The notes under the pieces: generated by a model
The model's input: only the letters and a program-made list of their open reading frames with translations
What the model was told of the DNA's origin: nothing
Database searches by the model: none
Assembly (NCBI RefSeq): GCF_963676275.1
Contig: NZ_OY781091.1
Coordinates: forward strand, 434,001-498,000
DNA length: 64,000 nt
Direction: 5' to 3'
Origin: an uncultured Cohaesibacter sp.
GTDB taxonomy: Bacteria; Pseudomonadota; Alphaproteobacteria; Rhizobiales; Cohaesibacteraceae
Translations under genes and position numbers: made by a program
In this document: positions 1-64,000 of the stretch, one piece after another
Position numbering within the stretch: the first letter of the stretch is position 1
Layout of the letters: the number at the start of each line of letters is the position of its first letter

Positions 1-1
1 C

Positions 2-931
2 ATGGCACAGCCACATCATCTCTCGCCAATTACCGACAGACTGCTGGATGCAGCAGGAAACTCAATTGAACGTCTGCCGATGCTCCCGATCATTTTTGAT
101 CGAATGGCCCGGGTATTTGCAGACACAATGCGTCAGCGGGCGGCGTCTCCGGTTTTTGTCTCCGTGAGCTATATCGGCAATGATCGGATCGGGGACATTC
201 TGGACGAAAATGAGGCCAATGCACTGGCCGCCGTCGTTTATACGCCGGAATGGGACACTCGCCTGCTGATCGGCTTCGACCGCGATTTCATCTTTTCCAT
301 GATGGAAGTGCTGTTCGGAGCAGATGGAACCGAACCGCCGATCGATGATGAACGCGCCTTTTCCAATATCGAAACGCGCGTCGCCCGCTCCCTGTTCATG
401 GATGCCATCAAGGCGCTGGAAGATGCCTTGCAGTCGATTTCGGACATCACGCTGAAATTCGAGCGCATCGAAACCCGGATGGACTTTGCCGTCATCGGTC
501 GCCGCAACAATTCCGCAGTCGTTGGCCGCCTGCTGCTGCAGGCGATCGGGCGGGGGGGCGAAATGTTTGTCGTGGTGCCGCACTCGGCTCTCACACCGCT
601 GCGACAGAATCTGGCGCAGGTGGTCAATGGCGAAGGCAACAACCGCGACAAGGCCTGGACACAGCAGTTCCAGGCGGAAATCCAGCGCACCCATATCGAG
701 CTGGACGCGGTTCTGGAAGAGCAGCAGATGAGTCTGGACAGGCTCGCCGATCTCAAGGTCGGTGACATCATCCAGCTTCAGGCGACCCCGCGTTCGAAAG
801 TCACGCTGAAAAGTAACAATCAGCCTCTCTTCACCTGCACCATGGGCCAGTCTGATGGCTCCTACTGCCTGCAGGTTGAAGATCAGATCCACCATAAAGA
901 GGACATTCTCGATGATATCTTATCTCGCTGA
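2..931 (+). CDS. fliM: FliM, flagellar motor switch protein
   Basis: FliM sits in the cytoplasmic C-ring, binds phosphorylated CheY and sets the direction of rotation. The 309 residues read as the FliM middle domain (about 35-225, with an acidic DILDENEANAL stretch and GRRNNSAVVGR) followed by a C-terminal SpoA/FliN-like domain (about 235-300, LADLKVGDIIQLQ). The first ATG is at base 2 of the window. No upstream sequence is visible, so the true start could be earlier, although the length is already close to the family's. The last 20 nt overlap the start of the next gene, which suggests translational coupling. It is followed by fliN, fliG and flhB on the same strand. Confidence 0.93.
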   Translation: MAQPHHLSPITDRLLDAAGNSIERLPMLPIIFDRMARVFADTMRQRAASPVFVSVSYIGNDRIGDILDENEANALAAVVYTPEWDTRLLIGFDRDFIFSMMEVLFGADGTEPPIDDERAFSNIETRVARSLFMDAIKALEDALQSISDITLKFERIETRMDFAVIGRRNNSAVVGRLLLQAIGRGGEMFVVVPHSALTPLRQNLAQVVNGEGNNRDKAWTQQFQAEIQRTHIELDAVLEEQQMSLDRLADLKVGDIIQLQATPRSKVTLKSNNQPLFTCTMGQSDGSYCLQVEDQIHHKEDILDDILSR

Positions 932-1469
932 CGGCATTTTGATGATTGCCCTGATTATCACCTCGGTCTGGGTCATGAAGATGAATACCCGGCTCCAGAA
1001 GCTGCGCGACAATCACTATGAATTTCGCCGCATCATGGAACAGACCAATCTGGCGCTGGAAGGGATTGAGGTTTCGATTGATGAAATCAATGTGCGTGGT
1101 CAGCAGGTGCTGAACGCTCTTGGCAAACGCATCGATGAAGCCCGCGACATCGTAACCGATCTGGACAAGATGACCCGCGAAGTGCGCGGTCAGCAAAAGG
1201 AATTGCGACTGGAAATGGTCGCCTTCCAGGAAGAGATCGGCAAGGAATGCGACAACCAGATCGGTATTCTCAAGCGCATCAGCGAAGCCGCCAACGAGGC
1301 GGCCAGAAAAGACGCCTATTCCGAGCCGCGCAACTCAACGGGTGCCGGGGCCTCATCTGCCTCAGCCGCCGCAGGGGCGTCCGCGAGCCCTCAGATGGAA
1401 AATCCGTCCTTCTACCGCATCGAAGATCAACTGCCGGCGATGCTGCGCCGGGTGAATCTCAAATCATGA
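912..1469 (+). CDS. DUF6468-like membrane-anchored coiled-coil protein of the fliM-fliN interval
   Basis: This 185-residue protein has one N-terminal transmembrane helix (about 3-22, YLADGILMIALIITSVWVM). A long charged helix follows, probably a coiled coil (about 25-125), then an Ala/Ser/Gly-rich tail. I chose the ATG at 912, inside the end of fliM, because an AGAGGA ribosome site lies just upstream and the TM segment then starts at residue 3. Proteins of this layout sit between fliM and fliN in many Alphaproteobacteria and are annotated DUF6468. Their function is not established. A role in motor assembly or stator contact is inference from position only. Confidence 0.75.
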   Translation: MISYLADGILMIALIITSVWVMKMNTRLQKLRDNHYEFRRIMEQTNLALEGIEVSIDEINVRGQQVLNALGKRIDEARDIVTDLDKMTREVRGQQKELRLEMVAFQEEIGKECDNQIGILKRISEAANEAARKDAYSEPRNSTGAGASSASAAAGASASPQMENPSFYRIEDQLPAMLRRVNLKS

Positions 1470-1524
1470 CGCCTGTTGCGAAGAGCGCACGCAAATAATT
1501 TGAACATTTAAGAGGAACAGCCCC

Positions 1525-1956
1525 ATGAATCCTGATGATATCGAATTTCAGAAAATCGAGCTTGATGAACCGGTTACGCCACCTCCCGCCGCCAAGGAGA
1601 AGGAAGAGGCAACCCCGACACTGGCCGATTTTTCCAAAACGGCAGAGGGTGCGACCACCTTTGGCAACACCATCAAGTCCGATCGCAATCTCGACAATAT
1701 CCTGAATATTCCCGTCGATATTCAGGTGGTTCTGGGCTCCGCCTCGATGCTGGTCTCAAATCTGCTCAAGCTCGGGCGCGGGGCGGTCATTCCCCTTGAT
1801 CACCGTGTCGGAGAGCCGGTTGAAGTGGTGGTCAATGGTCGCGTCGTGGCGCGCGGTGAGGTCGTCGTTGTGGAAGATGACAATTCCCGCTTCGGTGTTT
1901 CGCTGACGGAAATTGTTGGCTCGGGCAACCTGACCAAGCAGGAATCCATCAATTGA
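1525..1956 (+). CDS. fliN: FliN, flagellar motor switch protein
   Basis: FliN forms the bottom of the C-ring with FliM and helps dock the export ATPase complex. The protein has 143 residues. A Pro/Glu-rich, poorly ordered N-terminus (1-50) precedes a SpoA domain (about 60-135) with the family signature NIPVDIQVVLGSASM and the GRGAVIPLDHRVGEPVEVVV strand region. The ATG at 1525 has an AAGAGGAA ribosome site about 7 nt upstream. The N-terminal extension is longer than in enteric FliN but usual in Alphaproteobacteria. It lies between the DUF6468-like gene and fliG in one probable operon. Confidence 0.93.
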   Translation: MNPDDIEFQKIELDEPVTPPPAAKEKEEATPTLADFSKTAEGATTFGNTIKSDRNLDNILNIPVDIQVVLGSASMLVSNLLKLGRGAVIPLDHRVGEPVEVVVNGRVVARGEVVVVEDDNSRFGVSLTEIVGSGNLTKQESIN

Positions 1957-2078
1957 TGCACACCGCCCTCGATGCCTGATGGCATTTGAGCGTGCTTTTT
2001 GAACCCGTTGCATATGCCGAGGGGCAGGTCCGTCGGAATTGCCAAATAAGAAAATAACCAATTCGATAGAGGTGTGTC

Positions 2079-3128
2079 ATGGCGGCTTTGCCTGCTGTTG
2101 CAAACGAAATTCAACCCCCCGAACCCACGGTTCGCAAATTCAAAGGCGTTGAAAAGGTTGCAGCTTTGATTCTCGGAATGGGTCAAACCAACGCCGCTCG
2201 GGTGCTTTCCCACTTTGATAGCGACGAGATCCGGCTGATCACCCGCGTTGCGGCCCAGCTTGGCAGTGTCAACGCCAGAGAGATGGAATCCATCATCGAG
2301 GAATTTGTGCAGCAGTTCGGCGATGGCGCCAGCCTTTATGGCTCGGTCAACGAAGTGCAGAAATTGCTGACCGGTGTCCTGCCTGAAGAAGAGGTCTCCG
2401 ACATCATCGCCGATGTGGCCGGCTCCTCCAACTGGTCCATCTGGGACAGGATCGCCAATATTTCCGAAACGGCTGTCGCCAACTATCTCAAGAAGGAGCA
2501 TCCCCAGACGGCGGCCTTCATTCTCTCGCGCAGCAAACCGGCTGCGGCAGCCAAGGTCATGAACCAGCTGCCGCCGGAAATGCGCAACCAGTTGATGCGG
2601 CGCATGCTGACAATCAAGCCTATCGTGCCCGAAGCGGCGCGGGATATCGAAAAGGTGCTGCATGAGGACTTCCTGCTCAATTTCTCGGGCAATATGCAGG
2701 CCGACACATTCTCGCGCATGGCGGACATCCTCAACAAGATGGAGCGCGACCAGATGGAAGCAGCGCTCAATTCGCTCGAGGAGCGGCAGCCAAAGGCCGT
2801 CGAGGCCCTCAAGGGACTGTTGTTCACCTTCGACGACATCATCAATCTCACGCCGCGGGCCCGGATGGCGATCTTCGATCAGATCAACACCGAATCCATC
2901 GTCATGGCCCTCAAGGGAACGGAACAGGGCTTGCGCCAGTCCATCCTTTCCACTCTGGCCAGCCGCACCCGGCGCATCATCGAGCACGAGCTGGCCAGCA
3001 GCCAGCCTGCCGCCGAGCGGGATGTCTTTGCTGCCAGACGCGAGATCACCGATCTCGCTCTCGAAATGGCAGGCCGTGGCGAGATCGATCTCAATCCGAA
3101 ACAGGAAGGCGGGGCCTTCCTTCAGTAG
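2079..3128 (+). CDS. fliG: FliG, flagellar motor switch / torque protein
   Basis: FliG links the MS-ring to the C-ring and carries the charged helix that touches the stators. The 349 residues contain the N domain (KVAALILGMGQTNAARVLSHF, about 25-45), the conserved EHPQTAAFILS segment of the middle domain (about 139-150) and a C-terminal domain with the charged torque helix (ARMAIFDQINTESIVMALKGT, about 260-285). The ATG has a GAGGTGTG site just upstream. A 122-nt gap without a clear terminator separates it from fliN, so co-transcription is likely. Confidence 0.95.
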   Translation: MAALPAVANEIQPPEPTVRKFKGVEKVAALILGMGQTNAARVLSHFDSDEIRLITRVAAQLGSVNAREMESIIEEFVQQFGDGASLYGSVNEVQKLLTGVLPEEEVSDIIADVAGSSNWSIWDRIANISETAVANYLKKEHPQTAAFILSRSKPAAAAKVMNQLPPEMRNQLMRRMLTIKPIVPEAARDIEKVLHEDFLLNFSGNMQADTFSRMADILNKMERDQMEAALNSLEERQPKAVEALKGLLFTFDDIINLTPRARMAIFDQINTESIVMALKGTEQGLRQSILSTLASRTRRIIEHELASSQPAAERDVFAARREITDLALEMAGRGEIDLNPKQEGGAFLQ

Positions 3129-3184
3129 GGCGCTGCTCCCGGGCGGGGTGGCCCGCTGAGGCCACAATGTTCAAGTGAGAAACA

Positions 3185-4270
3185 ATGTCTGACGAGAGCA
3201 AAGACAGCAAGACAGAAGAACCGACAGAAAAGAAGATAAGAGACGCGATCGAGAAGGGGAATCTTCCCCTTTCCAAAGAGGTAAACGCCTTCGCGACCTT
3301 TCTCGGAATTCTGGTCATTCTGGCATTTGCCTTGGAAACCCAAGTGGCATCCTTATCGAGGACCATGTCACGCATACTTGATGGAACAGGAGAGATTCGT
3401 CTTGAAAACGAAGCGCAATTTGTCCAGCTGGGCTCGGCTGTCGGAATGGAAGTGGCCAAGTTCCTGCTTGCGCCCATCACCATCCTGTTTCTGTTCGGAC
3501 TGGCCGCGACATGGTTTCAGCATCCGCCGCAAATCTCCTTTGAACGGCTACGCCCCGATCTCTCCAAATTGTCGCCGGCCAAGGGCTTCTCGCGCATGTT
3601 CGGCGCGCAGGGCTGGGTCGAATTTCTCAAGGCGCTCGCAAAACTCACGATGCTCGCCGTTGTGCTTGCCATTCTCATTTCAAGTCAACGACAGGTTCTG
3701 GTGAATAGCATGTTTACGGATCCGACCTTGCTGCCAGAGGAACTCCTCTCTCTCACAATCCGGCTTGTCTCCGGCATTTGTGTTGCAACAATCTCGCTGG
3801 TTCTACTTGATGTTCTCTGGGTCAGGGGTAAATGGCGCAGGGACTTGCGCATGAGCCCGAAAGAAGTGAAGGATGAAATCAAGCAATCCGAGGGTGACCC
3901 TCTGGTCAAGGGGCGCATGCGATCCCTTGCCCGCGACAGGGCACGAAACCGCATGATTGCTTCCGTGCCACAGGCCACCGTTGTCATTGCCAACCCGACG
4001 CATTTTTCTGTCGCGCTACGCTATGAGCACAGCGTCGACAAGGCGCCGGTGGTGGTGGCCAAGGGGCAGGATCTGATCGCCCTCAAAATAAGACAAATCG
4101 CTGAAGAAAACGGCATTCCGGTCATTGAAAATGTTCCGCTTGCGCGGTCCCTGTTTGCCGAGAGTGAAGTTGATTTACCTATACCACCCCAGTTTTTCCG
4201 GGTAGTTGCAGAAATTTTATACTATGTGTATTCTGCCGACGGCTCGAATTACAAAACCGCTTCGGGCTAA
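3185..4270 (+). CDS. flhB: FlhB, flagellar export gate / substrate-specificity switch
   Basis: FlhB is an inner-membrane part of the flagellar type III export gate. It cleaves itself to switch export from rod/hook to filament substrates. The 361 residues start with a charged N-terminus (TEEPTEKKIRDAIEKGNLPLSKEV). Four hydrophobic segments follow (about 35-55, 90-115, 145-165, 185-210). A cytoplasmic domain then carries the autocleavage motif NPTHFSVALRY at about residue 268 and the VIENVPLARSLF segment. It begins 57 nt after fliG. Confidence 0.94.
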   Translation: MSDESKDSKTEEPTEKKIRDAIEKGNLPLSKEVNAFATFLGILVILAFALETQVASLSRTMSRILDGTGEIRLENEAQFVQLGSAVGMEVAKFLLAPITILFLFGLAATWFQHPPQISFERLRPDLSKLSPAKGFSRMFGAQGWVEFLKALAKLTMLAVVLAILISSQRQVLVNSMFTDPTLLPEELLSLTIRLVSGICVATISLVLLDVLWVRGKWRRDLRMSPKEVKDEIKQSEGDPLVKGRMRSLARDRARNRMIASVPQATVVIANPTHFSVALRYEHSVDKAPVVVAKGQDLIALKIRQIAEENGIPVIENVPLARSLFAESEVDLPIPPQFFRVVAEILYYVYSADGSNYKTASG

Positions 4271-4272
4271 GA

Positions 4273-4770
4273 ATGAACAACGCTTCCCGGAAATCGACCA
4301 TGACCAGTCGAAAACCTCTTGCAACAGCTGATTGCAAAGAAGTTTATGAACACGCCTTGCTTTGGGCAATGAAAGATGTCATCAACGAGTTGAGGCTTGT
4401 TGATGTTGGGCATCTGATTTCTTATGTCTTTACGGATTCTCATGCCAATATCGGCGATATTCTTGCCTCTTCGGCTGAATTATTCTTCAAGCCGAATAGT
4501 CTGGACTATCGCGATGAGGCCAAGGCAGAAATCGATTGGGACGGGCCACCAAGCATCTCTCTTGAATTGAAATTCCGGCATCAGGATCTGACGGTCCGCT
4601 TTGCCCTGCTGCTGTCTGGCGAAGCATCGGATATTTCGATCAGGACGATACGCTATGACGATGGCGAGGACGGTAGCCAGTTTGATATCGACCGCTTTGT
4701 CGCCGTGCTGTCGGACGCCCATATTCGCCAGCCATCAAGAGAATGGTCGGCAAGCGGGCTGTTGATGTAG
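4273..4770 (+). CDS. Unrecognised protein downstream of flhB
   Basis: I do not recognise this 165-residue protein. It begins 2 nt after the flhB stop, so it is probably co-expressed with the flagellar genes. It is soluble, with no signal peptide or membrane segment. The middle reads as mixed alpha/beta with an acidic pattern (AEIDWDGPPSISLELKF, then VRFALLLSGEASDISI). A second ATG at 4300 is a possible alternative start. Its position suggests a flagellar accessory or chaperone role, but nothing in the sequence shows it. It is the last gene of the rightward flagellar block and converges on the next operon. Confidence 0.6.
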   Translation: MNNASRKSTMTSRKPLATADCKEVYEHALLWAMKDVINELRLVDVGHLISYVFTDSHANIGDILASSAELFFKPNSLDYRDEAKAEIDWDGPPSISLELKFRHQDLTVRFALLLSGEASDISIRTIRYDDGEDGSQFDIDRFVAVLSDAHIRQPSREWSASGLLM

Positions 4771-4924
4771 CCCGGAATGACCGACCCACAACGCCAGATA
4801 TAGCCAGATATCGCAGAAGGCCGGGAGACGCCGGTCGCGGTCTGCCTTGCTGATCGTCTGATGAAACAGCCGGAGACGTTTCCGCCCCCGGCTGACAGAT
4901 GGTCAAACCCTGTTGCTTGCGGTT

Positions 4925-7159
4925 CTATAGAAACGGTTTTGCCCGTTCCCTCAGATCGTCCAGATCCGGCTCGGCAGGATTTCTCGGCTCGCCCGGATGA
5001 ATGATGGAGACCTGACAACCTTCCGCCGCTTCCACCAGCTGACGATAGGTGCCAGCATCCGGGTCGGCGATATAGGCCTGCATATTCTCGTCATAGCCGA
5101 ACAGCCGGTCATTGATCTGGCGGCATTCATTGCAAGTGGTGCAACGCGCCGTTTCGATCCATGGCATGCCGTCGAGCACTTCGGCAGCAGCGCTGCCGTC
5201 ATCATCCGCCTCCGGTTGGCTGTCCACGCATTGGGCGGGAGGCTCGGCGACAGGCTCTTTCTGGGCTGCCGGGGCAGGGGAGATGCCTTCGCTGGATAAT
5301 TCCGCCAACAGGGCTTCCCGCTTGCGTCGTTCCTCTGCCAGTTTGGCCAGCACGAGGGAATTATTGATCCCCGCCAGCTCCTGCAGCCGGTTCCATGCGT
5401 CCTTGCAACGCCGGGCGGCGACGACGATCTTTTCATCAAGCACGACGCGCATCAGGCTGTCTTCGGGATCGATGCCCCAAAGATAGGCGCGCTTGACGTC
5501 ATCGCTGGCCCCGGATCTTTCCAGCCATTCCTCGAACGGCACCATATCGCCGCTCAAGTCTTCTTGCCCGGCCTTCTGGCAGAAGCGATGATAGCGCGTG
5601 TCGGCGAGGGCAAAGTCGCCAAGCGTGAAACGGACCCTTTCCTGCTTGCGCACACCGGCCGGATCTTCATATTGCAAACCATGCTCGGTCCAGTCTGCCT
5701 CCACTTGCGGGTTGGCTGAAAGATCAAACCGGCTGGCCAGATCCTTGCCTGCCGACGGGTCATAGGAGAAATTCGGGAAAATGCGCGATTCCGTCGCCGC
5801 CGCCGCCAGAATATAGGCCGGGACACCGGGAACGCTGCTGGTTGCACCCGAATAGATGGAGAACATGGCCGGACCGCCATAATGCATGGCGCGGACCAGA
5901 TCATCCTGCATACGCACCATATGGGCGCTGGAGCCCTGCACCACGAAGGCATTGTTGATGCCCATGGCCATGGAGGCAAGGCGCGTATTGCCCGCACCGA
6001 AGGAATTGCGCGGCGGCACCGGTGACGTCGGCCCGAGAATGTCGTCCACCTGAATCATCACCTTGATCGGCAGCCCGCAGGCGAGCGCCTCATAGGCGCG
6101 GGCTATCTCGGAGGAATTGGTGACGCCATCACGCAGGAAGATCATGGCAGGCGGCAGGAAGGCCATCTGCTCCTGCGTGAGATCGCTCTCATCGAAGCTG
6201 GCAAAGACCGCATCATGCAAGTGAGGCACATATTTGTTCTCGACTTCCATTTCAGCAATGGCCAGCGCCTTGGTAAATTCGATAACGCTTGGCAGGCGAT
6301 CCCGATAGGCATCCAGCGCTTCGGTGCAGCTTTGGAAGACATAGCTGTAGCAAGCCGCCTTTTCCGGATAATTATGGGTTGCCCGACCCGGCCCGAAAAA
6401 GGCCTGTGTCTGCAGCACCTGCAACACATGCCTGATGCGGGACACCCGTTCCGCTGGCAGCCGGTCCTCCGGGCGTTGTCGATGCAGGATGTTCGACAGG
6501 ACACTGAAATCGATCGACTTGTCACCATCCAGCCCCATCGATTGGGCAAGGGCCTCGGGGCTATGGGCCTCATCGGATTTGATATGGTCCGATTTCAGAA
6601 TATCATTGAGCCGCAATACCAGCCGGTCGACCTTGTAGCGGAATTTGCGCGCCCGGGCCAGATGCATGGATTGCCAGACATGGGCGAGCAGCTTGCCCGG
6701 CGTCAGCTCCGAGCAACCTATGACCCGGCCATCGAGCCGGATGGATTGCCATGCCCGATCAAGAGCCTGATCGAGAGGCCCAAAGGCCGACTGGCCGCTT
6801 TCGGCCACCAGTTCCGCCTCACAGATGCGCCAAAGCTCGGAGAGCCGTTCCTCCGAGCCCTGAGCGACCTTGTCGCGCATGCGCTGTTCCAGCCGCAGCA
6901 CCTGCTGGCGCAATTCTTCCCCGTCCGGACCCTTGCGGGCGATCAGGCGCAAGGCCTCATCCACGATCTGGCAGAGCGGAACAAGCGGTCGTTCCACCTC
7001 TTCCCCGTCCACCAGAACGAGCGGATAGTCATAGCGCAAGCTGTCGAGCGCCTTGTAGCGGCCAAACAGTGCCGGCCGAAGGGCCGTCAGCGCCGCCCCG
7101 TCAATGGATGCATCTTCAAGCTGTCCCTGAGGGGCCGTAGAAATTTGAGTCACCTGCAT
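4925..7159 (-). CDS. PFOR-like protein with degenerate thiamine-diphosphate domain and C-terminal ferredoxin
   Basis: This protein has 744 residues. Residues about 334-520 align by eye, block by block, with the TPP domain of the NifJ-like protein at 17657-22636: FLPPAMIFLRDG against LLPTFMNISGDG, GLPIKVMI against NTPVKVLV, AFVVQ against VFVVQ, and YDPSAGKDLASRF against HDPKAGETLAERF. The GDG becomes RDG and the NSGVYSNTGG loop becomes QVDDILGPTS, so TPP and metal binding are probably lost. A charged helix (about 565-625), a Pro/Ala linker and a C-terminal ferredoxin-like CxxCxxC with a distal Cys (673, 676, 679, 715) follow, the same order as in the NifJ-like protein. Residues 1-330 are unrecognised. 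It starts 6 nt after korB. An electron-transfer or scaffold subunit of KorAB is inference. Confidence 0.7.
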   Translation of the reverse strand: MQVTQISTAPQGQLEDASIDGAALTALRPALFGRYKALDSLRYDYPLVLVDGEEVERPLVPLCQIVDEALRLIARKGPDGEELRQQVLRLEQRMRDKVAQGSEERLSELWRICEAELVAESGQSAFGPLDQALDRAWQSIRLDGRVIGCSELTPGKLLAHVWQSMHLARARKFRYKVDRLVLRLNDILKSDHIKSDEAHSPEALAQSMGLDGDKSIDFSVLSNILHRQRPEDRLPAERVSRIRHVLQVLQTQAFFGPGRATHNYPEKAACYSYVFQSCTEALDAYRDRLPSVIEFTKALAIAEMEVENKYVPHLHDAVFASFDESDLTQEQMAFLPPAMIFLRDGVTNSSEIARAYEALACGLPIKVMIQVDDILGPTSPVPPRNSFGAGNTRLASMAMGINNAFVVQGSSAHMVRMQDDLVRAMHYGGPAMFSIYSGATSSVPGVPAYILAAAATESRIFPNFSYDPSAGKDLASRFDLSANPQVEADWTEHGLQYEDPAGVRKQERVRFTLGDFALADTRYHRFCQKAGQEDLSGDMVPFEEWLERSGASDDVKRAYLWGIDPEDSLMRVVLDEKIVVAARRCKDAWNRLQELAGINNSLVLAKLAEERRKREALLAELSSEGISPAPAAQKEPVAEPPAQCVDSQPEADDDGSAAAEVLDGMPWIETARCTTCNECRQINDRLFGYDENMQAYIADPDAGTYRQLVEAAEGCQVSIIHPGEPRNPAEPDLDDLRERAKPFL

Positions 7160-7165
7160 GATCGG

Positions 7166-8158
7166 TCACTCCCCGTTTGCGGAGGCATGCTGGCCTTCAG
7201 GCCAGATACCAACCTTGTCGAATTCTTCATTGAGGACGGTTTCCACCAGTTGCGGTGTGCTTGGCCGTTTGCCCTTGCGCAATTCGTCATAGCAAGGCAC
7301 ATCCGGGTTGGAATAAAGCACGCCGACCGGAATTTCCTCCTCCAGCATCGCAAGCGCCTGCGCCCGATTGAGATCAAGCGGGTTATGGGTCTCCTGATTC
7401 TTGTAGATGCGGGACAATTCCGGCTTCAGCCGCAAGCCATCCGAATGGGTCAGCATCCGCACCCGCAAGGGATCCTGCACCGCTGCATCGAAATGATGGT
7501 TCATGAAGTTCGGGCACCGCTGCAGAATGCGGATGAAGGAAAAGCCCTTGTGATGATAGGCCTTGGAAAGCACATCATAGAGCAGTTCCGGAATCCAGTC
7601 CGGCACCTGCGCCACGAAGGACACGTTGGAAATGCCCAGCGTGACGCTTAGCGGATTGAGCGGGTTGAGCGTGGCCCCGAACGGGGTGGTGTTGCTCTTG
7701 AGCCCCTTTGGCGATGTCGGCGAGGCCTGCTTCTTCGTCAGGCCATAGACATTATTGTCATGCAATATCAGCGTCATATTCATATTGTAACGCACCGCAT
7801 GCAGCCAGTGCGCCGCACCGATGGAGCAGCAGTCGCCATCCCCCGTGGTCACGAAGACATTGAGATCGGGCCGACGGATCTTGATCCCTTCCGCGATTGG
7901 CAGGGCGCGACCGTGAATGCCATGAAAGCCATAGGCATTCATATAGTGCGGCAGGCGCGAGGCGCAGCCGATGCCCGAAACGCACACGGTCTTTTCCGGT
8001 GGCAACTGCTCATCCCGGCATAGCCGCTGCATGGCGGTCAGAATGGCATTGTCACCGCAGCCGGTGCACCAGCGCGGAGTGATAGAGCTTTGATAGTCGG
8101 CAATCTGATAGTCGGTTTGCACCATCTGCATCAGACATTGGCTCATGGAAGCAGTCAT
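7166..8158 (-). CDS. korB: 2-oxoacid:ferredoxin oxidoreductase beta subunit (KorB-like)
   Basis: This is the thiamine-diphosphate subunit of a 2-oxoacid, probably 2-oxoglutarate, oxidoreductase. It decarboxylates the keto acid to an acyl-CoA and passes electrons to ferredoxin. The 330 residues show WCTGCGDNAI near the N-terminus, the TPP/Mg motif GDGDCCSIG with the distal NNVYGLTKKQ, and SPTSPKG, all typical of KorB. The ATG at 8158 is 1 nt after the korA stop (TAG-G-ATG), with GGAGGG inside korA as ribosome site. The frame stays open upstream, but that extension lies inside korA. Substrate is inferred from family resemblance; a branched-chain or other 2-oxoacid cannot be excluded. Confidence 0.88.
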   Translation of the reverse strand: MTASMSQCLMQMVQTDYQIADYQSSITPRWCTGCGDNAILTAMQRLCRDEQLPPEKTVCVSGIGCASRLPHYMNAYGFHGIHGRALPIAEGIKIRRPDLNVFVTTGDGDCCSIGAAHWLHAVRYNMNMTLILHDNNVYGLTKKQASPTSPKGLKSNTTPFGATLNPLNPLSVTLGISNVSFVAQVPDWIPELLYDVLSKAYHHKGFSFIRILQRCPNFMNHHFDAAVQDPLRVRMLTHSDGLRLKPELSRIYKNQETHNPLDLNRAQALAMLEEEIPVGVLYSNPDVPCYDELRKGKRPSTPQLVETVLNEEFDKVGIWPEGQHASANGE

Positions 8159-8159
8159 C

Positions 8160-10112
8160 CTATTGCCCTCCCGCCGTTTGCTGTTTGTCTTGGTCGAGTT
8201 TGGCCAGAGCGGCCGCCATGATTTCCGATGGCTTGAGCGGTTGGCCGCGAGCATTGCCCCAGCAATCCACATCCACCAGCCAGCGCGAGCGCAGCAGCAT
8301 GGCCAGATGGGAATAACGGCGGTTGGACTCGTCAATCAGCGGATCGCTCTTGGGGTCGTTCCAGTTATTCTCGATTGTCATGACCTTGCCGAAGCTCTTC
8401 ATCACCGCATCGATACCGCTGGCCATTGGCTGGAGATATTTGAGATGCAGCGACGAGACCTTATGGCCCTTCTCCCGCATCAGCTTGACGGCTTCCTCGA
8501 TGGCACCGCGGGTGCTGCCCCAGCCGATCAGCAGAAGGTCGCCTTCCTCATCGCCATAAACCGGAGCCAGACGCAGGGATTTCTGCAGCGCGGCCAGCTT
8601 GCGGCTGCGGTTGAGCAGGCCTTCCTCATTGATCTGCGGATCATAGGCAACATGGCTGTCCCGATCATGGGCAAGGCCGGTAAGGCAATGCATGCCGTTG
8701 GGCTGGCCGGGAATGAAGCGGGTGGCAATGCCGGTGCGCTCGTCCCAGTCATAAGGGTGGGCGTCTACAGGTACTGCGCTCTGATTGACCGGAGGGGCCA
8801 GCCAGTCGGCATTGAAGACGGGCCTGTCAAAGGGCTGTTGCGCCGTTGACAGGGCCGCATCGGACAGGATGACCACCACCATGTTGAAGGTCTCGGCAAT
8901 CTTGCGCGCGGTGATGACCGAATAGAAGCAGTCCTCGATCGAATCCACCGCCATGACCACCTTGGGGGCATCGCCATGGCTGCCAAACATCGCCGCCATC
9001 AGGTCGCCCTGTTCAACCTTGGTTGGCAGGCCGGTGGAAGGGCCGCCGCGCTGCACGTCGATGACAACAAGAGGGATTTCCGCCATCACCGCAAGGCCAA
9101 TGGCTTCCTGCTTGAGCGACAGGCCCGGGCCGGACGTGATGGTCACCGAGCATTTGCCCGCATAGGAAGCGCCAATGGCGAAGGTTGCCGCCGAGATTTC
9201 ATCTTCGGCCTGATGCACCACACAGCCGACCTTCTCGAAGATGGTCGAAAGATAGTGCGAGGCAGAGGTCGCAGGCGTGATCGGATACATCGAGCAGACT
9301 TCCATACCCGAAGCCACCACGCCGAGAGCCAGCGCCGCGTTGCCGTTGGTCACGATCTGCGGCTTGACCACGGGGGCTGCCGGGATCATGTAGCGAATGC
9401 CGAGATTTTCCGCAGCCCAGGCGCGCCCGGCGGCGAGAAGCTCGAGGTTGGCATCGACGATCTTCTGGTCCTTTTTGGCAAAGGTCAGCCGGACTTGCGC
9501 CTCGGCCAGATCATTGTCGAGGCTGTAGATCGTGCAAAGGATACCGAGCACGAACATATTCTTGCCCTTGGTCGCGTCCGGCACATATTTGTGACATTCC
9601 GTTTCCATCGGAATTTCAAACAGCTTGTATCCGGCAGCGCGGACTTCAGCCGTCACCCGCGCGTAATTCTGGGCGATGGCCGGGTCCTTGTTGCTCTTCC
9701 ACATTTCCTCGATGAGGATGGTGGCGCCCGGCTTGATCTCGTTGGCCTGCAGGCGGCTCAGAAGCACCTGCTCGTTGAAGGCGATGACCAGATCGGCCTT
9801 GTCGCCGACATTGGTCACCTTGTGCGCCGCCATGCGCACGCGGTTGCCGCTGGCACCCGCAATGGAGCGGTGCGGCGGCTGGATCTCGGCCGGGATGATC
9901 TCCACGGTCCAGATTCCGTGCCCGGATCGGGCAGCGATGGACGCGAGGGACTGGCCGCATCTTTGCGCGCCTTCCCCTGAGTCACTAACGATTTCTACGA
10001 TATGTTCCTGAATGACTTCGGCAGGTCCATTTGCGGGAAGCTTCCTTGATGTGGTCCCGGCCTCGCTGGGAGGGGCATCATGGGTGGAAGTCTGCATGCC
10101 ATATTCCGTCAT
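8160..10112 (-). CDS. korA: 2-oxoacid:ferredoxin oxidoreductase alpha subunit with fused gamma domain (KorA-like)
   Basis: KorA pairs with KorB. The 650 residues contain an N-terminal gamma domain (about 25-220) fused to the alpha domain (about 260-650). The alpha part has MYPITPATSASHYL, SGPGLSLKQEAIGLAVMAE and VDVQRGGPSTGLPTK-like segments that mark the KorA family. I chose the ATG at 10112 because GGAG lies 8 nt upstream. A TTG at 10157 and an ATG at 10097 are alternatives. It starts 17 nt after the NfnB-like gene and abuts korB. The complete set in this operon, KorA-KorB plus an NAD(P)-linked flavoprotein pair, resembles the idea of a 2-oxoglutarate:NADP+ oxidoreductase described in aromatic-degrading bacteria; identity with it is inference. 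Confidence 0.88.
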   Translation of the reverse strand: MTEYGMQTSTHDAPPSEAGTTSRKLPANGPAEVIQEHIVEIVSDSGEGAQRCGQSLASIAARSGHGIWTVEIIPAEIQPPHRSIAGASGNRVRMAAHKVTNVGDKADLVIAFNEQVLLSRLQANEIKPGATILIEEMWKSNKDPAIAQNYARVTAEVRAAGYKLFEIPMETECHKYVPDATKGKNMFVLGILCTIYSLDNDLAEAQVRLTFAKKDQKIVDANLELLAAGRAWAAENLGIRYMIPAAPVVKPQIVTNGNAALALGVVASGMEVCSMYPITPATSASHYLSTIFEKVGCVVHQAEDEISAATFAIGASYAGKCSVTITSGPGLSLKQEAIGLAVMAEIPLVVIDVQRGGPSTGLPTKVEQGDLMAAMFGSHGDAPKVVMAVDSIEDCFYSVITARKIAETFNMVVVILSDAALSTAQQPFDRPVFNADWLAPPVNQSAVPVDAHPYDWDERTGIATRFIPGQPNGMHCLTGLAHDRDSHVAYDPQINEEGLLNRSRKLAALQKSLRLAPVYGDEEGDLLLIGWGSTRGAIEEAVKLMREKGHKVSSLHLKYLQPMASGIDAVMKSFGKVMTIENNWNDPKSDPLIDESNRRYSHLAMLLRSRWLVDVDCWGNARGQPLKPSEIMAAALAKLDQDKQQTAGGQ

Positions 10113-10129
10113 GGTCTTGGCTCCGGCAG

Positions 10130-11638
10130 CTAGATTTGTCTTATTCTGGTAAAGCAATGTTCAGCAAGGTCGATGCCGAACAGGCTGTTTTCAAAGTTGG
10201 CTTTTTCCGGCTCGTAAATCACATTGGTGTCACGAAGACCCAGATAGCGGCGAATGCTGTCCGCGGCCTTGCGGCCAGCGCCCATCGCCTTGATCACGGT
10301 CGCCGCCCCGGTGACGATGTCACCGCCGGCATAGACACCGGCAAGGGAGGTCGAAAGATCGTCCTCTGTGTCGATATAGCCCCATTTGTTAAGGCCGATC
10401 GACGAGGTCTGGCCGAGAATTGGATTGGGCGAGGTGCCGATGGCATAGACCACCGTGTCTGCCTCGAAATCAAATTCGCTGCCCTCGATAACCACGGGCC
10501 GCCTGCGCCCCGAGCTGTCCGGCTCTCCAAGCTCCATCTGCACGCAGCGGATGGCGCGGACATTGTTTTTGGCATCGCCAAGGATCTCGACCGGATTGGT
10601 CAGCCAGTGGAATGTGATGCCTTCTTCCTGAGCGTGGTGCAGCTCTTCCTTGCGGGCAGGGCATTCCACTTCACTGCGCCGATAGATGCAATGCACCTGC
10701 TCGGCCCCCAGACGAAGCGATACGCGCATGGCGTCCATGGCAGTATTGCCGGACCCGATCACCGCAACGCGCTTGCCAAGGCCCAGCGGGGTGTCGAATT
10801 TCGGAAAATCGCCAGCATGCATCAGGTTACAGCGGGTAAGCAACTCGTTGGCCGAAAGTACGCCATTGAGATTCTCCCCCGGAATATCCATGAAATGCGG
10901 TGTTCCGGCACCGACGCCGATAAAGATGGCGTCATATCCCATTTCGTCGAGCATCTGCTCGATGGTGAACAGCCGCCCGACCAGCGTATTGCACTGGATA
11001 TCGACACCGAGCGCCTTGAGATTGGATATTTCCGCATCCACCACGCTCTTGGGCAGGCGGAATTCCGGAATGCCATAGCGCAAGACGCCACCGGGCACAT
11101 GAAAGGCCTCATAAATGGTAACGGCGCATCCGGCTTTGGCCAGATCCGCCGCACAGGCCATTCCGGCCGGACCAGATCCCACGATGGCAACCCGGAAGCG
11201 ATTGGGTTCGATCGAGGCTTTTTTCTGCCAACCCTCCCTGATGGCCATGTCACCCAGAAAGCGTTCAAGGCGACCGATGGCAACCGGTTCGAGCCCCGTC
11301 CCGGCGCCGACAGCGCAAACGCCCTCGCACTGGTCCTCCTGCGGGCAGACCCTGCCGCAGACAGCAGGAAGCTGGGTGGCATCGGTCATATGCTCATAGG
11401 CACCCCGATAGTCTCCCTCCAGCATCTTGGAGATGAAGCCGGGAATGTCGATCTTGACCGGGCATCCTTCGATGCAGGCCGGTTGCGGACACATCAGGCA
11501 GCGCTCGCATTCCAGCATTGCATTTTCCAGATCGAAGCCAAGCGCGACCTCTTCAAAATTCCGGGCCCGGATCTCGGGATCCTGAACCGGCATTTCCGCC
11601 CGCTGTTGCGGAATTGATCTTATCGTTTTGCGGGCCAT
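10130..11638 (-). CDS. NfnB/GltD-like FAD, Fe-S, NAD(P) oxidoreductase
   Basis: This protein has 502 residues. The N-terminal Fe-S domain has the full cysteine set of the glutamate synthase small subunit / NfnB family: CERCLMCPQPACIEGCP (C44, 47, 50, 55, 59) and AVCGRVCPQEDQCEGVC (C94, 98, 104, 108). An FAD Rossmann motif (VAIVGSGPAGM, about 150) and an NAD(P) Rossmann motif (VAVIGSGNTAMDA, about 295) follow. The preceding FNR-like gene ends in TAATG, so the two are translationally coupled, as NfnA and NfnB are. With that partner and KorAB it probably links ferredoxin and NADP(H) pools. No glutamate synthase large subunit is nearby, so a GltD role is unlikely. Confidence 0.85.
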   Translation of the reverse strand: MARKTIRSIPQQRAEMPVQDPEIRARNFEEVALGFDLENAMLECERCLMCPQPACIEGCPVKIDIPGFISKMLEGDYRGAYEHMTDATQLPAVCGRVCPQEDQCEGVCAVGAGTGLEPVAIGRLERFLGDMAIREGWQKKASIEPNRFRVAIVGSGPAGMACAADLAKAGCAVTIYEAFHVPGGVLRYGIPEFRLPKSVVDAEISNLKALGVDIQCNTLVGRLFTIEQMLDEMGYDAIFIGVGAGTPHFMDIPGENLNGVLSANELLTRCNLMHAGDFPKFDTPLGLGKRVAVIGSGNTAMDAMRVSLRLGAEQVHCIYRRSEVECPARKEELHHAQEEGITFHWLTNPVEILGDAKNNVRAIRCVQMELGEPDSSGRRRPVVIEGSEFDFEADTVVYAIGTSPNPILGQTSSIGLNKWGYIDTEDDLSTSLAGVYAGGDIVTGAATVIKAMGAGRKAADSIRRYLGLRDTNVIYEPEKANFENSLFGIDLAEHCFTRIRQI

Positions 11639-12606
11639 TACTTGCCTCCCTCACTGGGCGCAGCGTCCGGCGCAAGGGCCAGACGGCGGCAACTGTCCGA
11701 ATAGCGTTCCATCGCTTCTGCTTCTTCGGGGCGATAGCGTTGCAGCCTTGTGAAAAGGTCGTCGAAATCGACCTGATGGCCATCGAAGTCTGGCCCGTCA
11801 ACGCAGGCGAACTTGATCTGGTCGCCGACCTTGACGCGACAGCCGCCGCACATGCCGGTGCCATCCACCATGATCGGATTGAGGCTGACCATTGTCTTGA
11901 TACCATGAGGGCGCGTGGTTTCCACGCAGGCGCGCATCATGATCGGGGGACCTATGGCAACGACTTCGTCGACATCCGGATTCTGCTTGATCGCCTCTTC
12001 GATGCCCTGTGTGACAAGCCCCTGAATGCCCGCAGAACCATCATCGGTGCAGACGATGAAGTCATCACAGATGGCGCGGAACTTGTCCTCCCAGAACATC
12101 AGGTTGCTTGAGCGGAAGCCAAGCACGCCGATCACATGGGCACCAGCCTCCTTGAAGGCCCGCGCCTGCGGATAGATGGGCGCAATACCGAGCCCGCCGC
12201 CGACACAGATAACCTTTCTGGTGTTGCCCGAAATGTCGCTCGGAATGCCAAGCGGGCCGAGCATCGCATAGACCTCGCGTCCCGGTTTGCATAGCAGCTG
12301 CATCTCCCTTGTGGATTTGCCAACCGCCTGCACGACAAGCGTTATGGTTCCCCTATCCCGGTCGAAATCGGCAATGGTGAGCGGGATGCGCTCGCCAAGC
12401 TCATGCAGCATGACAATGACGAACTGACCGGGCCGGGCCGCGTTTGCCATCACTGGATGCTCTATTTCGACAAGGAATGTTGACTTTGAAAAATCGGTGC
12501 GCGTCAGGATTGGAAAAGATGCGGTGACACCCTTTCCGGACCCGTTCTGCCTATTTGCGGCAGACAAATCCTCCTCGCGACCGCTGGCGACCCCGCGATC
12601 GGACAT
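11638..12606 (-). CDS. NfnA-like ferredoxin-NADP reductase subunit with [2Fe-2S]
   Basis: This protein has 322 residues. It belongs to the FNR-like family that includes NfnA, sulfide dehydrogenase subunit B and PyrK. An FAD domain (about 30-125, ending in RxxxLTIADFD-like sequence), an NAD(P) domain (ICVGGGLGIAPIYPQ, about 140) and a C-terminal [2Fe-2S] site (GTGMCGGCRVKV with a distal FACVDGPDFDG) are visible. The ATG at 12606 has GGGGAGGA 5 nt upstream. It is the first gene of a five-gene operon running to 4925. An FNR/FixK-type palindrome at 12712-12725 and an inverted repeat at 12641-12661 lie upstream. Confidence 0.86.
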   Translation of the reverse strand: MSDRGVASGREEDLSAANRQNGSGKGVTASFPILTRTDFSKSTFLVEIEHPVMANAARPGQFVIVMLHELGERIPLTIADFDRDRGTITLVVQAVGKSTREMQLLCKPGREVYAMLGPLGIPSDISGNTRKVICVGGGLGIAPIYPQARAFKEAGAHVIGVLGFRSSNLMFWEDKFRAICDDFIVCTDDGSAGIQGLVTQGIEEAIKQNPDVDEVVAIGPPIMMRACVETTRPHGIKTMVSLNPIMVDGTGMCGGCRVKVGDQIKFACVDGPDFDGHQVDFDDLFTRLQRYRPEEAEAMERYSDSCRRLALAPDAAPSEGGK

Positions 12607-12640
12607 AAATTTCCTCCCCTTGCTGCGGAATTTGCCAAGT

Positions 12641-12661
12641 TTATTGCACGGATTGCAATAA
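12641..12661 (-). promoter_or_regulatory. Inverted repeat in the leader of the NfnAB-KorAB operon
   Basis: TTATTGCA-CGGAT-TGCAATAA is a perfect 8-bp inverted repeat with a 5-nt spacer, 35-55 nt upstream of the first start codon. It could be an operator or an RNA hairpin. No regulator can be named from sequence. Confidence 0.4.
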
Positions 12662-12711
12662 GCGGAACAAATACAACAGCTTCGACGCTACGCTCATGAA
12701 GGGGGGAAACA

Positions 12712-12725
12712 TTGACACCAATCAA
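12712..12725 (-). promoter_or_regulatory. FNR/FixK-type anaerobic box upstream of the NfnAB-KorAB operon
   Basis: On the plus strand the site reads TTGA-CACCAA-TCAA, which fits the TTGA-N6-TCAA core of FNR/FixK/Anr sites. It lies about 106 nt before the first start codon. A class II arrangement would place transcription start near 12677. Anaerobic induction is the expected effect and suits the oxygen-sensitive enzymes encoded. Confidence 0.6.
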
Positions 12726-12787
12726 AACGCTCGGCATCAGTCGCTTGCTACGACTAAGGTACTAATGGACTGGTGAAAAGGCCGCCC

Positions 12788-12822
12788 AAAAAAGAAAGCG
12801 CAGGCCAAAAACCCGCGCTTTC
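12788..12822 (-). terminator. Rho-independent terminator after mmdB
   Basis: Reading the minus strand, GAAAGCGC and GCGCTTTC form a perfect 8-bp stem (12794-12822) followed by six T. It lies 29 nt past the mmdB stop. Confidence 0.85.
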
Positions 12823-12850
12823 GTAATATTTTGTTAAGTCCGATCGACGG

Positions 12851-14002
12851 CTACATCGAGAACCAGGCAAGGAAGAAGCCTGCCACAACGGCGGTCCCGA
12901 TCACACCGGCAACGTTCGGGCCCATGGCATGCATGAGCAGGAAGTTGCTTGGATCCGCTCTCTGACCTTCCACCTGACTGACGCGGGCGGCCATGGGCAC
13001 AGCCGACACGCCGGCAGAACCGATGAGCGGGTTGATCTTGTTCTTCGAGAACATGTTCATGAATTTGGCCATCAGAACACCGCAAGCAGTAGCAATACTG
13101 AAAGCGACAATGCCAAGGGCCAGAATCTTCATGGTATCGAAGTTCAGGAAGCGTTCGGCCGTCATCGTGATGCCGACGGACGTTCCCAGGAAGATCGTAA
13201 CGACGTTGACCACCTCATTCTGCGCTGCCTTGGTGATGCGTTCTGCTTCAAGGCTTTCCCGAAGGAAGTTGCCCAGCATCAGCATGCCGATCAGGGCGGA
13301 AGCTGCCGGAACCAGCAGAATGACCATGATGGTAACCATGCCAGCAAAGATGAGCTTTTCAAGACGGCCCACTTTACGCAAGGATTTCATCTTGATCTTG
13401 CGTTCTGCATCGCTTGTCAGCGCCCGCATGATCGGAGGCTGGATCATCGGCACCAGCGCCATGTAGCTATAAGCTGCAACAGCGATGGGAGCCAGCAGAT
13501 CCGGAGCCAGCTTGTTGGCAAGGAAGATCGAGGTCGGGCCGTCAGCCCCGCCGATGATGCCGATGGCTGCAGCCTGATGAGGTTCGAAGCCAATGAAGGT
13601 AGCACCAAGGAAGGTGGCAAACACGCCAAACTGTGCAGCTGCGCCAAGGAGCAGCGTGCGCGGATTGGCGATCAACGGACCGAAGTCGGTCAGAGCCCCA
13701 ACGCCCATGAAAATGAGCGGTGGGAAGATTTCCAGCTCGACGCCTTTGGAAATGTAATAGTAGAGACCGCCAGCCTCCTCGCCATGAGGCAGGTTGACCA
13801 GACCCTGCGTGGGCAGGTTGGCCAGCAATGCACCGAAGGCGATCGGAATCAGCAGGAGCGGTTCAAATTTTTTGTAGATCGCAAGATAGAACAGCAGAGC
13901 AATGATCGCCCACATGACCATCATTTGCCAGGTCACGTCGCCAAAAGCGGTCAAATGCCAAATCTGTTCAAGCTTGGAGGCCTGAGTTGCTGTGCCTTCC
14001 AT
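12851..14002 (-). CDS. mmdB: Na+-pumping decarboxylase beta subunit (methylmalonyl-CoA / oxaloacetate decarboxylase)
   Basis: This is the integral membrane subunit that decarboxylates carboxybiotin and exports Na+. The 383 residues are largely hydrophobic with around nine to eleven membrane segments. They contain the family's conserved [17 protein letters not shown] (about 150-166) and [18 protein letters not shown] (about 320-338) segments that line the ion path. It is the last gene of a minus-strand set following carboxyltransferase, delta and biotin-carrier genes, and a strong terminator follows. The substrate is set by the alpha subunit, so methylmalonyl-CoA is favoured over oxaloacetate. 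Confidence 0.92.
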
Positions 14003-14019
14003 GAGAAGGTTCTCCCTCC

Positions 14020-14427
14020 TTATGAAAGGGTTACAAGAACTTGACCCTCGGTCACGGTAGCACCGGCTGCCACATTGACCGCGGTAACTGTACCATCAGA
14101 TGGAGCACTGATGTTCGTGTTCATCTTCATGGCTTCAAGGACAACCAGAGTGTCGCCGGCAGAAACTTTCTGACCGACAGAAACGTCCACGCTGATGACT
14201 GTACCGGCGAGCGGGCTTGGTACAGCGCCGTCACCTGCAGGAGCAGCCGGAGCAGCAGCCGGAGCGGCTGGGGCCGGAGCAGCAGGTGCTGGAGCAGCAG
14301 CAACAGGGGCTGGAGCTGCTGGTTTGGCAGCCGGAGCCGGCGCTGCGGCACCGGCGATGTCCAAATCTTCGTCTTCCACCGTTACATCATATGTGATGCC
14401 CTGTACGGTGATCCGCAAGCGTTTCAT
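14020..14427 (-). CDS. mmdC: Biotin carboxyl carrier subunit of Na+-pumping decarboxylase
   Basis: This 135-residue protein carries biotin between the carboxyltransferase and the membrane decarboxylase. A short beta segment ([19 protein letters not shown]) precedes a long Pro/Ala-rich flexible linker (about 30-65) and a biotinyl domain (about 68-135). The biotinylation motif is EAMKMNTN and the modified residue is its first Lys. The start overlaps the stop of the preceding delta-subunit gene as TAATG, so the two are translationally coupled. The Ala/Pro linker is typical of MmdC and OadA carrier arms. Confidence 0.92.
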
Positions 14428-14837
14428 TACTTTTGTCCTCTCAGAGAATTGGTTGTCTGGCTACTGTTCAAGGGCACGATGGAAGTCCAGCCATTGCGGG
14501 TATTGTGCCCGGCAAATGCCTTGATGCGACCTTCCAGTGGCCATTCGCTGACTTTGTGGGGTGGTGCAGCGACGCGGGTCACTCTGTAACCAGCCCCAAG
14601 TGTTGCGGCTACGGCTGCGGCGATCGCAGCCAGATGATGCGGTGGTACGCCTGCCCGGGAGGCAACCGCCGAACTCGGCGGTACCTTTGGAGCATTGCCC
14701 TTGCCGCCTGTGCCTGAGTTGTTCTTTTCGTGACGGATGAAGAAAGATCCGATCAGAGAACAAGCGGCCCACAGGATGGCAAGAGCCAGCATTACCACGA
14801 CAAAGCCCGTTAAGATGATTTCCAGGTTTTCGAGCAT
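14427..14837 (-). CDS. mmdD: Small membrane (delta/OadG-like) subunit of Na+-pumping decarboxylase
   Basis: The 136 residues have a single N-terminal membrane helix (about 5-30, IILTGFVVVMLALAILWAACSLIGSFFI). A polar, Ala/Pro-rich stretch and a C-terminal segment (HLAAIAAAVAATLGAGYRVTRVAA) follow. This is the layout of MmdD/OadG, which holds the soluble carboxyltransferase on the membrane complex. I chose the ATG at 14837, with AAGGA about 9 nt upstream, rather than the TTG one codon earlier. It starts 16 nt after mmdA and overlaps mmdC. Sequence conservation in this family is low, so the call rests on layout and position. Confidence 0.8.
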   Translation of the reverse strand: MLENLEIILTGFVVVMLALAILWAACSLIGSFFIRHEKNNSGTGGKGNAPKVPPSSAVASRAGVPPHHLAAIAAAVAATLGAGYRVTRVAAPPHKVSEWPLEGRIKAFAGHNTRNGWTSIVPLNSSQTTNSLRGQK

Positions 14838-14853
14838 CAAGATAATCCTTTGC

Positions 14854-16407
14854 TCAGAGTGGAATGTTGCCGTGCTTCTTCGGCGGACGGGTTTCCCGTT
14901 TGGACATCAGGCCGCGCAGGGAGAGGGCAATTGCACTCTTCGTTTCACGAGGCTGGATGATATCGTGGATAGCCAGTCGACCTGCAGACAGGTAAGGCGT
15001 TGCGAATTCCGTGCGATACTCGTCCGCAAGTTCCTTCGCCTTGGATACCTTGTCTTCGGCTTCCTTCAATTCCTTGCGATAGAGGATATTGACGGCGCCT
15101 TCAGCACCCATGACTGCGATTTCGGCTGTTGGCCATGCCATGACGCGGTCTGCACCCATGTCTTCCGAGCACATGGCCAGATAGGCGCCGCCATAGGCCT
15201 TGCGCATGATGACCGTGATCTTCGGAACCGTAGCGGAGGCATATGCGAAGAGCATTTTTGCACCGTGACGGATAATGCCGCGCCGTTCTTCGTTGACACC
15301 GGGCAGGAAGCCGGGAACGTCGACGAGAGTGACGAGCGGGATATTATAGACGTTGCAGAAGCGAACAAAGCGTGCAGCCTTGTCACTGGCGTCGATATCC
15401 AGCGTGCCTGCCTTGACGGTGGGCTGGTTGGAAACGAAGCCGACGACCATGCCGCCAATGCGGCCGAAGCCGATGACGATATTGGCTGCGAAATGCTCCA
15501 TGACTTCCAGGAAATCACCATCGTCAGCCAGGCTTTTGATAACCTCGCGGCAGTCGAACGGAGTTTTGGAGTCGGCAGGAACCAGCTCATCCAGCTTGGG
15601 ATCATCAACAATCTTCAGGTCCGGCTCGATATGGTGCGGCGGATCCATCATGTTGTTGGATGGCAGGAAGGAGAGCAGCTTGTGAACGAGCTGCACGGCA
15701 TGTGCGTCATTCTCAGCAATGAAGTGGATGTTACCGGAGACCGAGGCGTGGGCCTGAGCGGATCCGATTTCTTCCATGGTGGTGATCTGACCGGTGACAG
15801 CGCGAATGACTTCTGGTCCGCAGATGAACATCTGCGCATTCTCGCGTGTCATGATGAGGAAGTCGGTCAGAGCCGGGCTGTAGGCTGCGCCACCGGCGCA
15901 AGGGCCTGCAATAACAGAGATCTGAGGCACAACACCAGAGAGCTGGACGTTGCGATAGAACACCTGACCATAACCGGAAAGGGCACCAACACCCTCCTGA
16001 ATACGTGCTCCGCCTGAATCGTTGAAGCCAACAACAGGTACGCCTGCTTTCACAGCATGATCGAGGGCTGCACAAATTTTCTTGGCGTGAATCTCACCCA
16101 AGGAACCACCGACCACGCCGAAATCCTGGGAAAAGGCTGCTACTGGACGACCGTCGACAAAGCCTGTGCCGCAAATTACGCCGTCTGTCGGGATGGATTT
16201 GTCTGCCATTCCGAAGTAACGGGTATTATGCTGCGCATGCAAGCCGAATTCCTGGAACGTACCTTCGGAAAAAAGACCTCCGAGGCGTTCGCGGGCGGTC
16301 ATGCGCCCTTTGGCATGTCTGTCTTCAGCTTTCTTTGCGCCGCCACCGTCCAGTGCGATTTTGCGCCGTTTCTCCAACTCATCAGAAAGAGTTTTGGAAA
16401 TCGCCAT
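14854..16407 (-). CDS. mmdA: Methylmalonyl-CoA decarboxylase alpha subunit (carboxyltransferase)
   Basis: The 517 residues match the acyl-CoA carboxyltransferase family (MmdA, PccB, GcdA). Visible marks are the N-terminal KGRMTARERLGGLF, the oxyanion-hole regions GGSLGEIHAKKI and GFNDSGGARIQEGV, and the C-terminal MRKAYGGAYLAM and WPTAEIAVMGAEGAVNI. The genes that follow encode delta, biotin and beta subunits of a sodium pump, so methylmalonyl-CoA decarboxylase (to propionyl-CoA plus CO2, driving Na+ export) is favoured over propionyl-CoA carboxylase. Glutaconyl-CoA decarboxylase is a less likely reading. The start codon has a poor Shine-Dalgarno match and a 7-bp hairpin lies 20-42 nt upstream. 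Confidence 0.88.
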   Translation of the reverse strand: MAISKTLSDELEKRRKIALDGGGAKKAEDRHAKGRMTARERLGGLFSEGTFQEFGLHAQHNTRYFGMADKSIPTDGVICGTGFVDGRPVAAFSQDFGVVGGSLGEIHAKKICAALDHAVKAGVPVVGFNDSGGARIQEGVGALSGYGQVFYRNVQLSGVVPQISVIAGPCAGGAAYSPALTDFLIMTRENAQMFICGPEVIRAVTGQITTMEEIGSAQAHASVSGNIHFIAENDAHAVQLVHKLLSFLPSNNMMDPPHHIEPDLKIVDDPKLDELVPADSKTPFDCREVIKSLADDGDFLEVMEHFAANIVIGFGRIGGMVVGFVSNQPTVKAGTLDIDASDKAARFVRFCNVYNIPLVTLVDVPGFLPGVNEERRGIIRHGAKMLFAYASATVPKITVIMRKAYGGAYLAMCSEDMGADRVMAWPTAEIAVMGAEGAVNILYRKELKEAEDKVSKAKELADEYRTEFATPYLSAGRLAIHDIIQPRETKSAIALSLRGLMSKRETRPPKKHGNIPL

Positions 16408-17376
16408 TTTATTACCGCTATGCTAGGCAGCGCCCGGATTGAGCGCTGCGTTAAGGTTGAGGTTGAACGGGTAAAAACCCGCCGGAAATTATGGATCGGA
16501 CACCCGATGACAAAATCCTCAATGACGGAAGTATTACTCATTTATTTTAATGAGATAAAGGGCGGGAACGCCTAAAAGATTTGGACCAAAGGCTAGTTGG
16601 TGCCTGAATTCGACCCTTATGGACGGGAATCGCGCATTAGACCAAAGTGGATAGAGGTAGTTTGCATGGCGGAAAAAATCGTTATGCAAAGTTGTGCGAT
16701 CTGTGAATATTAACTCCTAAGCGTGTTCTGTTAATGATGTCCGTTCTTTTTGTCCGGTGCTGTTGGAAAAAGATGAAAACTTTTATCAACTTAATCGATG
16801 TGAGCGACGGGCCCGGACCGGATTTTGTCGATTTTCTTGCTCCGTCTCTATTGCATGGCTCGGCGAGGAGCTTGTCGTTTTTTGTAGGGTAATCCGCCAA
16901 TTTTGAAGGTTGGAAGCAAGTTTTGTCTGCCCTGAACAGCGCGCACAAGGCTTTGTGATTTTCGGTCAATTTTATCGCGCTGCATTGCTTGGAAGAGAAG
17001 AAACATATCTCACCTTTGGGCGAGGATGCTGCCGGACAAGTCGTTTTGTCCAAACGGCTTTGCAAAGATTTGAGCATTCTCACCGGGCAAAAGATTCGGC
17101 TGGGAATGGAAGCCAGGCAAAGCCGTGACGGGGATGGCCGGAGCACTGCTGAGGTTATGTTATAACGGCCTTTTCATCCTTTGGTCTTATTAGCAAATAT
17201 GTCGAGAAAAATCGCCCCAAACCTAATCCTAAGGTGTATTCACATGCTGCAGGCAGCGTCAGGTTGTTGATAAAAACCTCTGTTATATCAGCGCTCAAGG
17301 TGCTGTTTTTGAATATTTCTACAAGGCTCGAAAATTGTATCGTCATGCGGTGGCAAGGCCGTGTTGGGCGGCTGTG

Positions 17377-17390
17377 TTGATGCAAATCAA
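17377..17390 (+). promoter_or_regulatory. Perfect FNR-type anaerobic box upstream of the NifJ-like operon
   Basis: TTGAT-GCAA-ATCAA is a perfect match to the FNR consensus TTGAT-N4-ATCAA. It lies 267 nt before the start codon of the NifJ-like gene. A class II position would put transcription start near 17425, giving a leader of about 230 nt. Anaerobic activation of an oxygen-sensitive pyruvate oxidoreductase is the expected effect. Confidence 0.75.
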
Positions 17391-17451
17391 CGCCTGAAGT
17401 CATTGGATAGACTAACGATTATAACACTAAAGTATCGGGAGGAATGACCGC

Positions 17452-17499
17452 ATGGTGATGCGCTTTCGGTATTTTTGTGTGGCTCACATGACCATTTAG
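17452..17499 (+). CDS. Possible 15-residue leader ORF
   Basis: A GGGAGGA ribosome site at 17437-17443 precedes ATG at 17452 by 9 nt and opens a 15-codon frame (MVMRFRYFCVAHMTI). It lies between the FNR box and the NifJ-like gene. The ribosome site is the strongest in the leader. Nothing else supports translation, so this is a weak call. Confidence 0.2.
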   Translation: MVMRFRYFCVAHMTI

Positions 17500-17656
17500 A
17501 CCACGCGACTGCTTCTGACAGCCAAAGCTATCTGAGGACCTGGGGTAACAAGTCTTTGCCGCTGGGCTTTCGTTGCAGGCAATTCTTTGAGCACTTTATT
17601 TCATTTCGACAGGCTGAGGCGACCAACGACTGGCTTGTTGTAATTGGGTGGAGAAT

Positions 17657-20600
17657 ATGAACGACAAACTTCCAAAAACACCGGCCTATCCCGGGAAATC
17701 GACGGTAATCAACGGCAACGGCGCCGTGGCCCAGGTAATGGGGCAGGTGTGCGGTGGGGTTATCGGATATCCGATTACACCTTCTACCGAGATTGCCGAA
17801 ATCTACGAAGCTTTCAGAGCTGGCGGTGGCGTCAATGTTTGGGGCCGTCATCCCTTCTTCTTCGAACCGGAAGGGGAGCATTCCGCTCAGTCCGGCGCGC
17901 TTGGCGCGGCTCTTACCGGCGGGCAATATGTCTCCAACGCGTCTTCCTCTCAGGGCGTGCTTTATGGTCTTGAGTCTCATTATGTAACCGTCGGCAAGAA
18001 AGTCGGCGGTTTTGTCATGCAGGTTGCTGCGCGTTCTGTTTCCCGCCATTCGCTGAACGTGATGGCCGGTCATGACGACATTTACGCATTGCTGCCTGCT
18101 GGCTACACCATCCTGTTCGGCTCCAACCCTCAGGAAGCTGCCGACCTCGCCGCTATCTCCTATAAAGTAAGCGCGATGTCGATGATCCCGGTTGCCAACG
18201 GCATGGACGGCTTTGTCACCTCGCACATGATGAGCGAAGTGCTGATGCCGGAAGATGATCTGCTGCGCGCATATATCGGCGATCCTTCCGAGCGTATCAT
18301 GTGCCCGACGGTTGCTCAGGAAATGCTCTATGGCGCCAAGGGCCGTGTCTTCCAGCTCAAGCGTTATCTGGGCCGTCACAGTTCCGATATGGAACAGGAT
18401 GCCTATGCCAAGCTGGTGACCTTCCTTGATGACAATGCCGATGCCGTTGAGTCGGACAATGCCGGTGAGATGGTTGCCAAGACCCTCGATCTGCTGCCTG
18501 CCGAATTGCACAAGCAGTGGGCGCGCCAGTGGACCAACGCCTTCCAGAAAGGCACCCGCCAGCGTGTTCCTGCGCAGGTTGATATCAACAATCCGGGCCT
18601 GACCGGCGGCGTGCAGAACCAGCCGGACTTCCAGGCCGGTGCCGTCGACCATCGCACCCACTTCGTGCGCGATGTCGCCCGCTTCGTGCGGGAAGCCATG
18701 GCGGAATATTCCGCTCTGACCGGCCGTGCCTATGCGCCCGTCAAATGCTTCGAATGCGAGGATGCCGAAACCGTTCTGGTTGGTCTTGGCTCTGTTACCG
18801 ACGATGCCGAAGCCGTTGCCGCCTATCTGCGCCGTCAGGGCAAGAAGGTTGGCGTTGTTTCCATCAAGATGCTGCAGCCTTTCCCGGATGCGGAATTCGT
18901 GGAAGCGATCAAGGGCAAGAAAGCCGTCACCATTCTTGAGCGTTCCGACAACACGGCTCTGACCGCTTTCGTCAAGGAAGCGCTGATGAAGGCCATGGAA
19001 AATGGTGCTGGTGAACGCTATCCCGGTGTGCCGGTTCTCAAGGAACTGCCAAAACTGACCACCGCCATCTTCGGCCTTGGTGCACATGACCTGCAGCCGC
19101 GCCATCTGGTGGCAGCCTTTGAAAATATGGATGGCGCCTGCCAGCCATTTGTCTATCTGGGCAGCCAGTTCTTCTCCAAGGATGCCAGCCCGCTGATGTC
19201 CGAGCTTCAGGCCAAGCTGAAAGCAGCCTATCCTGAAACCGAACTGATGGCGCTGGAAACCAAACCGAACCCGAGCCTGTTGCCTGAAGGGGCGCTGCGC
19301 ATCCGCTTCCACTCCGTTGGTGGCTATGGCACCATCGCGACCGGCAAGCTGTTGACCGACATTCTGGCCAACGCGCTGCATCTCTATTCCAAGGCCGCGC
19401 CGAAATATGGTTCGGAAAAATCCGGTGCTCCGACCAACTATTATATCACGCTCTCTCCCGAGCCGGTGCTGATCACCAACGCCGATCTCGAAGATGTGGA
19501 AGTGGTTGTCTCCCCGGACCACAAGGTCTTCGTGCACAGCAATCCGCTGCGCGGCCTTGTCGAAGGTGGCACCTTCATCCTGCAGTCCAATCTCTCGCCG
19601 CTCGAAGTCTGGAAAGAGCTGCCGGCTGCCATGCGCAAGACCATCCGTGACCGCAAGATCAAATTCCTGGTCGTTGACGGCTTTGCCATCGCCAAGAAAC
19701 ATGCTCCGGTTGCTGCCCTGCAGACCCGCATGATGGGCATCGCCTTCATCGGCGCTGTCTGCGGTCATGTCGAGCGTGTCACCGAAGGTGCTGATCGTGA
19801 GGCTGTCATCGAGAAAATTCGCAGCCAGATCAACTATAAATTCGGCACCAAGGGTGAAGCCGTTGTCGAAGGCAACATGGCGGTTATCCGTGACGGCGTC
19901 GAGGAAACGGTGGTGGTCGATTATTCCGCTGCCGAATTTGTCGAAGTGGATGCCGCCGGTGATCCGGTTCCCGCATTCAGCCCGGCCATTTCCTCCAGCA
20001 TGTGCCGCATCGCACAGGAATCCTCACCCGAAGGCCTGTTTGACAGCCTTTACTATGAGGAAACCGTTGCCGCTCCGTTCCGCGAAGGGGCCATTGGTGA
20101 AGCGCCTGTTCTGCCCGGTTCGGGCATGTTCATGCCTGCCGGTTCTGCCGCAGCCAAGGACAAGGGTCTGTTCCGCCGCGAAGTGCCGGTCTTTGATCCT
20201 GAAAAATGCACCGGCTGTCTGGACTGCTCCATGGTCTGCCCGGATGCAGCCATTCCGCCGACCGTCTTCGACATCGATGATCTGCTGATGGCTGCGGCCA
20301 AAGATCTCGATATGCCGGAAAAACAGCGCGGCGTCATTCGTGAATATGTCCGCTCTGTCGGTGAAGCGGTTCGCCGCAAATATCTGGCTCTGGACGAGGC
20401 CCCGAGCTTTGCCAAGCTGGTTGCTGAAGCGGTCCATGAACTCTATGTCGAAAGCGCCGTTGTCAAGGGCAATCTGGAACGCATCGCTGATGCGGTGGCC
20501 ATTCTGCCGGTTGCCCAGACCCGTCCATTCTTCGATGCAATGGAACAGGAACGCACCGGTCAGGGCGGTCTGTTTGCTGTTGCCATCGATCCATGGAAAT

Positions 20601-22636
20601 GCACCGGCTGTCTGGAATGCGTGGATATCTGCGGACCGGGCGCTCTGGTGGCAACCGATCAGGATGCAGCCGTGCTCCACGACTTGCAGGCCAAGTTCAA
20701 CTTCCTTTCCAAGACCCCGAACACACCGGCACGCTTCGTTGAACCTGCCTTTGAGGACAACAACGAAATCAAGCGCATGATGTTGGATCGCTCCAACTAT
20801 TACTCCACCACCGGTGGCCATGGTGCTTGTCGCGGCTGTGGCGAGGTGACGGCCATTCGTCAGGTTGTTTCTGCAACCCATGCGATCCATGACCGTCGCA
20901 AGAAGTCCCATATTCGCGAGCTGGAAGAGCTGGTCAATGCTCTTGCCATCAAGCTTGAGGAAGTCAAGGGCGATGCCGAACGAGAAGCCCGTATTTCCGG
21001 CGCTCTCAAGGTGCTCGAAAAACGCCTCTTCATGCTCGAAGGTGGCCCGACCGGCAATGGTCAGTCTCCTCTGGTGGTTGCCAATGCCACCGGCTGTAGC
21101 TCGGTTTATGCCTCTACCTTCCCGTTCAACCCCTATAATGACCCATGGGTCAACAGCCTGTTCCATGACGGACCGGCTGTCATCAAGGGTATCTTTGAAG
21201 GCACCACCGCCAATGCGGCTGTTGACTTCAAGGCCATGCGTCTGGCCAAGCTGGAACTGGCCAATGCCTATGATCCGGCAACCGACGGGGCTTATCTGAG
21301 CAACTTCGAATGGCATAATTTCTCTGATGCCGAGCGGGATCTGCTGCCGACCTTCATGAATATCTCCGGTGACGGTGCTGCTTATGACATCGGCTTTGGT
21401 GCCCTCTCTCGCCTGCTGGCCAGCAACACGCCGGTCAAGGTGCTTGTGCTCAACTCCGGCGTCTATTCCAACACCGGTGGTCAGGCTTCCACGGCCTCCC
21501 TGTCCGGTCAGGACAGCGATCTGGCCCGCTTCGGCAAGGCCAATCCGGGCAAGGTGGAAGACCGCAAGGAACTGGGGCTTATCGCAAGCTTCCATCCGAA
21601 GGTCTTCGTGGTCCAGAGTGCGACCTCGTTCCCGGGCCATTTCCTCAAGAATGTCATGGCCTATCTGAAGCATTCCTCCTCGCCTGCTCTGCTTGACGTC
21701 TATACGCCTTGTCAGGGTGAGCACGGGATTGCCGATGATGCCGCCAACCGTCGCTCCAAGCTGGCAGTTGAAGCCCGCGTCAGCCCGCTCTTCGTGCATG
21801 ATCCGAAAGCAGGGGAAACCCTTGCCGAACGGTTCAACATCGAAGGCAACCCGGCCCCTGATCAGGACTGGGCGATGCAGACCATCGAATATATGGAAGA
21901 TGGCCAGCTCAAGCTGATGGATATGCCTCTGACCCCGGCAGACTATGCTTATGATGAAGTGCGCTTCAAAAAGCAGTTCCGCCCGCTCAAGGGTGAAGTG
22001 GATGCCGTGCCGCTGCATGAATATATCGACATGCCGTCGCTCGAGAGGGGCCGCAAGGTTCCCTATATCCTGAAGGCCAACGCCAAGCGCCAACTGGTCA
22101 AGCTGGAAGTCGGTGCCATGATCGTGCATCTGGTTGAAGAACGCCGTCACAACTGGCGCACCCTTCAGCATCTTGCCGGTCAGTCTGCTGCCAAGCTCGA
22201 TGCAGCCCATCGCAAAGAGCTGGCTGCCATGGAAGCAAAATATCAGGAAGCTCTGGAATCCCGTGAGCTTTCCATGGACAGCATCGCAGCCGGCATGGCT
22301 GAAATGGCTTCCATGTCTGCTTCCCCGGCTGTTCTGGGCCTTGGTGGCACGGCATCAGCCGCTGCCAGCCCCAATGGTGCCGCAGCATCGGCTCCGGCCG
22401 GTGGCGCAAGCCTGCCACATATCCATGATGAAGATGTAGTGCTCTGCACCAACTGCAAGGCCTGCTATCAGGATGTTCCCGAACTCTTCGAACTGACCAA
22501 GCTGGTCGAGAATGGTGCTGTCATGGAAGTGGCCCACACCATTCCGGGCGCTCTGGAAACGGTCGAAGTCACTCCGGACCTGAAATCCCGCATCATGAAA
22601 GTGGCGGCAAAATGCAATGCGGAGATCGTAAGATGA
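17657..22636 (+). CDS. Extended NifJ-like pyruvate(2-oxoacid):ferredoxin oxidoreductase
   Basis: This single-chain enzyme turns a 2-oxoacid, presumably pyruvate, plus CoA into acyl-CoA, CO2 and reduced ferredoxin. The order is alpha domain (GYPITPSTEIAEIYEAF near residue 35), gamma domain (RFHSVGGYGTIATGK near 550), two [4Fe-4S] motifs (CTGCLDCSMVCP near 850, CTGCLECVDIC near 981) and a TPP domain (GHGACRGCGE near 1053, GDGAAYD near 1238, NSGVYSNTGGQ near 1265). At 1,659 residues it exceeds typical NifJ (about 1,170-1,200). The extra parts are about 100 residues between the Fe-S motifs, a charged helix inside the TPP domain and a C-terminal coiled coil, Ala-rich linker and ferredoxin (CTNCKAC near 1595). 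ATG 17657 follows GGTGGAGA; GTG 17648 is an alternative. Confidence 0.88.
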   Translation: MNDKLPKTPAYPGKSTVINGNGAVAQVMGQVCGGVIGYPITPSTEIAEIYEAFRAGGGVNVWGRHPFFFEPEGEHSAQSGALGAALTGGQYVSNASSSQGVLYGLESHYVTVGKKVGGFVMQVAARSVSRHSLNVMAGHDDIYALLPAGYTILFGSNPQEAADLAAISYKVSAMSMIPVANGMDGFVTSHMMSEVLMPEDDLLRAYIGDPSERIMCPTVAQEMLYGAKGRVFQLKRYLGRHSSDMEQDAYAKLVTFLDDNADAVESDNAGEMVAKTLDLLPAELHKQWARQWTNAFQKGTRQRVPAQVDINNPGLTGGVQNQPDFQAGAVDHRTHFVRDVARFVREAMAEYSALTGRAYAPVKCFECEDAETVLVGLGSVTDDAEAVAAYLRRQGKKVGVVSIKMLQPFPDAEFVEAIKGKKAVTILERSDNTALTAFVKEALMKAMENGAGERYPGVPVLKELPKLTTAIFGLGAHDLQPRHLVAAFENMDGACQPFVYLGSQFFSKDASPLMSELQAKLKAAYPETELMALETKPNPSLLPEGALRIRFHSVGGYGTIATGKLLTDILANALHLYSKAAPKYGSEKSGAPTNYYITLSPEPVLITNADLEDVEVVVSPDHKVFVHSNPLRGLVEGGTFILQSNLSPLEVWKELPAAMRKTIRDRKIKFLVVDGFAIAKKHAPVAALQTRMMGIAFIGAVCGHVERVTEGADREAVIEKIRSQINYKFGTKGEAVVEGNMAVIRDGVEETVVVDYSAAEFVEVDAAGDPVPAFSPAISSSMCRIAQESSPEGLFDSLYYEETVAAPFREGAIGEAPVLPGSGMFMPAGSAAAKDKGLFRREVPVFDPEKCTGCLDCSMVCPDAAIPPTVFDIDDLLMAAAKDLDMPEKQRGVIREYVRSVGEAVRRKYLALDEAPSFAKLVAEAVHELYVESAVVKGNLERIADAVAILPVAQTRPFFDAMEQERTGQGGLFAVAIDPWKCTGCLECVDICGPGALVATDQDAAVLHDLQAKFNFLSKTPNTPARFVEPAFEDNNEIKRMMLDRSNYYSTTGGHGACRGCGEVTAIRQVVSATHAIHDRRKKSHIRELEELVNALAIKLEEVKGDAEREARISGALKVLEKRLFMLEGGPTGNGQSPLVVANATGCSSVYASTFPFNPYNDPWVNSLFHDGPAVIKGIFEGTTANAAVDFKAMRLAKLELANAYDPATDGAYLSNFEWHNFSDAERDLLPTFMNISGDGAAYDIGFGALSRLLASNTPVKVLVLNSGVYSNTGGQASTASLSGQDSDLARFGKANPGKVEDRKELGLIASFHPKVFVVQSATSFPGHFLKNVMAYLKHSSSPALLDVYTPCQGEHGIADDAANRRSKLAVEARVSPLFVHDPKAGETLAERFNIEGNPAPDQDWAMQTIEYMEDGQLKLMDMPLTPADYAYDEVRFKKQFRPLKGEVDAVPLHEYIDMPSLERGRKVPYILKANAKRQLVKLEVGAMIVHLVEERRHNWRTLQHLAGQSAAKLDAAHRKELAAMEAKYQEALESRELSMDSIAAGMAEMASMSASPAVLGLGGTASAAASPNGAAASAPAGGASLPHIHDEDVVLCTNCKACYQDVPELFELTKLVENGAVMEVAHTIPGALETVEVTPDLKSRIMKVAAKCNAEIVR

Positions 22637-25398
22637 CCGTTGACACTGCAGTAAAGCAGGACAATCTGTTTGATCATCAGATGGATGTTCTGAAAAAGCA
22701 TCTCGCAGCGGACCCCCGGTCCCTGCGGAATGTCTTCATCGCGGACGGAGCCCAGGCCATGGCCTGGGAGTTCCAGCAGGACGAACTGAGCGAGAAATTC
22801 ATCAAGACGCTCTGGGGGCTTCTGCTCAAGAATGACGATATGAGCACCTTGATCCAGCGTTTCCTGTGGAGCCTGCCGCTGCGCTTCAAACGCAAATTCG
22901 TCAAGGCGCTCGATCTCTACATGTCCGAAAGCTACCCGATGTTCAAGGGACTGTCGGAAGGCTGGCCTGAAGACAGCTATATTCCGCCCTACATCCGCAC
23001 GCCGGAAGAACGCTCCGCCGACTTCGAACTGGTCAACCAGGGCTATCTGGGCTACCAGACGCTTGGTTATTCCCTGCGCGAAGTGGAACTGATCGTCTGG
23101 CTGGAAGTGCTGCGCGACAAGCAGTGCGAGGACAAGCCTTGCGAGCTGGGCCATATCATCCAGCGCACCAAGGACGAGGAAGCCAAGAAGATTGGTGGCT
23201 GTCCGGTCAAGATCCATATTCCGGAAATGATCGACCTGCTCGCCAAGGGCAAGATCCGCAAGGCTCTGGAACTGATCGAAAGCTGCAACCCGCTGCCGAA
23301 CGTGACCGGCCGCGTCTGCCCGCAGGAGCATCAGTGTCAGGGCGTCTGCAAGCATACCAACCGTCCGATCGAGATCGGTCAGCTGGAATGGTTCCTGCCC
23401 GAGCATGAAAAGGCTGCCAACCCGGATCAGCTGGCCCGCTTTGCCGGTATTGTCAGCCCATGGGAAAAGGCCGAGAAACCACCCATCGCGGTGGTCGGCT
23501 CGGGGCCTTCGGGCCTCATCAACGCCTATCTTCTGGCTGTTGAGGGCTTCCCTGTAACGGTCTTCGAGGCCTTCCACGAACTGGGCGGCGTGTTGCGCTA
23601 CGGTATTCCTGAATTCCGTCTGCCAAACACGCTGATCGATGACGTGGTTGCCAAGATCGACGCTCTGGGCGGTCGTTTCGTCAAGAATTTCGTGGTCGGC
23701 AAGTCCGCGACTCTTGAGGATCTCAAGGCGGCTGGTTTCTGGAAAATCTTTGTCGGTTCCGGCGCCGGTCTGCCAACCTTCATGAATGTTCCGGGCGAGG
23801 AATTGCTCGGCGTCATGTCGGCCAACGAGTTCCTGACCCGCGTCAACCTGATGCGCGGTCGTGATCCGGCCTATGAAACCCCGCTTCCGGACGTCAAGGA
23901 CAAGAATATCCTCGTGATTGGTGGTGGCAACACCGCGATGGATGCAGCCCGCACGGCAAAACGCCTCGGCGGCAATGTGACCATCGTTTATCGCCGTACC
24001 CAGTCGGAAATGCCTGCCCGCGTGGAAGAGCTCGAGCATGCATTGGAAGAGGGGATCGAACTGGCAGAACTGCGCGGACCGAAAGAGTTCGTTGGCGATC
24101 ACCACACCCATTTCGTCACTCACGCTGTCGTGGATGTGAACGAACTGGGTGAGCCGGATGCTTCCGGCCGTCGGCGTCCGCGTCCGACCGGTGAAGTCAT
24201 CGAAATGCCTGCCGATCTGGTCATCATGGCCCTTGGCAACAAGTCCAACCCGATCATCCCGTCCTCTGAGCCCAAACTCGAGGTCTCCAAATGGGGAACG
24301 ATCAATGTCGGCAAGGACAGTCAGGAAACCTCCATCGACGGCATCTATACCGGTGGTGACGCTGCGCGCGGCGGCTCCACGGCGATCCTTGCTGCCGGTG
24401 ATGGTCAGGCTGCGGCCCGTCAGATCCTCGGATCCATCGATCTGGCGTCTGACAATATCGCCGACAGGGTTAAGAGAGCGGATCATTTCACCAGCCTCGG
24501 TCTGGCCGAACACACCGTTCTCAAGCACACCGATCTGGCAGCCGGCATTGTCGAGATGACGATCCGGGCACCGGTGATTGCCCAGTCCGCACGGGCTGGC
24601 CAGTTTGTTCGCGTGCTGGCAACCGATGACGGCGAGCTTATCCCGCTGACGCTGGCTGACTGGAACCGTGAAAATGGTACCATCGACCTCGTCATTCAGG
24701 GCATGGGCACCTCGACCAAGCTGATGAACAAGATGAAGGAAGGCGAGTTCTTCGCCGGTATCGCTGGCCCGCTTGGAGAACCGAGCGACGTCAGAAAATT
24801 CGATCCCGCAACGGAAACCGTCGTCTTCACCGCCGGTGGCGTGGGCCTGCCAGCAATCTATCCGATTGCCAAGACCCATCTGGAAACCGGCAACCATGTC
24901 ACCATGATCATCGGCTTCCGTTCCGCAGACCATCTGTTCTGGACGGGCGAAGATGAGCGCATGGGGCTGCTGAAGGCCAAATATGGCGACATGCTGGATG
25001 TCATCTATTGTTCCAACGATGGCACCTTCGGCATCAAGGGCTTTGTTACCAACCCGCTTGAGGACATGCTCAAGGATGGCAAGTCTTCAAAGGGGCGCAA
25101 GATTGCCGAAGTCGTCTCTGTCGGTCCTCCGATGATGATGCGTGCGGTCAGCGATCTGACCAAGCCTTATGAAGTGCCCACCGTGGTCAGCCTCAACTCC
25201 ATCATGGTGGACGCAACCGGCATGTGCGGTGCCTGCATGGTGCCAGTCCTCAAGGACGGCAAGACCCTGCGTCAGCATGCCTGCATTGACGGTCCCGAAT
25301 TTGACGCCCATAGCGTCGAATGGGACAAGTTCCTGCCACGCTTTGGCCAGTTCAAGGCTCAGGAAGTCCGCAGCATGGAAAAGCACAAGCTCAACTGA
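22633..25398 (+). CDS. NfnB-NfnA fusion: FAD/NAD(P) oxidoreductase joined to ferredoxin-NADP reductase
   Basis: This 921-residue protein joins, in one chain, the two flavoproteins that are separate at 10130-12606. Residues about 1-140 are unrecognised. A GltD/NfnB part follows (GGCPVKIHIP near 187, AVVGSGPSGL near 286, VIGGGNTAMDAARTA near 427), then an FNR/NfnA part (from about 620, FTAGGVGLPAIYPIA near 730) and a C-terminal [2Fe-2S] site (GMCGACMV near 861, HACIDGPEFD). The start overlaps the NifJ-like stop as ATGA, with GGAG 8 nt upstream. It probably moves electrons between ferredoxin reduced by that enzyme and NADP(H). The N-terminal Fe-S domain has lost several ligands: CxxC becomes a Trp-Leu-Glu stretch and GRVCP is preceded by Thr, not Cys. 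Confidence 0.85.
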   Translation: MTVDTAVKQDNLFDHQMDVLKKHLAADPRSLRNVFIADGAQAMAWEFQQDELSEKFIKTLWGLLLKNDDMSTLIQRFLWSLPLRFKRKFVKALDLYMSESYPMFKGLSEGWPEDSYIPPYIRTPEERSADFELVNQGYLGYQTLGYSLREVELIVWLEVLRDKQCEDKPCELGHIIQRTKDEEAKKIGGCPVKIHIPEMIDLLAKGKIRKALELIESCNPLPNVTGRVCPQEHQCQGVCKHTNRPIEIGQLEWFLPEHEKAANPDQLARFAGIVSPWEKAEKPPIAVVGSGPSGLINAYLLAVEGFPVTVFEAFHELGGVLRYGIPEFRLPNTLIDDVVAKIDALGGRFVKNFVVGKSATLEDLKAAGFWKIFVGSGAGLPTFMNVPGEELLGVMSANEFLTRVNLMRGRDPAYETPLPDVKDKNILVIGGGNTAMDAARTAKRLGGNVTIVYRRTQSEMPARVEELEHALEEGIELAELRGPKEFVGDHHTHFVTHAVVDVNELGEPDASGRRRPRPTGEVIEMPADLVIMALGNKSNPIIPSSEPKLEVSKWGTINVGKDSQETSIDGIYTGGDAARGGSTAILAAGDGQAAARQILGSIDLASDNIADRVKRADHFTSLGLAEHTVLKHTDLAAGIVEMTIRAPVIAQSARAGQFVRVLATDDGELIPLTLADWNRENGTIDLVIQGMGTSTKLMNKMKEGEFFAGIAGPLGEPSDVRKFDPATETVVFTAGGVGLPAIYPIAKTHLETGNHVTMIIGFRSADHLFWTGEDERMGLLKAKYGDMLDVIYCSNDGTFGIKGFVTNPLEDMLKDGKSSKGRKIAEVVSVGPPMMMRAVSDLTKPYEVPTVVSLNSIMVDATGMCGACMVPVLKDGKTLRQHACIDGPEFDAHSVEWDKFLPRFGQFKAQEVRSMEKHKLN

Positions 25399-25426
25399 TC
25401 GTTGACCTTTGCGTTGAAATAATCTG

Positions 25427-25459
25427 GCCCCCGGAGAGCTTCGGTGCTCCGGGGGCTTT
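25427..25459 (+). terminator. Terminator after the NfnB-NfnA fusion gene
   Basis: GCCCCCGGAG pairs with CTCCGGGGGC around a 10-nt loop, followed by TTTC. It begins 28 nt after the stop codon. Confidence 0.85.
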
Positions 25460-26274
25460 CTGCTTACACTCATGGCCAAGGCGAGGGCATCTTCATCTGG
25501 CCTTCAATCCAGCTAATTCATGCCATGTCGCCATCAGGCTCTTCTTCATTTGACTTCATGTCTTGCCTTGAATTGGGTAAATATGTCTGGGCAGATAGCT
25601 GGCTACAGTCGGTTACACGATTTCTGTGGGCAAATATGCGTAGTTTTAATTAGGAAATTTGGCCAATCGAATGCCTCTTGGCAGGTGAGGGGGCCATCAT
25701 GACGGGCCGTCGCGGGACATCTGAAGCATTCATTCTGTGGCCTTTACCGCTTGGTCAAACCTGCGCTCAAAGCTTCCATTGGAGCAATTTGTCGGAGCCT
25801 CTGTTCTTCTTCGAAATCTCTCAAAGCGTGGTGACGGCTAGATGGTCTCTCAGCGACTACCGAATTCCTATTTCGATATTTTATCTCATGGTATCATATA
25901 GTTAAGTGAGCGCATTGGTTGTGTTTTCAATCTTTGAAGGCAGGGAAACCTTATGACTCAAGTTCCCCATCTCCTTGATCGAAAATAGCAATTGCTCGCA
26001 ATTGGCTCTCCATGTTTCGCTTTCCCGGCTAAGCCGGTGAATGCTGTTTCGCCCGGACCAGCGGTTTAAATAGGGCGCGCGCATGGCTGAAGCGTTGCCA
26101 TGCAAGGTAAATTTACCGCGACCTCTTCACGCATCTGTTTACTTCTTGCTTCCATAATCGTGACAGAATAGTTGCCTAATTTTGGCAAATAACAACGGCA
26201 TTTGTCCGAATTTCGGCGAAGATGAAATTTTGAAACCAGATAGCCAGTCAGAAGCAAACAAGAGAAACGAAAAT
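25460..26274. other. Intergenic region upstream of the RND operon
   Basis: About 0.8 kb without a supported gene; the short open frames lack ribosome sites and resemblance. It holds a perfect 12-bp palindrome GGTAAATTTACC (26106-26117) and a 10-bp one AGCAATTGCT (25987-25996), either of which could be a regulator site for the efflux genes. No regulator gene is adjacent. Confidence 0.4.
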
Positions 26275-27528
26275 ATGACATCTTTACTCTCCCATGTGCC
26301 GCGCAAGGGCATGCTGCCATCGCTCATGATGATATTGATCGGGCTTATGGCCCCCTCATCCCCAATGGCGCAGCCTGCGCCCGGTGGTGCGGGCGGGTCT
26401 TCTCAGGGGCCTCTGACTGTGGGTGTCATCACTCTGCAGGAGTCCGACGTACCCTATGAGATTACTCTGCCGGGGCGTGCGGTTGCCTATGAGAAGGTCG
26501 ACATTCGACCGCGGGTCGATGGCGTGATTTCCGAAATCTCTTACAAGCCGGGACGGCCAGTCAATGTCGGTGACCTCCTCTTCCGCATTGATAACGAAAC
26601 CTACGAGGCCAGCGTCCAGTCTGCCGAGGCGGATGTGGCCAGCGCCGAAGCAACCCTTGAAGGGGCCAAGATCACGCTGGAGCGCTACAAGAAAATCGAG
26701 GGCACCGGCATTTCAACGGCTGATGTGAAAGATGCCGAAGTTGAATTGCAAAAGGCAGAAGCTTCGCTGAAAACCGCCAATGCAGCCTTGCGCACGGCAA
26801 AGCTCAATCTCGACTGGACCGAAATTCACAGCCCGATTTCCGGTATCCCGGATGTTGCGGACATTTCCGTTGGTTCCATCGTCACCTCCAACCAGACCAC
26901 GGCCCTGACCACAGTCACCAGACTGGATCCGATCTATGTGGATGTGCAGGAAACCAGCGTTCGCATGTTGGCACTGAGAAATCTGATTGAAAGCGGCCAG
27001 ATCACGCCAAAAGACAAGCTGAGCCTGAAGCTTCAGCTTGAAACGGGCGAAATGCTTGATGGTCAAGGCATCCTGCGCTCTCCCGGCACGTCGGTTTCGA
27101 CTACGACCGGAACCGTTGCCTTGCGCATGGAATTTGAAAATCCGAAACGGATGGTCATTCCGGGCCAGTTTCTGCGCGTCGATGCCACGCTGGGCACCTC
27201 AAAGGCCATTCTCGTGCCTCAGGGCGCAACCCAGAGAGCCAGTGATGGCAATCTGACGGTCTATGTCGCTCGTGAGGGCAAGATCGCGCTTGCCACGCTC
27301 GATGAAATCGGTTCGCACGAGAATAACTGGATCGTGACCGGTGGCGTGGAGGCAGGTGAGCAGATCATCGTCGACAATATCCGCAATCTCAAAGAAGGTC
27401 TCGAGGTTACCACCACGCCGGTCAAATATGTCGATGGCGTTATCGTGGATGACACGGATGCTTCCCCAGAGGCCGCTTCGGACAAAGACAATACCGATCA
27501 GTCTGCCAGCGCAGCAGGCAAGGAGTAG
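26275..27528 (+). CDS. RND efflux periplasmic adaptor (membrane fusion protein)
   Basis: This adaptor links an inner-membrane RND pump to an outer-membrane channel. With the ATG at 26275 the 417 residues begin with a signal peptide (about 1-30, a basic start, a hydrophobic core LPSLMMILIGLM and PMAQP). A lipoyl/barrel-sandwich segment follows (DIRPRVDGVISEISYKPGRPVNVGDLLFRID), then a long alpha-hairpin (about 95-165) and beta-barrel and membrane-proximal domains. A TTG at 26182 keeps the frame open but would bury the signal peptide. The pump gene starts 7 nt downstream. An outer-membrane channel gene is not in the window. Confidence 0.9.
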   Translation: MTSLLSHVPRKGMLPSLMMILIGLMAPSSPMAQPAPGGAGGSSQGPLTVGVITLQESDVPYEITLPGRAVAYEKVDIRPRVDGVISEISYKPGRPVNVGDLLFRIDNETYEASVQSAEADVASAEATLEGAKITLERYKKIEGTGISTADVKDAEVELQKAEASLKTANAALRTAKLNLDWTEIHSPISGIPDVADISVGSIVTSNQTTALTTVTRLDPIYVDVQETSVRMLALRNLIESGQITPKDKLSLKLQLETGEMLDGQGILRSPGTSVSTTTGTVALRMEFENPKRMVIPGQFLRVDATLGTSKAILVPQGATQRASDGNLTVYVAREGKIALATLDEIGSHENNWIVTGGVEAGEQIIVDNIRNLKEGLEVTTTPVKYVDGVIVDDTDASPEAASDKDNTDQSASAAGKE

Positions 27529-27534
27529 GCTGAT

Positions 27535-30500
27535 ATGGGATCCTTTTTCATTGATCGCCCGGTTTTTGCCTGGGTGCTCGCCATTGTCACGATGTTGGCC
27601 GGTGCCTGGTCTCTGACGACCCTGCCCGTGGCGCAATATCCTGACATCGCACCAACAACCATCCGCGTTTCTGCAACCTACAAGGGCGCCACAGCAGAGG
27701 CGGTCGAGAATTCCGTGACCAAGGTCATCGAAGACAGTCTGACCGATCTGGATGGCGTGCTTTACACGATCTCGAGCTCCAGCGAAGGCCGCGCCTCTCT
27801 TGAGCTGGTATTTGACGGCGAAATCGATCCGGTGACGGCGCAGAATGACGTTCAGACCAAGATCGGCCAGATAGAAAGCCAGCTGCCCGATGTCGTGCAG
27901 GATGCCGGGATCACGCTCAGGCGCTCGAACGATTCCATCCTTCTGGTCGGCGCACTGGTTTCCACCGATGGCTCCCATTCAACCCTTGAGCTGGGCAACC
28001 TGCTCGAAGAGGTGGTGGAAGATCCGGTCCAGCGCACAGAAGGCGTCGGCGGCATCAACTCCTTCGGTTCCGGTTACGCCATGCGTATCTGGCTCGACCC
28101 GATGTCTCTGAACCGCTATCAGCTGACCCCGTCCGATGTGGTCTCGGCCGTTGAAGCACAGAATACAACGGTTTCCGTTGGTTCGCTGGGAGACCAGCCA
28201 ACCACATCAGGCCAGCAATTCACCGCCACCCTGACCGCTCAAAGCCAGTTGACCACTGTAGACCAGTTCAAGCAGATCCTGCTCAAGACCAGTGATGATG
28301 GTGGTTCGGTTTATCTGGGCGATGTTGCCAAGGTGGAAATCGGTCAGGAGGATTATGGCTCCAACTCGATCTTCAAAGGGCTGAATGCCGCCGGTTTCGG
28401 CATCAACCTGGCCACGGGTGCCAATGCGGTTGATACCTCGGTTGCGGTTCGGGCCACCATGGACAAATTGAAAGGATCCCTGCCGGAAGGCGTTGAAGTG
28501 CGATATGCCTATGATACCTCGCCCTTCGTGGAACTGTCGATCAACAAGGTTTATCACACCCTTGGTGAGGCCGTCGTTCTGGTTATTCTGGTGCTGCTGA
28601 TCTTCCTGCAATCCCTGCGGGCGACATTCGTGCCGCTGATTGCGGTGCCTGTGGTGCTGCTGGGAACATTGGCGGTGCTGGCGGTGACAGGCTTTACCAT
28701 CAACACCCTGACCATGTTCGCCATGGTGCTGGCCATCGGCCTGTTGGTGGATGATGCGATCGTTGTGGTCGAGAATGTGGACCGCCTGATGCATGATGAA
28801 GGGGTGGGGCCGATGGAAGCGACCCGCCGCAGCATGGGGCAGATTACCAGCGCCCTGATCGGCATCGTGGTTGTTCTCTCGGCGGTGTTCCTGCCAATGG
28901 CCTTCTTTGGCGGATCAACCGGCGTGATCTATCGTCAGTTCTCGGTGACAATGATTGCAGCCATGGTGCTTTCGCTGTTTGTCGCCATCACCCTGTCTCC
29001 GGCGCTCTGTGCCCGTTTTCTGCGTCAGAAGACGCCGGGCAAGGAAATCGCTCCGGCCCGCTGGTTCAACGAGTCCTTTGACTGGTTCTCCCAGTCCTAT
29101 GGCTCTGTCGTGCGCTTCTTGCTCAAGGCGCCTTTCACCATGCTGCTGGTTCTGGCGTTGGTGACAGGCGGGGCATGGCTGGTCTATGAGCGCATGAATT
29201 CCTCCTTCCTGCCGACAGAAGATCAGGGCATGCTGATGAGCCAGATCAAGCTGCCGGAAGGCTCGACCTACCAGCAGACAAAACAGGTGGTCGCGGAAGT
29301 GGAATCCTTCCTGCTCAATGAGGAAGGCGACGCCATTGATGCCACCTTTGCCGCCCTTGGCTTCAGCTTTGGCGGCTCAGGCTCAAACCAGGCGATGATG
29401 TTCATCAAGCTCAAGGATTTCGACCAGCGCGAAGATCCTTCTCTTGATGCGGCTTCGGTTGCTCTGCGCATCAACCAGAAATTTGCCATGAGCCGCAAGG
29501 CCGAGATCTTCGTCATGCAGCCTCCGGCAATCATGGGGTTGGGCAACTCGGGCGGCTTCTCCATGTATCTGGTCTCACGCAATGGCGGAACCCATGCAGA
29601 ATTGTCCGATGCAGCCGACCAGTTGGTTGCCTTGGCCAAGAAGGATTCCCGGCTGCAGAATATTCGCTCCTCCGAGAATGACGACGAGAGCGCCCTGCGC
29701 ATCCTGATTGACCAGCCCAAGGCAGAGAGCTTCGGAGTATCGCTGAGCAGCATCAATTCCATGTTGTCGGTGATCTTCTCCGGTACCGATGTCAACGACT
29801 TCGATCTCAACGGCAACTTGCGCCCTGTCATCGTGCAGGGAGCTGCGGAATATCGCATGCAGCCGGAAGATATCGGCAAATGGTATGTTTCCAACAGCGA
29901 TGGCGATATGGTTCCTTTCAGTGCCTTCGTCACGACCAAATGGGAGCCGGTATCTCCAAGTCTTTCCCGTTATGACGGATCGTCCGCCATCAAGATTGAC
30001 GGCTCTGCCGGGCCGAATACCAGCTCCGGTCAGGCAATGGAGGCAATGGAAGAACTGGCCGAGCAACTGCCAAGCGGCTATGGCGTGGAATGGACGGGCC
30101 TGAGCTATCAGGAACGCCAGTCAGGCCAGCAGGCTCCCATGCTGTATGCCTTGTCCTTCCTGATCGTCTTTCTGGCGCTGGCCGCGCTCTATGAAAGCTG
30201 GTCGATTCCCATCTCGGTCATGCTCGTTGTGCCGGTCGGTATCTTCGGGGCATTGCTTGCCGCATGGTTGTTTGGCCAATCCAACGACGTCTATTTCAAG
30301 GTGGGCATTCTGACCACCATCGGTCTGGCTGCGAGAAACGCCATTCTGATCGTGGAATTTGCCGAGACCCTCTACAAGCAGGGGCATAGCCTGATTGACG
30401 CCGCTGTGGAGTCATCCTTGCAGCGCCTGCGGCCAATCATGATGACGGCCCTTACCTTCATTCTGGGGGTGCTACCTCTGGCTGTAGCAACGGGCGCAGG

Positions 30501-30645
30501 CGCAAATGCCCAGAATGCGATTGGTATCGGCGTGATTGGCGGCATGGTTGCGTCCACCTTCATCGGTGTTCTGATGGTGCCAATCCTCTATGTCATCATC
30601 CGGCGCCTGTTCGGAGAAAATACCAGCTCGGATCAACAGGCATGA
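27535..30645 (+). CDS. RND multidrug efflux pump, HAE1/AcrB family
   Basis: This proton-driven inner-membrane pump has 1,036 residues, the usual length for AcrB/MexB-type transporters. It begins FFIDRPVFAWVLAIV. The proton-relay Asp pair is in GLLVDDAIVVVENV (about 400-414), and large periplasmic loops lie after TM1 and TM7. The C-terminal half has the matching helix set (ARNAILIVEFAETL, about 925). The adaptor gene ends 7 nt upstream and a terminator follows 60 nt downstream. Substrates cannot be read from sequence. Confidence 0.94.
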   Translation: MGSFFIDRPVFAWVLAIVTMLAGAWSLTTLPVAQYPDIAPTTIRVSATYKGATAEAVENSVTKVIEDSLTDLDGVLYTISSSSEGRASLELVFDGEIDPVTAQNDVQTKIGQIESQLPDVVQDAGITLRRSNDSILLVGALVSTDGSHSTLELGNLLEEVVEDPVQRTEGVGGINSFGSGYAMRIWLDPMSLNRYQLTPSDVVSAVEAQNTTVSVGSLGDQPTTSGQQFTATLTAQSQLTTVDQFKQILLKTSDDGGSVYLGDVAKVEIGQEDYGSNSIFKGLNAAGFGINLATGANAVDTSVAVRATMDKLKGSLPEGVEVRYAYDTSPFVELSINKVYHTLGEAVVLVILVLLIFLQSLRATFVPLIAVPVVLLGTLAVLAVTGFTINTLTMFAMVLAIGLLVDDAIVVVENVDRLMHDEGVGPMEATRRSMGQITSALIGIVVVLSAVFLPMAFFGGSTGVIYRQFSVTMIAAMVLSLFVAITLSPALCARFLRQKTPGKEIAPARWFNESFDWFSQSYGSVVRFLLKAPFTMLLVLALVTGGAWLVYERMNSSFLPTEDQGMLMSQIKLPEGSTYQQTKQVVAEVESFLLNEEGDAIDATFAALGFSFGGSGSNQAMMFIKLKDFDQREDPSLDAASVALRINQKFAMSRKAEIFVMQPPAIMGLGNSGGFSMYLVSRNGGTHAELSDAADQLVALAKKDSRLQNIRSSENDDESALRILIDQPKAESFGVSLSSINSMLSVIFSGTDVNDFDLNGNLRPVIVQGAAEYRMQPEDIGKWYVSNSDGDMVPFSAFVTTKWEPVSPSLSRYDGSSAIKIDGSAGPNTSSGQAMEAMEELAEQLPSGYGVEWTGLSYQERQSGQQAPMLYALSFLIVFLALAALYESWSIPISVMLVVPVGIFGALLAAWLFGQSNDVYFKVGILTTIGLAARNAILIVEFAETLYKQGHSLIDAAVESSLQRLRPIMMTALTFILGVLPLAVATGAGANAQNAIGIGVIGGMVASTFIGVLMVPILYVIIRRLFGENTSSDQQA

Positions 30646-30704
30646 ATGACGCCATAGCCTTCTGAATTGTTTCCAGAAAGGCGATCTGAGCGATAAGATA
30701 CTCA

Positions 30705-30739
30705 AAGCGGCGCGCGAAAATCTGCGCCGCTTTTCTTTT
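30705..30739 (+). terminator. Terminator after the RND pump gene
   Basis: AAGCGGCGC pairs with GCGCCGCTT around a 10-nt loop, followed by TTCTTTT. Confidence 0.9.
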
Positions 30740-31666
30740 GAATTGTCGGGAATCTGGCCGTTTTGTTGAGATGATGCGGTATTCTTCCTGATGAGTGAAA
30801 CGTCCATCAGCCAGAAGAAGAAACGCTCCAACAGCGAATCATTATTTCGGTTTCAGGGCAGGGCTTTGGCATGAAATGCAAGGCAAAGAGAGTGATTCGT
30901 CCATGAAAATGGGCGAATCAATGGCTTTGTCTTCGTAGTTTTTACAGGCACGAAGGCAGAGAAGACGCAATAATTCTGTGCAGAAACCCCGTTTCAGCCA
31001 TGGTGAAATGAATCCGAATTCATGTGAAAATATGTTCAATTGTTTCTATAATTGTCTGTGTCTATCCAAAAGTAAATTCGCGTATAAATTGAGAAAAATT
31101 AATAGTCTGGTAACTATTTCAACCGACTTCCTAATTCAGTTAGGAACGCCAAATTTAGTGCATCTAGGCCTGAAGGTGATTTGAAGAATTACCGATAATT
31201 TTTCAATTTTGATATATAGAAATAATAATTTTGAATTAAATTTTGATAAATATAAATTAATCAAGATGTAAAAAATTCATGCAGATACATGCAATATTTA
31301 ATATGAGAAAATATAATTATTTTCGTAAATAATATACTTAGATAAAATCAAATCTATCTATTAATAATATTGACAATAAAATAAATTGAATTTCGTGAAA
31401 TATTTTTAAAACAGTTTAGAATTTTCTGAGAATAATATTTGATGCATTTTTGTAATTATATTTCGTGTGTTTTCTTAAGAATAGAGATTATCACTTTTTA
31501 CTAGGCAAAAGATTCCCGGCAAAAAGCAGATTTTTCCTAGAAAAACACAGAAATAAGCTGAAAAAAAACTTATAGTTACACGCCCGAAAGAGTTCGGTAC
31601 AACGTTTTATAAGTAGGAAGAATTTTGTGAGGTGACTTCTTAGCCCGAACGTTGATGGACTGAACA
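30740..31666. other. Long A+T-rich intergenic region upstream of the ECF sigma gene
   Basis: No supported gene. From about 31050 to 31620 the sequence is strikingly A+T-rich compared with the flanking genes. It contains a 12-bp stem with a GAAA loop (30893-30920), a 7-bp inverted repeat (TTCCTAA/TTAGGAA, 31128-31146) and the sigma-gene promoter candidate (31581-31607). A 27-codon frame at 30791 lacks a ribosome site. Confidence 0.5.
31581..31607 (+). promoter_or_regulatory. Candidate ECF promoter of the sigma gene itself
   Basis: CGCCCGAAAG at 31581 and CGTTTT at 31603 reproduce the two-box element found before three flagellin genes and flgD. The first C to the G of GTT is 23 nt, as for flgD. 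It lies 63 nt before ATG 31667 (78 before ATG 31682). Autoregulation is inferred. Confidence 0.5.
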
Positions 31667-32323
31667 ATGAAGAACGCAACCATGCAATCTGTTTCACAAT
31701 CGGACATGCCAGAAACGGTTTCGACAAAGTCGCAACTGCTGCAGGCGCGTGATCTGGTTGCACTTGGTGATGACGAGTTGCTTGGTCTGATCGCTCTTGG
31801 ACAGGAAGAGGCATTTCAGGCGCTGGTAGAGCGTCATATTGATCGCGGTTATGCCGTCGCCTACCGGATTTTGCAGGATGGCCCCGAGGCCGAGGATGTC
31901 CTGCAGGATGCCTTCATGCAGGTCTGGACCCGTCGCGGCAGCTGGAAGGCCGGACGTGCCAAATTTTCCACCTGGCTTTTCAAGGTGGTGACGAACCGCT
32001 GCATTGATCTCTTGCGCAAGAACCGCACCTCCACAATGGAAGAGCTGCCGGATCTGAAAGACGACAGTTCCAATCAGTCCGCCGTGCTGGAAATGCAGGA
32101 GGCCATCGACCTGCTCGAAGACGCCGTTGCGCAGTTGCCCGATCAGCAACGCATCGCAATCGTCTTTTCCTACAATGAAAATATGAGCAACAGTGAAATT
32201 GCGGAAATCATGGATACCAGTGTTTCCGCCGTTGAATCCTTGCTCAAGCGCGGACGGCAGAAATTGCGTCAGATACTCAAGCGCCACAGCGCCGATATCC
32301 TTTCGTTGTTTACGCAAGCTTAA
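31667..32323 (+). CDS. ECF-type RNA polymerase sigma factor next to flagellin genes
   Basis: This 218-residue protein has sigma region 2 (about 45-120: FQALVERHIDRGYAVAYRIL, AEDVLQDAFMQVW, FSTWLFKVVTNRCIDLLR) and sigma region 4 (about 150-205: LPDQQRIAIVFSY, MSNSEIAEIMDTSVSAVESLLKR). It has no regions 1 or 3, so it is an ECF (group 4) sigma factor. The N-terminal 40 residues are an extension. ATG 31682 is an alternative start. It sits 138 nt upstream of a flagellin gene. A shared two-box promoter motif precedes it, three flagellins and flgD, which suggests it directs late flagellar genes. No anti-sigma gene is adjacent. Confidence 0.9.
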   Translation: MKNATMQSVSQSDMPETVSTKSQLLQARDLVALGDDELLGLIALGQEEAFQALVERHIDRGYAVAYRILQDGPEAEDVLQDAFMQVWTRRGSWKAGRAKFSTWLFKVVTNRCIDLLRKNRTSTMEELPDLKDDSSNQSAVLEMQEAIDLLEDAVAQLPDQQRIAIVFSYNENMSNSEIAEIMDTSVSAVESLLKRGRQKLRQILKRHSADILSLFTQA

Positions 32324-32352
32324 GCAAATTTCCTTCTAGACAGAAATATTTT

Positions 32353-32380
32353 CGCCCGATTTTGGCAATGCCCTGCGTTA
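32353..32380 (+). promoter_or_regulatory. Candidate ECF promoter, flagellin 1
   Basis: CGCCCGATTTT (32353) and CGTTA (32376) with 24 nt from the first C to the G of GTTA. The start codon is 84 nt past that G. Between the boxes is GGCAATGCC, shared exactly with the flagellin 3 site. Confidence 0.6.
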
Positions 32381-32460
32381 GAGTTAGTGAGCGCGGCAGG
32401 AGCGGTTGTATCTGAATTTGTGCGACTGTCTTGCGGTTTTACGCAGTGAGGAGTTTGAGC

Positions 32461-33675
32461 ATGCCTGTAATTTCGAGCAATATCGCCGCCAATATGGCCG
32501 TGCGCTATTTGAACAAGAATTCAGACCGGCTTTCGGACTCCATTTCCAAATTGTCCAGCGGGTCGCGCATCTCCAAAGCCTCCGATGATCCCGCCGGTCT
32601 GGCCATCGCCAGCGGCATGTCGTCGGATCTGGCAAGTCTGGAGCAGGCCTCAACCAATGCCTCCAACAGTCTGGCCCTGTTGCAAACGGCCGATGGCGGT
32701 GCGGAGGCTATTTCGGAAATTCTGGAGCGCATGAAGAGTTTGGCCTCGCAAGCCGCATCGGGAACGGTGACTGACGACGAGCGCGCCAATATCGAAACCG
32801 AATTCTCGGCTCTGCTGGAAGAGATCGATAGCATCGCAAGCGCCACGCGATATAATGGTGTCAGCCTGCTGGACGGCTCCAGCGACTATTCCGATGATAC
32901 GGTTGAAACGGCAGCTTGCTATAATAGCGGCAACGCCGCAGGTTACAGTGGGGCCGCTTCGGCAGATGACGCTGTGGCTTCCTTTGCGATCAACGGGGTG
33001 ACGGTCACCGTCACCAGCATCAGCGATGGTAGCGCCACGGCGGCGATGAGCGCACAAGATCTCGCGGACGCGATCAACGCTTCGCTGCAGGAGCAGGGCG
33101 AATACACCGTCTCGGCAAGCCTTGACGAGAGCGGCAGCCTCATATTTGAAGGGGTGGAAACCGGCGCTCAGGCCAAGATGGAAATCAGTGACATATCAGG
33201 CGATGCCGGTTTGCTGTCTGCCATGGGGCTTACAGCGGGAGAGACCATCACCGAGCGTGGCAGCTCGATCGAGGCTCTGACCACCGGCGCGAATATTGTT
33301 GTTGGAGCGCAAGGGTCCGATACGATCAACCTGTCCATCCAGTCTCTGACTGCTGAGGCGCTCGGTCTTTCTGGTCTGGATCTCTCCTCTCGGGAAGGCG
33401 CGGCAAAGGCTCTCTCCCTGCTTGATGTGGCAGTTGGCTCGGTCGCCGACATGCGGGCCGATCTTGGCGCCACCATGTCGCGGTTTGAGTTTCGCTCAAA
33501 GCAGATCGATACCAGCATCGAAAGTCTCGAAGCGGCTGCATCGGCAATCATGGACGTGGATATTGCCAAGGAAATGGCAAGGATGTCTTCCGAGCAGGTG
33601 CGCGTGAAAGCTGCTGCGGCTGCCGTGGCCCAAGCCAACAGGGTGCCTCAATATCTGCTGAAATTGCTAGAATAG
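32461..33675 (+). CDS. Flagellin (divergent paralog 1)
   Basis: This is a filament subunit. The 404 residues have the conserved flagellin N-terminus (MPVISSNIAANMAVRYLNKN, SSGSRISKASDDPAGLAI) and C-terminus (MSRFEFRSKQIDTSIESLEAAASAIMDVDIAKEMA, ending VPQYLLKLLE). The Ala/Ser/Asp-rich middle holds a variable domain. The ATG at 32461 has AGGAG about 9 nt upstream; the frame extends further but without a ribosome site. It is clearly less similar to the next two flagellins than they are to each other. It contains one Cys (ETAACYNSG). Confidence 0.92.
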   Translation: MPVISSNIAANMAVRYLNKNSDRLSDSISKLSSGSRISKASDDPAGLAIASGMSSDLASLEQASTNASNSLALLQTADGGAEAISEILERMKSLASQAASGTVTDDERANIETEFSALLEEIDSIASATRYNGVSLLDGSSDYSDDTVETAACYNSGNAAGYSGAASADDAVASFAINGVTVTVTSISDGSATAAMSAQDLADAINASLQEQGEYTVSASLDESGSLIFEGVETGAQAKMEISDISGDAGLLSAMGLTAGETITERGSSIEALTTGANIVVGAQGSDTINLSIQSLTAEALGLSGLDLSSREGAAKALSLLDVAVGSVADMRADLGATMSRFEFRSKQIDTSIESLEAAASAIMDVDIAKEMARMSSEQVRVKAAAAAVAQANRVPQYLLKLLE

Positions 33676-33893
33676 ACCAGATACTCCGCAGGTGACTGTA
33701 GCCTTGGAGCGCCTGATGCTAAGTGTTCTGCTGTCTGGGATTGATGTTTGTGACAAGGGTGAGAAAAAATACCGAGCGTATCTTTGAGTATCCCTCGTTC
33801 CAAATGAAGCTGTTAATCAAAATTTCTTCTGTTGCTATTTGCAATGCGCAACGCAAAAACTGAATTATTTATTTACCAAGTATTGGTCTGTTG

Positions 33894-33909
33894 TTAATAC
33901 TTCGTTAAC
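33894..33909 (+). promoter_or_regulatory. CtrA-type box 1 upstream of flagellin 2
   Basis: TTAA-TACTTCG-TTAAC matches the CtrA consensus TTAA-N7-TTAA exactly. CtrA controls motility genes in many Alphaproteobacteria. Confidence 0.5.
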
Positions 33910-33998
33910 TATGAATTTTGCTCTGAAATCAAAGGAAAAGCCCGGATTTTTGCGGAAGAGGCGCAAAAGTGTGAGGTTCCGGCGATATGACTTTATAG

Positions 33999-34013
33999 TT
34001 AACAAAGGCTTAA
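33999..34013 (+). promoter_or_regulatory. CtrA-type box 2 upstream of flagellin 2
   Basis: TTAA-CAAAGGC-TTAA is a second exact match to TTAA-N7-TTAA, 30 nt before the ECF-like first box. The A+T-rich context raises the chance of coincidence. Confidence 0.45.
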
Positions 34014-34042
34014 AGGGTTAAAAAATAAAGTAAAATAAATCT

Positions 34043-34070
34043 CGCCCGGTTTTTCTGTCCTGGCTCGTTA
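34043..34070 (+). promoter_or_regulatory. Candidate ECF promoter, flagellin 2
   Basis: CGCCCGGTTTT (34043) and CGTTA (34066), 24 nt from the first C to the G of GTTA. The start codon is 80 nt past that G. Confidence 0.6.
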
Positions 34071-34146
34071 CAAGAATAACGCGTGAAGTAACGCACTTTT
34101 CGGCACTGTAACGTGGAGCCAATTTTTTCGAGTCAGGATATCAACC

Positions 34147-35322
34147 ATGCCAGTAATCTCTACCAACACAGCTGCAAACACTGCAGTGCGCTATTTGAAC
34201 ATCAACTCTGATGATCAATCAAACTCCTTGGCCAAGCTGGCCAGTGGTTCTGCCATCAACAAAGCCTCTGACGATGCTGCAGGTCTGGCTATCTCCACCA
34301 AGATCGGCACCGACGTTGCCGCACTGGAACAGGCCTCCACCAACGCCTCTCACGCCGTATCGGTTCTCTCCACCGCTGACGGTGGCGCGTCCAACATCTC
34401 CGATATCGTCGAGCGCATGAAGACCCTGGCGTCGCAATCGGCATCCGGTACCGTGACCGACACCGAGCGCGCCTACATCCAGGCTGAATTTGAAGAACTG
34501 CAGGACGAAATTGACGGTATCTGCGAATCCACCCGTTACAACGGCCAGAGCCTTCTGGACGGTTCCAGTGATTTCGCCGTTGACGATACCGAAACCGCTG
34601 CAACGGTAACTGGCGCCTCTGCTGATGTGACTGGTTTGACCGCCGATACCACTGGCACTATCATCATCAACGACATTGAGATTACGCTCTCGACCGACGA
34701 TGCCACGATGACCGTTGATGAAATGGTCGATCAGATCAATTCGGCTCTGAATGATGAAGGCGAATATACCATCGTCGCCTCCAACGAGTCCGGCACCCTG
34801 ACCTTGACTTCACTGAGAACAGGTGACGAGGCCGAGATCACCGTTGAAGCTGGTACCGGTACTTTGGGTATTGGAACGGTTGGGCTGACGGCTGGTACGA
34901 CGAATGGTACGACCACCGAAGTGGAAACCACCGGCGCCGAGATCGTTGTCGGTTCCACCTCCGCCGATACCATCAATCTCTCGATCGCTACATTGACCTG
35001 TGAGGCGCTGGGGATTGACGAGCTGGATGTGTCGACAGAGGAAGGGGCGGCAGAGGCCTTGTCGGTTCTCGATATGGCTATTGATCAGATTTCAGCTGCG
35101 CGTGCCGAGCTTGGTGCAGAAATGTCCCGTTTCGAATTCCGTTCGGCACAGATCGACACCAGCGTTGAAAACCTTGAAGCCGCTGAATCCGCCATTGCCG
35201 ACGTGGACATCGCTGCTGAACAGGCCAGCCTGTCTTCTTCATCCGTCAAGGTGCAGGCAGCTGTCGCCGCCGCAACGCAGGCCAACGAAATGCCGCAGAA
35301 CCTGCTCAGCCTGGTCCAGTAA
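34147..35322 (+). CDS. Flagellin (paralog 2)
   Basis: This is a filament subunit of 391 residues. The N-terminal D0/D1 region (MPVISTNTAANTAVRYLNIN, LASGSAINKASDDAAGLAIS) and C-terminal D1/D0 region (MSRFEFRSAQIDTSVENLEAAES, ending MPQNLLSLVQ) are intact. The Thr/Asp-rich middle forms the variable domain. It is nearly identical to paralog 3 over long blocks at both protein and DNA level, so the pair reflects a recent duplication or gene conversion. It has two Cys (DGICESTRY and LTCEALG), which is unusual for a surface filament protein. A terminator follows. Confidence 0.95.
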   Translation: MPVISTNTAANTAVRYLNINSDDQSNSLAKLASGSAINKASDDAAGLAISTKIGTDVAALEQASTNASHAVSVLSTADGGASNISDIVERMKTLASQSASGTVTDTERAYIQAEFEELQDEIDGICESTRYNGQSLLDGSSDFAVDDTETAATVTGASADVTGLTADTTGTIIINDIEITLSTDDATMTVDEMVDQINSALNDEGEYTIVASNESGTLTLTSLRTGDEAEITVEAGTGTLGIGTVGLTAGTTNGTTTEVETTGAEIVVGSTSADTINLSIATLTCEALGIDELDVSTEEGAAEALSVLDMAIDQISAARAELGAEMSRFEFRSAQIDTSVENLEAAESAIADVDIAAEQASLSSSSVKVQAAVAAATQANEMPQNLLSLVQ

Positions 35323-35364
35323 TAAACTGATGGTTGGCTTGAGCTGGTAAAGATTGAAAATCAA

Positions 35365-35399
35365 AAAGCCCCGGCCTTCTTCGCAAGGTCGGGGCTTTG
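35365..35399 (+). terminator. Terminator after flagellin 2
   Basis: AAAGCCCCGGCCTT pairs with AAGGTCGGGGCTTT (one G-T pair) around a 6-nt loop. There is no long T run after the stem's own TTT. Confidence 0.85.
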
Positions 35400-35766
35400 G
35401 TAAACAAAATCTTTTCAAATCTCTTGAGCAATAGAAAAGTAAAGACTGCATGCGCATCAGTATTTACTTCGCATTAAGTACAAAAGAGTGTTCCTTGAAA
35501 ATAGTTTTGGCAAATTTTGAGGCAACTTCGACAAGGGAAATTAAGGAATTTCCCTCGGGTTTCTTTGAGATTTTACCCGCAATCCTTAATGGCTGGGGGT
35601 GGGGCTATCCTATTTTCGTTGATGGGGAGTTAACTGGCAAAGGAATTATTGAAAATAAATCTCGCCTGAATTGGGCAATGCCCTGCGTTACAGAAACAAG
35701 GCGCGAGGAAAAGCGTCATTCCGCAAGTTCAGTAACGCGGCTATCGTTTAGTTCAGGAGTTCGACT
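35400..35766. other. Intergenic region before flagellin 3
   Basis: No supported gene. A 108-codon open frame from 35450 runs through the promoter element and into the flagellin start, so it is not believable. The region holds the ECF promoter candidate at 35663-35690. Confidence 0.5.
35663..35690 (+). promoter_or_regulatory. Candidate ECF promoter, flagellin 3
   Basis: CGCCTGAATTG (35663) and CGTTA (35686), 24 nt from the first C to the G of GTTA. The start codon is 80 nt past that G, the same distance as for flagellin 2. Confidence 0.6.
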
Positions 35767-36942
35767 ATGCCCGTAATTTCCACCAATACCGCAGCCAACA
35801 CCGCTGTTCGTTATTTGAATTCTAACTCTGATGATCAGACCAACTCTCTCGCCAAACTGGCCAGTGGGTCTGCCATCACCAAGGCCTCTGACGATGCTGC
35901 AGGTCTGGCTATCTCCACCAAGATCGGCACCGACGTTGCCGCACTGGAACAGGCCTCCACCAACGCCTCTCACGCCGTATCGGTTCTCTCCACTGCTGAC
36001 GGTGGCGCTTCCAACATTGCCGACATCGTAGAACGTATGAAGACCCTGGCATCGGAATCCGCATCCGGTACCGTGACCGATACCGAACGCGCCTATGTAC
36101 AGGCCGAATTTGAAGAATTGCAGGAAGAAATTGACGGTATCTGCGAATCCACCCGCTATAACGGCGTCAGCTTGCTTGATGGCTCTAGTGATTTCGCGGT
36201 TGATGATACAGAAACGGCCGCTGTTGCAACTGGCGCCTCTGCTGATGTGACTGGTTTGACCGCCGATACCACTGGCTCTATCATCATCAACGACATTGAG
36301 ATTACGCTCTCGACCGACGATGCCACGATGACCGTTGATGAAATGGTCGAGCAGATCAATTCGGGTCTGAATGATGAAGGCGAATATACGATCGTCGCCT
36401 CCAACGAGTCCGGTACCCTGACCCTGACCTCTCTGGCAACTGGTGATAATGCCGAAATCACCGTTGAAGCTGGCACTGGTACTTTGGGTATTGGAACGGT
36501 TGGGCTGACGGCTGGTACGACGAATGGCACGACCACCGAAGTAGAAACCACCGGCGCCGAGATCGTTGTCGGTTCCACCTCTGCCGATACCATCAATCTG
36601 TCCATCGATTCTCTGACTTGTGAGTCCCTGGGTATCGCGGATCTCGATGTGTCTACCGAGGAAGGGGCTGCTGAAGCTCTGTCCGTGCTCGATATGGCCA
36701 TTGACCAGATCTCCGAAGCACGCGCTGAAATTGGTGCGACCATGTCCCGTTTCGAATTCCGTTCGGCACAGATCGATACCAGCGTTGAAAACCTTGAAGC
36801 AGCCCAGTCGGCAATTGCTGACGTGGACATCGCCGCTGAACAGGCAAACCTGTCTTCTTCTTCCGTGAAGGTGCAGGCTGCCGTGGCCGCAGCAACTCAG
36901 GCAAACCAGATGCCTCAGAACCTGCTGAGCCTTATTCAGTAA
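35767..36942 (+). CDS. Flagellin (paralog 3)
   Basis: This is a filament subunit of 391 residues, the same length as paralog 2 and almost the same sequence. Differences are scattered in the variable domain and near the C-terminus (ending MPQNLLSLIQ). The conserved terminal segments for polymerisation and export are intact. Cys occurs in DGICESTRY and LTCESLG, the same two places as in paralog 2. The ATG follows a CAGGAG ribosome site. A 9-bp hairpin separates it from fliD. Confidence 0.95.
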   Translation: MPVISTNTAANTAVRYLNSNSDDQTNSLAKLASGSAITKASDDAAGLAISTKIGTDVAALEQASTNASHAVSVLSTADGGASNIADIVERMKTLASESASGTVTDTERAYVQAEFEELQEEIDGICESTRYNGVSLLDGSSDFAVDDTETAAVATGASADVTGLTADTTGSIIINDIEITLSTDDATMTVDEMVEQINSGLNDEGEYTIVASNESGTLTLTSLATGDNAEITVEAGTGTLGIGTVGLTAGTTNGTTTEVETTGAEIVVGSTSADTINLSIDSLTCESLGIADLDVSTEEGAAEALSVLDMAIDQISEARAEIGATMSRFEFRSAQIDTSVENLEAAQSAIADVDIAAEQANLSSSSVKVQAAVAAATQANQMPQNLLSLIQ

Positions 36943-36956
36943 TGAATATTGAAAAT

Positions 36957-36987
36957 GCACCGGGCCGCTAGCGCAGCCCGGTGCTTC
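36957..36987 (+). terminator. Hairpin between flagellin 3 and fliD
   Basis: GCACCGGGC pairs perfectly with GCCCGGTGC around a 10-nt loop. The following TTCGCCCTTT is a weak T tract, so it may only reduce read-through into fliD. Confidence 0.6.
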
Positions 36988-37010
36988 GCCCTTTGATACG
37001 GAGTTGATAC

Positions 37011-38738
37011 ATGACGAGTACGACCTCTACCACGACCGATTCTTCCGGTACGACGACAAGTACAACGACGACAACCACGTCGACCACGTCATCTGGTATC
37101 AGTACCGTCAGTTCCAGCGCCGATATCGATTGGGATGCTCTGATCGAGGCCGCGGTTGCCGAGAAGCAGCTGCCCGCCGATCGCATCGAAACCAAAATCG
37201 AAGAGAATGAGTCCGAGATTGAAGCCTATGAGGAGATGGAAGATCTTCTCAGTACGCTCCTGGACGCGATTGAGGCCGTTCGCGGCACCGATGATTCTCT
37301 GCTCGAACTGGACGATATCTTTTCCGAACGCGAAGCCTATCTGACCGGCATCGGCGGCATCGAAGCCGAGGATGCGCTGGTCGTTACCTGCGAAGCAGGT
37401 GTTGCTGTCCAGACCTATGAAGTGACGATTTCGCAGCTCGCGCTGGCGCAAAAAGTCACCAGCACGGTTGAATGTGAAGACAGCACGGCTGACATGGGGA
37501 TCGAGGGCACTTTCACTCTGACAACGAGTGAATCCGAAAATGACCCGGTGGAAATTGAAATCACCGAAGATATGAGCATGGCTGAAATCGCCGAGGAGAT
37601 CAATAACTACACCGATGATTCCGGCGTCACTGCCACTGTGGTTCAGGTTTCGGATACCGAATATACGCTGGTCCTGACGGGGGAAACCGGACAGAACATC
37701 GAGATGGCCTCGACCGACGGGACGGACGTAGGTGTTGCACTGGGCATCGTAGACGAAGATACAGGCGAATTTTCCAGCGTTCTTCAGTCATCTCAGGATG
37801 CGGTCTTCTCGGTCGACGGCGTTGAGCTGACCCGTAACACCAACACGATTGATGACGTGATTGATGGTGTTACTTTCGCTCTTTATCAAACCACCGACGA
37901 TGGCGAGTCCATCTCCGTGGAAATCAGCCAGTCGCTTTCCGATATCAAGGAAGCGGTTGTTGCGTTGGTGGATGCCTACAACGCCTATCGCGAATGGGCT
38001 CTGACTCAGCAGGAAACCGATGCCGATGGCGGTGCATCGGAAGATGCCGTTCTCTTTGGTGACAGCCTGCTGCGCGGGGCCAACAATTCCATCTATGCCG
38101 CCCTCTCCACGGTTATCGACGATTCGAGCATGGCCGTACTCGGCCTGTCCTATGATGAGAATAACTATCTCGAGCTGGACGAGGATACCCTTAACGACGC
38201 GCTTCTGAACGATATTGATGCGATCGAGGATCTGCTGAATTTCCAGTATGAAACGAGCGACAGTGATCTGGCTCTCCTTAAACGCAATGACAATATGCCC
38301 AGCTCCTTCACGCTCGACATCACGGTTGAGGACGGTGAGGTGACAAGTGTGCTCTGCGATGGCGAGGAGGGCTGCTTCGAGGTGAGCGGCACGCGTATCG
38401 TCGGTGTCGAGGGCACGGATTATGAAGGCATCACCTTCGTTTATACCGGCGATGACAGCGATACGATCGAGTTTTCCTGCTCCGCAGGCATTGTCGAGGA
38501 ACTCTATTCTGCCGTCGCAAAATATGCGGACGAAGACGACGGTCTGATCGTCGCCCAGATCGAAACGCTGGAAGAGCAGAACGAAGATTACGAAACCGAA
38601 TATGAAGACATCATGGACACCGTCGACGCCTATGAAGAGCGTTTGACGACACTATACTCCGAATACCAAGCGGCAATCGAAGAGGCAGAGAACGATCTCT
38701 CCTATATCGAAGCAATTCTCAACTCCGGGAGCGACTAA
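37011..38738 (+). CDS. fliD: FliD, filament cap protein (HAP2)
   Basis: FliD caps the growing filament and helps flagellin fold into it. The 575 residues begin with an unusual Ser/Thr run (2-35). The FliD N-terminal domain follows (IDWDALIEAAVAEKQLPADRIETKIEENESEIEAY), then very acidic middle domains and a C-terminal coiled coil (about 500-575). The ATG has GGAG 7 nt upstream. The fliS gene begins 1 nt after the stop. It contains five Cys residues, odd for an exported axial protein. Many Rhizobiales lack FliD. Confidence 0.9.
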   Translation: MTSTTSTTTDSSGTTTSTTTTTTSTTSSGISTVSSSADIDWDALIEAAVAEKQLPADRIETKIEENESEIEAYEEMEDLLSTLLDAIEAVRGTDDSLLELDDIFSEREAYLTGIGGIEAEDALVVTCEAGVAVQTYEVTISQLALAQKVTSTVECEDSTADMGIEGTFTLTTSESENDPVEIEITEDMSMAEIAEEINNYTDDSGVTATVVQVSDTEYTLVLTGETGQNIEMASTDGTDVGVALGIVDEDTGEFSSVLQSSQDAVFSVDGVELTRNTNTIDDVIDGVTFALYQTTDDGESISVEISQSLSDIKEAVVALVDAYNAYREWALTQQETDADGGASEDAVLFGDSLLRGANNSIYAALSTVIDDSSMAVLGLSYDENNYLELDEDTLNDALLNDIDAIEDLLNFQYETSDSDLALLKRNDNMPSSFTLDITVEDGEVTSVLCDGEEGCFEVSGTRIVGVEGTDYEGITFVYTGDDSDTIEFSCSAGIVEELYSAVAKYADEDDGLIVAQIETLEEQNEDYETEYEDIMDTVDAYEERLTTLYSEYQAAIEEAENDLSYIEAILNSGSD

Positions 38739-38739
38739 T

Positions 38740-39192
38740 ATGAATTATGCACATAATCGTGCTGTGAATGCCTACCGAACCGCCAATGCCGCAGTGCCGC
38801 CAGTCAAGGCGGTTGCAATGTTGCTTGATGAAGCCCTGAATGCCATCATTCTGACCAGCTACTATCTCAAACGCAAGGAATTCGAAAGCGCGTTCGGCCG
38901 TGTCGTGCATGCGTCCAAAATTCTCAGTGGTCTGCGCCAGAATGTCAGCCTTGATCGGGACCCGGAAATGGGACAGCAGTTCATTGACATGTATACGAGC
39001 AATATCTTTGCTCTGCACAACGCCTATGGTCGCGACGACGCCATCGAAAGATATGCAAAACTTGCGGGTGGTATTCTCGAATTCCGCAATGCATGGGCAG
39101 AATTGGCAAGAATGCAACAACGAAGCATTGACACCGTTATGGGCGGGATCTTACATCAGGATGATGCAGAGGTGACTGCAAAAGCGGGATAG
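38740..39192 (+). CDS. fliS: FliS, flagellin export chaperone
   Basis: FliS binds the C-terminus of unfolded flagellin in the cytoplasm until export. The 150 residues are all helical. The N-terminus (NRAVNAYRTANAAVPPVKAVAMLLDEALNAI) resembles the FliS signature, and charged helices follow. It starts 1 nt after fliD, the classic fliDS arrangement, which supports the call more than the sequence alone. Confidence 0.85.
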   Translation: MNYAHNRAVNAYRTANAAVPPVKAVAMLLDEALNAIILTSYYLKRKEFESAFGRVVHASKILSGLRQNVSLDRDPEMGQQFIDMYTSNIFALHNAYGRDDAIERYAKLAGGILEFRNAWAELARMQQRSIDTVMGGILHQDDAEVTAKAG

Positions 39193-39246
39193 CAGCAGGA
39201 TGATCGGGCTTTGAAGCCATATTGTCCTATGACTGATAGGGCGAAT

Positions 39247-39492
39247 ATGGCCAAGTCCGATGGTGAAATGTCGATCGAGCGGTTTGAAGAGCTGCTGGAT
39301 TCTTATGGCCCGGATTTGACGAATTGGCCGCAAGACGCCCAGTCTGCGGCCAATGGCTTGCTGAAGCGATCAGAAATCGCCAGACAGAAACTGCAATTTG
39401 ATGCAGCTGTTGCCAGACTGGCCAAAGAGGCCCCTGGCCCCAAGGCTCCCCCATCTCTGGTTAATCGGATCATGACCAAAGTCAAGAAATGA
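39247..39492 (+). CDS. Small protein with the 'YGxDxxxWP' motif seen near alphaproteobacterial ECF sigma genes
   Basis: This is an 81-residue soluble protein. Its core, ERFEELLDSYGPDLTNWPQ followed by AANGLLKRSEIARQKL, resembles the N-terminal segment of small anti-sigma-like proteins that often accompany ECF sigma factors in Alphaproteobacteria. No membrane helix is visible here, unlike many of those. I chose ATG 39247; ATG 39229 and TTG 39211 are in frame. It lies after fliS, 7 kb from the ECF sigma gene. A regulatory role is inference. Confidence 0.55.
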   Translation: MAKSDGEMSIERFEELLDSYGPDLTNWPQDAQSAANGLLKRSEIARQKLQFDAAVARLAKEAPGPKAPPSLVNRIMTKVKK

Positions 39493-39937
39493 TCCCCTAA
39501 GGCCCTGCCTTCAGAATAGCGCCTCTAGTCTTCAAGACTATCTCCAATTATCCCATTTCAACTAGGCCAGACACCTATTCATCAAACTGATGAGTGGGAG
39601 TGAATTTCTCGTATATAAATCAATTTCGCGCACTTGATGTTGTTTTATTTGGGGTTGGGTTACGTTTTTGAAGATTATCTAATGTATAATATAGGATTTA
39701 TGGGTGTTATCTGTGCTATTGAATTGGAAATATATTTATAAATTATTTGACTAAATTGATGATAGGCAAAAAATACCTATCGGAAATAAGTATTCGTCAA
39801 ATTTTTACTAAATAAAATTTAAAAAAATTCGCCTGATTTCGCCGGATGGTCCGTTTCAGAAATATGAGGGGTAAAAACTTGTCGTCAAAGACAGGTGTTT
39901 ATCTGGTGTTTTTCTCGAAAAGCGCGGGCGAAAAGCC
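39493..39937. other. A+T-rich intergenic region before flgD
   Basis: No supported gene. A perfect odd palindrome (TAGTCTT-C-AAGACTA, 39526-39540) may mark the end of the preceding operon. From 39590 to 39830 the sequence is A+T-rich. The ECF promoter candidate at 39830-39857 follows. Confidence 0.45.
39830..39857 (+). promoter_or_regulatory. Candidate ECF promoter, flgD operon
   Basis: CGCCTGATTTC (39830) and CGTTT (39852), 23 nt from the first C to the G of GTT. The flgD start is 85 nt past that G. An A-rich tract lies immediately upstream. Confidence 0.55.
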
Positions 39938-40603
39938 ATGACTGTATCTGCACTGGCGTCTTCAACATCAAGTACGACGACAACGACGACCACATCATCC
40001 AGTACTCTTGGTCTGGATACATCCGAATTTCTGCAGCTCATGGTCGAGCAGCTACAGAACCAGAACCCGACCGACCCGACGGATACGACCGAGTTTCTCA
40101 GTCAGCTCGTGCAGCTGTCCACCTACGACCAGCAGGTGGCGAATGCCGAGAGTCTGGAAAGCGTGGTCGACTCTCTGGAGACGATGATCTCATCCAACGG
40201 TCTTGGATATATCGGCCAGACCGTCACCGTCGATGGCGATACCACCACAATTCAGGACGGTTCGGCTCAGTGGAACTACACGCTCGATAGCGATGCCGAG
40301 GAAGTGACCATCAACATTCTCGATGAGGATGGCAACACGGTCTACACCACCACCGGAGAAACCGAGGAAGGCACCTATGCCGTCGAATGGGATGGCGTCG
40401 ATGATGACGGCAACCAGCTCGAGGATGGCGGCATCTACACCATTGAAGTGACCGCCACGGATGCCGACGGTGAGGATGTCGATGTCAGCACCTCGGTTAC
40501 GGGCACGGTCACCGGGATCGATTCCTCCGGAGATGAAACCTATCTGCTGATCGGCGACGTGGGCTTCACCGTCGATGACATTACCTCAATCAGTTCTACC
40601 TGA
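39938..40603 (+). CDS. flgD: FlgD, hook-capping / hook assembly scaffold protein
   Basis: FlgD caps the growing hook and is removed later. The 221 residues begin with a Ser/Thr tract. The conserved FlgD N-terminal signature follows (LDTSEFLQLMVEQLQNQNPTDPTDTTEFLSQLVQLSTYDQQ, about 25-68). The C-terminal half is the mixed Ig/Tudor-like region (EEVTINILDEDGNTVYT, EWDGVDDDGNQLEDGGIYTIEV). It lies just upstream of flgE, the usual neighbour. Confidence 0.93.
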   Translation: MTVSALASSTSSTTTTTTTSSSTLGLDTSEFLQLMVEQLQNQNPTDPTDTTEFLSQLVQLSTYDQQVANAESLESVVDSLETMISSNGLGYIGQTVTVDGDTTTIQDGSAQWNYTLDSDAEEVTINILDEDGNTVYTTTGETEEGTYAVEWDGVDDDGNQLEDGGIYTIEVTATDADGEDVDVSTSVTGTVTGIDSSGDETYLLIGDVGFTVDDITSISST

Positions 40604-40702
40604 CGGATGATTGCCTGATCGGCGGGCAACTTCGTTGAATTAAAGCCATTTCTGCCACTTGAGCAACAGACTTCAAATGTGGCGCATTAGTAGGAGAGTA
40701 TC

Positions 40703-42028
40703 ATGAGTTTGATGGGTGCAACAAATGCTGCCGTGTCAGGTCTGGCGGCGCAGTCGCAGGCTTTGTCCACGGTTTCCAACAACTTGGCAAACTCTGAAAC
40801 GACAGCATACAAGGCGTCCACCACCAGCTTCTCCAGTCTGGTTGCCGGTAGCGGGGCGACGAAAAGTGGTGGTGTTTCGGCGAGCAATACAACAAACAAT
40901 ACCGCGCAGGGCCTGATCACCGATTCCGATATCGAAACCAACCTCGCCATTGAGGGTGACGGATATTTCATCGTCTCCGAGGAAGGGGACAATTCATCCC
41001 GCTACTATACACGAAATGGCGAATTCAGCGTCGATGAAGACGGCTATCTGACCAATGGGGAATATTATCTTCTTGGTTGGGCGACCGATGCCGATGGTGA
41101 AGTGTCCGGTGGCGCCAGCAGCGTCAACCTGACCAAGATCGACATTTCCTCGATCCAGAGTTCGGCTCAGGCAACGACCGAGGTTGCGATGCAGGCAACA
41201 TTGCCGGCCGATGCAGAAACCTATGTCGATTCAAGCACTGAGAATTGTTCCTTCGAGACAAGCTTCGAAGTCTATGACTCTCTGGGCACGGCAAGCACCG
41301 TAACCGCCACCTATACCAAGGTGGACGAGAATACCTGGACCGTATCCTTCTCCGATCCGGTTTCCGCCGATGATTCCTCGACAACGGGTTCGGTTACGTC
41401 CAGCACCTATACCATCTTCTTTGATTCAGACGGTAATCTCGATCATATCGAAGAAGGTGACTATGACCAGGCAACAGGCACATCAGCGACCGGCACCACT
41501 GTTGATGATGCAACCCTTTCAATCACCTGGAGCACCGGTGCCTCAACCAGCGATATCACGGTCGACCTCGGCACGGCAGGATCTGACGACGGTCTGACCC
41601 AATATTCAACAAACGACTCCGACGACGTGGAGATTGACGTCTCTTCCGTCGATGTCGATGGCCGCCCTTACGGCACCGTTGACTCGGTTGAAATCGATTC
41701 TGACGGCTCTGTTGTCGCCAGCTTCACCAATGGCGAAACAAGAACGATCTACAAGATCGCTATCGCCACCTTCACCAATGCGGACGGTCTGACCGAAGAC
41801 AGCGACGGCATCTACGCGGTTTCCAACGAGTCTGGCAACGCAACCCTGCATATCGCGGGGCAGGGCTCGGCAGGTACCATCGAAAGCAGCTCTCTGGAAG
41901 CCAGTACCGTGGATACCAGTACGGAATTTTCCAACATGCTCGCCGCACAGCAGGCCTATTCATCAGCATCCCAGATCATCTCCACAGCGAGTGACATGTT
42001 CGATGATCTGATGAGCGCAGTACGGTGA
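40703..42028 (+). CDS. flgE: FlgE, flagellar hook protein
   Basis: FlgE polymerises into the hook. The 441 residues have the rod/hook N-terminal motif (MGATNAAVSGLAAQSQALSTVSNNLANSETTAYKA), the SDIETNLAIEGDGYFIV segment and the C-terminal motif (EFSNMLAAQQAYSSASQIISTASDMFDDLMSAVR). The ATG has AGGAGA 5 nt upstream. The middle is rich in Asp, Ser and Thr. One Cys is present (ENCSFET). It is followed in the same direction by a small basic protein and the flgK/flgL block. Confidence 0.94.
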   Translation: MSLMGATNAAVSGLAAQSQALSTVSNNLANSETTAYKASTTSFSSLVAGSGATKSGGVSASNTTNNTAQGLITDSDIETNLAIEGDGYFIVSEEGDNSSRYYTRNGEFSVDEDGYLTNGEYYLLGWATDADGEVSGGASSVNLTKIDISSIQSSAQATTEVAMQATLPADAETYVDSSTENCSFETSFEVYDSLGTASTVTATYTKVDENTWTVSFSDPVSADDSSTTGSVTSSTYTIFFDSDGNLDHIEEGDYDQATGTSATGTTVDDATLSITWSTGASTSDITVDLGTAGSDDGLTQYSTNDSDDVEIDVSSVDVDGRPYGTVDSVEIDSDGSVVASFTNGETRTIYKIAIATFTNADGLTEDSDGIYAVSNESGNATLHIAGQGSAGTIESSSLEASTVDTSTEFSNMLAAQQAYSSASQIISTASDMFDDLMSAVR

Positions 42029-42033
42029 TTTGA

Positions 42034-42291
42034 ATGCATCGTGAGGTCGCTAATTGCAGGAAGGAAATCCGCCGCATCAGGGCGGAGGTCAAACGGTATG
42101 AGCAGGATCCGGATCGGCAATCCGGCAAGCTTCTGTTGCTTGTCGCCAAGAATGATCTGCTTTCACTCATTCGGCAAATGCGTCTCAAGCAGGTGGAAAT
42201 CAAGCAGAAGCGGTCGCGCAAGACCAAAGCCAATCAGGCCGCTTCCGCTTACGCCAATCTTAATAAATTCCGTAAATATAACAAGGGCTAG
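42034..42291 (+). CDS. Small basic helical protein between flgE and the FlgN-like gene
   Basis: This 85-residue protein is strongly basic (many Lys/Arg) and predicted helical, with an ILxxxKNDLL-like amphipathic middle and KQKRSRKTKANQ near the end. It starts 6 nt after flgE and ends 9 nt before the next gene, so it is in the operon. I do not recognise the family. A chaperone or export-related role is a guess from position. Confidence 0.55.
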   Translation: MHREVANCRKEIRRIRAEVKRYEQDPDRQSGKLLLLVAKNDLLSLIRQMRLKQVEIKQKRSRKTKANQAASAYANLNKFRKYNKG

Positions 42292-42299
42292 GGTGTGCC

Positions 42300-42785
42300 A
42301 TGAGCTCCAAACTGAACACTGAGATGGTCCATTCGCAACGGGATATCGAGCGCATTGAAAGCGCTATAGACAGAGCCATTCTTGTGGCTGATGACCTGAT
42401 CAGAATTGCGGCAGAAGAAAATCAGCGGCTGGAAAGCGGCCGTCCCACGTCACTGGATGACCTTTTGGTGAGAAAGCAGAAGCTGACGATGGAATTCGAT
42501 GCCTTCTTCAAGAGTTTCAAAGCCGAACGAGAGACCTTTCTCTATGCGTCGGAAGAGAAATTCAACGCTTTGCAGGACCGGATCCAGATTTTGGCTCATT
42601 CCTTCATGGAAAATGCGAGCAATCTGAACCGTGCCAAGAGTGCCAATGAAAGGCGCATCAGCGCCATCATGCGGGCCATTCGGGACAATCAGGATGCCAG
42701 CGCGCTGCCTTCCTATGGCTCCACCGGACGGTCTGCGAGCGCGGCTTATGCTGCGGGATCGCTCAAGCCCTCCCGCAAGGTATAG
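42300..42785 (+). CDS. FlgN-like export chaperone for hook-associated proteins
   Basis: This 161-residue, all-helical, heptad-patterned protein has the charged, Leu-spaced layout of FlgN (RDIERIESAIDRAILVADDLIRIAAEENQRLE, then LLVRKQKLTMEFDAFFK). FlgN keeps FlgK and FlgL soluble before export. The gene lies directly upstream of flgK, the usual place of flgN. FlgN proteins are poorly conserved, so the call rests on layout and position. Confidence 0.65.
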   Translation: MSSKLNTEMVHSQRDIERIESAIDRAILVADDLIRIAAEENQRLESGRPTSLDDLLVRKQKLTMEFDAFFKSFKAERETFLYASEEKFNALQDRIQILAHSFMENASNLNRAKSANERRISAIMRAIRDNQDASALPSYGSTGRSASAAYAAGSLKPSRKV

Positions 42786-42860
42786 CCAAGCGGCCGGGCC
42801 GGTATGGCGCCTTTTGTCCCTAATGTGGATCGAAGGCGTTTGCTCTGAAAGGAACAGCTA

Positions 42861-44219
42861 ATGTCCTCCCTATCTACTGCGCGTTATATCGCTTCGAGTT
42901 CGCTCTCTGCCACTCAGGTGCAGGTGTCCGTGACCTCGAACAACATCGCCAACGCGGATACGGAAGGCTATACAACCAAATCGGCGTCGGTTTCCTCTTC
43001 CATATCGGGAGGGACGGGCAGCGGTGTTTCCGTTGACAGCATTTCCTCTTCGGTCAGCAAATATCTGGTCGAGGATCTGGTGGAGGCGACATCCGAAGCC
43101 GCCTATGCCACCACTACGGCCGATTATCTCAACAGCCTGCAAACCTCTCTGGGCACGCTGGAAGATGAAGACGGTTCGGGCACGACGCTTGTCGATACCC
43201 TTTCCGACTTCGAAGAGGCAATGACAGAGCTGGCGACCACGCCAGAGAGCAGCATTCTGGCCAATACGGCGGTCACGGCTCTGGAAGAGCTGACCAGCCA
43301 GATCCGCGATACGGCCGAAACCGTGCAGGATCTGATCGACAATGCCGACAGCGAGATCGAGGATGCGGTTGAATCGGTCAACAATCTTCTTGAGAGCATC
43401 GATTCTCTCAATGAGCAGATCAGAACCGCCACCGCCAGTGGCGACAGCACCGCAGATCTGGAAGACCAGCTGACGACAGCCATTGTCAGCCTGTCGGAAT
43501 ATCTCGATGTGGTCACCTATGATTGCGATGACGGCTCCACCAAGGTCTATACCTCCTCAGGACAGATGCTGGTCGGCTCGACGGCCCATCTGCTGACGAC
43601 GGACACCGATGCCGAAGGCCAGACCACGATTTCGGTGAATGGCTCCGATATAACCGAAAGGCTCTCCGGCTCGGACAGCAAGATTGGCGCGTTGCTGGAG
43701 CTGCGCGACGAAACCTTGCCTGCCTATATGGAAGATCTCGATGAGCTGGCGACCACATTGATCGAAACGCTCAATGCCGTGGATGGTCTGGATGGCGACA
43801 TCCTGACGGGCACCGGAGCTTCCGACATTGCGGTGGTGGACAGCGTCTCGGACGATCCGACAACGCTACTGGGCTCGGGCAATGCTTCCACCACGGCCAA
43901 CAATATCCTTGATGCCCTGCAAGGAGATGCCACCTATGATGCCGCAGGCAATCTGGCCTCGGGGGATCGTACCTTCAGCGAATATGCAACCGAAATCATT
44001 TCCACGGCGGTCAACGCCTCCAACAGCGCTTCCGATGCGCTGGATGTTGCCGAGACAGCTCTCAGTTCGGCAGAAGATGCCATCAGCTCTGCCTATGGTG
44101 TCAACGTGGATGAAGAAACAGAACGATTGACGGAGCTGGAACAGCTCTATTCTCTGGCCTCAACCATCTTGAGCACATTGCAGGAGATGTTTGAAGACCT
44201 GCAATCGGCCTTCTCATAG
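42861..44219 (+). CDS. flgK: FlgK, hook-filament junction protein (HAP1)
   Basis: FlgK forms the first junction zone between hook and filament. The 452 residues have the rod-type N-terminus (ARYIASSSLSATQVQVSVTSNNIANADTEGYTTKSA), a long acidic helical domain with the FlgK pattern INxLLxxIdsLNeQI (NNLLESIDSLNEQIRTA, about 172-190) and a C-terminal helix (TELEQLYSLASTILSTLQEMFEDLQSAFS). AAAGGAA precedes the ATG by 7 nt. flgL follows 8 nt after the stop. It is shorter than enteric FlgK. Confidence 0.9.
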   Translation: MSSLSTARYIASSSLSATQVQVSVTSNNIANADTEGYTTKSASVSSSISGGTGSGVSVDSISSSVSKYLVEDLVEATSEAAYATTTADYLNSLQTSLGTLEDEDGSGTTLVDTLSDFEEAMTELATTPESSILANTAVTALEELTSQIRDTAETVQDLIDNADSEIEDAVESVNNLLESIDSLNEQIRTATASGDSTADLEDQLTTAIVSLSEYLDVVTYDCDDGSTKVYTSSGQMLVGSTAHLLTTDTDAEGQTTISVNGSDITERLSGSDSKIGALLELRDETLPAYMEDLDELATTLIETLNAVDGLDGDILTGTGASDIAVVDSVSDDPTTLLGSGNASTTANNILDALQGDATYDAAGNLASGDRTFSEYATEIISTAVNASNSASDALDVAETALSSAEDAISSAYGVNVDEETERLTELEQLYSLASTILSTLQEMFEDLQSAFS

Positions 44220-44227
44220 GTGATCAC

Positions 44228-45121
44228 ATGGCAATGCGCGTAGCTACATTTCAGAGCACCTCCTCGCTGCTGACCAAGACACTGGCCACGCAAGCCAAGC
44301 TGGCCAAGGTGCAGGAGCAGGAATCGACCGGCCTCGTTTCCACCGATTATGGCGGGCTGGGTACCTCCGCCTCTACGGTGCTCGATCTGAGTGCTTCCAT
44401 TTCAACCGCAGAATCCAACATTTCGGCTGCTGAAACCGTTGTCAGCCGCAGTGATACCTATGCCTCGGTGCTCGAGGATATCACCGACCTGTTGACCAAT
44501 GCCCGCAGTGCCGTCTCCGGCACCAGCACCGATGACGAGTTGGAAGACCTGCAGAATGAGGCGGCTGAATATCTGGAAGATCTGGTCCTGCTGCTCAACA
44601 CCCAATATAACGGCCGCTATATTTTCGCAGGCAGTGAAACAGACACTCTGCCGGTTGATATCTCAAGCTATGAAGCGACCGACCTGACCACCGTCAACAC
44701 CGACTATTATCAGGGCGATGACTATACCCAGCTCATTCGGCTCGATAGTGGTACGGAAGTGGAATATGGCGTGACTGCCGATCTGGAAGGCATCGAACAG
44801 GCCATGCGCGCCTTGTCCTATCTGGCCAATTCCACGACCCTGACGACCGATGATCTCGATGATATCGACGATCTGCTTGTTGACGCGCAGGACGCGATCA
44901 TTACCGCGACGAGCAAGGCTGGCAGCGTCTCCGCAAGGCTGGAATCCTATATTGAGAATGAAGAGGATTTCATCGCCACGGCACAGGAACTGGCAACCGA
45001 TCTGACATCGGTTGATGTGGCCGCCGCCGCAGTGGAGGCGACCGCCTATGAAACCCAGCTGGAAGCGAGTTACTCCGCCTTGAGCACCCTGCTCAATCTC
45101 AGCCTGGTCGACTATCTCTAA
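44228..45121 (+). CDS. flgL: FlgL, hook-filament junction protein (HAP3)
   Basis: FlgL is the second junction protein, next to the filament. The 297 residues are flagellin-like at both ends: AMRVATFQSTSSLLTKTLATQAKLAKVQEQESTG at the start and VDVAAAAVEATAYETQLEASYSALSTLLNLSLVDYL at the end. The GRYIFAGSETDTLPV segment (about 135-150) is a FlgL hallmark. It is the last gene of the rightward flagellar block and is followed by a strong terminator. Confidence 0.92.
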   Translation: MAMRVATFQSTSSLLTKTLATQAKLAKVQEQESTGLVSTDYGGLGTSASTVLDLSASISTAESNISAAETVVSRSDTYASVLEDITDLLTNARSAVSGTSTDDELEDLQNEAAEYLEDLVLLLNTQYNGRYIFAGSETDTLPVDISSYEATDLTTVNTDYYQGDDYTQLIRLDSGTEVEYGVTADLEGIEQAMRALSYLANSTTLTTDDLDDIDDLLVDAQDAIITATSKAGSVSARLESYIENEEDFIATAQELATDLTSVDVAAAAVEATAYETQLEASYSALSTLLNLSLVDYL

Positions 45122-45144
45122 TTGGAAAATTCTCGGAAAGAGTG

Positions 45145-45181
45145 AAAAAAGAGAGCGCAAGGGGCTTGCGCTCTCTTTTTT
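45145..45181. terminator. Bidirectional terminator between flgL and the D-hydroxyproline dehydrogenase gene
   Basis: GAGAGCGCAAG pairs perfectly with CTTGCGCTCTC around GGG, with six A on the left and six T on the right. It can serve the converging genes on both strands. Confidence 0.92.
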
Positions 45182-45225
45182 ATTTATTGTTTTGTCGTCG
45201 ACATCCAGCCGCCGCTCCGTATCTG

Positions 45226-46470
45226 CTAGGAGAAACGGCGCGAAGAAAAGCCTGCGACGCTGAGGCAAGGCTTCTGACCGGTTACCAGATCGGCGGTCAT
45301 CTTGCCGGTGATCGGCCCGACGGCGAAGCCCATATGGCCATGGCCGAAATTGAAATACATGCCTTCATGCTGCCGCGAGGTCTCGATCAGCGGCAGGCTG
45401 TCGGGGAAGCAGGGGCGGAAGCCCATCCATGGCTCATCCTCAACCGGCTTGCCCAGCGGATAGAGCTTCTTGGCCCATTTGATGGCTTTCCTGACCTGCA
45501 CCGGCGTCTTGCGCGTGTCTCTTGCGGCAAATTCGATGCCGCTCGTCAGGCGGATGCCGTCTTCCATCGGCGTGAGCAGGAAGCCGATATCCTCATCAAC
45601 GACGGGGCGGTTCATGCTTGCGCCCTTTTCGCTGGCAAAATGCTGATGGTAGCCGCGCTTGACTTCCAGCGGCAGCTTGTAGCCAAAGGATTTGAGCAGA
45701 TCCATGCTCCATGCCCCCAGAGCGATCACGACCTTGGGGGCTGATACCGGCCCATCCTGAGACGAAACCGTCCAGTTGCCATATTCCTGTTTCAGACTGC
45801 GGGCATCGCCCAGCAGCAGGGCACCGCCGCGCCCCTTGAACAGGTCGGCATAGGCCTGTGTCACCCCGCCGGGCGAAGAGACCGAAACGCAGCCTTTCCA
45901 GTGAATGGCCTTGTCCTGATCGGAAAAGGAAAAGGAGGGCTCCAGTGCTTCAAGTTCCCTTCTGCCGACAATGTCATAGTCGACGCCGAATTCATCGGCA
46001 TAGCCGAGTGTTCTGGCCGTGCTCTCGAAGCTCTTGGCGCTGTGGTAGAGATTGATCCAGCCGGTTTCGCGGAATTTGTCCATGATACCGGCATCGCGGG
46101 CAAAATGGAAATGCTCGCTGGCCGAAACCTGCCGCAGGGGCGTTACGCGCCGGGCATAGGAGGAAATGCCGAACGGGGTGGAAAGGCGCCACATGGCAAA
46201 CAGCCATGGCGCAAGGCGCGGCATCATCGTCGGGTGATAATGCATCGAGACCTGCGTATTGCTGCCATATTTCATCAGCGGGCCAAGCTCGCTGGGGATG
46301 ACGAGCGGAACATGTCCGTCCTTCTCGATGATCCCGGCATTGCCGTAAGAGGCTTCAAGGCCCGGTTCCTGACGATCCAGAATGGCAACCTTGAGGCCGC
46401 GCTCCTGAAGATGCAGCGCTGTACTGACGCCAACAATGCCAGCACCAAGGACGATAACATCATATGACAC
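45226..46470 (-). CDS. DadA-family FAD dehydrogenase, probably cis-4-hydroxy-D-proline dehydrogenase
   Basis: This 414-residue flavoprotein has the N-terminal FAD motif VIVLGAGIVGVSTALHLQERG and a C-terminal GHGHMGFAVGPITGKM segment typical of D-amino-acid dehydrogenases. I chose the GTG at 46470 because CAGGAG lies 7 nt upstream and the FAD motif then starts at residue 4; a TTG 75 nt upstream keeps the frame open. In this gene neighbourhood it most likely oxidises cis-4-hydroxy-D-proline to pyrroline-4-hydroxy-2-carboxylate and passes electrons to the respiratory chain. A general D-amino-acid dehydrogenase is the alternative. Confidence 0.82.
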   Translation of the reverse strand: MSYDVIVLGAGIVGVSTALHLQERGLKVAILDRQEPGLEASYGNAGIIEKDGHVPLVIPSELGPLMKYGSNTQVSMHYHPTMMPRLAPWLFAMWRLSTPFGISSYARRVTPLRQVSASEHFHFARDAGIMDKFRETGWINLYHSAKSFESTARTLGYADEFGVDYDIVGRRELEALEPSFSFSDQDKAIHWKGCVSVSSPGGVTQAYADLFKGRGGALLLGDARSLKQEYGNWTVSSQDGPVSAPKVVIALGAWSMDLLKSFGYKLPLEVKRGYHQHFASEKGASMNRPVVDEDIGFLLTPMEDGIRLTSGIEFAARDTRKTPVQVRKAIKWAKKLYPLGKPVEDEPWMGFRPCFPDSLPLIETSRQHEGMYFNFGHGHMGFAVGPITGKMTADLVTGQKPCLSVAGFSSRRFS

Positions 46471-46550
46471 AGCAATACTCCTGATAGATGGACCCAAGAG
46501 ATCTGAAAGGGGAGGCAGGCTTGGGATCCGACCAAAAATGATCAAATGAA

Positions 46551-46584
46551 AGAGGGGGCCGGGTGAGATGCTCCGGCCCCCTTT
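46551..46584 (-). terminator. Terminator after the aldehyde dehydrogenase gene
   Basis: On the minus strand GGGGGCCGG and CCGGCCCCC pair around a 10-nt loop, followed by TCTTTC. It separates this gene from the dehydrogenase gene downstream, which therefore may have its own promoter. Confidence 0.75.
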
Positions 46585-46590
46585 GCAATG

Positions 46591-48108
46591 CTACATATCT
46601 TGCGCGTCTTGAGGCAGAACATCAAGCGGGATGTCCTGATAGCAGACAGGGCGCAGAAAGCGGCGGATGGACATGGTGCCCACCGAGGTTGCGCCAAAAT
46701 TGGTGGAAGCCGGGAAGGGACCGCCATGCACCATGGAGTCGCAAACCTCGACCCCTGTCGGGAAGGCATTGGCCAGAATGCGGCCTGCCTTGCGCTCAAG
46801 GATCGGCAGCAATTTGCCCGCCAGAGGCTTGTCGCCTTCATCCATCAGCATGGTGGCTGTCAGCTGTCCTTCAAAGCTTTTCGCGATGGTCAGCATTTCC
46901 GCCTCGTCTTTTGCCGTGACGATGATGCCCATCGGGCCGAAGACCTCTTCCTTCAGGAGCTTGTTGGAAAGCCAGTCGGCACCGGAGACCATGAACAGGT
47001 TCGGTGTCGCATTGCGCATGTCGCACATGGAGGTGAGCAATTCACGCACCCCGGTTTCCGAAGCAACAGCGGCAACACCCTTGCGATAGCTGTCTGCCAT
47101 GCTTGATGTCAGCATCACCTGTTCGCCAACCGCCTTCAGGCCTTCAATGGTGGCCTTGCCAAAGGCTTCGGCCTGTTCTTCCAGAATGATGCCAAGGCCG
47201 GGATTGGTGCAGAATTGACCGGCGCCGATGGAGAGCGAACCGGCCCAGCCCTTGCCGAGCGCTTCGCTGCGTGCCTTGGCAGCCTCAGGCAACACAAACA
47301 TCGGGTTGACCGAGCCCAGCTCGCCAAAGAAAGGAATCGGCTCTGGACGGGAAACGCAGAGATCGTAAAGTGCCTTTCCGCCCCAGAAGGAGCCGGTGAA
47401 ACCAACCGCCTTGATCAGGGGATGCTGCACAAGACTCGTGCCGACATCGCGGCCACCACCCTGCACAAGGCTGAAGACACCGGGATGAATGCCGCATTTC
47501 TTGACCGCCGCAACAACAGCATCGCCGACAATCTCGCCCGTGCCCGGATGGGCACTATGTCCCTTGACGACGACAGGGCAACCGGCGGCAAGCGCTGCGG
47601 CCGTATCGCCTCCGGCAACCGAGAAGGCCAGCGGGAAGTTGGACGCACCGAACACGGCGACAGGGCCGATCGGGCGCTGCATCAGGCGCAAATCGGGGCG
47701 CGGTGCGGGTTGACGGTCCGGCAGGGCCGCAGTCAGGCGGCGGTCGAGATAGTCTCCGGCGCGGATATGGCTGGCAAACAGGCGTAACTGGCCGGTCGTC
47801 CGGCCTCTCTCGCCCTCAAGCCGTGCCGTCGGCAGGCCGGTTTCCAGATGGCCGGTTTCGGTGATATCTGCGGCGCGCTTTTCGATTTCATCGGCAATGC
47901 ATTCCAGAAAGGCGGCGCGTTCTTCGCGCGAGGAATAGCCATATGACCAGAATGCCTCTTCCGCAGCCTCGCATGCTTTTGCTACAAGGTCCGGTGTGCC
48001 TTTTGAAAAATCATGCGCGGGTCCGGAGACGGGCGCTGAGGAGAAAATCTCTGGGCTTTCGACCTTCTCACCCGCGATCAGATGGCTGCCATGGGGTTTA
48101 TAGCTCAT
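46591..48108 (-). CDS. 2-oxoglutarate semialdehyde (2,5-dioxovalerate) dehydrogenase
   Basis: This aldehyde dehydrogenase oxidises 2-oxoglutarate semialdehyde to 2-oxoglutarate, the last step of hydroxyproline breakdown. The 505 residues have the cofactor segment VAVFGASNFPLAFSVAGGD, the GFTGS motif, the general-base Glu in FFGELGSVNP and the catalytic Cys in GAGQFCTNPG. These variants are typical of the KGSADH branch. I chose the ATG at 48108, with AAAGGA 8 nt upstream. The gene is divergent from the Ldh2-type gene and an operator-like site lies between them. Confidence 0.88.
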   Translation of the reverse strand: MSYKPHGSHLIAGEKVESPEIFSSAPVSGPAHDFSKGTPDLVAKACEAAEEAFWSYGYSSREERAAFLECIADEIEKRAADITETGHLETGLPTARLEGERGRTTGQLRLFASHIRAGDYLDRRLTAALPDRQPAPRPDLRLMQRPIGPVAVFGASNFPLAFSVAGGDTAAALAAGCPVVVKGHSAHPGTGEIVGDAVVAAVKKCGIHPGVFSLVQGGGRDVGTSLVQHPLIKAVGFTGSFWGGKALYDLCVSRPEPIPFFGELGSVNPMFVLPEAAKARSEALGKGWAGSLSIGAGQFCTNPGLGIILEEQAEAFGKATIEGLKAVGEQVMLTSSMADSYRKGVAAVASETGVRELLTSMCDMRNATPNLFMVSGADWLSNKLLKEEVFGPMGIIVTAKDEAEMLTIAKSFEGQLTATMLMDEGDKPLAGKLLPILERKAGRILANAFPTGVEVCDSMVHGGPFPASTNFGATSVGTMSIRRFLRPVCYQDIPLDVLPQDAQDM

Positions 48109-48144
48109 GGATATGTCCTTTTGCTGCAGGAAAGACTTGATGTT

Positions 48145-48165
48145 CTGACGACACAGATAATACAA
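48145..48165. promoter_or_regulatory. Hydroxyproline operator-like site C
   Basis: The site reads CTGACGACACA then GATAATACAA and matches site B (50486-50506, reverse strand) at 16 of 21 positions by my count. It continues into ATACAA-T-TTGTAT, a perfect odd palindrome. It lies in the divergent promoter between the semialdehyde dehydrogenase and Ldh2-type genes. Confidence 0.45.
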
Positions 48166-48280
48166 TTTGTATGCATTTGGCAACCGGCGGATTTCCCGAT
48201 AGCTTCAGGAACCACAATTTGTCGCGCGATTGGCTGCCGTCAAGGCAAGAAATATACTTATTGATTGATATGAGGATAAG

Positions 48281-49318
48281 ATGTCACAAACAGAAACGGT
48301 CACCATTGAGGCGCTTGAAGCGCGTGTTTCCGGGATCTTCCGGAAGGTCGGAGCCCTTGCGGAAGTGGCAGATTGCCTTGCCGGGGTTATCGTTGCCGGA
48401 GAGCGGGATCATTGTGCCGCTCATGGCCTCTATCGCATAGAAGGCTGTCTGCGCACCATCAAGGCCGGACAGGTCAAGCCGGATGTCAAACCGGCGTTGA
48501 TGTCCGCCGACGGGGCCATCGTCAGGATCGATGCCAAGATGGGCTTCTCCAATCCGGCCTTTCATTTCGGCTTGCCGATGCTGGTAGAGAAGGCGAGGGA
48601 ATATGGCCTCGCCGCGCTGGTCATTCAGGATTGCACCCATTTTTCCGCGCTCTGGCATGAAACCGAGGCCATTGCGGCCCATGGTCTGGCCGGGCTTGCC
48701 ATGTGCCCCAGCTATGCGACGGTCGCGCCTTTCGGCGGTAATGCGCCCCTGCTGGGCACAAACCCGCTGGCCTTCGGCTGGCCGCGCCCTGACAAGGATC
48801 CTTATGTCTTTGATTTTGCCACCAGCATGGCCGCCCGCGGTGAAATAGAGCTTTACAAGCGCTCCGGCAAGAGCCTGCCTGAAGGCTGGGGCATCGACAA
48901 GGATGGCAATGCCAGTACCGATCCCGCTGCCGTGCTGGAAGGCTCGATGCTGCCATTCGGCAGTCACAAGGGATCGGCCATCTCAACCATGATCGAATTG
49001 CTGGCCGGTGCCATGATCGGCGATCTGACCAGCCCCGAGGCCCTCGAAGCCCTCGGCACCACGACGCTGGCCCCCCATCATGGTGAGTTGATCCTCGCGC
49101 TGGATCCGATCAAATTCTCGCAAGGGCGCACGAGCGATCCCTTTGCCCGGGCTGAAATGATGCTCGAAGCCATCGCCGGGCAGGGCGCGCGGTTGCCATC
49201 CCAGCGCCGTTTCGCCGCTCGCAAGCAGACATTGGCTGAGGGTATTACTCTGGACGAGAAAGAGCTGGCACTGCTCGCCCGTTTCGAGAAAGAAGGGCTG
49301 GACGGCATCAGCCTCTGA
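48281..49318 (+). CDS. Ldh2/malate-lactate dehydrogenase family reductase, probably pyrroline-2-carboxylate reductase
   Basis: This 345-residue protein belongs to the Ldh2/YlbC/YbiC family of NAD(P)H-dependent keto- and imino-acid reductases. The start (ERDHCAAHGLYRIEG), GNAPLLGTNPLAFGWPR, VFDFATSMAARGEI and the LPFGSHKGSAISTMIELLAG segments are typical. GAGGA precedes the ATG. In a proline/hydroxyproline cluster it most likely reduces pyrroline-2-carboxylate to L-proline, a step seen for D-proline or trans-3-hydroxyproline breakdown. Malate or ureidoglycolate dehydrogenase activity cannot be excluded. Confidence 0.75.
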   Translation: MSQTETVTIEALEARVSGIFRKVGALAEVADCLAGVIVAGERDHCAAHGLYRIEGCLRTIKAGQVKPDVKPALMSADGAIVRIDAKMGFSNPAFHFGLPMLVEKAREYGLAALVIQDCTHFSALWHETEAIAAHGLAGLAMCPSYATVAPFGGNAPLLGTNPLAFGWPRPDKDPYVFDFATSMAARGEIELYKRSGKSLPEGWGIDKDGNASTDPAAVLEGSMLPFGSHKGSAISTMIELLAGAMIGDLTSPEALEALGTTTLAPHHGELILALDPIKFSQGRTSDPFARAEMMLEAIAGQGARLPSQRRFAARKQTLAEGITLDEKELALLARFEKEGLDGISL

Positions 49319-49353
49319 GAGAAGCAGAAGCATCAGTCACTGATAGCAAAAGA

Positions 49354-49386
49354 CAGGGCCCTTCCATCATTACAAGAAGGGCCCTG
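49354..49386. terminator. Hairpin between converging genes, possible bidirectional terminator
   Basis: CAGGGCCCTTC pairs perfectly with GAAGGGCCCTG around an 11-nt loop. There is no T run, so it may act as a barrier rather than a classic terminator. Confidence 0.55.
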
Positions 49387-49432
49387 CCGGGGGACTGGGC
49401 AACGGATTTGGGCAATCAAATGAGAGTGCCGA

Positions 49433-50395
49433 TCACCCAAGATAAGGAGCGATTGAAGGCTGCTTGCTCCAGGTTGCGAACCAGTCATCAAAAAGCTTCA
49501 GCTGCTTGGCGACATAGCCTTTCTGGCTCTCGCTCAGCACGTCACTTTCATTGAAATTGAGCGTATATTCAGGCTTGCCGCGCAGCACCAGCATATATTT
49601 GAAGTTCAAAACCAGATCCGGCATCTCGTCGAATTTGGACAGAACCGCAAGGGCATTTTCAAGCTCAAGGGCAAGGCGGCGGGCTTCCTGATCGCCCTTG
49701 ACCGCTTTCTTGCAGAGGGCAATCATCAGCAGCACTTCCCTGGGCAGAATATTGCCGATGCCGGTGATGGCACCCTGCGCGCCGCAATTGACATAGCCAT
49801 GATAGACGGCAGTGTCGACGCCGACCATCAACAGCGCATCGTCGCTGTCGCTGCTGGTCATATGCTCGGCTGCATAGGAAAGAGCTGCAACGCCACCAAA
49901 TTCCTTGAAGCCGACGAGGTTGGGGTGATTTTTGCGCAATTCGAAAAACAGATCGGCGCGTGTTTCAAAGCCATAATAGGGGCTGTTGTAAATGACGCCG
50001 GGCAGATCGGGAGCAGCCGAAAGGACCGCCTCGAAATGGGCCTTCTGGGCCGAGGCAACAGATGTGCGCGAAAGCTGGCGCGGAATGATCATCAGCCCCT
50101 TGGCGCCAACCTTCTGGGCGTGGGCGGCATGAGCAACAGCCATCTTGCTATTCATGGCTCCAAGCCCGGCAACAACCGGCAGCCCGGCCTCGACCAGCAC
50201 TTCAACGCCCTTCATGCGTTCTGCGTCGGATAGCAGGGGCCAATCCCCCATGGAGCCGCAATAGACGACCGCGCCCATTCCGGCGTCGATCATTTCCTTG
50301 CCATGCTTGACCAGAGCATCATAGTCGGGGGTGCGGTCTTGGGTGCATGGCGTCATCAAAGCAGGCATGCAACAGGTGAAAATAGTGGAGTCCAT
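49433..50395 (-). CDS. DapA-family lyase, probably pyrroline-4-hydroxy-2-carboxylate deaminase
   Basis: This 320-residue protein has the dihydrodipicolinate synthase/N-acetylneuraminate lyase fold: MPALMTPCTQDRTPDYDALVKHGKEMID at the start, the Tyr of VIYNSPYYGF and the Schiff-base Lys of LVGFKEFGG. In hydroxyproline clusters a member of this family deaminates pyrroline-4-hydroxy-2-carboxylate to 2-oxoglutarate semialdehyde, which fits all the neighbours. The ATG at 50395 has GGAG 6 nt upstream; the frame extends 37 codons further without support. It is divergent from the M24 peptidase gene. Confidence 0.82.
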   Translation of the reverse strand: MDSTIFTCCMPALMTPCTQDRTPDYDALVKHGKEMIDAGMGAVVYCGSMGDWPLLSDAERMKGVEVLVEAGLPVVAGLGAMNSKMAVAHAAHAQKVGAKGLMIIPRQLSRTSVASAQKAHFEAVLSAAPDLPGVIYNSPYYGFETRADLFFELRKNHPNLVGFKEFGGVAALSYAAEHMTSSDSDDALLMVGVDTAVYHGYVNCGAQGAITGIGNILPREVLLMIALCKKAVKGDQEARRLALELENALAVLSKFDEMPDLVLNFKYMLVLRGKPEYTLNFNESDVLSESQKGYVAKQLKLFDDWFATWSKQPSIAPYLG

Positions 50396-50485
50396 GTCTT
50401 TCTCCCATGATTTATCCAACAACCCGACCGGTTCCGCCTTTTCGGGAAGGATAGAAAGCTCTATGTTATGCAGAGACAATACCAA

Positions 50486-50506
50486 TTGTATTTTATTTGT
50501 CGACAT
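50486..50506. promoter_or_regulatory. Hydroxyproline operator-like site B
   Basis: Read on the minus strand: ATGTCGACAA then ATAAAATACAA. It matches site A (54132-54152) at 20 of 21 positions. It lies in the divergent promoter between the deaminase and M24 peptidase genes. Confidence 0.65.
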
Positions 50507-50575
50507 GAAATGTTGTGAAAGGCACGGCTTTTTTGCTTTCTTGTTGACAGCACAAACAAGATGGAGCGGATCCTG

Positions 50576-51688
50576 ATGGCAAATTCCAAGAAAAAACTGT
50601 TTGATGATCGCCTGACGCGGCTGAGGGCGCGCATGGCCGAAGTCGGCACGGATCTGGTCGCAGTGGGGCCGACATCAAACATGGCATGGCTTGCGGGCGT
50701 GTCCGCCCATGGTGACGAGCGGCCGGTGATGGTGCTGGTAACCAAGGATCATGCCGCCTTCCTGATGCCCGCCCTCAATCAGGATAGCGTGCGCCAGCAT
50801 ACCGATCTTCCCTTTTTCTGTTGGGCCGATGCGGATGGGCCGCAAGGCGCGCTGAACGAGATGCTCGAAAGCTTCGGCATGAACAAGGCATCCCTATCGG
50901 TTGCTGTCGACGAAGCCATGCGGGCCGATTTCGCACTTCTGCTGCTGGATGCGCTGTCCCTTTCCAAACGCCAGTTTCTTGGCGATACGCTTGGCTATCT
51001 GCGCTGCCGCAAGGATGAAAGCGAATTTGCTCAACTCAAGGAAAATGCCGTCCTGACTGATGCCTGCATCACAAAGGCCTTTGCCAGCCTCAGGGCAGGC
51101 ATGAGCGAACTGGATGTGGTGCGTTTCATTGATGACTTTTTCGCCAGCCATGGCGCCGTGACGGAATTTGCCAGCGTCTGCTTTGGTGCAAACGGAGCCT
51201 TCCCCCATCATGACAGCGGCGAGACAAAACTGGTCGAGGGCATGGCGGTGATGATCGATCTGGGCTGCCGCAAGGGCGGTTATCCCTCAGACATGACCCG
51301 TTCTGGCTATTTCGGCGCGCCGCCGGAAGGCTATGAAGCCATCGCCCATGTGGTGGAAGATGCGGTCAAGGCCGCGCTCGCTGCCGCCAGACCGGGCGTG
51401 AAGGCCTCGACCATTGATGATGCCGCACGTTCTACCATCGCCAAGGCGGGCTATGGGGACAAATTCCTCCATCGCACCGGCCATGGACTGGGTATCGATA
51501 TACATGAACATCCCTATATGTCGGCCAGCTCGGAGACGATCCTTGAAGAAGGCATGGTCTTCTCCATCGAACCGGGCATTTATCTGTCTGGCAAATTCGG
51601 TGTGCGCCTTGAAGATATTGTCATCATGCGCGAGCATGGACCGGAAATCCTGTCCGACAAGACCCGTAGTCTGATTGCTGCGCGATAA
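50576..51688 (+). CDS. M24-family Xaa-Pro peptidase (prolidase/aminopeptidase P-like)
   Basis: This cytoplasmic metallopeptidase releases amino acids next to proline or hydroxyproline. The 370 residues have a creatinase-type N-terminal domain and a pita-bread catalytic domain. Metal ligands are visible: Asp pair in MIDLGCRKGGYPSDMTR (about 228-243), His in HRTGHGLGIDIHEHPYM, Glu in SIEPGIYL and Glu in VRLEDIVIM. I chose the ATG at 50576, with GGAG 9 nt upstream, over the ATG at 50561. The prolyl aminopeptidase gene follows, and the pair suits use of collagen-type peptides. Confidence 0.87.
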   Translation: MANSKKKLFDDRLTRLRARMAEVGTDLVAVGPTSNMAWLAGVSAHGDERPVMVLVTKDHAAFLMPALNQDSVRQHTDLPFFCWADADGPQGALNEMLESFGMNKASLSVAVDEAMRADFALLLLDALSLSKRQFLGDTLGYLRCRKDESEFAQLKENAVLTDACITKAFASLRAGMSELDVVRFIDDFFASHGAVTEFASVCFGANGAFPHHDSGETKLVEGMAVMIDLGCRKGGYPSDMTRSGYFGAPPEGYEAIAHVVEDAVKAALAAARPGVKASTIDDAARSTIAKAGYGDKFLHRTGHGLGIDIHEHPYMSASSETILEEGMVFSIEPGIYLSGKFGVRLEDIVIMREHGPEILSDKTRSLIAAR

Positions 51689-51725
51689 CGGGCTTTCTAT
51701 CATTCTGCACCGCAAGGAGAGTGCG

Positions 51726-53000
51726 ATGACCTATGTGACCTTTCCCGCCATTGCCTATCGCGACATAACCCTGCCGGTGCCTCTCGACTGGGCCAATCCG
51801 GACGGGGAAAGCCTGACGCTGTTTGCCCGCGAAGTGGTGGATCCCAAACGCAAGGATGAAGATCTGCCGCTTCTGCTCTTTCTGCAGGGCGGGCCGGGCG
51901 GCAAAGGGCCAAGGCCCTCCGGCGGTGGCCCTGTCTGGCTGAAAACGGCGCTTGAAACCTTCCGCGTGATCCTGCTGGATCAACGCGGCACCGGTCGTTC
52001 TTCAGCCGTCGAGGGGCGGCATATGCAGCGCTTTGCCAGCGCCGAGGAAGGGGCCCGTTTTCTGGCCTCTTTCAGAGCTGACAGCATCATTCGCGATTGC
52101 GAGCACATGCGCAAAAGCCTCTATGAGGGCCGCAAATGGTCCACTCTGGGCCAGAGCTATGGCGGCTTTCTGACCCTGAGCTATCTCTCCATGGCACCGC
52201 AGGCGCTGGAAGCCTGCTATGTAACCGGCGGATTGTCCGGGCTGGATGCCAGCGCGGAGGATGTCTATGAACGCACCTTCCCGCGGGTTGCGGAAAAGAA
52301 CCGGCATTTTTATGCCCGCTATGCTGCCGACAAGGCCAAGCTGGCGCGCATCGCCGATATTCTGGCCAGCGAAGATGTTCGCCTGCCAAACGGTGACCGG
52401 TTGACCGTGCGCCGCCTGCAAACGCTGGGCATCGCCTTCGGCATGAAGCCGGGTTATGAGGAAGTCCATTGGCTGCTGGATGGCGCGCTGGATCAGGATG
52501 GCAAACTGAGTGAAAGCTTCCTGCATGACGTCATGGTCGAAACGGGCTATGCCACCAATCCGCTCTATTGCGCCTTGCAGGAAGTGATCTATGCCCAGAA
52601 TGGCGCGGCGACCAACTGGGCAGCGCAAAGGGAGCGCGAGAAGCATCCCGTCTTTGCCGAAGGGCACCGGCCGTTGCTTTTCACCGGCGAGATGATGTTT
52701 CCATGGATGTTCGAGGATATCAAGGCGCTGCGGCCCTTCCGCGCGGCGACCGAAGCGCTGCATCAAAGGCCGATTGAAGCGGCGCTCTATGACAGGGTGC
52801 GCCTTGCTGCCAACGAGGTGCCTGTCGCCGCAGCGGTCTATTTCGATGACATGTATGTGGATGCGGGCCTGTCGCTGGAAACCGCCGGTCGGGTGGGCAA
52901 CCTCAAGAGCTGGGTAACCAACGAATATGAGCATGATGGTCTGCGTCAGGATAGCCGGGTTCTCAAGCGTCTGATAGCCATGGTCGCAGGCACGGAATGA
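51726..53000 (+). CDS. Prolyl aminopeptidase-like alpha/beta hydrolase (S33)
   Basis: This 424-residue serine peptidase removes N-terminal proline. The alpha/beta hydrolase fold shows the oxyanion region FLQGGPGGKGPRP, the DQRGTGRSS segment and the nucleophile GQSYGGF (about 141-147). A helical cap domain (about 170-320) is typical of S33. The ATG at 51726 has AAGGAG 6 nt upstream. It starts 37 nt after the M24 peptidase and ends at a strong hairpin. Free proline or hydroxyproline released here would feed the surrounding pathway. Confidence 0.85.
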   Translation: MTYVTFPAIAYRDITLPVPLDWANPDGESLTLFAREVVDPKRKDEDLPLLLFLQGGPGGKGPRPSGGGPVWLKTALETFRVILLDQRGTGRSSAVEGRHMQRFASAEEGARFLASFRADSIIRDCEHMRKSLYEGRKWSTLGQSYGGFLTLSYLSMAPQALEACYVTGGLSGLDASAEDVYERTFPRVAEKNRHFYARYAADKAKLARIADILASEDVRLPNGDRLTVRRLQTLGIAFGMKPGYEEVHWLLDGALDQDGKLSESFLHDVMVETGYATNPLYCALQEVIYAQNGAATNWAAQREREKHPVFAEGHRPLLFTGEMMFPWMFEDIKALRPFRAATEALHQRPIEAALYDRVRLAANEVPVAAAVYFDDMYVDAGLSLETAGRVGNLKSWVTNEYEHDGLRQDSRVLKRLIAMVAGTE

Positions 53001-53008
53001 GCTTGGTA

Positions 53009-53043
53009 AAAAGGCGCCGGAATAGCAATTCCGGCGCCTTTGT
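53009..53043. terminator. Bidirectional terminator between the prolyl aminopeptidase and epimerase genes
   Basis: A 14-bp perfect stem (AAAGGCGCCGGAAT with ATTCCGGCGCCTTT) closes on a 4-nt loop, with A-rich sequence on the left and TTTGTT on the right. The flanking genes converge. Confidence 0.88.
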
Positions 53044-53063
53044 TCGTTCAGGCCTCAAGCCTG

Positions 53064-54065
53064 TCAGAGCACGGTGAAGCCGTGGGCATAGGGATCGCGA
53101 TCATCAATGAAGATGGTGTTGAAACCGGTCTGTCGCGCCCAGCCGCCGATGGAGGGGATGATGGCATCCCTGTCGCCCACCTTGGTGGCCGCTTCCACCC
53201 GCCCCTTGAACAGGCTGCCGATGATGCTTTCGTGAATGAAATCGTCGCCCACTTTCAGCCGTCCCTTGGCCACCCAATGGGCCATGCGGGCTGATGTACC
53301 GGTGCCGCATGGCGACCGGTCAATTGCTTTCTCACCATAGAAAACCGCATTTCGGGCCGTGGCTTGCGGATCCTTGGCAGCGCCGGTCCAGAGTATATGG
53401 CTGAGGCCGTTGATCGCCGGATTTTCCGGATGCACGAATTGGTATTTCTCATTCAGCGCGGCGCGCAGCTTGGGTGAAAATCCGACCAGCTCTCCGGCCG
53501 AAAAATCGGCCATGTCGCGGTAGCAGTCCTGCGGCTCGACAATGGCGTAGAAATTGCCGCCATAGGCAACATCCACATGCACCTCGCCCAACCCTTCAAT
53601 TTCCGCGCTCAAGCCTTCGGCATAAAGAAAGGCAGGCACATTGGTCAGCCGCACCTCTTCCACATAGCGCCCCTCCTGCCGATATTCCACGGTGACAAGC
53701 CCTGCCGGTGTATCCAGCCTGAGCTTGCCGGGTTCCTTCGGGGTCACCAGACCATTCTCGATGGCCATCGTCACGGTGCCGATGGTGCCATGGCCGCACA
53801 TGGGCAAACAGCCGGAGGTTTCGATGAAAAGCACGGCGACATCACAGTCGTCTCGCGTCGGCGGATAGAGAATCGATCCCGACATCATGTCATGGCCGCG
53901 TGGCTCAAACATCAGGCCTGTGCGAATCCAGTCATATTCGGCCAGAAAATGTGCCCGTTTCTCGATCATGTTGTTGCCTTCGAGGCGCGGTGCCCCACCA
54001 GCCACAAGCCGCACCGGATTGCCACATGTATGGCCGTCAATGCATTGAAAAGTATGGTTTTTCAT
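53064..54065 (-). CDS. 4-hydroxyproline 2-epimerase (proline racemase family)
   Basis: This enzyme turns trans-4-hydroxy-L-proline into cis-4-hydroxy-D-proline, the first step of the pathway. The 333 residues carry both catalytic cysteines of the racemase/epimerase mechanism, in PMCGHGTIG (about 88-96) and SPCGTGTSA (about 250-258). A Cys/Cys pair points to epimerase or racemase rather than the trans-3-hydroxyproline dehydratase, which has Thr in the second place. The ATG at 54065 starts MKNHTFQCIDGHTCGNP, the usual N-terminus. The gene is divergent from the GntR regulator, with an operator-like site between. Confidence 0.9.
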   Translation of the reverse strand: MKNHTFQCIDGHTCGNPVRLVAGGAPRLEGNNMIEKRAHFLAEYDWIRTGLMFEPRGHDMMSGSILYPPTRDDCDVAVLFIETSGCLPMCGHGTIGTVTMAIENGLVTPKEPGKLRLDTPAGLVTVEYRQEGRYVEEVRLTNVPAFLYAEGLSAEIEGLGEVHVDVAYGGNFYAIVEPQDCYRDMADFSAGELVGFSPKLRAALNEKYQFVHPENPAINGLSHILWTGAAKDPQATARNAVFYGEKAIDRSPCGTGTSARMAHWVAKGRLKVGDDFIHESIIGSLFKGRVEAATKVGDRDAIIPSIGGWARQTGFNTIFIDDRDPYAHGFTVL

Positions 54066-54131
54066 CGATAGACCCTGCTCAGGTGATATGCTTTGCGCAG
54101 ATCGGTTTGTTTCTTGAATTGACACGATAGT

Positions 54132-54152
54132 ATGTCGACAAGTAAAATACAA
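54132..54152. promoter_or_regulatory. Hydroxyproline operator-like site A
   Basis: ATGTCGACAA then GTAAAATACAA, containing the palindrome TGTCGACA. Nearly the same 21 bp occurs, inverted, at 50486-50506, and a looser copy at 48145-48165. It lies between the epimerase and GntR genes, so the GntR protein is the likely binder. Confidence 0.65.
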
Positions 54153-54222
54153 ACATTTGCTTCAGGACTTTTCAGATATTCGCTAGAAATATTCAATCGC
54201 AACATCGTTGGGCAATAAAGAC

Positions 54223-54939
54223 ATGACCGAGACAAAAGACAAAAAAGCATCAAAGGGCCCCTTCAAGCGAGGCGCTGGCGTTGGCCATGTCTATCAGACC
54301 CTGCATCGCGAAATCATCGAGCTGAAAATCGCCCCCGGCAGCCCGATCGACGAGCTGCAATTGGCAGCCCGCTTTTCCATGTCGCGCACACCCATTCGCG
54401 AAGCTCTGGTGCGATTGGCAGCCGAGGGGCTGATCACGACCCTGCCAAACCGGGCAACGATCGTTTCCAACATCGACTTTCTCAATCTGTCGCAGTTTTT
54501 CGATGCCCTGTCGCTGATGTATCGGGTGACGACCCGGCAGGCAGCGGCCAATTTTGAAGAAGCCGATCTTGCCGAGATCACGCATTGGAAGGATCTCTAT
54601 GCAAGTGCGGTAGATAGCCGCGATGTCTTCGAGATGATCGCCACCAACCGCGAATTTCATCTGGCCATCGCCAGAGCGGGGCGCAATCGTTATTATACCG
54701 AGCTTTTCACCCGTCTTCTTGATGAGGGACGCCGGATATTGCGGCTCTATTATCAGTCCTATAATGACGATATTCCCCATCTCTATGTCGATGAACATGA
54801 GAAGATGATCGCGGCCATCATCGCCCGCGATCTTGCCCTTGCCGACCGGCTGGCCGCGGACCATGCCGATCAGATCGTGCGCCAGATCCAGTCCTATATC
54901 GCGGCTGACAAGCGGATCAATTCCAGCCTCGCCCTCTGA
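54223..54939 (+). CDS. GntR-family (FadR/FCD) transcriptional regulator of the hydroxyproline cluster
   Basis: This 238-residue regulator has an N-terminal winged helix (about 15-80: YQTLHREIIELKIAPGSPIDELQLAARFSMSRTPIREALVRLAAEGLI) and a C-terminal FCD ligand domain (about 95-230, with EFHLAIARAGRNRYYTELF and EHEKMIAAIIARD). FCD regulators bind acidic ligands through a metal site. I chose the ATG at 54223; a TTG at 54208 is in frame. It is divergent from the epimerase gene. The shared 21-bp element in three divergent promoters of this cluster is its probable operator. Confidence 0.85.
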   Translation: MTETKDKKASKGPFKRGAGVGHVYQTLHREIIELKIAPGSPIDELQLAARFSMSRTPIREALVRLAAEGLITTLPNRATIVSNIDFLNLSQFFDALSLMYRVTTRQAAANFEEADLAEITHWKDLYASAVDSRDVFEMIATNREFHLAIARAGRNRYYTELFTRLLDEGRRILRLYYQSYNDDIPHLYVDEHEKMIAAIIARDLALADRLAADHADQIVRQIQSYIAADKRINSSLAL

Positions 54940-55038
54940 TACTGATTCCGGTGCTGATCTTGATTCATCTTGCGGCCCTGTTACGGCACCATTCGATTGA
55001 TATGGTGCCGCTGGTTATCGCTGCGCTTTGGGCCTCTT

Positions 55039-56289
55039 CTATTCTGCCTCCTGTCGCGCGCGCTCCCATTGAGGGAAGGGGTCGGGCAGATGCGCATATT
55101 GGGTCGGATCGAATGCGCCTTGCGCAATCGGATCAACCAGCGCCCTGTCAAGCATCGCGCAAATGCGCTCTTTTTTCATTTCCCCCAGCAGGCCGATGAA
55201 AACAAGCTGCTGGCGGCGGTCGCCATATTGCGGATCAAGCAGGGCCTTGATCTGTTTGCGTGTGGCGCGGTCCTTTGGCCAGCGCTCTTGGGGAACCGAT
55301 GCCCACCAGTAGCCCAGCGGTCCGGTTCTGGCGATGCTGCCCGCAAGACTATAGTCCCCGACGATGCGGTGGCGCGTGGCCAGCCAGAAATGCCCCTTGG
55401 CCCGGATGACACCTGGAAGCGGTGTCTGGGTGAATGCGAAGAATTTCTCCGGCAGCAGCGGCCGCCGCGCCGTCCAGACAAAACTGGTAATGCCGAACTC
55501 GGAATCCTCTGGCAGATGATCGGCAAAGCCATAGAGCTCCTTGTACCATTTAGGATGCGTGTGCGCGCGTTGAAAGTCGAACAATCCGGTGTTGAAAATC
55601 GCATCCGGTGACACCGCGCCAAAGTCCGTTTCGATCAGGCGGGCATCGGGATTGAGACCATTCACGATGGACCGGGCCGCTGCCAGCTGATCCGGACTTG
55701 CATCGGATATCTTGTTCAGAATGATGATGTCGGCAAATTCGATCTGGTCGACAAGCAGATCCGCCAGCGTGCGCGTATCATGATCAGAAAGATTGGCCTT
55801 CAGGGCGTCCCGGTCGGACAGAAAATCTCTCGAGCCCAAATCCCTGACAAGGTGAATGGCATCAATCACCGTCACCATCGTGTCCAGCCGGGCGATATCA
55901 TTAAGACTTTGGCCCGCTTCATCCCGATATTCGAAGGTGGTCGCAACGGGAAGCGGCTCCGAGACACCGGTGCTTTCCACCAGCAGATAGTCAAATCGGC
56001 CTTCTTCTGCCAATTGACGCACCTTTACCAGCAGGTCATCGCGCAAGGTGCAGCAGATACAGCCATTGCTCATTTCCACCAGCTTCTCTTCAGACTGGCT
56101 GAGCGAGCTTTCCTCTCGTACCAGATCCGCATCTATATTCACTTCGCTCATGTCATTGACAATGACGGCCACGCGCCGACCGTCCCGATTATTGAGAATA
56201 TGATTGAGCAGGGTGGTTTTGCCAGCACCAAGGAAACCCGAAAGCACGGTGACCGGCAGTCTCTTGTCTATTTTGCGTCGTCTGAACAT
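55039..56289 (-). CDS. G3E-family (CobW/ZigA-like) metallochaperone GTPase
   Basis: This 416-residue GTPase has Walker [16 protein letters not shown] (about 17-31), the metal motif [10 protein letters not shown] (about 74-83), a Walker B-like VESTGVSEP and the NKISD guanine motif. The C-terminal half is the CobW C domain. ATG 56289 has GGAAG 5 nt upstream. A Zur-like half-palindrome lies 17-28 nt before the start, so a zinc-supply role (ZigA/COG0523) is more likely than cobalamin synthesis; no cobalamin gene is nearby. It stands alone in its transcription unit. Confidence 0.86.
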
Positions 56290-56305
56290 TTTGCTTCCAA
56301 ATGAA

Positions 56306-56317
56306 ATGTTATAACGT
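56306..56317 (-). promoter_or_regulatory. Zur-like zinc-responsive box
   Basis: ATGTTATAACGT, preceded by GAA, is one base from a perfect palindrome and matches the GAAATGTTATA half of known Zur sites. It lies 17-28 nt before the start of the G3E GTPase gene, a common Zur target. Confidence 0.5.
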
Positions 56318-56489
56318 CGCAATAGCAATCCATGAAGACAGGGGTCAAGCATCCATAAGGGGCTGTCCGGACCATAAGGGCGGTTCGTCCCGTGGCAAAT
56401 TGTCCTTTAAAAGCAAATGCAACAGTGGGCCTGCCAGGCGGTATCCATCATCAGTCCTGCCGTGATCAGAAAGCCCTTGTCCCGGCTCA

Positions 56490-56528
56490 AACAACAAAAC
56501 GGTGCCTTCATTGCGAAGGGCACCGTTT
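56490..56528 (-). terminator. Terminator after the DoxX gene
   Basis: On the minus strand AAACGGTGCC...GGCACCGTTT forms a stem with one bulged base around TTCGCAATGAA, followed by TGTTGTTTG. Confidence 0.65.
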
Positions 56529-56613
56529 CCAGTTTGCGTGAGAGCTTTTATGATTGTTGTTGTTTCGCTCTCTTCTATTTTATTTTTGTTGGATCAGAGT
56601 AGCCGGGCTCAGC

Positions 56614-57045
56614 TTATTGCGCCCATGCCAGTTTTTCAGAGAGTTTTTCGCCAACCGGCAGGCGAAGAGCGAAAGCACCGCCACCAAGAAGCGCGATGAC
56701 GACATTGGCCAGCGCCCAGAAAAGCGGAAATTCCCAGCCGCCGCCCTGACTGGAAAAGACCCAGCCATTGGCCGCATGAACATAGAGGGCGCCCAGAAGC
56801 GGAGGCAGGGTCAGGATGGCAACCGGGCGGGTGGCAACGCCGAGGATCAGGGCAGCGCCGCCAGCCACTTCGGCCAGAATGGTGAGATAGGCAAACAGGC
56901 CGGGAAAGCCGAGGCTCTCAAAAAAGCCGACGGTGCCGGGAATGGTGAAGATGAAGACTTTCATCAGGCCATGAGCCAGAAGCAGGACACCGGAGGTGAC
57001 GCGGAGAAGAAAGGCTGCATAGGGAGCGGTGCTGTTGTCGATCAT
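56614..57045 (-). CDS. DoxX-family membrane protein
   Basis: This 143-residue protein has four hydrophobic segments (about 8-30, 45-70, 75-95, 105-125), the usual DoxX layout, with AAFLLRVTSGVLLLAHGLMKVF at the start and YLTILAEVAGGAALILGVATR in the middle. I chose the ATG at 57045, which starts directly before TM1. DoxX proteins are linked to redox and thiol stress in some bacteria, but the role here is unknown. It lies 114 nt after the SnoaL-like gene on the same strand. Confidence 0.8.
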   Translation of the reverse strand: MIDNSTAPYAAFLLRVTSGVLLLAHGLMKVFIFTIPGTVGFFESLGFPGLFAYLTILAEVAGGAALILGVATRPVAILTLPPLLGALYVHAANGWVFSSQGGGWEFPLFWALANVVIALLGGGAFALRLPVGEKLSEKLAWAQ

Positions 57046-57159
57046 GTGAATGTTCCAACTGTTGTTGTGTGCAGTCTTTGCACGAGCGGTCAATTTCTTG
57101 TTTGAGGGTTATTGAGGGGCCTTCCTGAGGGAAAGCCCCCTTGCGCAAGTGGCGTTTGA

Positions 57160-57726
57160 TCAGCGCAGGCCGATCTGTTTGTAGAAGGCGTCGTTATCCC
57201 AGAAGAGATATTCCTCATCCATCACGCCGTCCTTGGTCCAGTGGCCAATGGTTGCCATGGACAATTTGTAGGCCTTGCCGGTCGGCTCGATGAATTTGCC
57301 ACCGCCGATTGGCATCGGTTCGGTGAAGGTGCCGGAGATTTCGCCAACAACACCGGTCCATTCGCCCTGACCGATACGGACAGGATGTTTGTCGATCTTG
57401 GTGTCCGGAGCGAAGACAAAGAAGGCCTTCAGGTCTTCGATATGCTGGTCAAGGCCTGTGGCGCTATGGCCGTCTGGCCAGTGTACGACGATATTGTCGG
57501 CGTGGCTTTCATGCAGGCGATTCCATTTCTGGCCGGAAAAGACCTCGAAATCGAGATTGTCGAAGGTATCGAGATTCTTGGCGATACGGCTTTCTTCGCT
57601 CTGATAATGGGACAGTTCTTTCAGGGCTTCGGTTACCGGCTTGGCATTGTCTGCTGCCAGAGAGGGAGAGGCGAAAGCACCGGCAAGGGCGAGGGCTGCT
57701 GTCGAAAGGGTCAAAATCTTGTTCAT
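57160..57726 (-). CDS. Exported SnoaL-like / ester-cyclase family protein
   Basis: The 188 residues begin with a clear signal peptide (MNKILTLSTAALALAGAFASPSLA, cleavage after Ala). The mature part resembles the SnoaL/NTF2-like cone: WNRLHESHADNIVVHWPDG, then IEDLKAFFVFAPDTKI, ending GHWTKDGVMDEEYLFWDNDAFYKQIGL. Such proteins are often periplasmic and of unknown substrate. It is probably co-transcribed with the DoxX gene downstream. Confidence 0.75.
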   Translation of the reverse strand: MNKILTLSTAALALAGAFASPSLAADNAKPVTEALKELSHYQSEESRIAKNLDTFDNLDFEVFSGQKWNRLHESHADNIVVHWPDGHSATGLDQHIEDLKAFFVFAPDTKIDKHPVRIGQGEWTGVVGEISGTFTEPMPIGGGKFIEPTGKAYKLSMATIGHWTKDGVMDEEYLFWDNDAFYKQIGLR

Positions 57727-57935
57727 TGGTCTGGTTCCGTTTTTGTTGTTTTTGTCTGGTCAGCGCGTTTTGTTGTTTGCTGTTGAGACATATATGGACC
57801 AGAATTTTAATCAATGAAATGAAGATTATAGCGAATAACTTTCTATGAATTGTTCTCAATTGCATCAAGACAGGCCTCTCTCGGGTTGATCCTGTCCCAA
57901 TCAGGGCCAGATGATCCAAGCCCAGCCCTCAAGGT

Positions 57936-57967
57936 GCAGCCAGATAAAGGCAGCCAGATAAAGGCAG
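57936..57967. repeat. Short tandem repeat, 14-bp unit
   Basis: Two exact copies of GCAGCCAGATAAAG in tandem, with a third partial GCAG. It lies between the SnoaL-like start and the tetR end. Confidence 0.7.
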
Positions 57968-58004
57968 GCAGAAAAGCGCCATCAGGGATGAATTTGATAA
58001 AGAG

Positions 58005-58028
58005 AGAAAAGAAAAAGCCTCAAGGCTT
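58005..58028 (-). terminator. Terminator overlapping the tetR stop codon
   Basis: On the minus strand AAGCC-TTGA-GGCTT followed by TTTCTTTTC. The TGA stop of tetR lies in the loop, so the hairpin forms across the end of the gene. Confidence 0.6.
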
Positions 58029-59000
58029 CACATAGCGCAGGATCGCTTCGACGATCATCTCCCGCTGGGCCGGAACATCCTCCTCATCCCACAGATCCAT
58101 GTCGAACACCGCGCGCCATGAATAGCGGTTGGAGACGCGCATGAAGCAGAATGAGGATATCAGAAAATGCAGGTGCCAGGGATTGATGCCCGTCCGGAAA
58201 ATGCCTTCCGCTTCGCCCCGGCGGAGCAGATCCTGCACCGTTTCAATGGCGATGGCGTTGCGCTCGATCAGGCTCTTGCGGCCGGTGATATGGCGTCCCA
58301 TCTCGATATTCTCGACGGTGACAAGGCGCACATATTCAGGATGTTCGGCATGATGGTCAAAGGTGACTTCGACAAGGCGGCGCATGGCCTCTTCCGTCGG
58401 CAGAGCGTCCAGATGCAAGCCCTGTTCCTTGGTGCGCACTCCGCCATAGGCCTCTTCCATCACGGCGGCATAGAGCTTTTCCTTGCTGCCAAAATGGTAA
58501 TAGATCATCGGCTTGGTGGTGCGGGTTCTGGCGGCAATGGCATCGACGCGGGCCCCGCTCAGCCCCTTGGCGGCGAATTCTTCCATCGCCGCATCAAGTA
58601 TGTCCCGCCTTGTGGCCTCCGCTTCTCTTCGTCTGGGCGCAGGTCGGCTGTCATCGACAGGCGCGGGCAGGGGGGGCTTGCTGCCTTCAGCCGCGCTGAG
58701 ATCTGCGGGCGAAATTTCCACTTCATGGGGCTCATCTGGCAAAGCCTCTTCCTCATGGGGATGAAGCGCCTCGATAGCATAAAGCTCCGCGCGAGCGGAG
58801 GCGAATTCCTGCTCGAGATCCTGCAGCATGGCGCAGGCGATCTTGACCCCTTCTGTGACATTGACAGCCCCGGTCGAGCGTTCGATCACCTTGGAGCGAT
58901 CCCGATATTGCGGATGTTCCCAGAGATCTCTGGGGACCTTCTTAAGGATACCTACACGACCATTTCGGCCAATCCGCACATTTCTTGGGAGCTTCGCCAT
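58020..59000 (-). CDS. TetR-family regulator with recombinase-like N-terminal extension
   Basis: This 326-residue protein has a TetR DNA-binding domain at about 125-180 (ATRRDILDAAMEEFAAKGLSGARVDAIAARTRTTKPMIYYHFGSKEKLYAAV) and a TetR C-terminal ligand domain to 326. TetR proteins are normally about 200 residues. The first 75 here (RIGRNGRVGILKKVPRDLW, then ERSTGAVNVTEGVKIACAMLQDLEQEFASARAEL) resemble the N-terminal DUF6538-like segment of some tyrosine recombinases. An acidic Pro-rich linker joins the two. GAGG precedes the ATG by 5 nt. It is divergent from the TRAP transporter and probably controls it. Confidence 0.8.
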   Translation of the reverse strand: MAKLPRNVRIGRNGRVGILKKVPRDLWEHPQYRDRSKVIERSTGAVNVTEGVKIACAMLQDLEQEFASARAELYAIEALHPHEEEALPDEPHEVEISPADLSAAEGSKPPLPAPVDDSRPAPRRREAEATRRDILDAAMEEFAAKGLSGARVDAIAARTRTTKPMIYYHFGSKEKLYAAVMEEAYGGVRTKEQGLHLDALPTEEAMRRLVEVTFDHHAEHPEYVRLVTVENIEMGRHITGRKSLIERNAIAIETVQDLLRRGEAEGIFRTGINPWHLHFLISSFCFMRVSNRYSWRAVFDMDLWDEEDVPAQREMIVEAILRYVKP

Positions 59001-59619
59001 CTTTGCCTCGGACCTTTGGAAAGTATGGAACTCCTTCCAAAGTATGGATTTTTCGCTTTGTGAGTATGGATGATAGGCACTTCGCGCCGCTTGTCAATAT
59101 CCGGTAGCAGGATCAAAAGTGTAAGCGATCTGTTGATTTTTGCTGCCGTAATTTGGTGCTAACACCCTAAAATATTGCGGAAAACAGAGATTTTGGCACC
59201 AAACGGATGCCACTCGTTCACAGTCTTCTGCGTCGCGTTGTCGCAATAGTGGCAAATACAATACTTGTTTATTGACAAAATCTACCGGTAAGTAGTGTTC
59301 TAGCAACATGCTGTTGTTGCGGTATGGATGATTGGGAGACCATTCCTGCCTCAGCTCACAAAGGCCGGGATATCATGATGGTTGCGTCTTGGACGCATGC
59401 CCCCCGGCAGGGGAAGGAGCAGACAACAGCACACGGATCGGGCTTTGGCCCGAAAAGGACTTGCTGGTGCGTCTGTGTTCGGGCCGGATTTGGCGGCGCG
59501 GACAAATGCGCACTCTTATAGGCTCTAGCGAGGAGAAAGGAGCGGTGAGGAATGCGCCGCTTCGCCGTCCAACCGGATTGTTCGACCGGATCGGGCGGTT
59601 ATCAAAAGGGAGGCATTCA
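59001..59619. other. Divergent regulatory region between tetR and dctP
   Basis: About 620 nt without a supported gene. Next to tetR are three copies of AAGTATGGA or GAGTATGGA (59021, 59040, 59062) and an inverted repeat TTTGGAA-N13-TTCCAAA (59015-59041). Around 59254-59276 there is AAATACAATAC and TTGTTTATTGACAA, partly like the hydroxyproline operator. Confidence 0.5.
59015..59070. promoter_or_regulatory. Repeat cluster upstream of tetR, candidate operator
   Basis: An inverted repeat (TTTGGAA/TTCCAAA) overlaps three direct repeats of (A/G)AGTATGGA spaced 19 and 22 nt. It begins 15 nt before the tetR start, a typical place for autoregulation. Confidence 0.45.
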
Positions 59620-60606
59620 ATGAAAAAGGCATTTGCGAAACTCGCAATCATGGCCGTCGGGATCGGGCTTGCATTTCCGGTCATGGCCGCAGATTTCAAT
59701 TTCAAATTCGCGCATTCTCAGCCGGACAGCTCGGTTCGGCACAAATCCATGCTCTTCTTCAAGGAAGCTCTTGAGAAGGAAAGCAATGGCCGCATCTCTG
59801 TCGAGGTCTTCTCGGGCAGCCAGCTTGGCAGCGAACCGGAAGTGATGGATATGGTCAAGATGGGCACCGTGCAGGGTACCCGTGGCGGTGCCTTCACCAA
59901 GGCCAACAAGAAATTCCTGATCTATACCCTGCCATTCCTCTATGACAGCACCGATGCCGTGCTGAAGGCCATGCGCAGCGATTTCGGCACCCATATTGCC
60001 GATGAAGCCAAGGCCAACGGTTATTATATTCCGGCGACCGGTGTGGCTGGCGGTTTCCGCGTCGTGACCAACAACAAGCATGCCATCAACACGCCGGAAG
60101 ATGTGGAAGGTCTCAAGATTCGCACGCCAGGCATCGAAACCATCATCAAGACATTCGAAGCGCTGGGCGCCAGCCCGACGTCCATTCCTTATGGCGAGGT
60201 CTATATGGCCCTGAAGATGGGCGTTGCCGATGGGCAGGAAAATCCGCCGAGCAACATCTCGGTGATGAAATTCTACGAAGCCCAGAAATATCTCTCCCTG
60301 CTCAACTATCAGATCCATCCCGATCCGCTGTTCGTGAATCTGAAATGGTATGAAGGTCTGCCTGATGATCTCAAGGCCATCTTCGACAAGGTTTCCAGGG
60401 AAGCCATGGCATGGAGTGACGAAAATTGGCTCGCATCGGAAGCCGATTATCTGAAATTCCTCAGCGACAAGCTGGAAGTGAATGAAGTTTCCGCTGAAAA
60501 CCGCGCCAAATTCGTCGAAAAGGTTCGCCCTGTCTGGGACTTCTACATCCAGAATGGCACCTTCTCTGAAGAAGAAGTCAATGCCGCCATCGAGGCTGGC
60601 AAGTAA
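59620..60606 (+). CDS. dctP: TRAP transporter substrate-binding protein (DctP family)
   Basis: This periplasmic receptor has 328 residues. A signal peptide (KKAFAKLAIMAVGIGLAFPVMAA) precedes the DctP domain with FNFKFAHSQPDSSVRH, VEVFSGSQLGSEPEVMDMVKMGTVQGT and VADGQENPPSNISVMKF. The ATG at 59620 has AAAAGGGAGG 7 nt upstream; the frame is open further upstream but only the ATG gives a signal peptide. Its ligand, probably a carboxylate or amino acid, cannot be named. dctQ and dctM follow. Confidence 0.93.
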   Translation: MKKAFAKLAIMAVGIGLAFPVMAADFNFKFAHSQPDSSVRHKSMLFFKEALEKESNGRISVEVFSGSQLGSEPEVMDMVKMGTVQGTRGGAFTKANKKFLIYTLPFLYDSTDAVLKAMRSDFGTHIADEAKANGYYIPATGVAGGFRVVTNNKHAINTPEDVEGLKIRTPGIETIIKTFEALGASPTSIPYGEVYMALKMGVADGQENPPSNISVMKFYEAQKYLSLLNYQIHPDPLFVNLKWYEGLPDDLKAIFDKVSREAMAWSDENWLASEADYLKFLSDKLEVNEVSAENRAKFVEKVRPVWDFYIQNGTFSEEEVNAAIEAGK

Positions 60607-60692
60607 CAGACCTGATGCGCACATCTGCCGGGGTGGTTTGAGGCCACTCCGGCAATTGCAAGAGACCACACAAACCATCTGAAAGCTTTGAC

Positions 60693-61211
60693 ATGTCCGG
60701 ACCTGCCCCTGCCTATCAGGTGCATCCAGTGCTTCGCGCCGAAAAACTGCTGATGCAATTATTGACGTGGCTTTTGACAGCTCTCTTCGGCCTGATTTTC
60801 CTGCTGGTCGTCATATTGGTGATCATGCGCTATGGCTTCAACACCACCATCATCGGCGGCAGCGAATCAACGGTAATGATGTTTATCTATACCACCGCGC
60901 TCGGAGCGGCGGTGGATGTGGCGCGGGGTAAGCATATCCGCATTGATGCCCTGATCGACAGCCTGCCTTTGCGCCTCAAGACATGGCTCGAGGGGGCCAA
61001 TCTGGTGCTGATCGCCATTCTGCATGCGATGCTTCTCTATTACAGCACCCAATGGATCGCTGTTGTCGGCAACAGTGAGGATCCGGTGCTGCATATCGCC
61101 GAGGGACTGATCGAGGTTGCGATCCCCATCGGCTGCGCATTCGCCATTCTCTTTTGCATCACGCGTCTGGTCGCCCTGATCATGACGCCTCTTGAAGATA
61201 AATCAAACTAG
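60693..61211 (+). CDS. dctQ: TRAP transporter small permease (DctQ)
   Basis: This 172-residue membrane protein has four segments (about 20-45, 55-75, 95-115, 135-160). It begins VHPVLRAEKLLMQLLTWLLTALFGLIFLLVV and contains RGKHIRIDALIDSLP, typical of DctQ. It starts 87 nt after dctP and ends 14 nt before dctM. Confidence 0.9.
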   Translation: MSGPAPAYQVHPVLRAEKLLMQLLTWLLTALFGLIFLLVVILVIMRYGFNTTIIGGSESTVMMFIYTTALGAAVDVARGKHIRIDALIDSLPLRLKTWLEGANLVLIAILHAMLLYYSTQWIAVVGNSEDPVLHIAEGLIEVAIPIGCAFAILFCITRLVALIMTPLEDKSN

Positions 61212-61224
61212 CGGCGGAACGACC

Positions 61225-62502
61225 ATGCTCTTGCTTATTGGCAGTCTTGTCCTGTTCATGCTCATCGGTGTTCCCATCGCCTATTCGATGGGGCTCTCGG
61301 GCCTCCTCTATTTTCTGACCTATCAGCCCGACCTGATCGCCGTTCTGCCCGCCCGCGTCTATGCCGGCATGAACAGTTCGGTGATGCTGTCGCTGCCGCT
61401 TTTCATCGTCATGGGGCATCTGATGAATCATGGTGGCCTCACGGGGCGCCTGATCGACTTCTGCATGCTGTTTGTCGGCCGCCTCAGAGGCGGGCTCGGG
61501 CTCGTGTCTGTGATGACGGCGATGGTCTTTGGCGGCATTTCCGGCTCGTCGGTTTCCGATGCCGCCTCCATTGGTCAGGTGATGATCCCGGCGATGCGCA
61601 ACAAGGGCTATCCTGTGCGCACGGCGACCGGTCTCATTGCCGCTTCTTCCACCATGGGCATGATCATTCCGCCATCCATTCCGATGGTCATCTATGCCTT
61701 TGCGGCCTCGGAATCCGTCGGGCGGCTGTTTCTGGGCAGTCTGATCGCCGGTGTCATGGTTGGCGTCTTCATGCTCGGCATCGTGCTGATCATCGCCCAC
61801 AGGAACAAGTTTCCATGCGAGGAGGTGGATCTGGCACCCGCCAAGGTGCTGCGCGGTACATTGGAAGGCCTGCCTGCATTGCTGATGCCGCTGATCGTGG
61901 TCGGCTCCGTCGTCACCGGCATCGCCACGGCAACCGAATCCGCTGCCGTCGGTGCGCTCTATGCCCTGCTCGTTGGCCTGTTTGTCTATCGCGGACTGAC
62001 CCTCAAGGATCTGCCCAAACTGTTTGGCGAGGCGATCCTCAGCTCGGCCAATGTGATGATCATCATCGCCTTTTCCGGTGTCTTTACGTGGATTCTGGCG
62101 CTTGAGCATGTCACGCAGATGATCGGTATGCTGTTTGTCCAGCTCCAGCTCGGGCCAACAACCGCGATGCTGGCGGTGGCCGTGGTCATTCTTCTGATCG
62201 GCTTCTTTGTCGATGTCAGCCCGGCCATCCTGCTCTTGACGCCGGTCTTCCTGCCAGCGCTCAAGATGCTGGGAGTGTCGCCAATCCAGTTCGGCGCGGT
62301 GCTGATTTCCGGACTTGCCGTTGGTCTGGTAACGCCGCCGGTTGGCATGTGCCTCAATGTTTGCGCCAGTGTTTCGGGCGAGAGCATCCTGTCGGTTTTC
62401 CGCGGCGCGTTGCCCTTCCTGCTGGCAAATTTCCTTGTGGTGCTGCTGCTCTGCCTCTTCCCCATCTTGAGCACATGGCTGCCCGAGCTTCTGATGGGCT
62501 AG
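61225..62502 (+). CDS. dctM: TRAP transporter large permease (DctM)
   Basis: This 425-residue protein has about 12 membrane segments. The DctM signatures GGISGSSVSDAASIGQVMIPAMRNKGY and GMIIPPSIPMVIYAF are visible. Na+ coupling is usual for the family. I chose the ATG at 61225 (MLLLIGSLVLFMLIGVPIAYSMG); a TTG 33 nt upstream is inside the end of dctQ. A very long hairpin follows. Confidence 0.93.
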   Translation: MLLLIGSLVLFMLIGVPIAYSMGLSGLLYFLTYQPDLIAVLPARVYAGMNSSVMLSLPLFIVMGHLMNHGGLTGRLIDFCMLFVGRLRGGLGLVSVMTAMVFGGISGSSVSDAASIGQVMIPAMRNKGYPVRTATGLIAASSTMGMIIPPSIPMVIYAFAASESVGRLFLGSLIAGVMVGVFMLGIVLIIAHRNKFPCEEVDLAPAKVLRGTLEGLPALLMPLIVVGSVVTGIATATESAAVGALYALLVGLFVYRGLTLKDLPKLFGEAILSSANVMIIIAFSGVFTWILALEHVTQMIGMLFVQLQLGPTTAMLAVAVVILLIGFFVDVSPAILLLTPVFLPALKMLGVSPIQFGAVLISGLAVGLVTPPVGMCLNVCASVSGESILSVFRGALPFLLANFLVVLLLCLFPILSTWLPELLMG

Positions 62503-62525
62503 TGGGGACAAAGAGCCGCATCAAC

Positions 62526-62570
62526 TGAACAGCAAAACCCCGGAGCATTGCTTCGGGGTTTTGCTGTTCA
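62526..62570. terminator. 20-bp hairpin terminator between dctM and the ABC permease gene
   Basis: TGAACAGCAAAACCCCG pairs with CGGGGTTTTGCTGTTCA and the stem extends through GAG/CTT (one G-T pair) to a 5-nt loop. The flanking genes converge, so it can serve both. Confidence 0.85.
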
Positions 62571-62583
62571 TCTGAAAGGGCAA

Positions 62584-64000
62584 CTAGTTGAGGCCCGCCA
62601 CCCGTCCCCTTGAGATCCAGCGCAAGAGTGCAATCAACCCGAGCGGAATGAGCGTCGTGATCATGATCGCGCAAAAGGCCATTGCCATGCCAAGACCGGC
62701 CGAGCCTTGATCAAACTGGGTCCAGATATAGACCGCGATGGTCTGGAAACCGATGGGGGCAACCAGCAGTGAGGCAACCAGCTCGCGCGAGGCGACGGCA
62801 AAGACGAGGATCATCGAGGTCACCATGCTGGGCAGGATCAGTGGCAGGATGATGCGCGTAAAGGCCTTGAGCGGTCGGGAGCCGCAAACACGGGCCGCCG
62901 ATTCCAGATTGTCCCCCAGTTGATGCAGCGATGCGGTGGCATAGCGCACAGGTTGCGGCAGCAGGATACAGATATAGGCCAGCAGCAGAATGAAGGGCGT
63001 GTTATAGGGTGTAACGGGAAGCCATGGCTGGTTCCAAGCCAGAATGATGCCCACCGCGACCACCACACCGGGCAGGGAATTGGGCGTGATCGACAGGGCA
63101 TCGAGAAAATGACGGAAGCGCCCCCGTCCCTTGACCACCGAATAGGCGGTGATTGCGCCGAGCAACCCGGCCAGAAGCGCGGTGGAGGTTCCAAGCGCCA
63201 GCGAATTGCCAAGCGCGACCAGCCCGTCGCTGCCCTTTCCGAGCAATTCGGTGAAATTGTCCAGCCCGAGATTGTCCGCTGCCAGGCCTCCGGAAATGGT
63301 GCGCGAGAGGGCGGTTGCCAGAATGGCCAGAATGGGCAGGCCCGTCGCCAGAAAGCTGATGAAGCCGAAATAGAGCGAGACCGGCACGGCCCAGAGACCT
63401 AGCGAGCGCTTGTCCGAGGTCTGCGGTTTGCCGCCAACGATGCGATAGTCGCGGCGCATCAGCAGCCAGCGCTGCAGCATGAAGGCGAGAAGAGCCATCG
63501 CCACCAGCAGCAGCGACAGGGTTGCCGAACCGGGCAGATCAATTGGCCATTCCGAAATCCGGTTCTCGATGCCGGTCACCAGCACCTCGAAGCCGATCCG
63601 TCGCCCCAGCGCCGCCGGGGTGCCATATTCCTCGATCGCCATGGCAAAGACCAGCAGCAGGCTGGCGGCCAGTCCGGGCATCGCCAACGGAAAGGTAATG
63701 CGCCAGAAAGAGCGCCATTGCCCCGCGCCGAACACCCGACCGACATCGCTATAGCGCGCGCCGATGGTCTCGAAGGTGCGCGAAAGGACAAAATAGACCA
63801 CCGAAAAGGTATTCAGCCCCATGATGATCATGATGCCGGGGATCGAGAAGATCAGGCCAGTCAGATTGAAGCCGGTCAATTGTTCCATATAGCCATGGGG
63901 CTGCAAGGTCATGATCCAGCCAAGGGCGGCAATATAGGGGGGGATCATGAAGGGGATCAGCAGCAGCGCGTCCCAGAGCAGCGCGCCGGGCACACGGAAG
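62584..64000 (-). CDS. ABC transporter permease, FbpB-like (partial, start beyond window)
   Basis: This is an inner-membrane permease of the ferric-iron/FbpB type, with two fused six-helix halves. The visible part has more than 470 residues, and the reading frame runs off the right edge, so the N-terminus is missing. EAA-loop-like segments occur twice: DVGRVFGAGQWRSFWRITFPLAMPG and ESAARVCGSRPLKAFTRIILPLILPS. The C-terminus is complete (SRGRVAGLN). It is the last gene of its unit and converges on dctM. The binding protein and ATPase must lie outside the window. Confidence 0.87.
   Translation of the reverse strand, partial: FRVPGALLWDALLLIPFMIPPYIAALGWIMTLQPHGYMEQLTGFNLTGLIFSIPGIMIIMGLNTFSVVYFVLSRTFETIGARYSDVGRVFGAGQWRSFWRITFPLAMPGLAASLLLVFAMAIEEYGTPAALGRRIGFEVLVTGIENRISEWPIDLPGSATLSLLLVAMALLAFMLQRWLLMRRDYRIVGGKPQTSDKRSLGLWAVPVSLYFGFISFLATGLPILAILATALSRTISGGLAADNLGLDNFTELLGKGSDGLVALGNSLALGTSTALLAGLLGAITAYSVVKGRGRFRHFLDALSITPNSLPGVVVAVGIILAWNQPWLPVTPYNTPFILLLAYICILLPQPVRYATASLHQLGDNLESAARVCGSRPLKAFTRIILPLILPSMVTSMILVFAVASRELVASLLVAPIGFQTIAVYIWTQFDQGSAGLGMAMAFCAIMITTLIPLGLIALLRWISRGRVAGLN

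Follow-up and report, generated by a model that had tools for sequence, protein, structure and literature searches.

Which sigma factor transcribes the filament genes of this Cohaesibacter flagellar cluster, and what does the cluster build? A sequence-only reading of the window (the whole 64-kb stretch of DNA analysed) had proposed that an autoregulated ECF sigma factor transcribes its own gene, the flagellin genes and flgD. The cluster lies on the plus strand and begins with the gene of this sigma factor (31667..32323; 218 aa), followed by three genes identified by Pfam Flagellin_N/C: flagellin 1 (32461..33675; 404 aa), flagellin 2 (34147..35322; 391 aa) and flagellin 3 (35767..36942; 391 aa, 93% identical to flagellin 2). 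They are followed by genes encoding the filament cap FliD (37011..38738; Pfam FliD_N/C), the chaperone FliS (38740..39192; Pfam FliS), an 81-aa homologue of the A. brasilense protein Asf6 (39247..39492), the hook cap FlgD (39938..40603; Pfam FlgD), the hook protein FlgE (40703..42028; Pfam), a FlgN-like chaperone (42300..42785; Pfam FlgN at 20.7 bits, under the 30.5 cut-off, its position being kept in those relative loci that extend that far), FlgK (42861..44219; Pfam FlgK_D1) and FlgL (44228..45121; named by its place after flgK, its Pfam match being Flagellin_N/C). A hairpin search found a terminator-like hairpin of 17 pairs 3' of flgL (45145..45181), one of 24 found in the region against 15.3 expected.

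The pattern CGCCYGR-N14..20-CGTTW has exactly five matches in the window (0.51 expected; at least five in 0 of 100 shuffles), at the five sites where the sequence-only reading had seen two boxes: upstream of the sigma gene (31581..31606), flagellin 1 (32353..32379), flagellin 2 (34043..34069), flagellin 3 (35663..35689) and flgD (39830..39855), all on the plus strand. The spacing it gave is also correct, CGCC to GTT measuring 23 nt in the sigma-gene and flgD sites and 24 nt in those of the three flagellins, as is the A/T-rich DNA before each box (76-96% A/T over the preceding 25 nt); its start codon distances are near the measured ones, from the end of CGTT, of 60 nt (sigma gene), 81, 77 and 77 nt (flagellins) and 82 nt (flgD). 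The letters of the looser copy that it reported before flgE at 40613 are present, but a promoter role is unsupported: the copy scores at chance level (3.1 bits, E 9.8, in a model trained on other genera only), and there is no CGCC-N18..26-CGTT pair within 300 nt 5' of flgE in nine genomes. In the motif search it had suggested across this genome and its relatives, the bare pattern shows no genome-wide enrichment (29 matches, versus 60 for the reversed control), but the sites at the sigma gene, the flagellins and flgD are conserved in nine genomes. Of the 29 matches, five share an 8.3-kb stretch of the 5.03-Mb genome, and all five precede genes of one cluster; the unusual feature is this clustering, not the genome-wide number.

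Pattern, nine-genome conservation and profile all bear on the assignment of the five sites as ECF promoters. The sigma gene, every flagellin and flgD share one promoter type (33/33 sites, nine genomes), whose spacer is set by gene class: CGCC-N18-CGTT at the sigma gene and flgD (18/18), N19 at the flagellins (15/15). The sites conform to CGCCxG-N16/17-CGT(T/G), with G in 32 of the 33 and A in the flgD site of locus L033. Across eight relative loci, CGCC[CT][GA]-N16/17-CGTT has 28 matches on the plus strand, all at the cluster promoters, and three on the minus strand. A profile of the 33 sites, trained on the same sites that it recovers, found 30 strong sites across eight genomes, all inside the cluster, the next having an E of 0.08 (scoring covered 150 first-look candidates in each genome, out of 428-889). 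With a model from 18 Stappiaceae sites only, the five sites of the window rank 1-5 in the 64 kb, with E between 8e-5 and 0.21 and a minus-strand site level with the fifth; training on other genera alone puts the sigma-gene and flagellin-2 sites at no better than E 0.13 and 0.21, and three of the five window sites are reported under default filters. The box pair is absent at both the sigma gene and flgD of the distant UR115 cluster, and before the sigma gene of L094.

The sigma factor contains ECF regions 2 and 4 (Sigma70_r2, 71.3 bits; Sigma70_r4_2, 60.3 bits). In an unrooted tree of 44 rows picked by similarity, 18 flagellar-context ECFs (two of them identical), A. brasilense RpoE6 among them, separate from 26 others with support 100/98, and the sigma gene of the window is linked, as an RpoE6-type gene should be, with fliC, fliD, fliS, flgD, flgE, flgK and flgL; judged by this tree, the sigma factor of the window is an orthologue of Azospirillum RpoE6. 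An autoregulated ECF factor for filament genes had been called unusual; a precedent now exists in A. brasilense Sp7, where RpoE6 drives a flagellin from a promoter with -35 CGCCAG and -10 CGTGAG, as described in passages of PMC12826043 (2025). The proposal of an autoregulated ECF factor is supported at the sequence level because the 33 promoters are conserved in nine genomes, because the strong sites are confined to the cluster in eight, because neither a FliA over cut-off nor sigma-54 boxes above chance were found (see below), and because the factor is orthologous to RpoE6, for which a dependent flagellin promoter with matching boxes has been shown (PMC12826043). Transcription of the flagellins by the RpoE6-type factor in the Cohaesibacter lineage is therefore a supported prediction. 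Assignment to the ECF16 group, defined in the part of PMC8315932 consulted by the promoter (T/C)GTAAC-N17-CGAA and a six-helix DUF1109 anti-sigma factor, was rejected, since the module promoter and the hydrophilic 81-aa partner both differ.

The explanation that we favour, with a probability of about 0.7 for the whole, is as follows. The RpoE6-type sigma factor would bind CGCCYGR-N15/16-CGTT at its own gene, each flagellin and flgD; the last flagellin promoter would carry fliD-fliS-asf6 by read-through, and the flgD promoter would carry flgE-flgN-flgK-flgL as far as the terminator. Asf6, encoded on the transcript of the third flagellin, would restrain the sigma factor and so add a negative feedback to a loop of positive autoregulation. 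A separate DNA-binding regulator of the type-A flagellum, FlbD being the leading candidate, would act at the TAGGCAAA-TTCCTA palindromes of the sigma gene and flgD and set the timing of kit switch-on through the sigma factor, the flagellin promoters requiring the sigma factor alone. The kit has no MS ring of its own and would be assembled on a basal body already present, most likely type A. The sequence itself shows the gene content, the promoters with their conservation, the palindromes, the gene copy numbers and the orthology; we infer the operon read-through, all activity in this organism, which regulator acts and with what sign, and the choice of basal body.

The palindrome TAGGCAAAWWWTTCCTA lies upstream of the sigma-gene and flgD promoters in 18 of 18 cases and of the flagellin promoters in 0 of 15 (nine genomes). 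With letters derived from Cohaesibacter, the other sites were positive (12/12), in a held-out test that was not blind, the letters having been picked after viewing all 18 upstream regions; the core was loosened from WWA to WWW after this test. In the window, the first copy before the sigma gene (TAGGCAAAAGATTCCCG; 31502..31518) has a match 5' of this gene in 9/9 genomes, and is followed by a partial copy (31523..31539; 14/17 matches); the element search placed another 5' of flgD (TAGGCAAAAAATACCTA; 39763..39779), with a second, degenerate copy (39794..39810; 14/17 matches), all on the plus strand. Within the window alone the palindrome is not significant. It also occurs 5' of type-A fliF (13-16/17 matches, 8/8), as against 9-11/17 (7/7) 5' of type-B fliF, although three of five Stappiaceae reach only p 0.055-0.08 at fliF. 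An element marking the sigma-gene and flgD promoters and one of two fliF types is, as a sequence feature, new. The type-A operon encodes a FlbD-like protein (sigma-54 activator domain and HTH_8; named from domains and position), the leading candidate for the binder; the palindrome is also found between fliI and a ctrA-like gene, so that a binder other than FlbD is possible. Activator sites are usually located upstream of the -35 box, and in the sigma-gene and flgD promoters the start of the best copy is 37-90 nt upstream of that box; at type-A fliF the element starts 54-96 nt away from the start codon, a placing compatible with repression, so a repressor site (keeping the kit silent under most conditions, for example) is conceivable, if rather unlikely.

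The one-contig genome encodes three FlgD proteins, that of the module being the third, versus two FliF, and FlgD exceeds FliF by one in 7/8 genomes (in G293 there is a further FliF match, its third, which is weak). The regulon thus appears to be a hook-and-filament kit, apparently without its own motor, which is a new feature. Type A is most likely the basal body used: the kit shares its palindromes with type-A and not type-B fliF, and a Pannonibacter draft has the kit and two FlgD, yet a single FliF, of the type-A score class. Against this, a type-B cluster lies directly upstream of the module, with its apparent tail inside the window, and the module FlgE is roughly equidistant from the genome's two other FlgE proteins; on balance we consider it improbable that the kit sits on the type-B basal body, or on both. 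Tentatively, and short of an even chance, the cluster would serve as a kit for exchanging the outer flagellum, in which a dedicated ECF circuit, itself under a regulator of the resident flagellum, swaps the hook, junction, filament and cap while the basal body stays in place. If so, the outer part of a flagellum could be altered without a new motor. Whether a bacterium can fit one and the same basal body with another hook and filament becomes testable. The shared DNA element would tie the regulon to the resident flagellum, and both the spacer length (18 or 19 nt) and the palindrome that a promoter has or lacks offer direct, mutable handles on the order and strength of expression.

The product of the gene after fliS is 36% identical to A. 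brasilense Asf6 over 72 aa (E 1e-9, 11-sequence comparison) and has a homologue in 7/8 relative loci by one comparison and 8/8 by another; it resembles the anti-sigma factor of RpoE6 and is a candidate soluble anti-sigma factor. Binding and opposing of RpoE6 by Asf6 is reported for A. brasilense only, in the passages of PMC12826043. The protein is small and hydrophilic (peak mean hydropathy over 19 residues, 0.08), with three predicted helices, and lacks the hydrophobic segment of 17/19 Asf6-like proteins adjoining non-flagellar ECFs. These properties would suit a checkpoint of the sigma-28/FlgM kind, in which, as in enterics, export of Asf6 via the completed hook would set the sigma factor free to act on late genes. 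We give this little credence: flgD and, by the presumed read-through, flgE are under the same sigma factor as the flagellins, so a release waiting on the completion of this hook would be circular, and versions with the hydrophobic segment occur at 3/15 flagellar-clade loci.

Sigma-54 boxes correspond to the motif TGGCAC-N5-TTGC. A sigma-28 gene elsewhere, named beforehand as a possible refutation, did not appear: against the FliA/WhiG family (TIGR02479, cut-off 189.6 bits) the ECF factor scores 32.2 bits and the best protein of the genome 106.2. That FliA, sigma-54 or RpoD is the true transcriber of the module genes, the ECF boxes being incidental, is very improbable: transcription by the ECF factor in Cohaesibacter is a prediction, and the region has more RpoD-like matches than its shuffled versions (19 vs mean 12.4, sd 3.2), but the genome has no FliA over cut-off, sigma-54 boxes are above chance at 0/9 module genes versus 2/10 other flagellar genes tested (uncorrected p 0.01 and 0.03), and the ECF boxes are present at 33/33 sites.

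Like enteric sigma-28 (FliA) with FlgM, the circuit would pair a dedicated filament-gene sigma factor with a small opposing protein; it differs in that its sigma factor is an ECF protein and no FliA-family match exceeds the cut-off, in its promoter, and in having flgD under the same control. Another ECF factor acting on flagella in an alphaproteobacterium is RpoE10 (ECF41) of A. brasilense Sp245, for which PMC12826043 cites a role in motility and lateral flagella; by its description there, it belongs to a different ECF group and lacks a canonical anti-sigma factor. At the ECF loci L057 and L058, the neighbouring protein also starts with an Asf6-like domain; it has 153-188 aa and a hydrophobic segment, a periplasmic-sensor-like gene is present, the ECFs are on the other side of the tree, and no match to the flagellar genes of the module was found there. 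Clusters of Bradyrhizobium, Rhodopseudomonas and Magnetospirillum (sigma gene, fliC, fliD, fliS, two hypothetical genes, flgD, flgE, a hypothetical gene, flgN, flgK, flgL) have nearly the gene order of the window, and the consulted passages of PMC12826043 report them as synteny only.

A sigma-driven flagellin circuit is, as a kind, already known from A. brasilense RpoE6; the layout of the whole circuit in a Cohaesibacter-like bacterium, as predicted here, is new in detail, and what had been reported from one species, as an ECF factor acting on one minor flagellin, now extends to a conserved regulon whose promoter code can be read. According to the same passages of PMC12826043, the Sp7 flagellin promoter has the spacing of our N18 class, the sigma gene is second to last, without its own promoter, and asf6 is directly next to it. 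In Cohaesibacter, the sigma gene is first and has its own site, asf6 follows fliS, and there are three flagellins, flagellin spacers longer by 1 nt, a flgD site and palindromes at two promoters. No promoter was found 5' of A. brasilense rpoE6, which has metabolic targets as well (PMC12826043), and therefore the circuit differs between lineages. The passages on A. brasilense in PMC12826043 make no mention of a flgD promoter site; in A. brasilense (strain MTCC4038) and A. lipoferum, we found CGCCAG-N16-CGTG 5' of fliC2 and likewise 5' of flgD.

All five two-box sites proposed in the sequence-only reading were present in the window by pattern match: CGCC-N18-CGTT (18 bases between the boxes) upstream of the sigma gene (31581) and flgD (39830), and CGCC-N19-CGTT upstream of the three flagellin genes (32353, 34043 and 35663). 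The window spans positions 434001-498000 of a 5,033,865-base contig, and the box-pair pattern matched 5 times in total within it (0.51 expected). Given that the bare pattern matched 29 times in the whole genome, fewer than its reversed control (60), the promoter signal is the concentration of matches at the module (the sigma gene, three flagellins, fliD, fliS, orf80, flgD, flgE, flgN, flgK and flgL).

The order sigma gene, flagellin(s), fliD, fliS, orf80, flgD and flgE was kept in 8/8 relative loci (in L037, the first gene-order comparison overlooked orf80, which was found by eye in the DNA and by a later search); flgN, flgK and flgL come next in all six loci extending that far. The proposed motif recurred in these relatives: CGCC[CT][GA]-N16/17-CGTT preceded the sigma gene, every flagellin and flgD (33/33 sites, nine genomes), with constant spacing within each promoter class (18/18 and 15/15), and CGCC, CGTT and an A three bases 3' of CGTT were invariant. 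The 28 plus-strand matches in the eight relative loci were all at module promoters; the minus strand had 3. A model of the 33 sites placed the five window sites at E 2e-9 to 4e-5 in their own genome (next match, E 0.08). Across eight genomes (that of L033 excluded) it returned 30 sites with E ≤ 0.0036, every one inside the cluster, the model being trained on the same sites it recovers and 150 of 428-889 candidates being scored per genome. A model from the 18 Stappiaceae sites only, with filters off, ranked the window sites 1-5; ranks 4 and 5 had E values of 0.13 and 0.21, and an unrelated minus-strand site shared the fifth place. Default filters reported three of the five.

The alternative that a sigma-28 factor accounts for these promoters found no candidate, none of the six sigma-70 region 2 genes in the genome reaching the FliA cut-off. 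Sigma-54 boxes were above chance at none of the 9 module genes tested; among 10 other genes, they were found at flgE (p 0.03) and fliK (p 0.01) of the type-A flagellar gene set (uncorrected p-values).

An ECF factor for flagellin is a kind of regulator already reported. PMC12826043 describes fliC2 of Azospirillum brasilense as driven by RpoE6 (-35 CGCCAG, 16 nt, -10 CGTGAG), with a mapped start site and box deletions that abolish promoter activity. Among named organisms, the window sigma protein is closest to its Cohaesibacter counterparts (94 and 91%), followed by those of Roseibium/Labrenzia and Pannonibacter (63-73%), which suggests a Cohaesibacter-like host. In an unrooted tree of 44 ECF proteins (43 different), one side of a branch with support 100/98 holds it together with RpoE6 and other flagellar-context ECFs (18 rows, context for most judged from ~1.5 kb flanks). 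A. brasilense (strain MTCC4038) and A. lipoferum carry the same box pair upstream of flgD as well as fliC2. At flgD, CGCCAG-N16-CGTG lies ~156 nt upstream in L178 and ~148 nt in L056, a candidate RpoE6 target not mentioned in the sections of PMC12826043 consulted. In the distant UR115 cluster the flagellin alone carries the box pair, with CGTG; the sigma gene and flgD lack it. ECF profile matches at E 1e-40 or better, flagellar and other ECFs mixed, occurred in 90/289 genomes of the class, and three genomes of the same order gave no match; 7 of the 30 best matched loci, including this genome's, have flagellin or fliD within short flanks.

Of the two FliF encoded in the genome, the type-A copy lies near 3.99 Mb, in a gene run that also encodes FlhA and an FlbD-like protein and includes fliK, flgD and fliN. 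The type-B copy, at 422 kb, belongs to a cluster that has separate flgE, flgK, flagellin and flgL-like genes; this cluster starts before the window and apparently ends in it with fliM, fliN, fliG and flhB (2-4270). Three FlgD are encoded: one lies 1.7 kb away from the type-A FliF, another 12 kb away from the type-B FliF, and the third belongs to the module. The stretches examined contain three FlgE of ~30% mutual identity; FliD and FliS had no matches in the other flagellar regions examined (124 kb of this genome). FlgD exceeded FliF by one in 7/8 genomes; in the remaining one (G293), a weak match (98 bits, 279-aa frame) counted as the third FliF makes the numbers equal. A Pannonibacter draft encodes two FlgD but a single FliF. 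This excess indicates that the module supplies hook, junction, filament and cap, apparently without an MS ring of its own.

Alignment of upstream DNA revealed a conserved block 5' of the sigma gene, with a palindromic core, TAGGCAAAWWWTTCCTA. The palindrome, whose letters come from three Cohaesibacter genomes but were picked after viewing all upstream regions, beat shuffles (p ≤ 0.04) at 18/18 sigma-gene and flgD promoters of the nine genomes, 12/12 outside Cohaesibacter; none of 15 flagellin promoters did (lowest p 0.14). Several promoters carry two or three copies, ~21 or 31 nt apart. It also precedes type-A fliF in 8/8 genomes (16/17 matches, p 0.005 in Cohaesibacter; 13-14, p 0.01 to 0.08 in Stappiaceae), while upstream of type-B fliF the best scores were just 9-11 (7/7 genomes) and the type-B loci L045 and L046 had no matches of 14 or more. 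In this genome it also lies 5' of flgB/fliO and, in two copies (L128:2631 and L128:2725), in the DNA separating fliI from the gene of a ctrA-like response regulator. Among 59 other 3 kb loci of this genome, selected for an unrelated reason, there were 10 matches of at least 14: 9 the module's own, 1 elsewhere. Its presence at the sigma gene, flgD and type-A fliF but not at type B ties the module to type A, whose basal body it would use. The leading candidate binder is FlbD, whose gene belongs to the type-A operon; in Caulobacter, FlbD acts as a repressor of fliF and an activator of later genes. Three palindrome-like copies also lie 5' of the UR115 sigma gene (plasmid locus L055, 11741-11812), without the CGCC/CGTT pair.

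In A. brasilense, Asf6 binds RpoE6 and opposes it, according to PMC12826043. The product of orf80 (39247-39492) shares 36% identity with Asf6 across 72 aa; its AlphaFold model has three helices (mean pLDDT 77, pTM 0.46). The Asf6-like domain also begins longer proteins adjoining non-flagellar ECFs. At 26 non-flagellar loci, 19 had an Asf6-like match and 6 had none (L059 removed as a query-set member); 17 of the 19 proteins, two of them overextended ORFs, have a segment with mean hydropathy of at least 1.6. Among 15 flagellar-clade loci with a match (L092 and L094 gave none), 12 lack a hydrophobic segment, and the window protein peaks at 0.08. Thus, a soluble form accompanies most of these flagellar clusters, including that of A. 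brasilense. The other three (L095, L096 and L098), whose ECFs lie near fliD, have a strong hydrophobic segment in the Asf6-like neighbour, unlike the soluble form elsewhere.

We propose that a regulator of the type-A flagellum would act at the sigma gene and flgD, that the sigma factor would reinforce its own gene and turn on the flagellins, fliD-fliS-asf6 and flgD-flgL, with read-through possibly up to the terminator at 45145, and that Asf6 would be the brake. Since one sigma factor would serve both flgD and the flagellins, the module is unlikely to follow a FliA/FlgM-type checkpoint on hook completion. New relative to the RpoE6 report are the gene arrangement, the wider regulon and the second control element; in the portions of the literature covered by our search, no description of the palindrome in such a role was found.

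Flagellins 2 and 3 (34147-36942) are 93% identical, and flagellin 1 is ~54% identical to either, which suggests recent duplication or gene conversion. A strong hairpin between flagellin 3 and fliD (36957-36984, listed on the minus strand; 12 pairs, 10 G-C) might set the ratio of flagellin to cap protein, as an attenuator or a site of mRNA processing.
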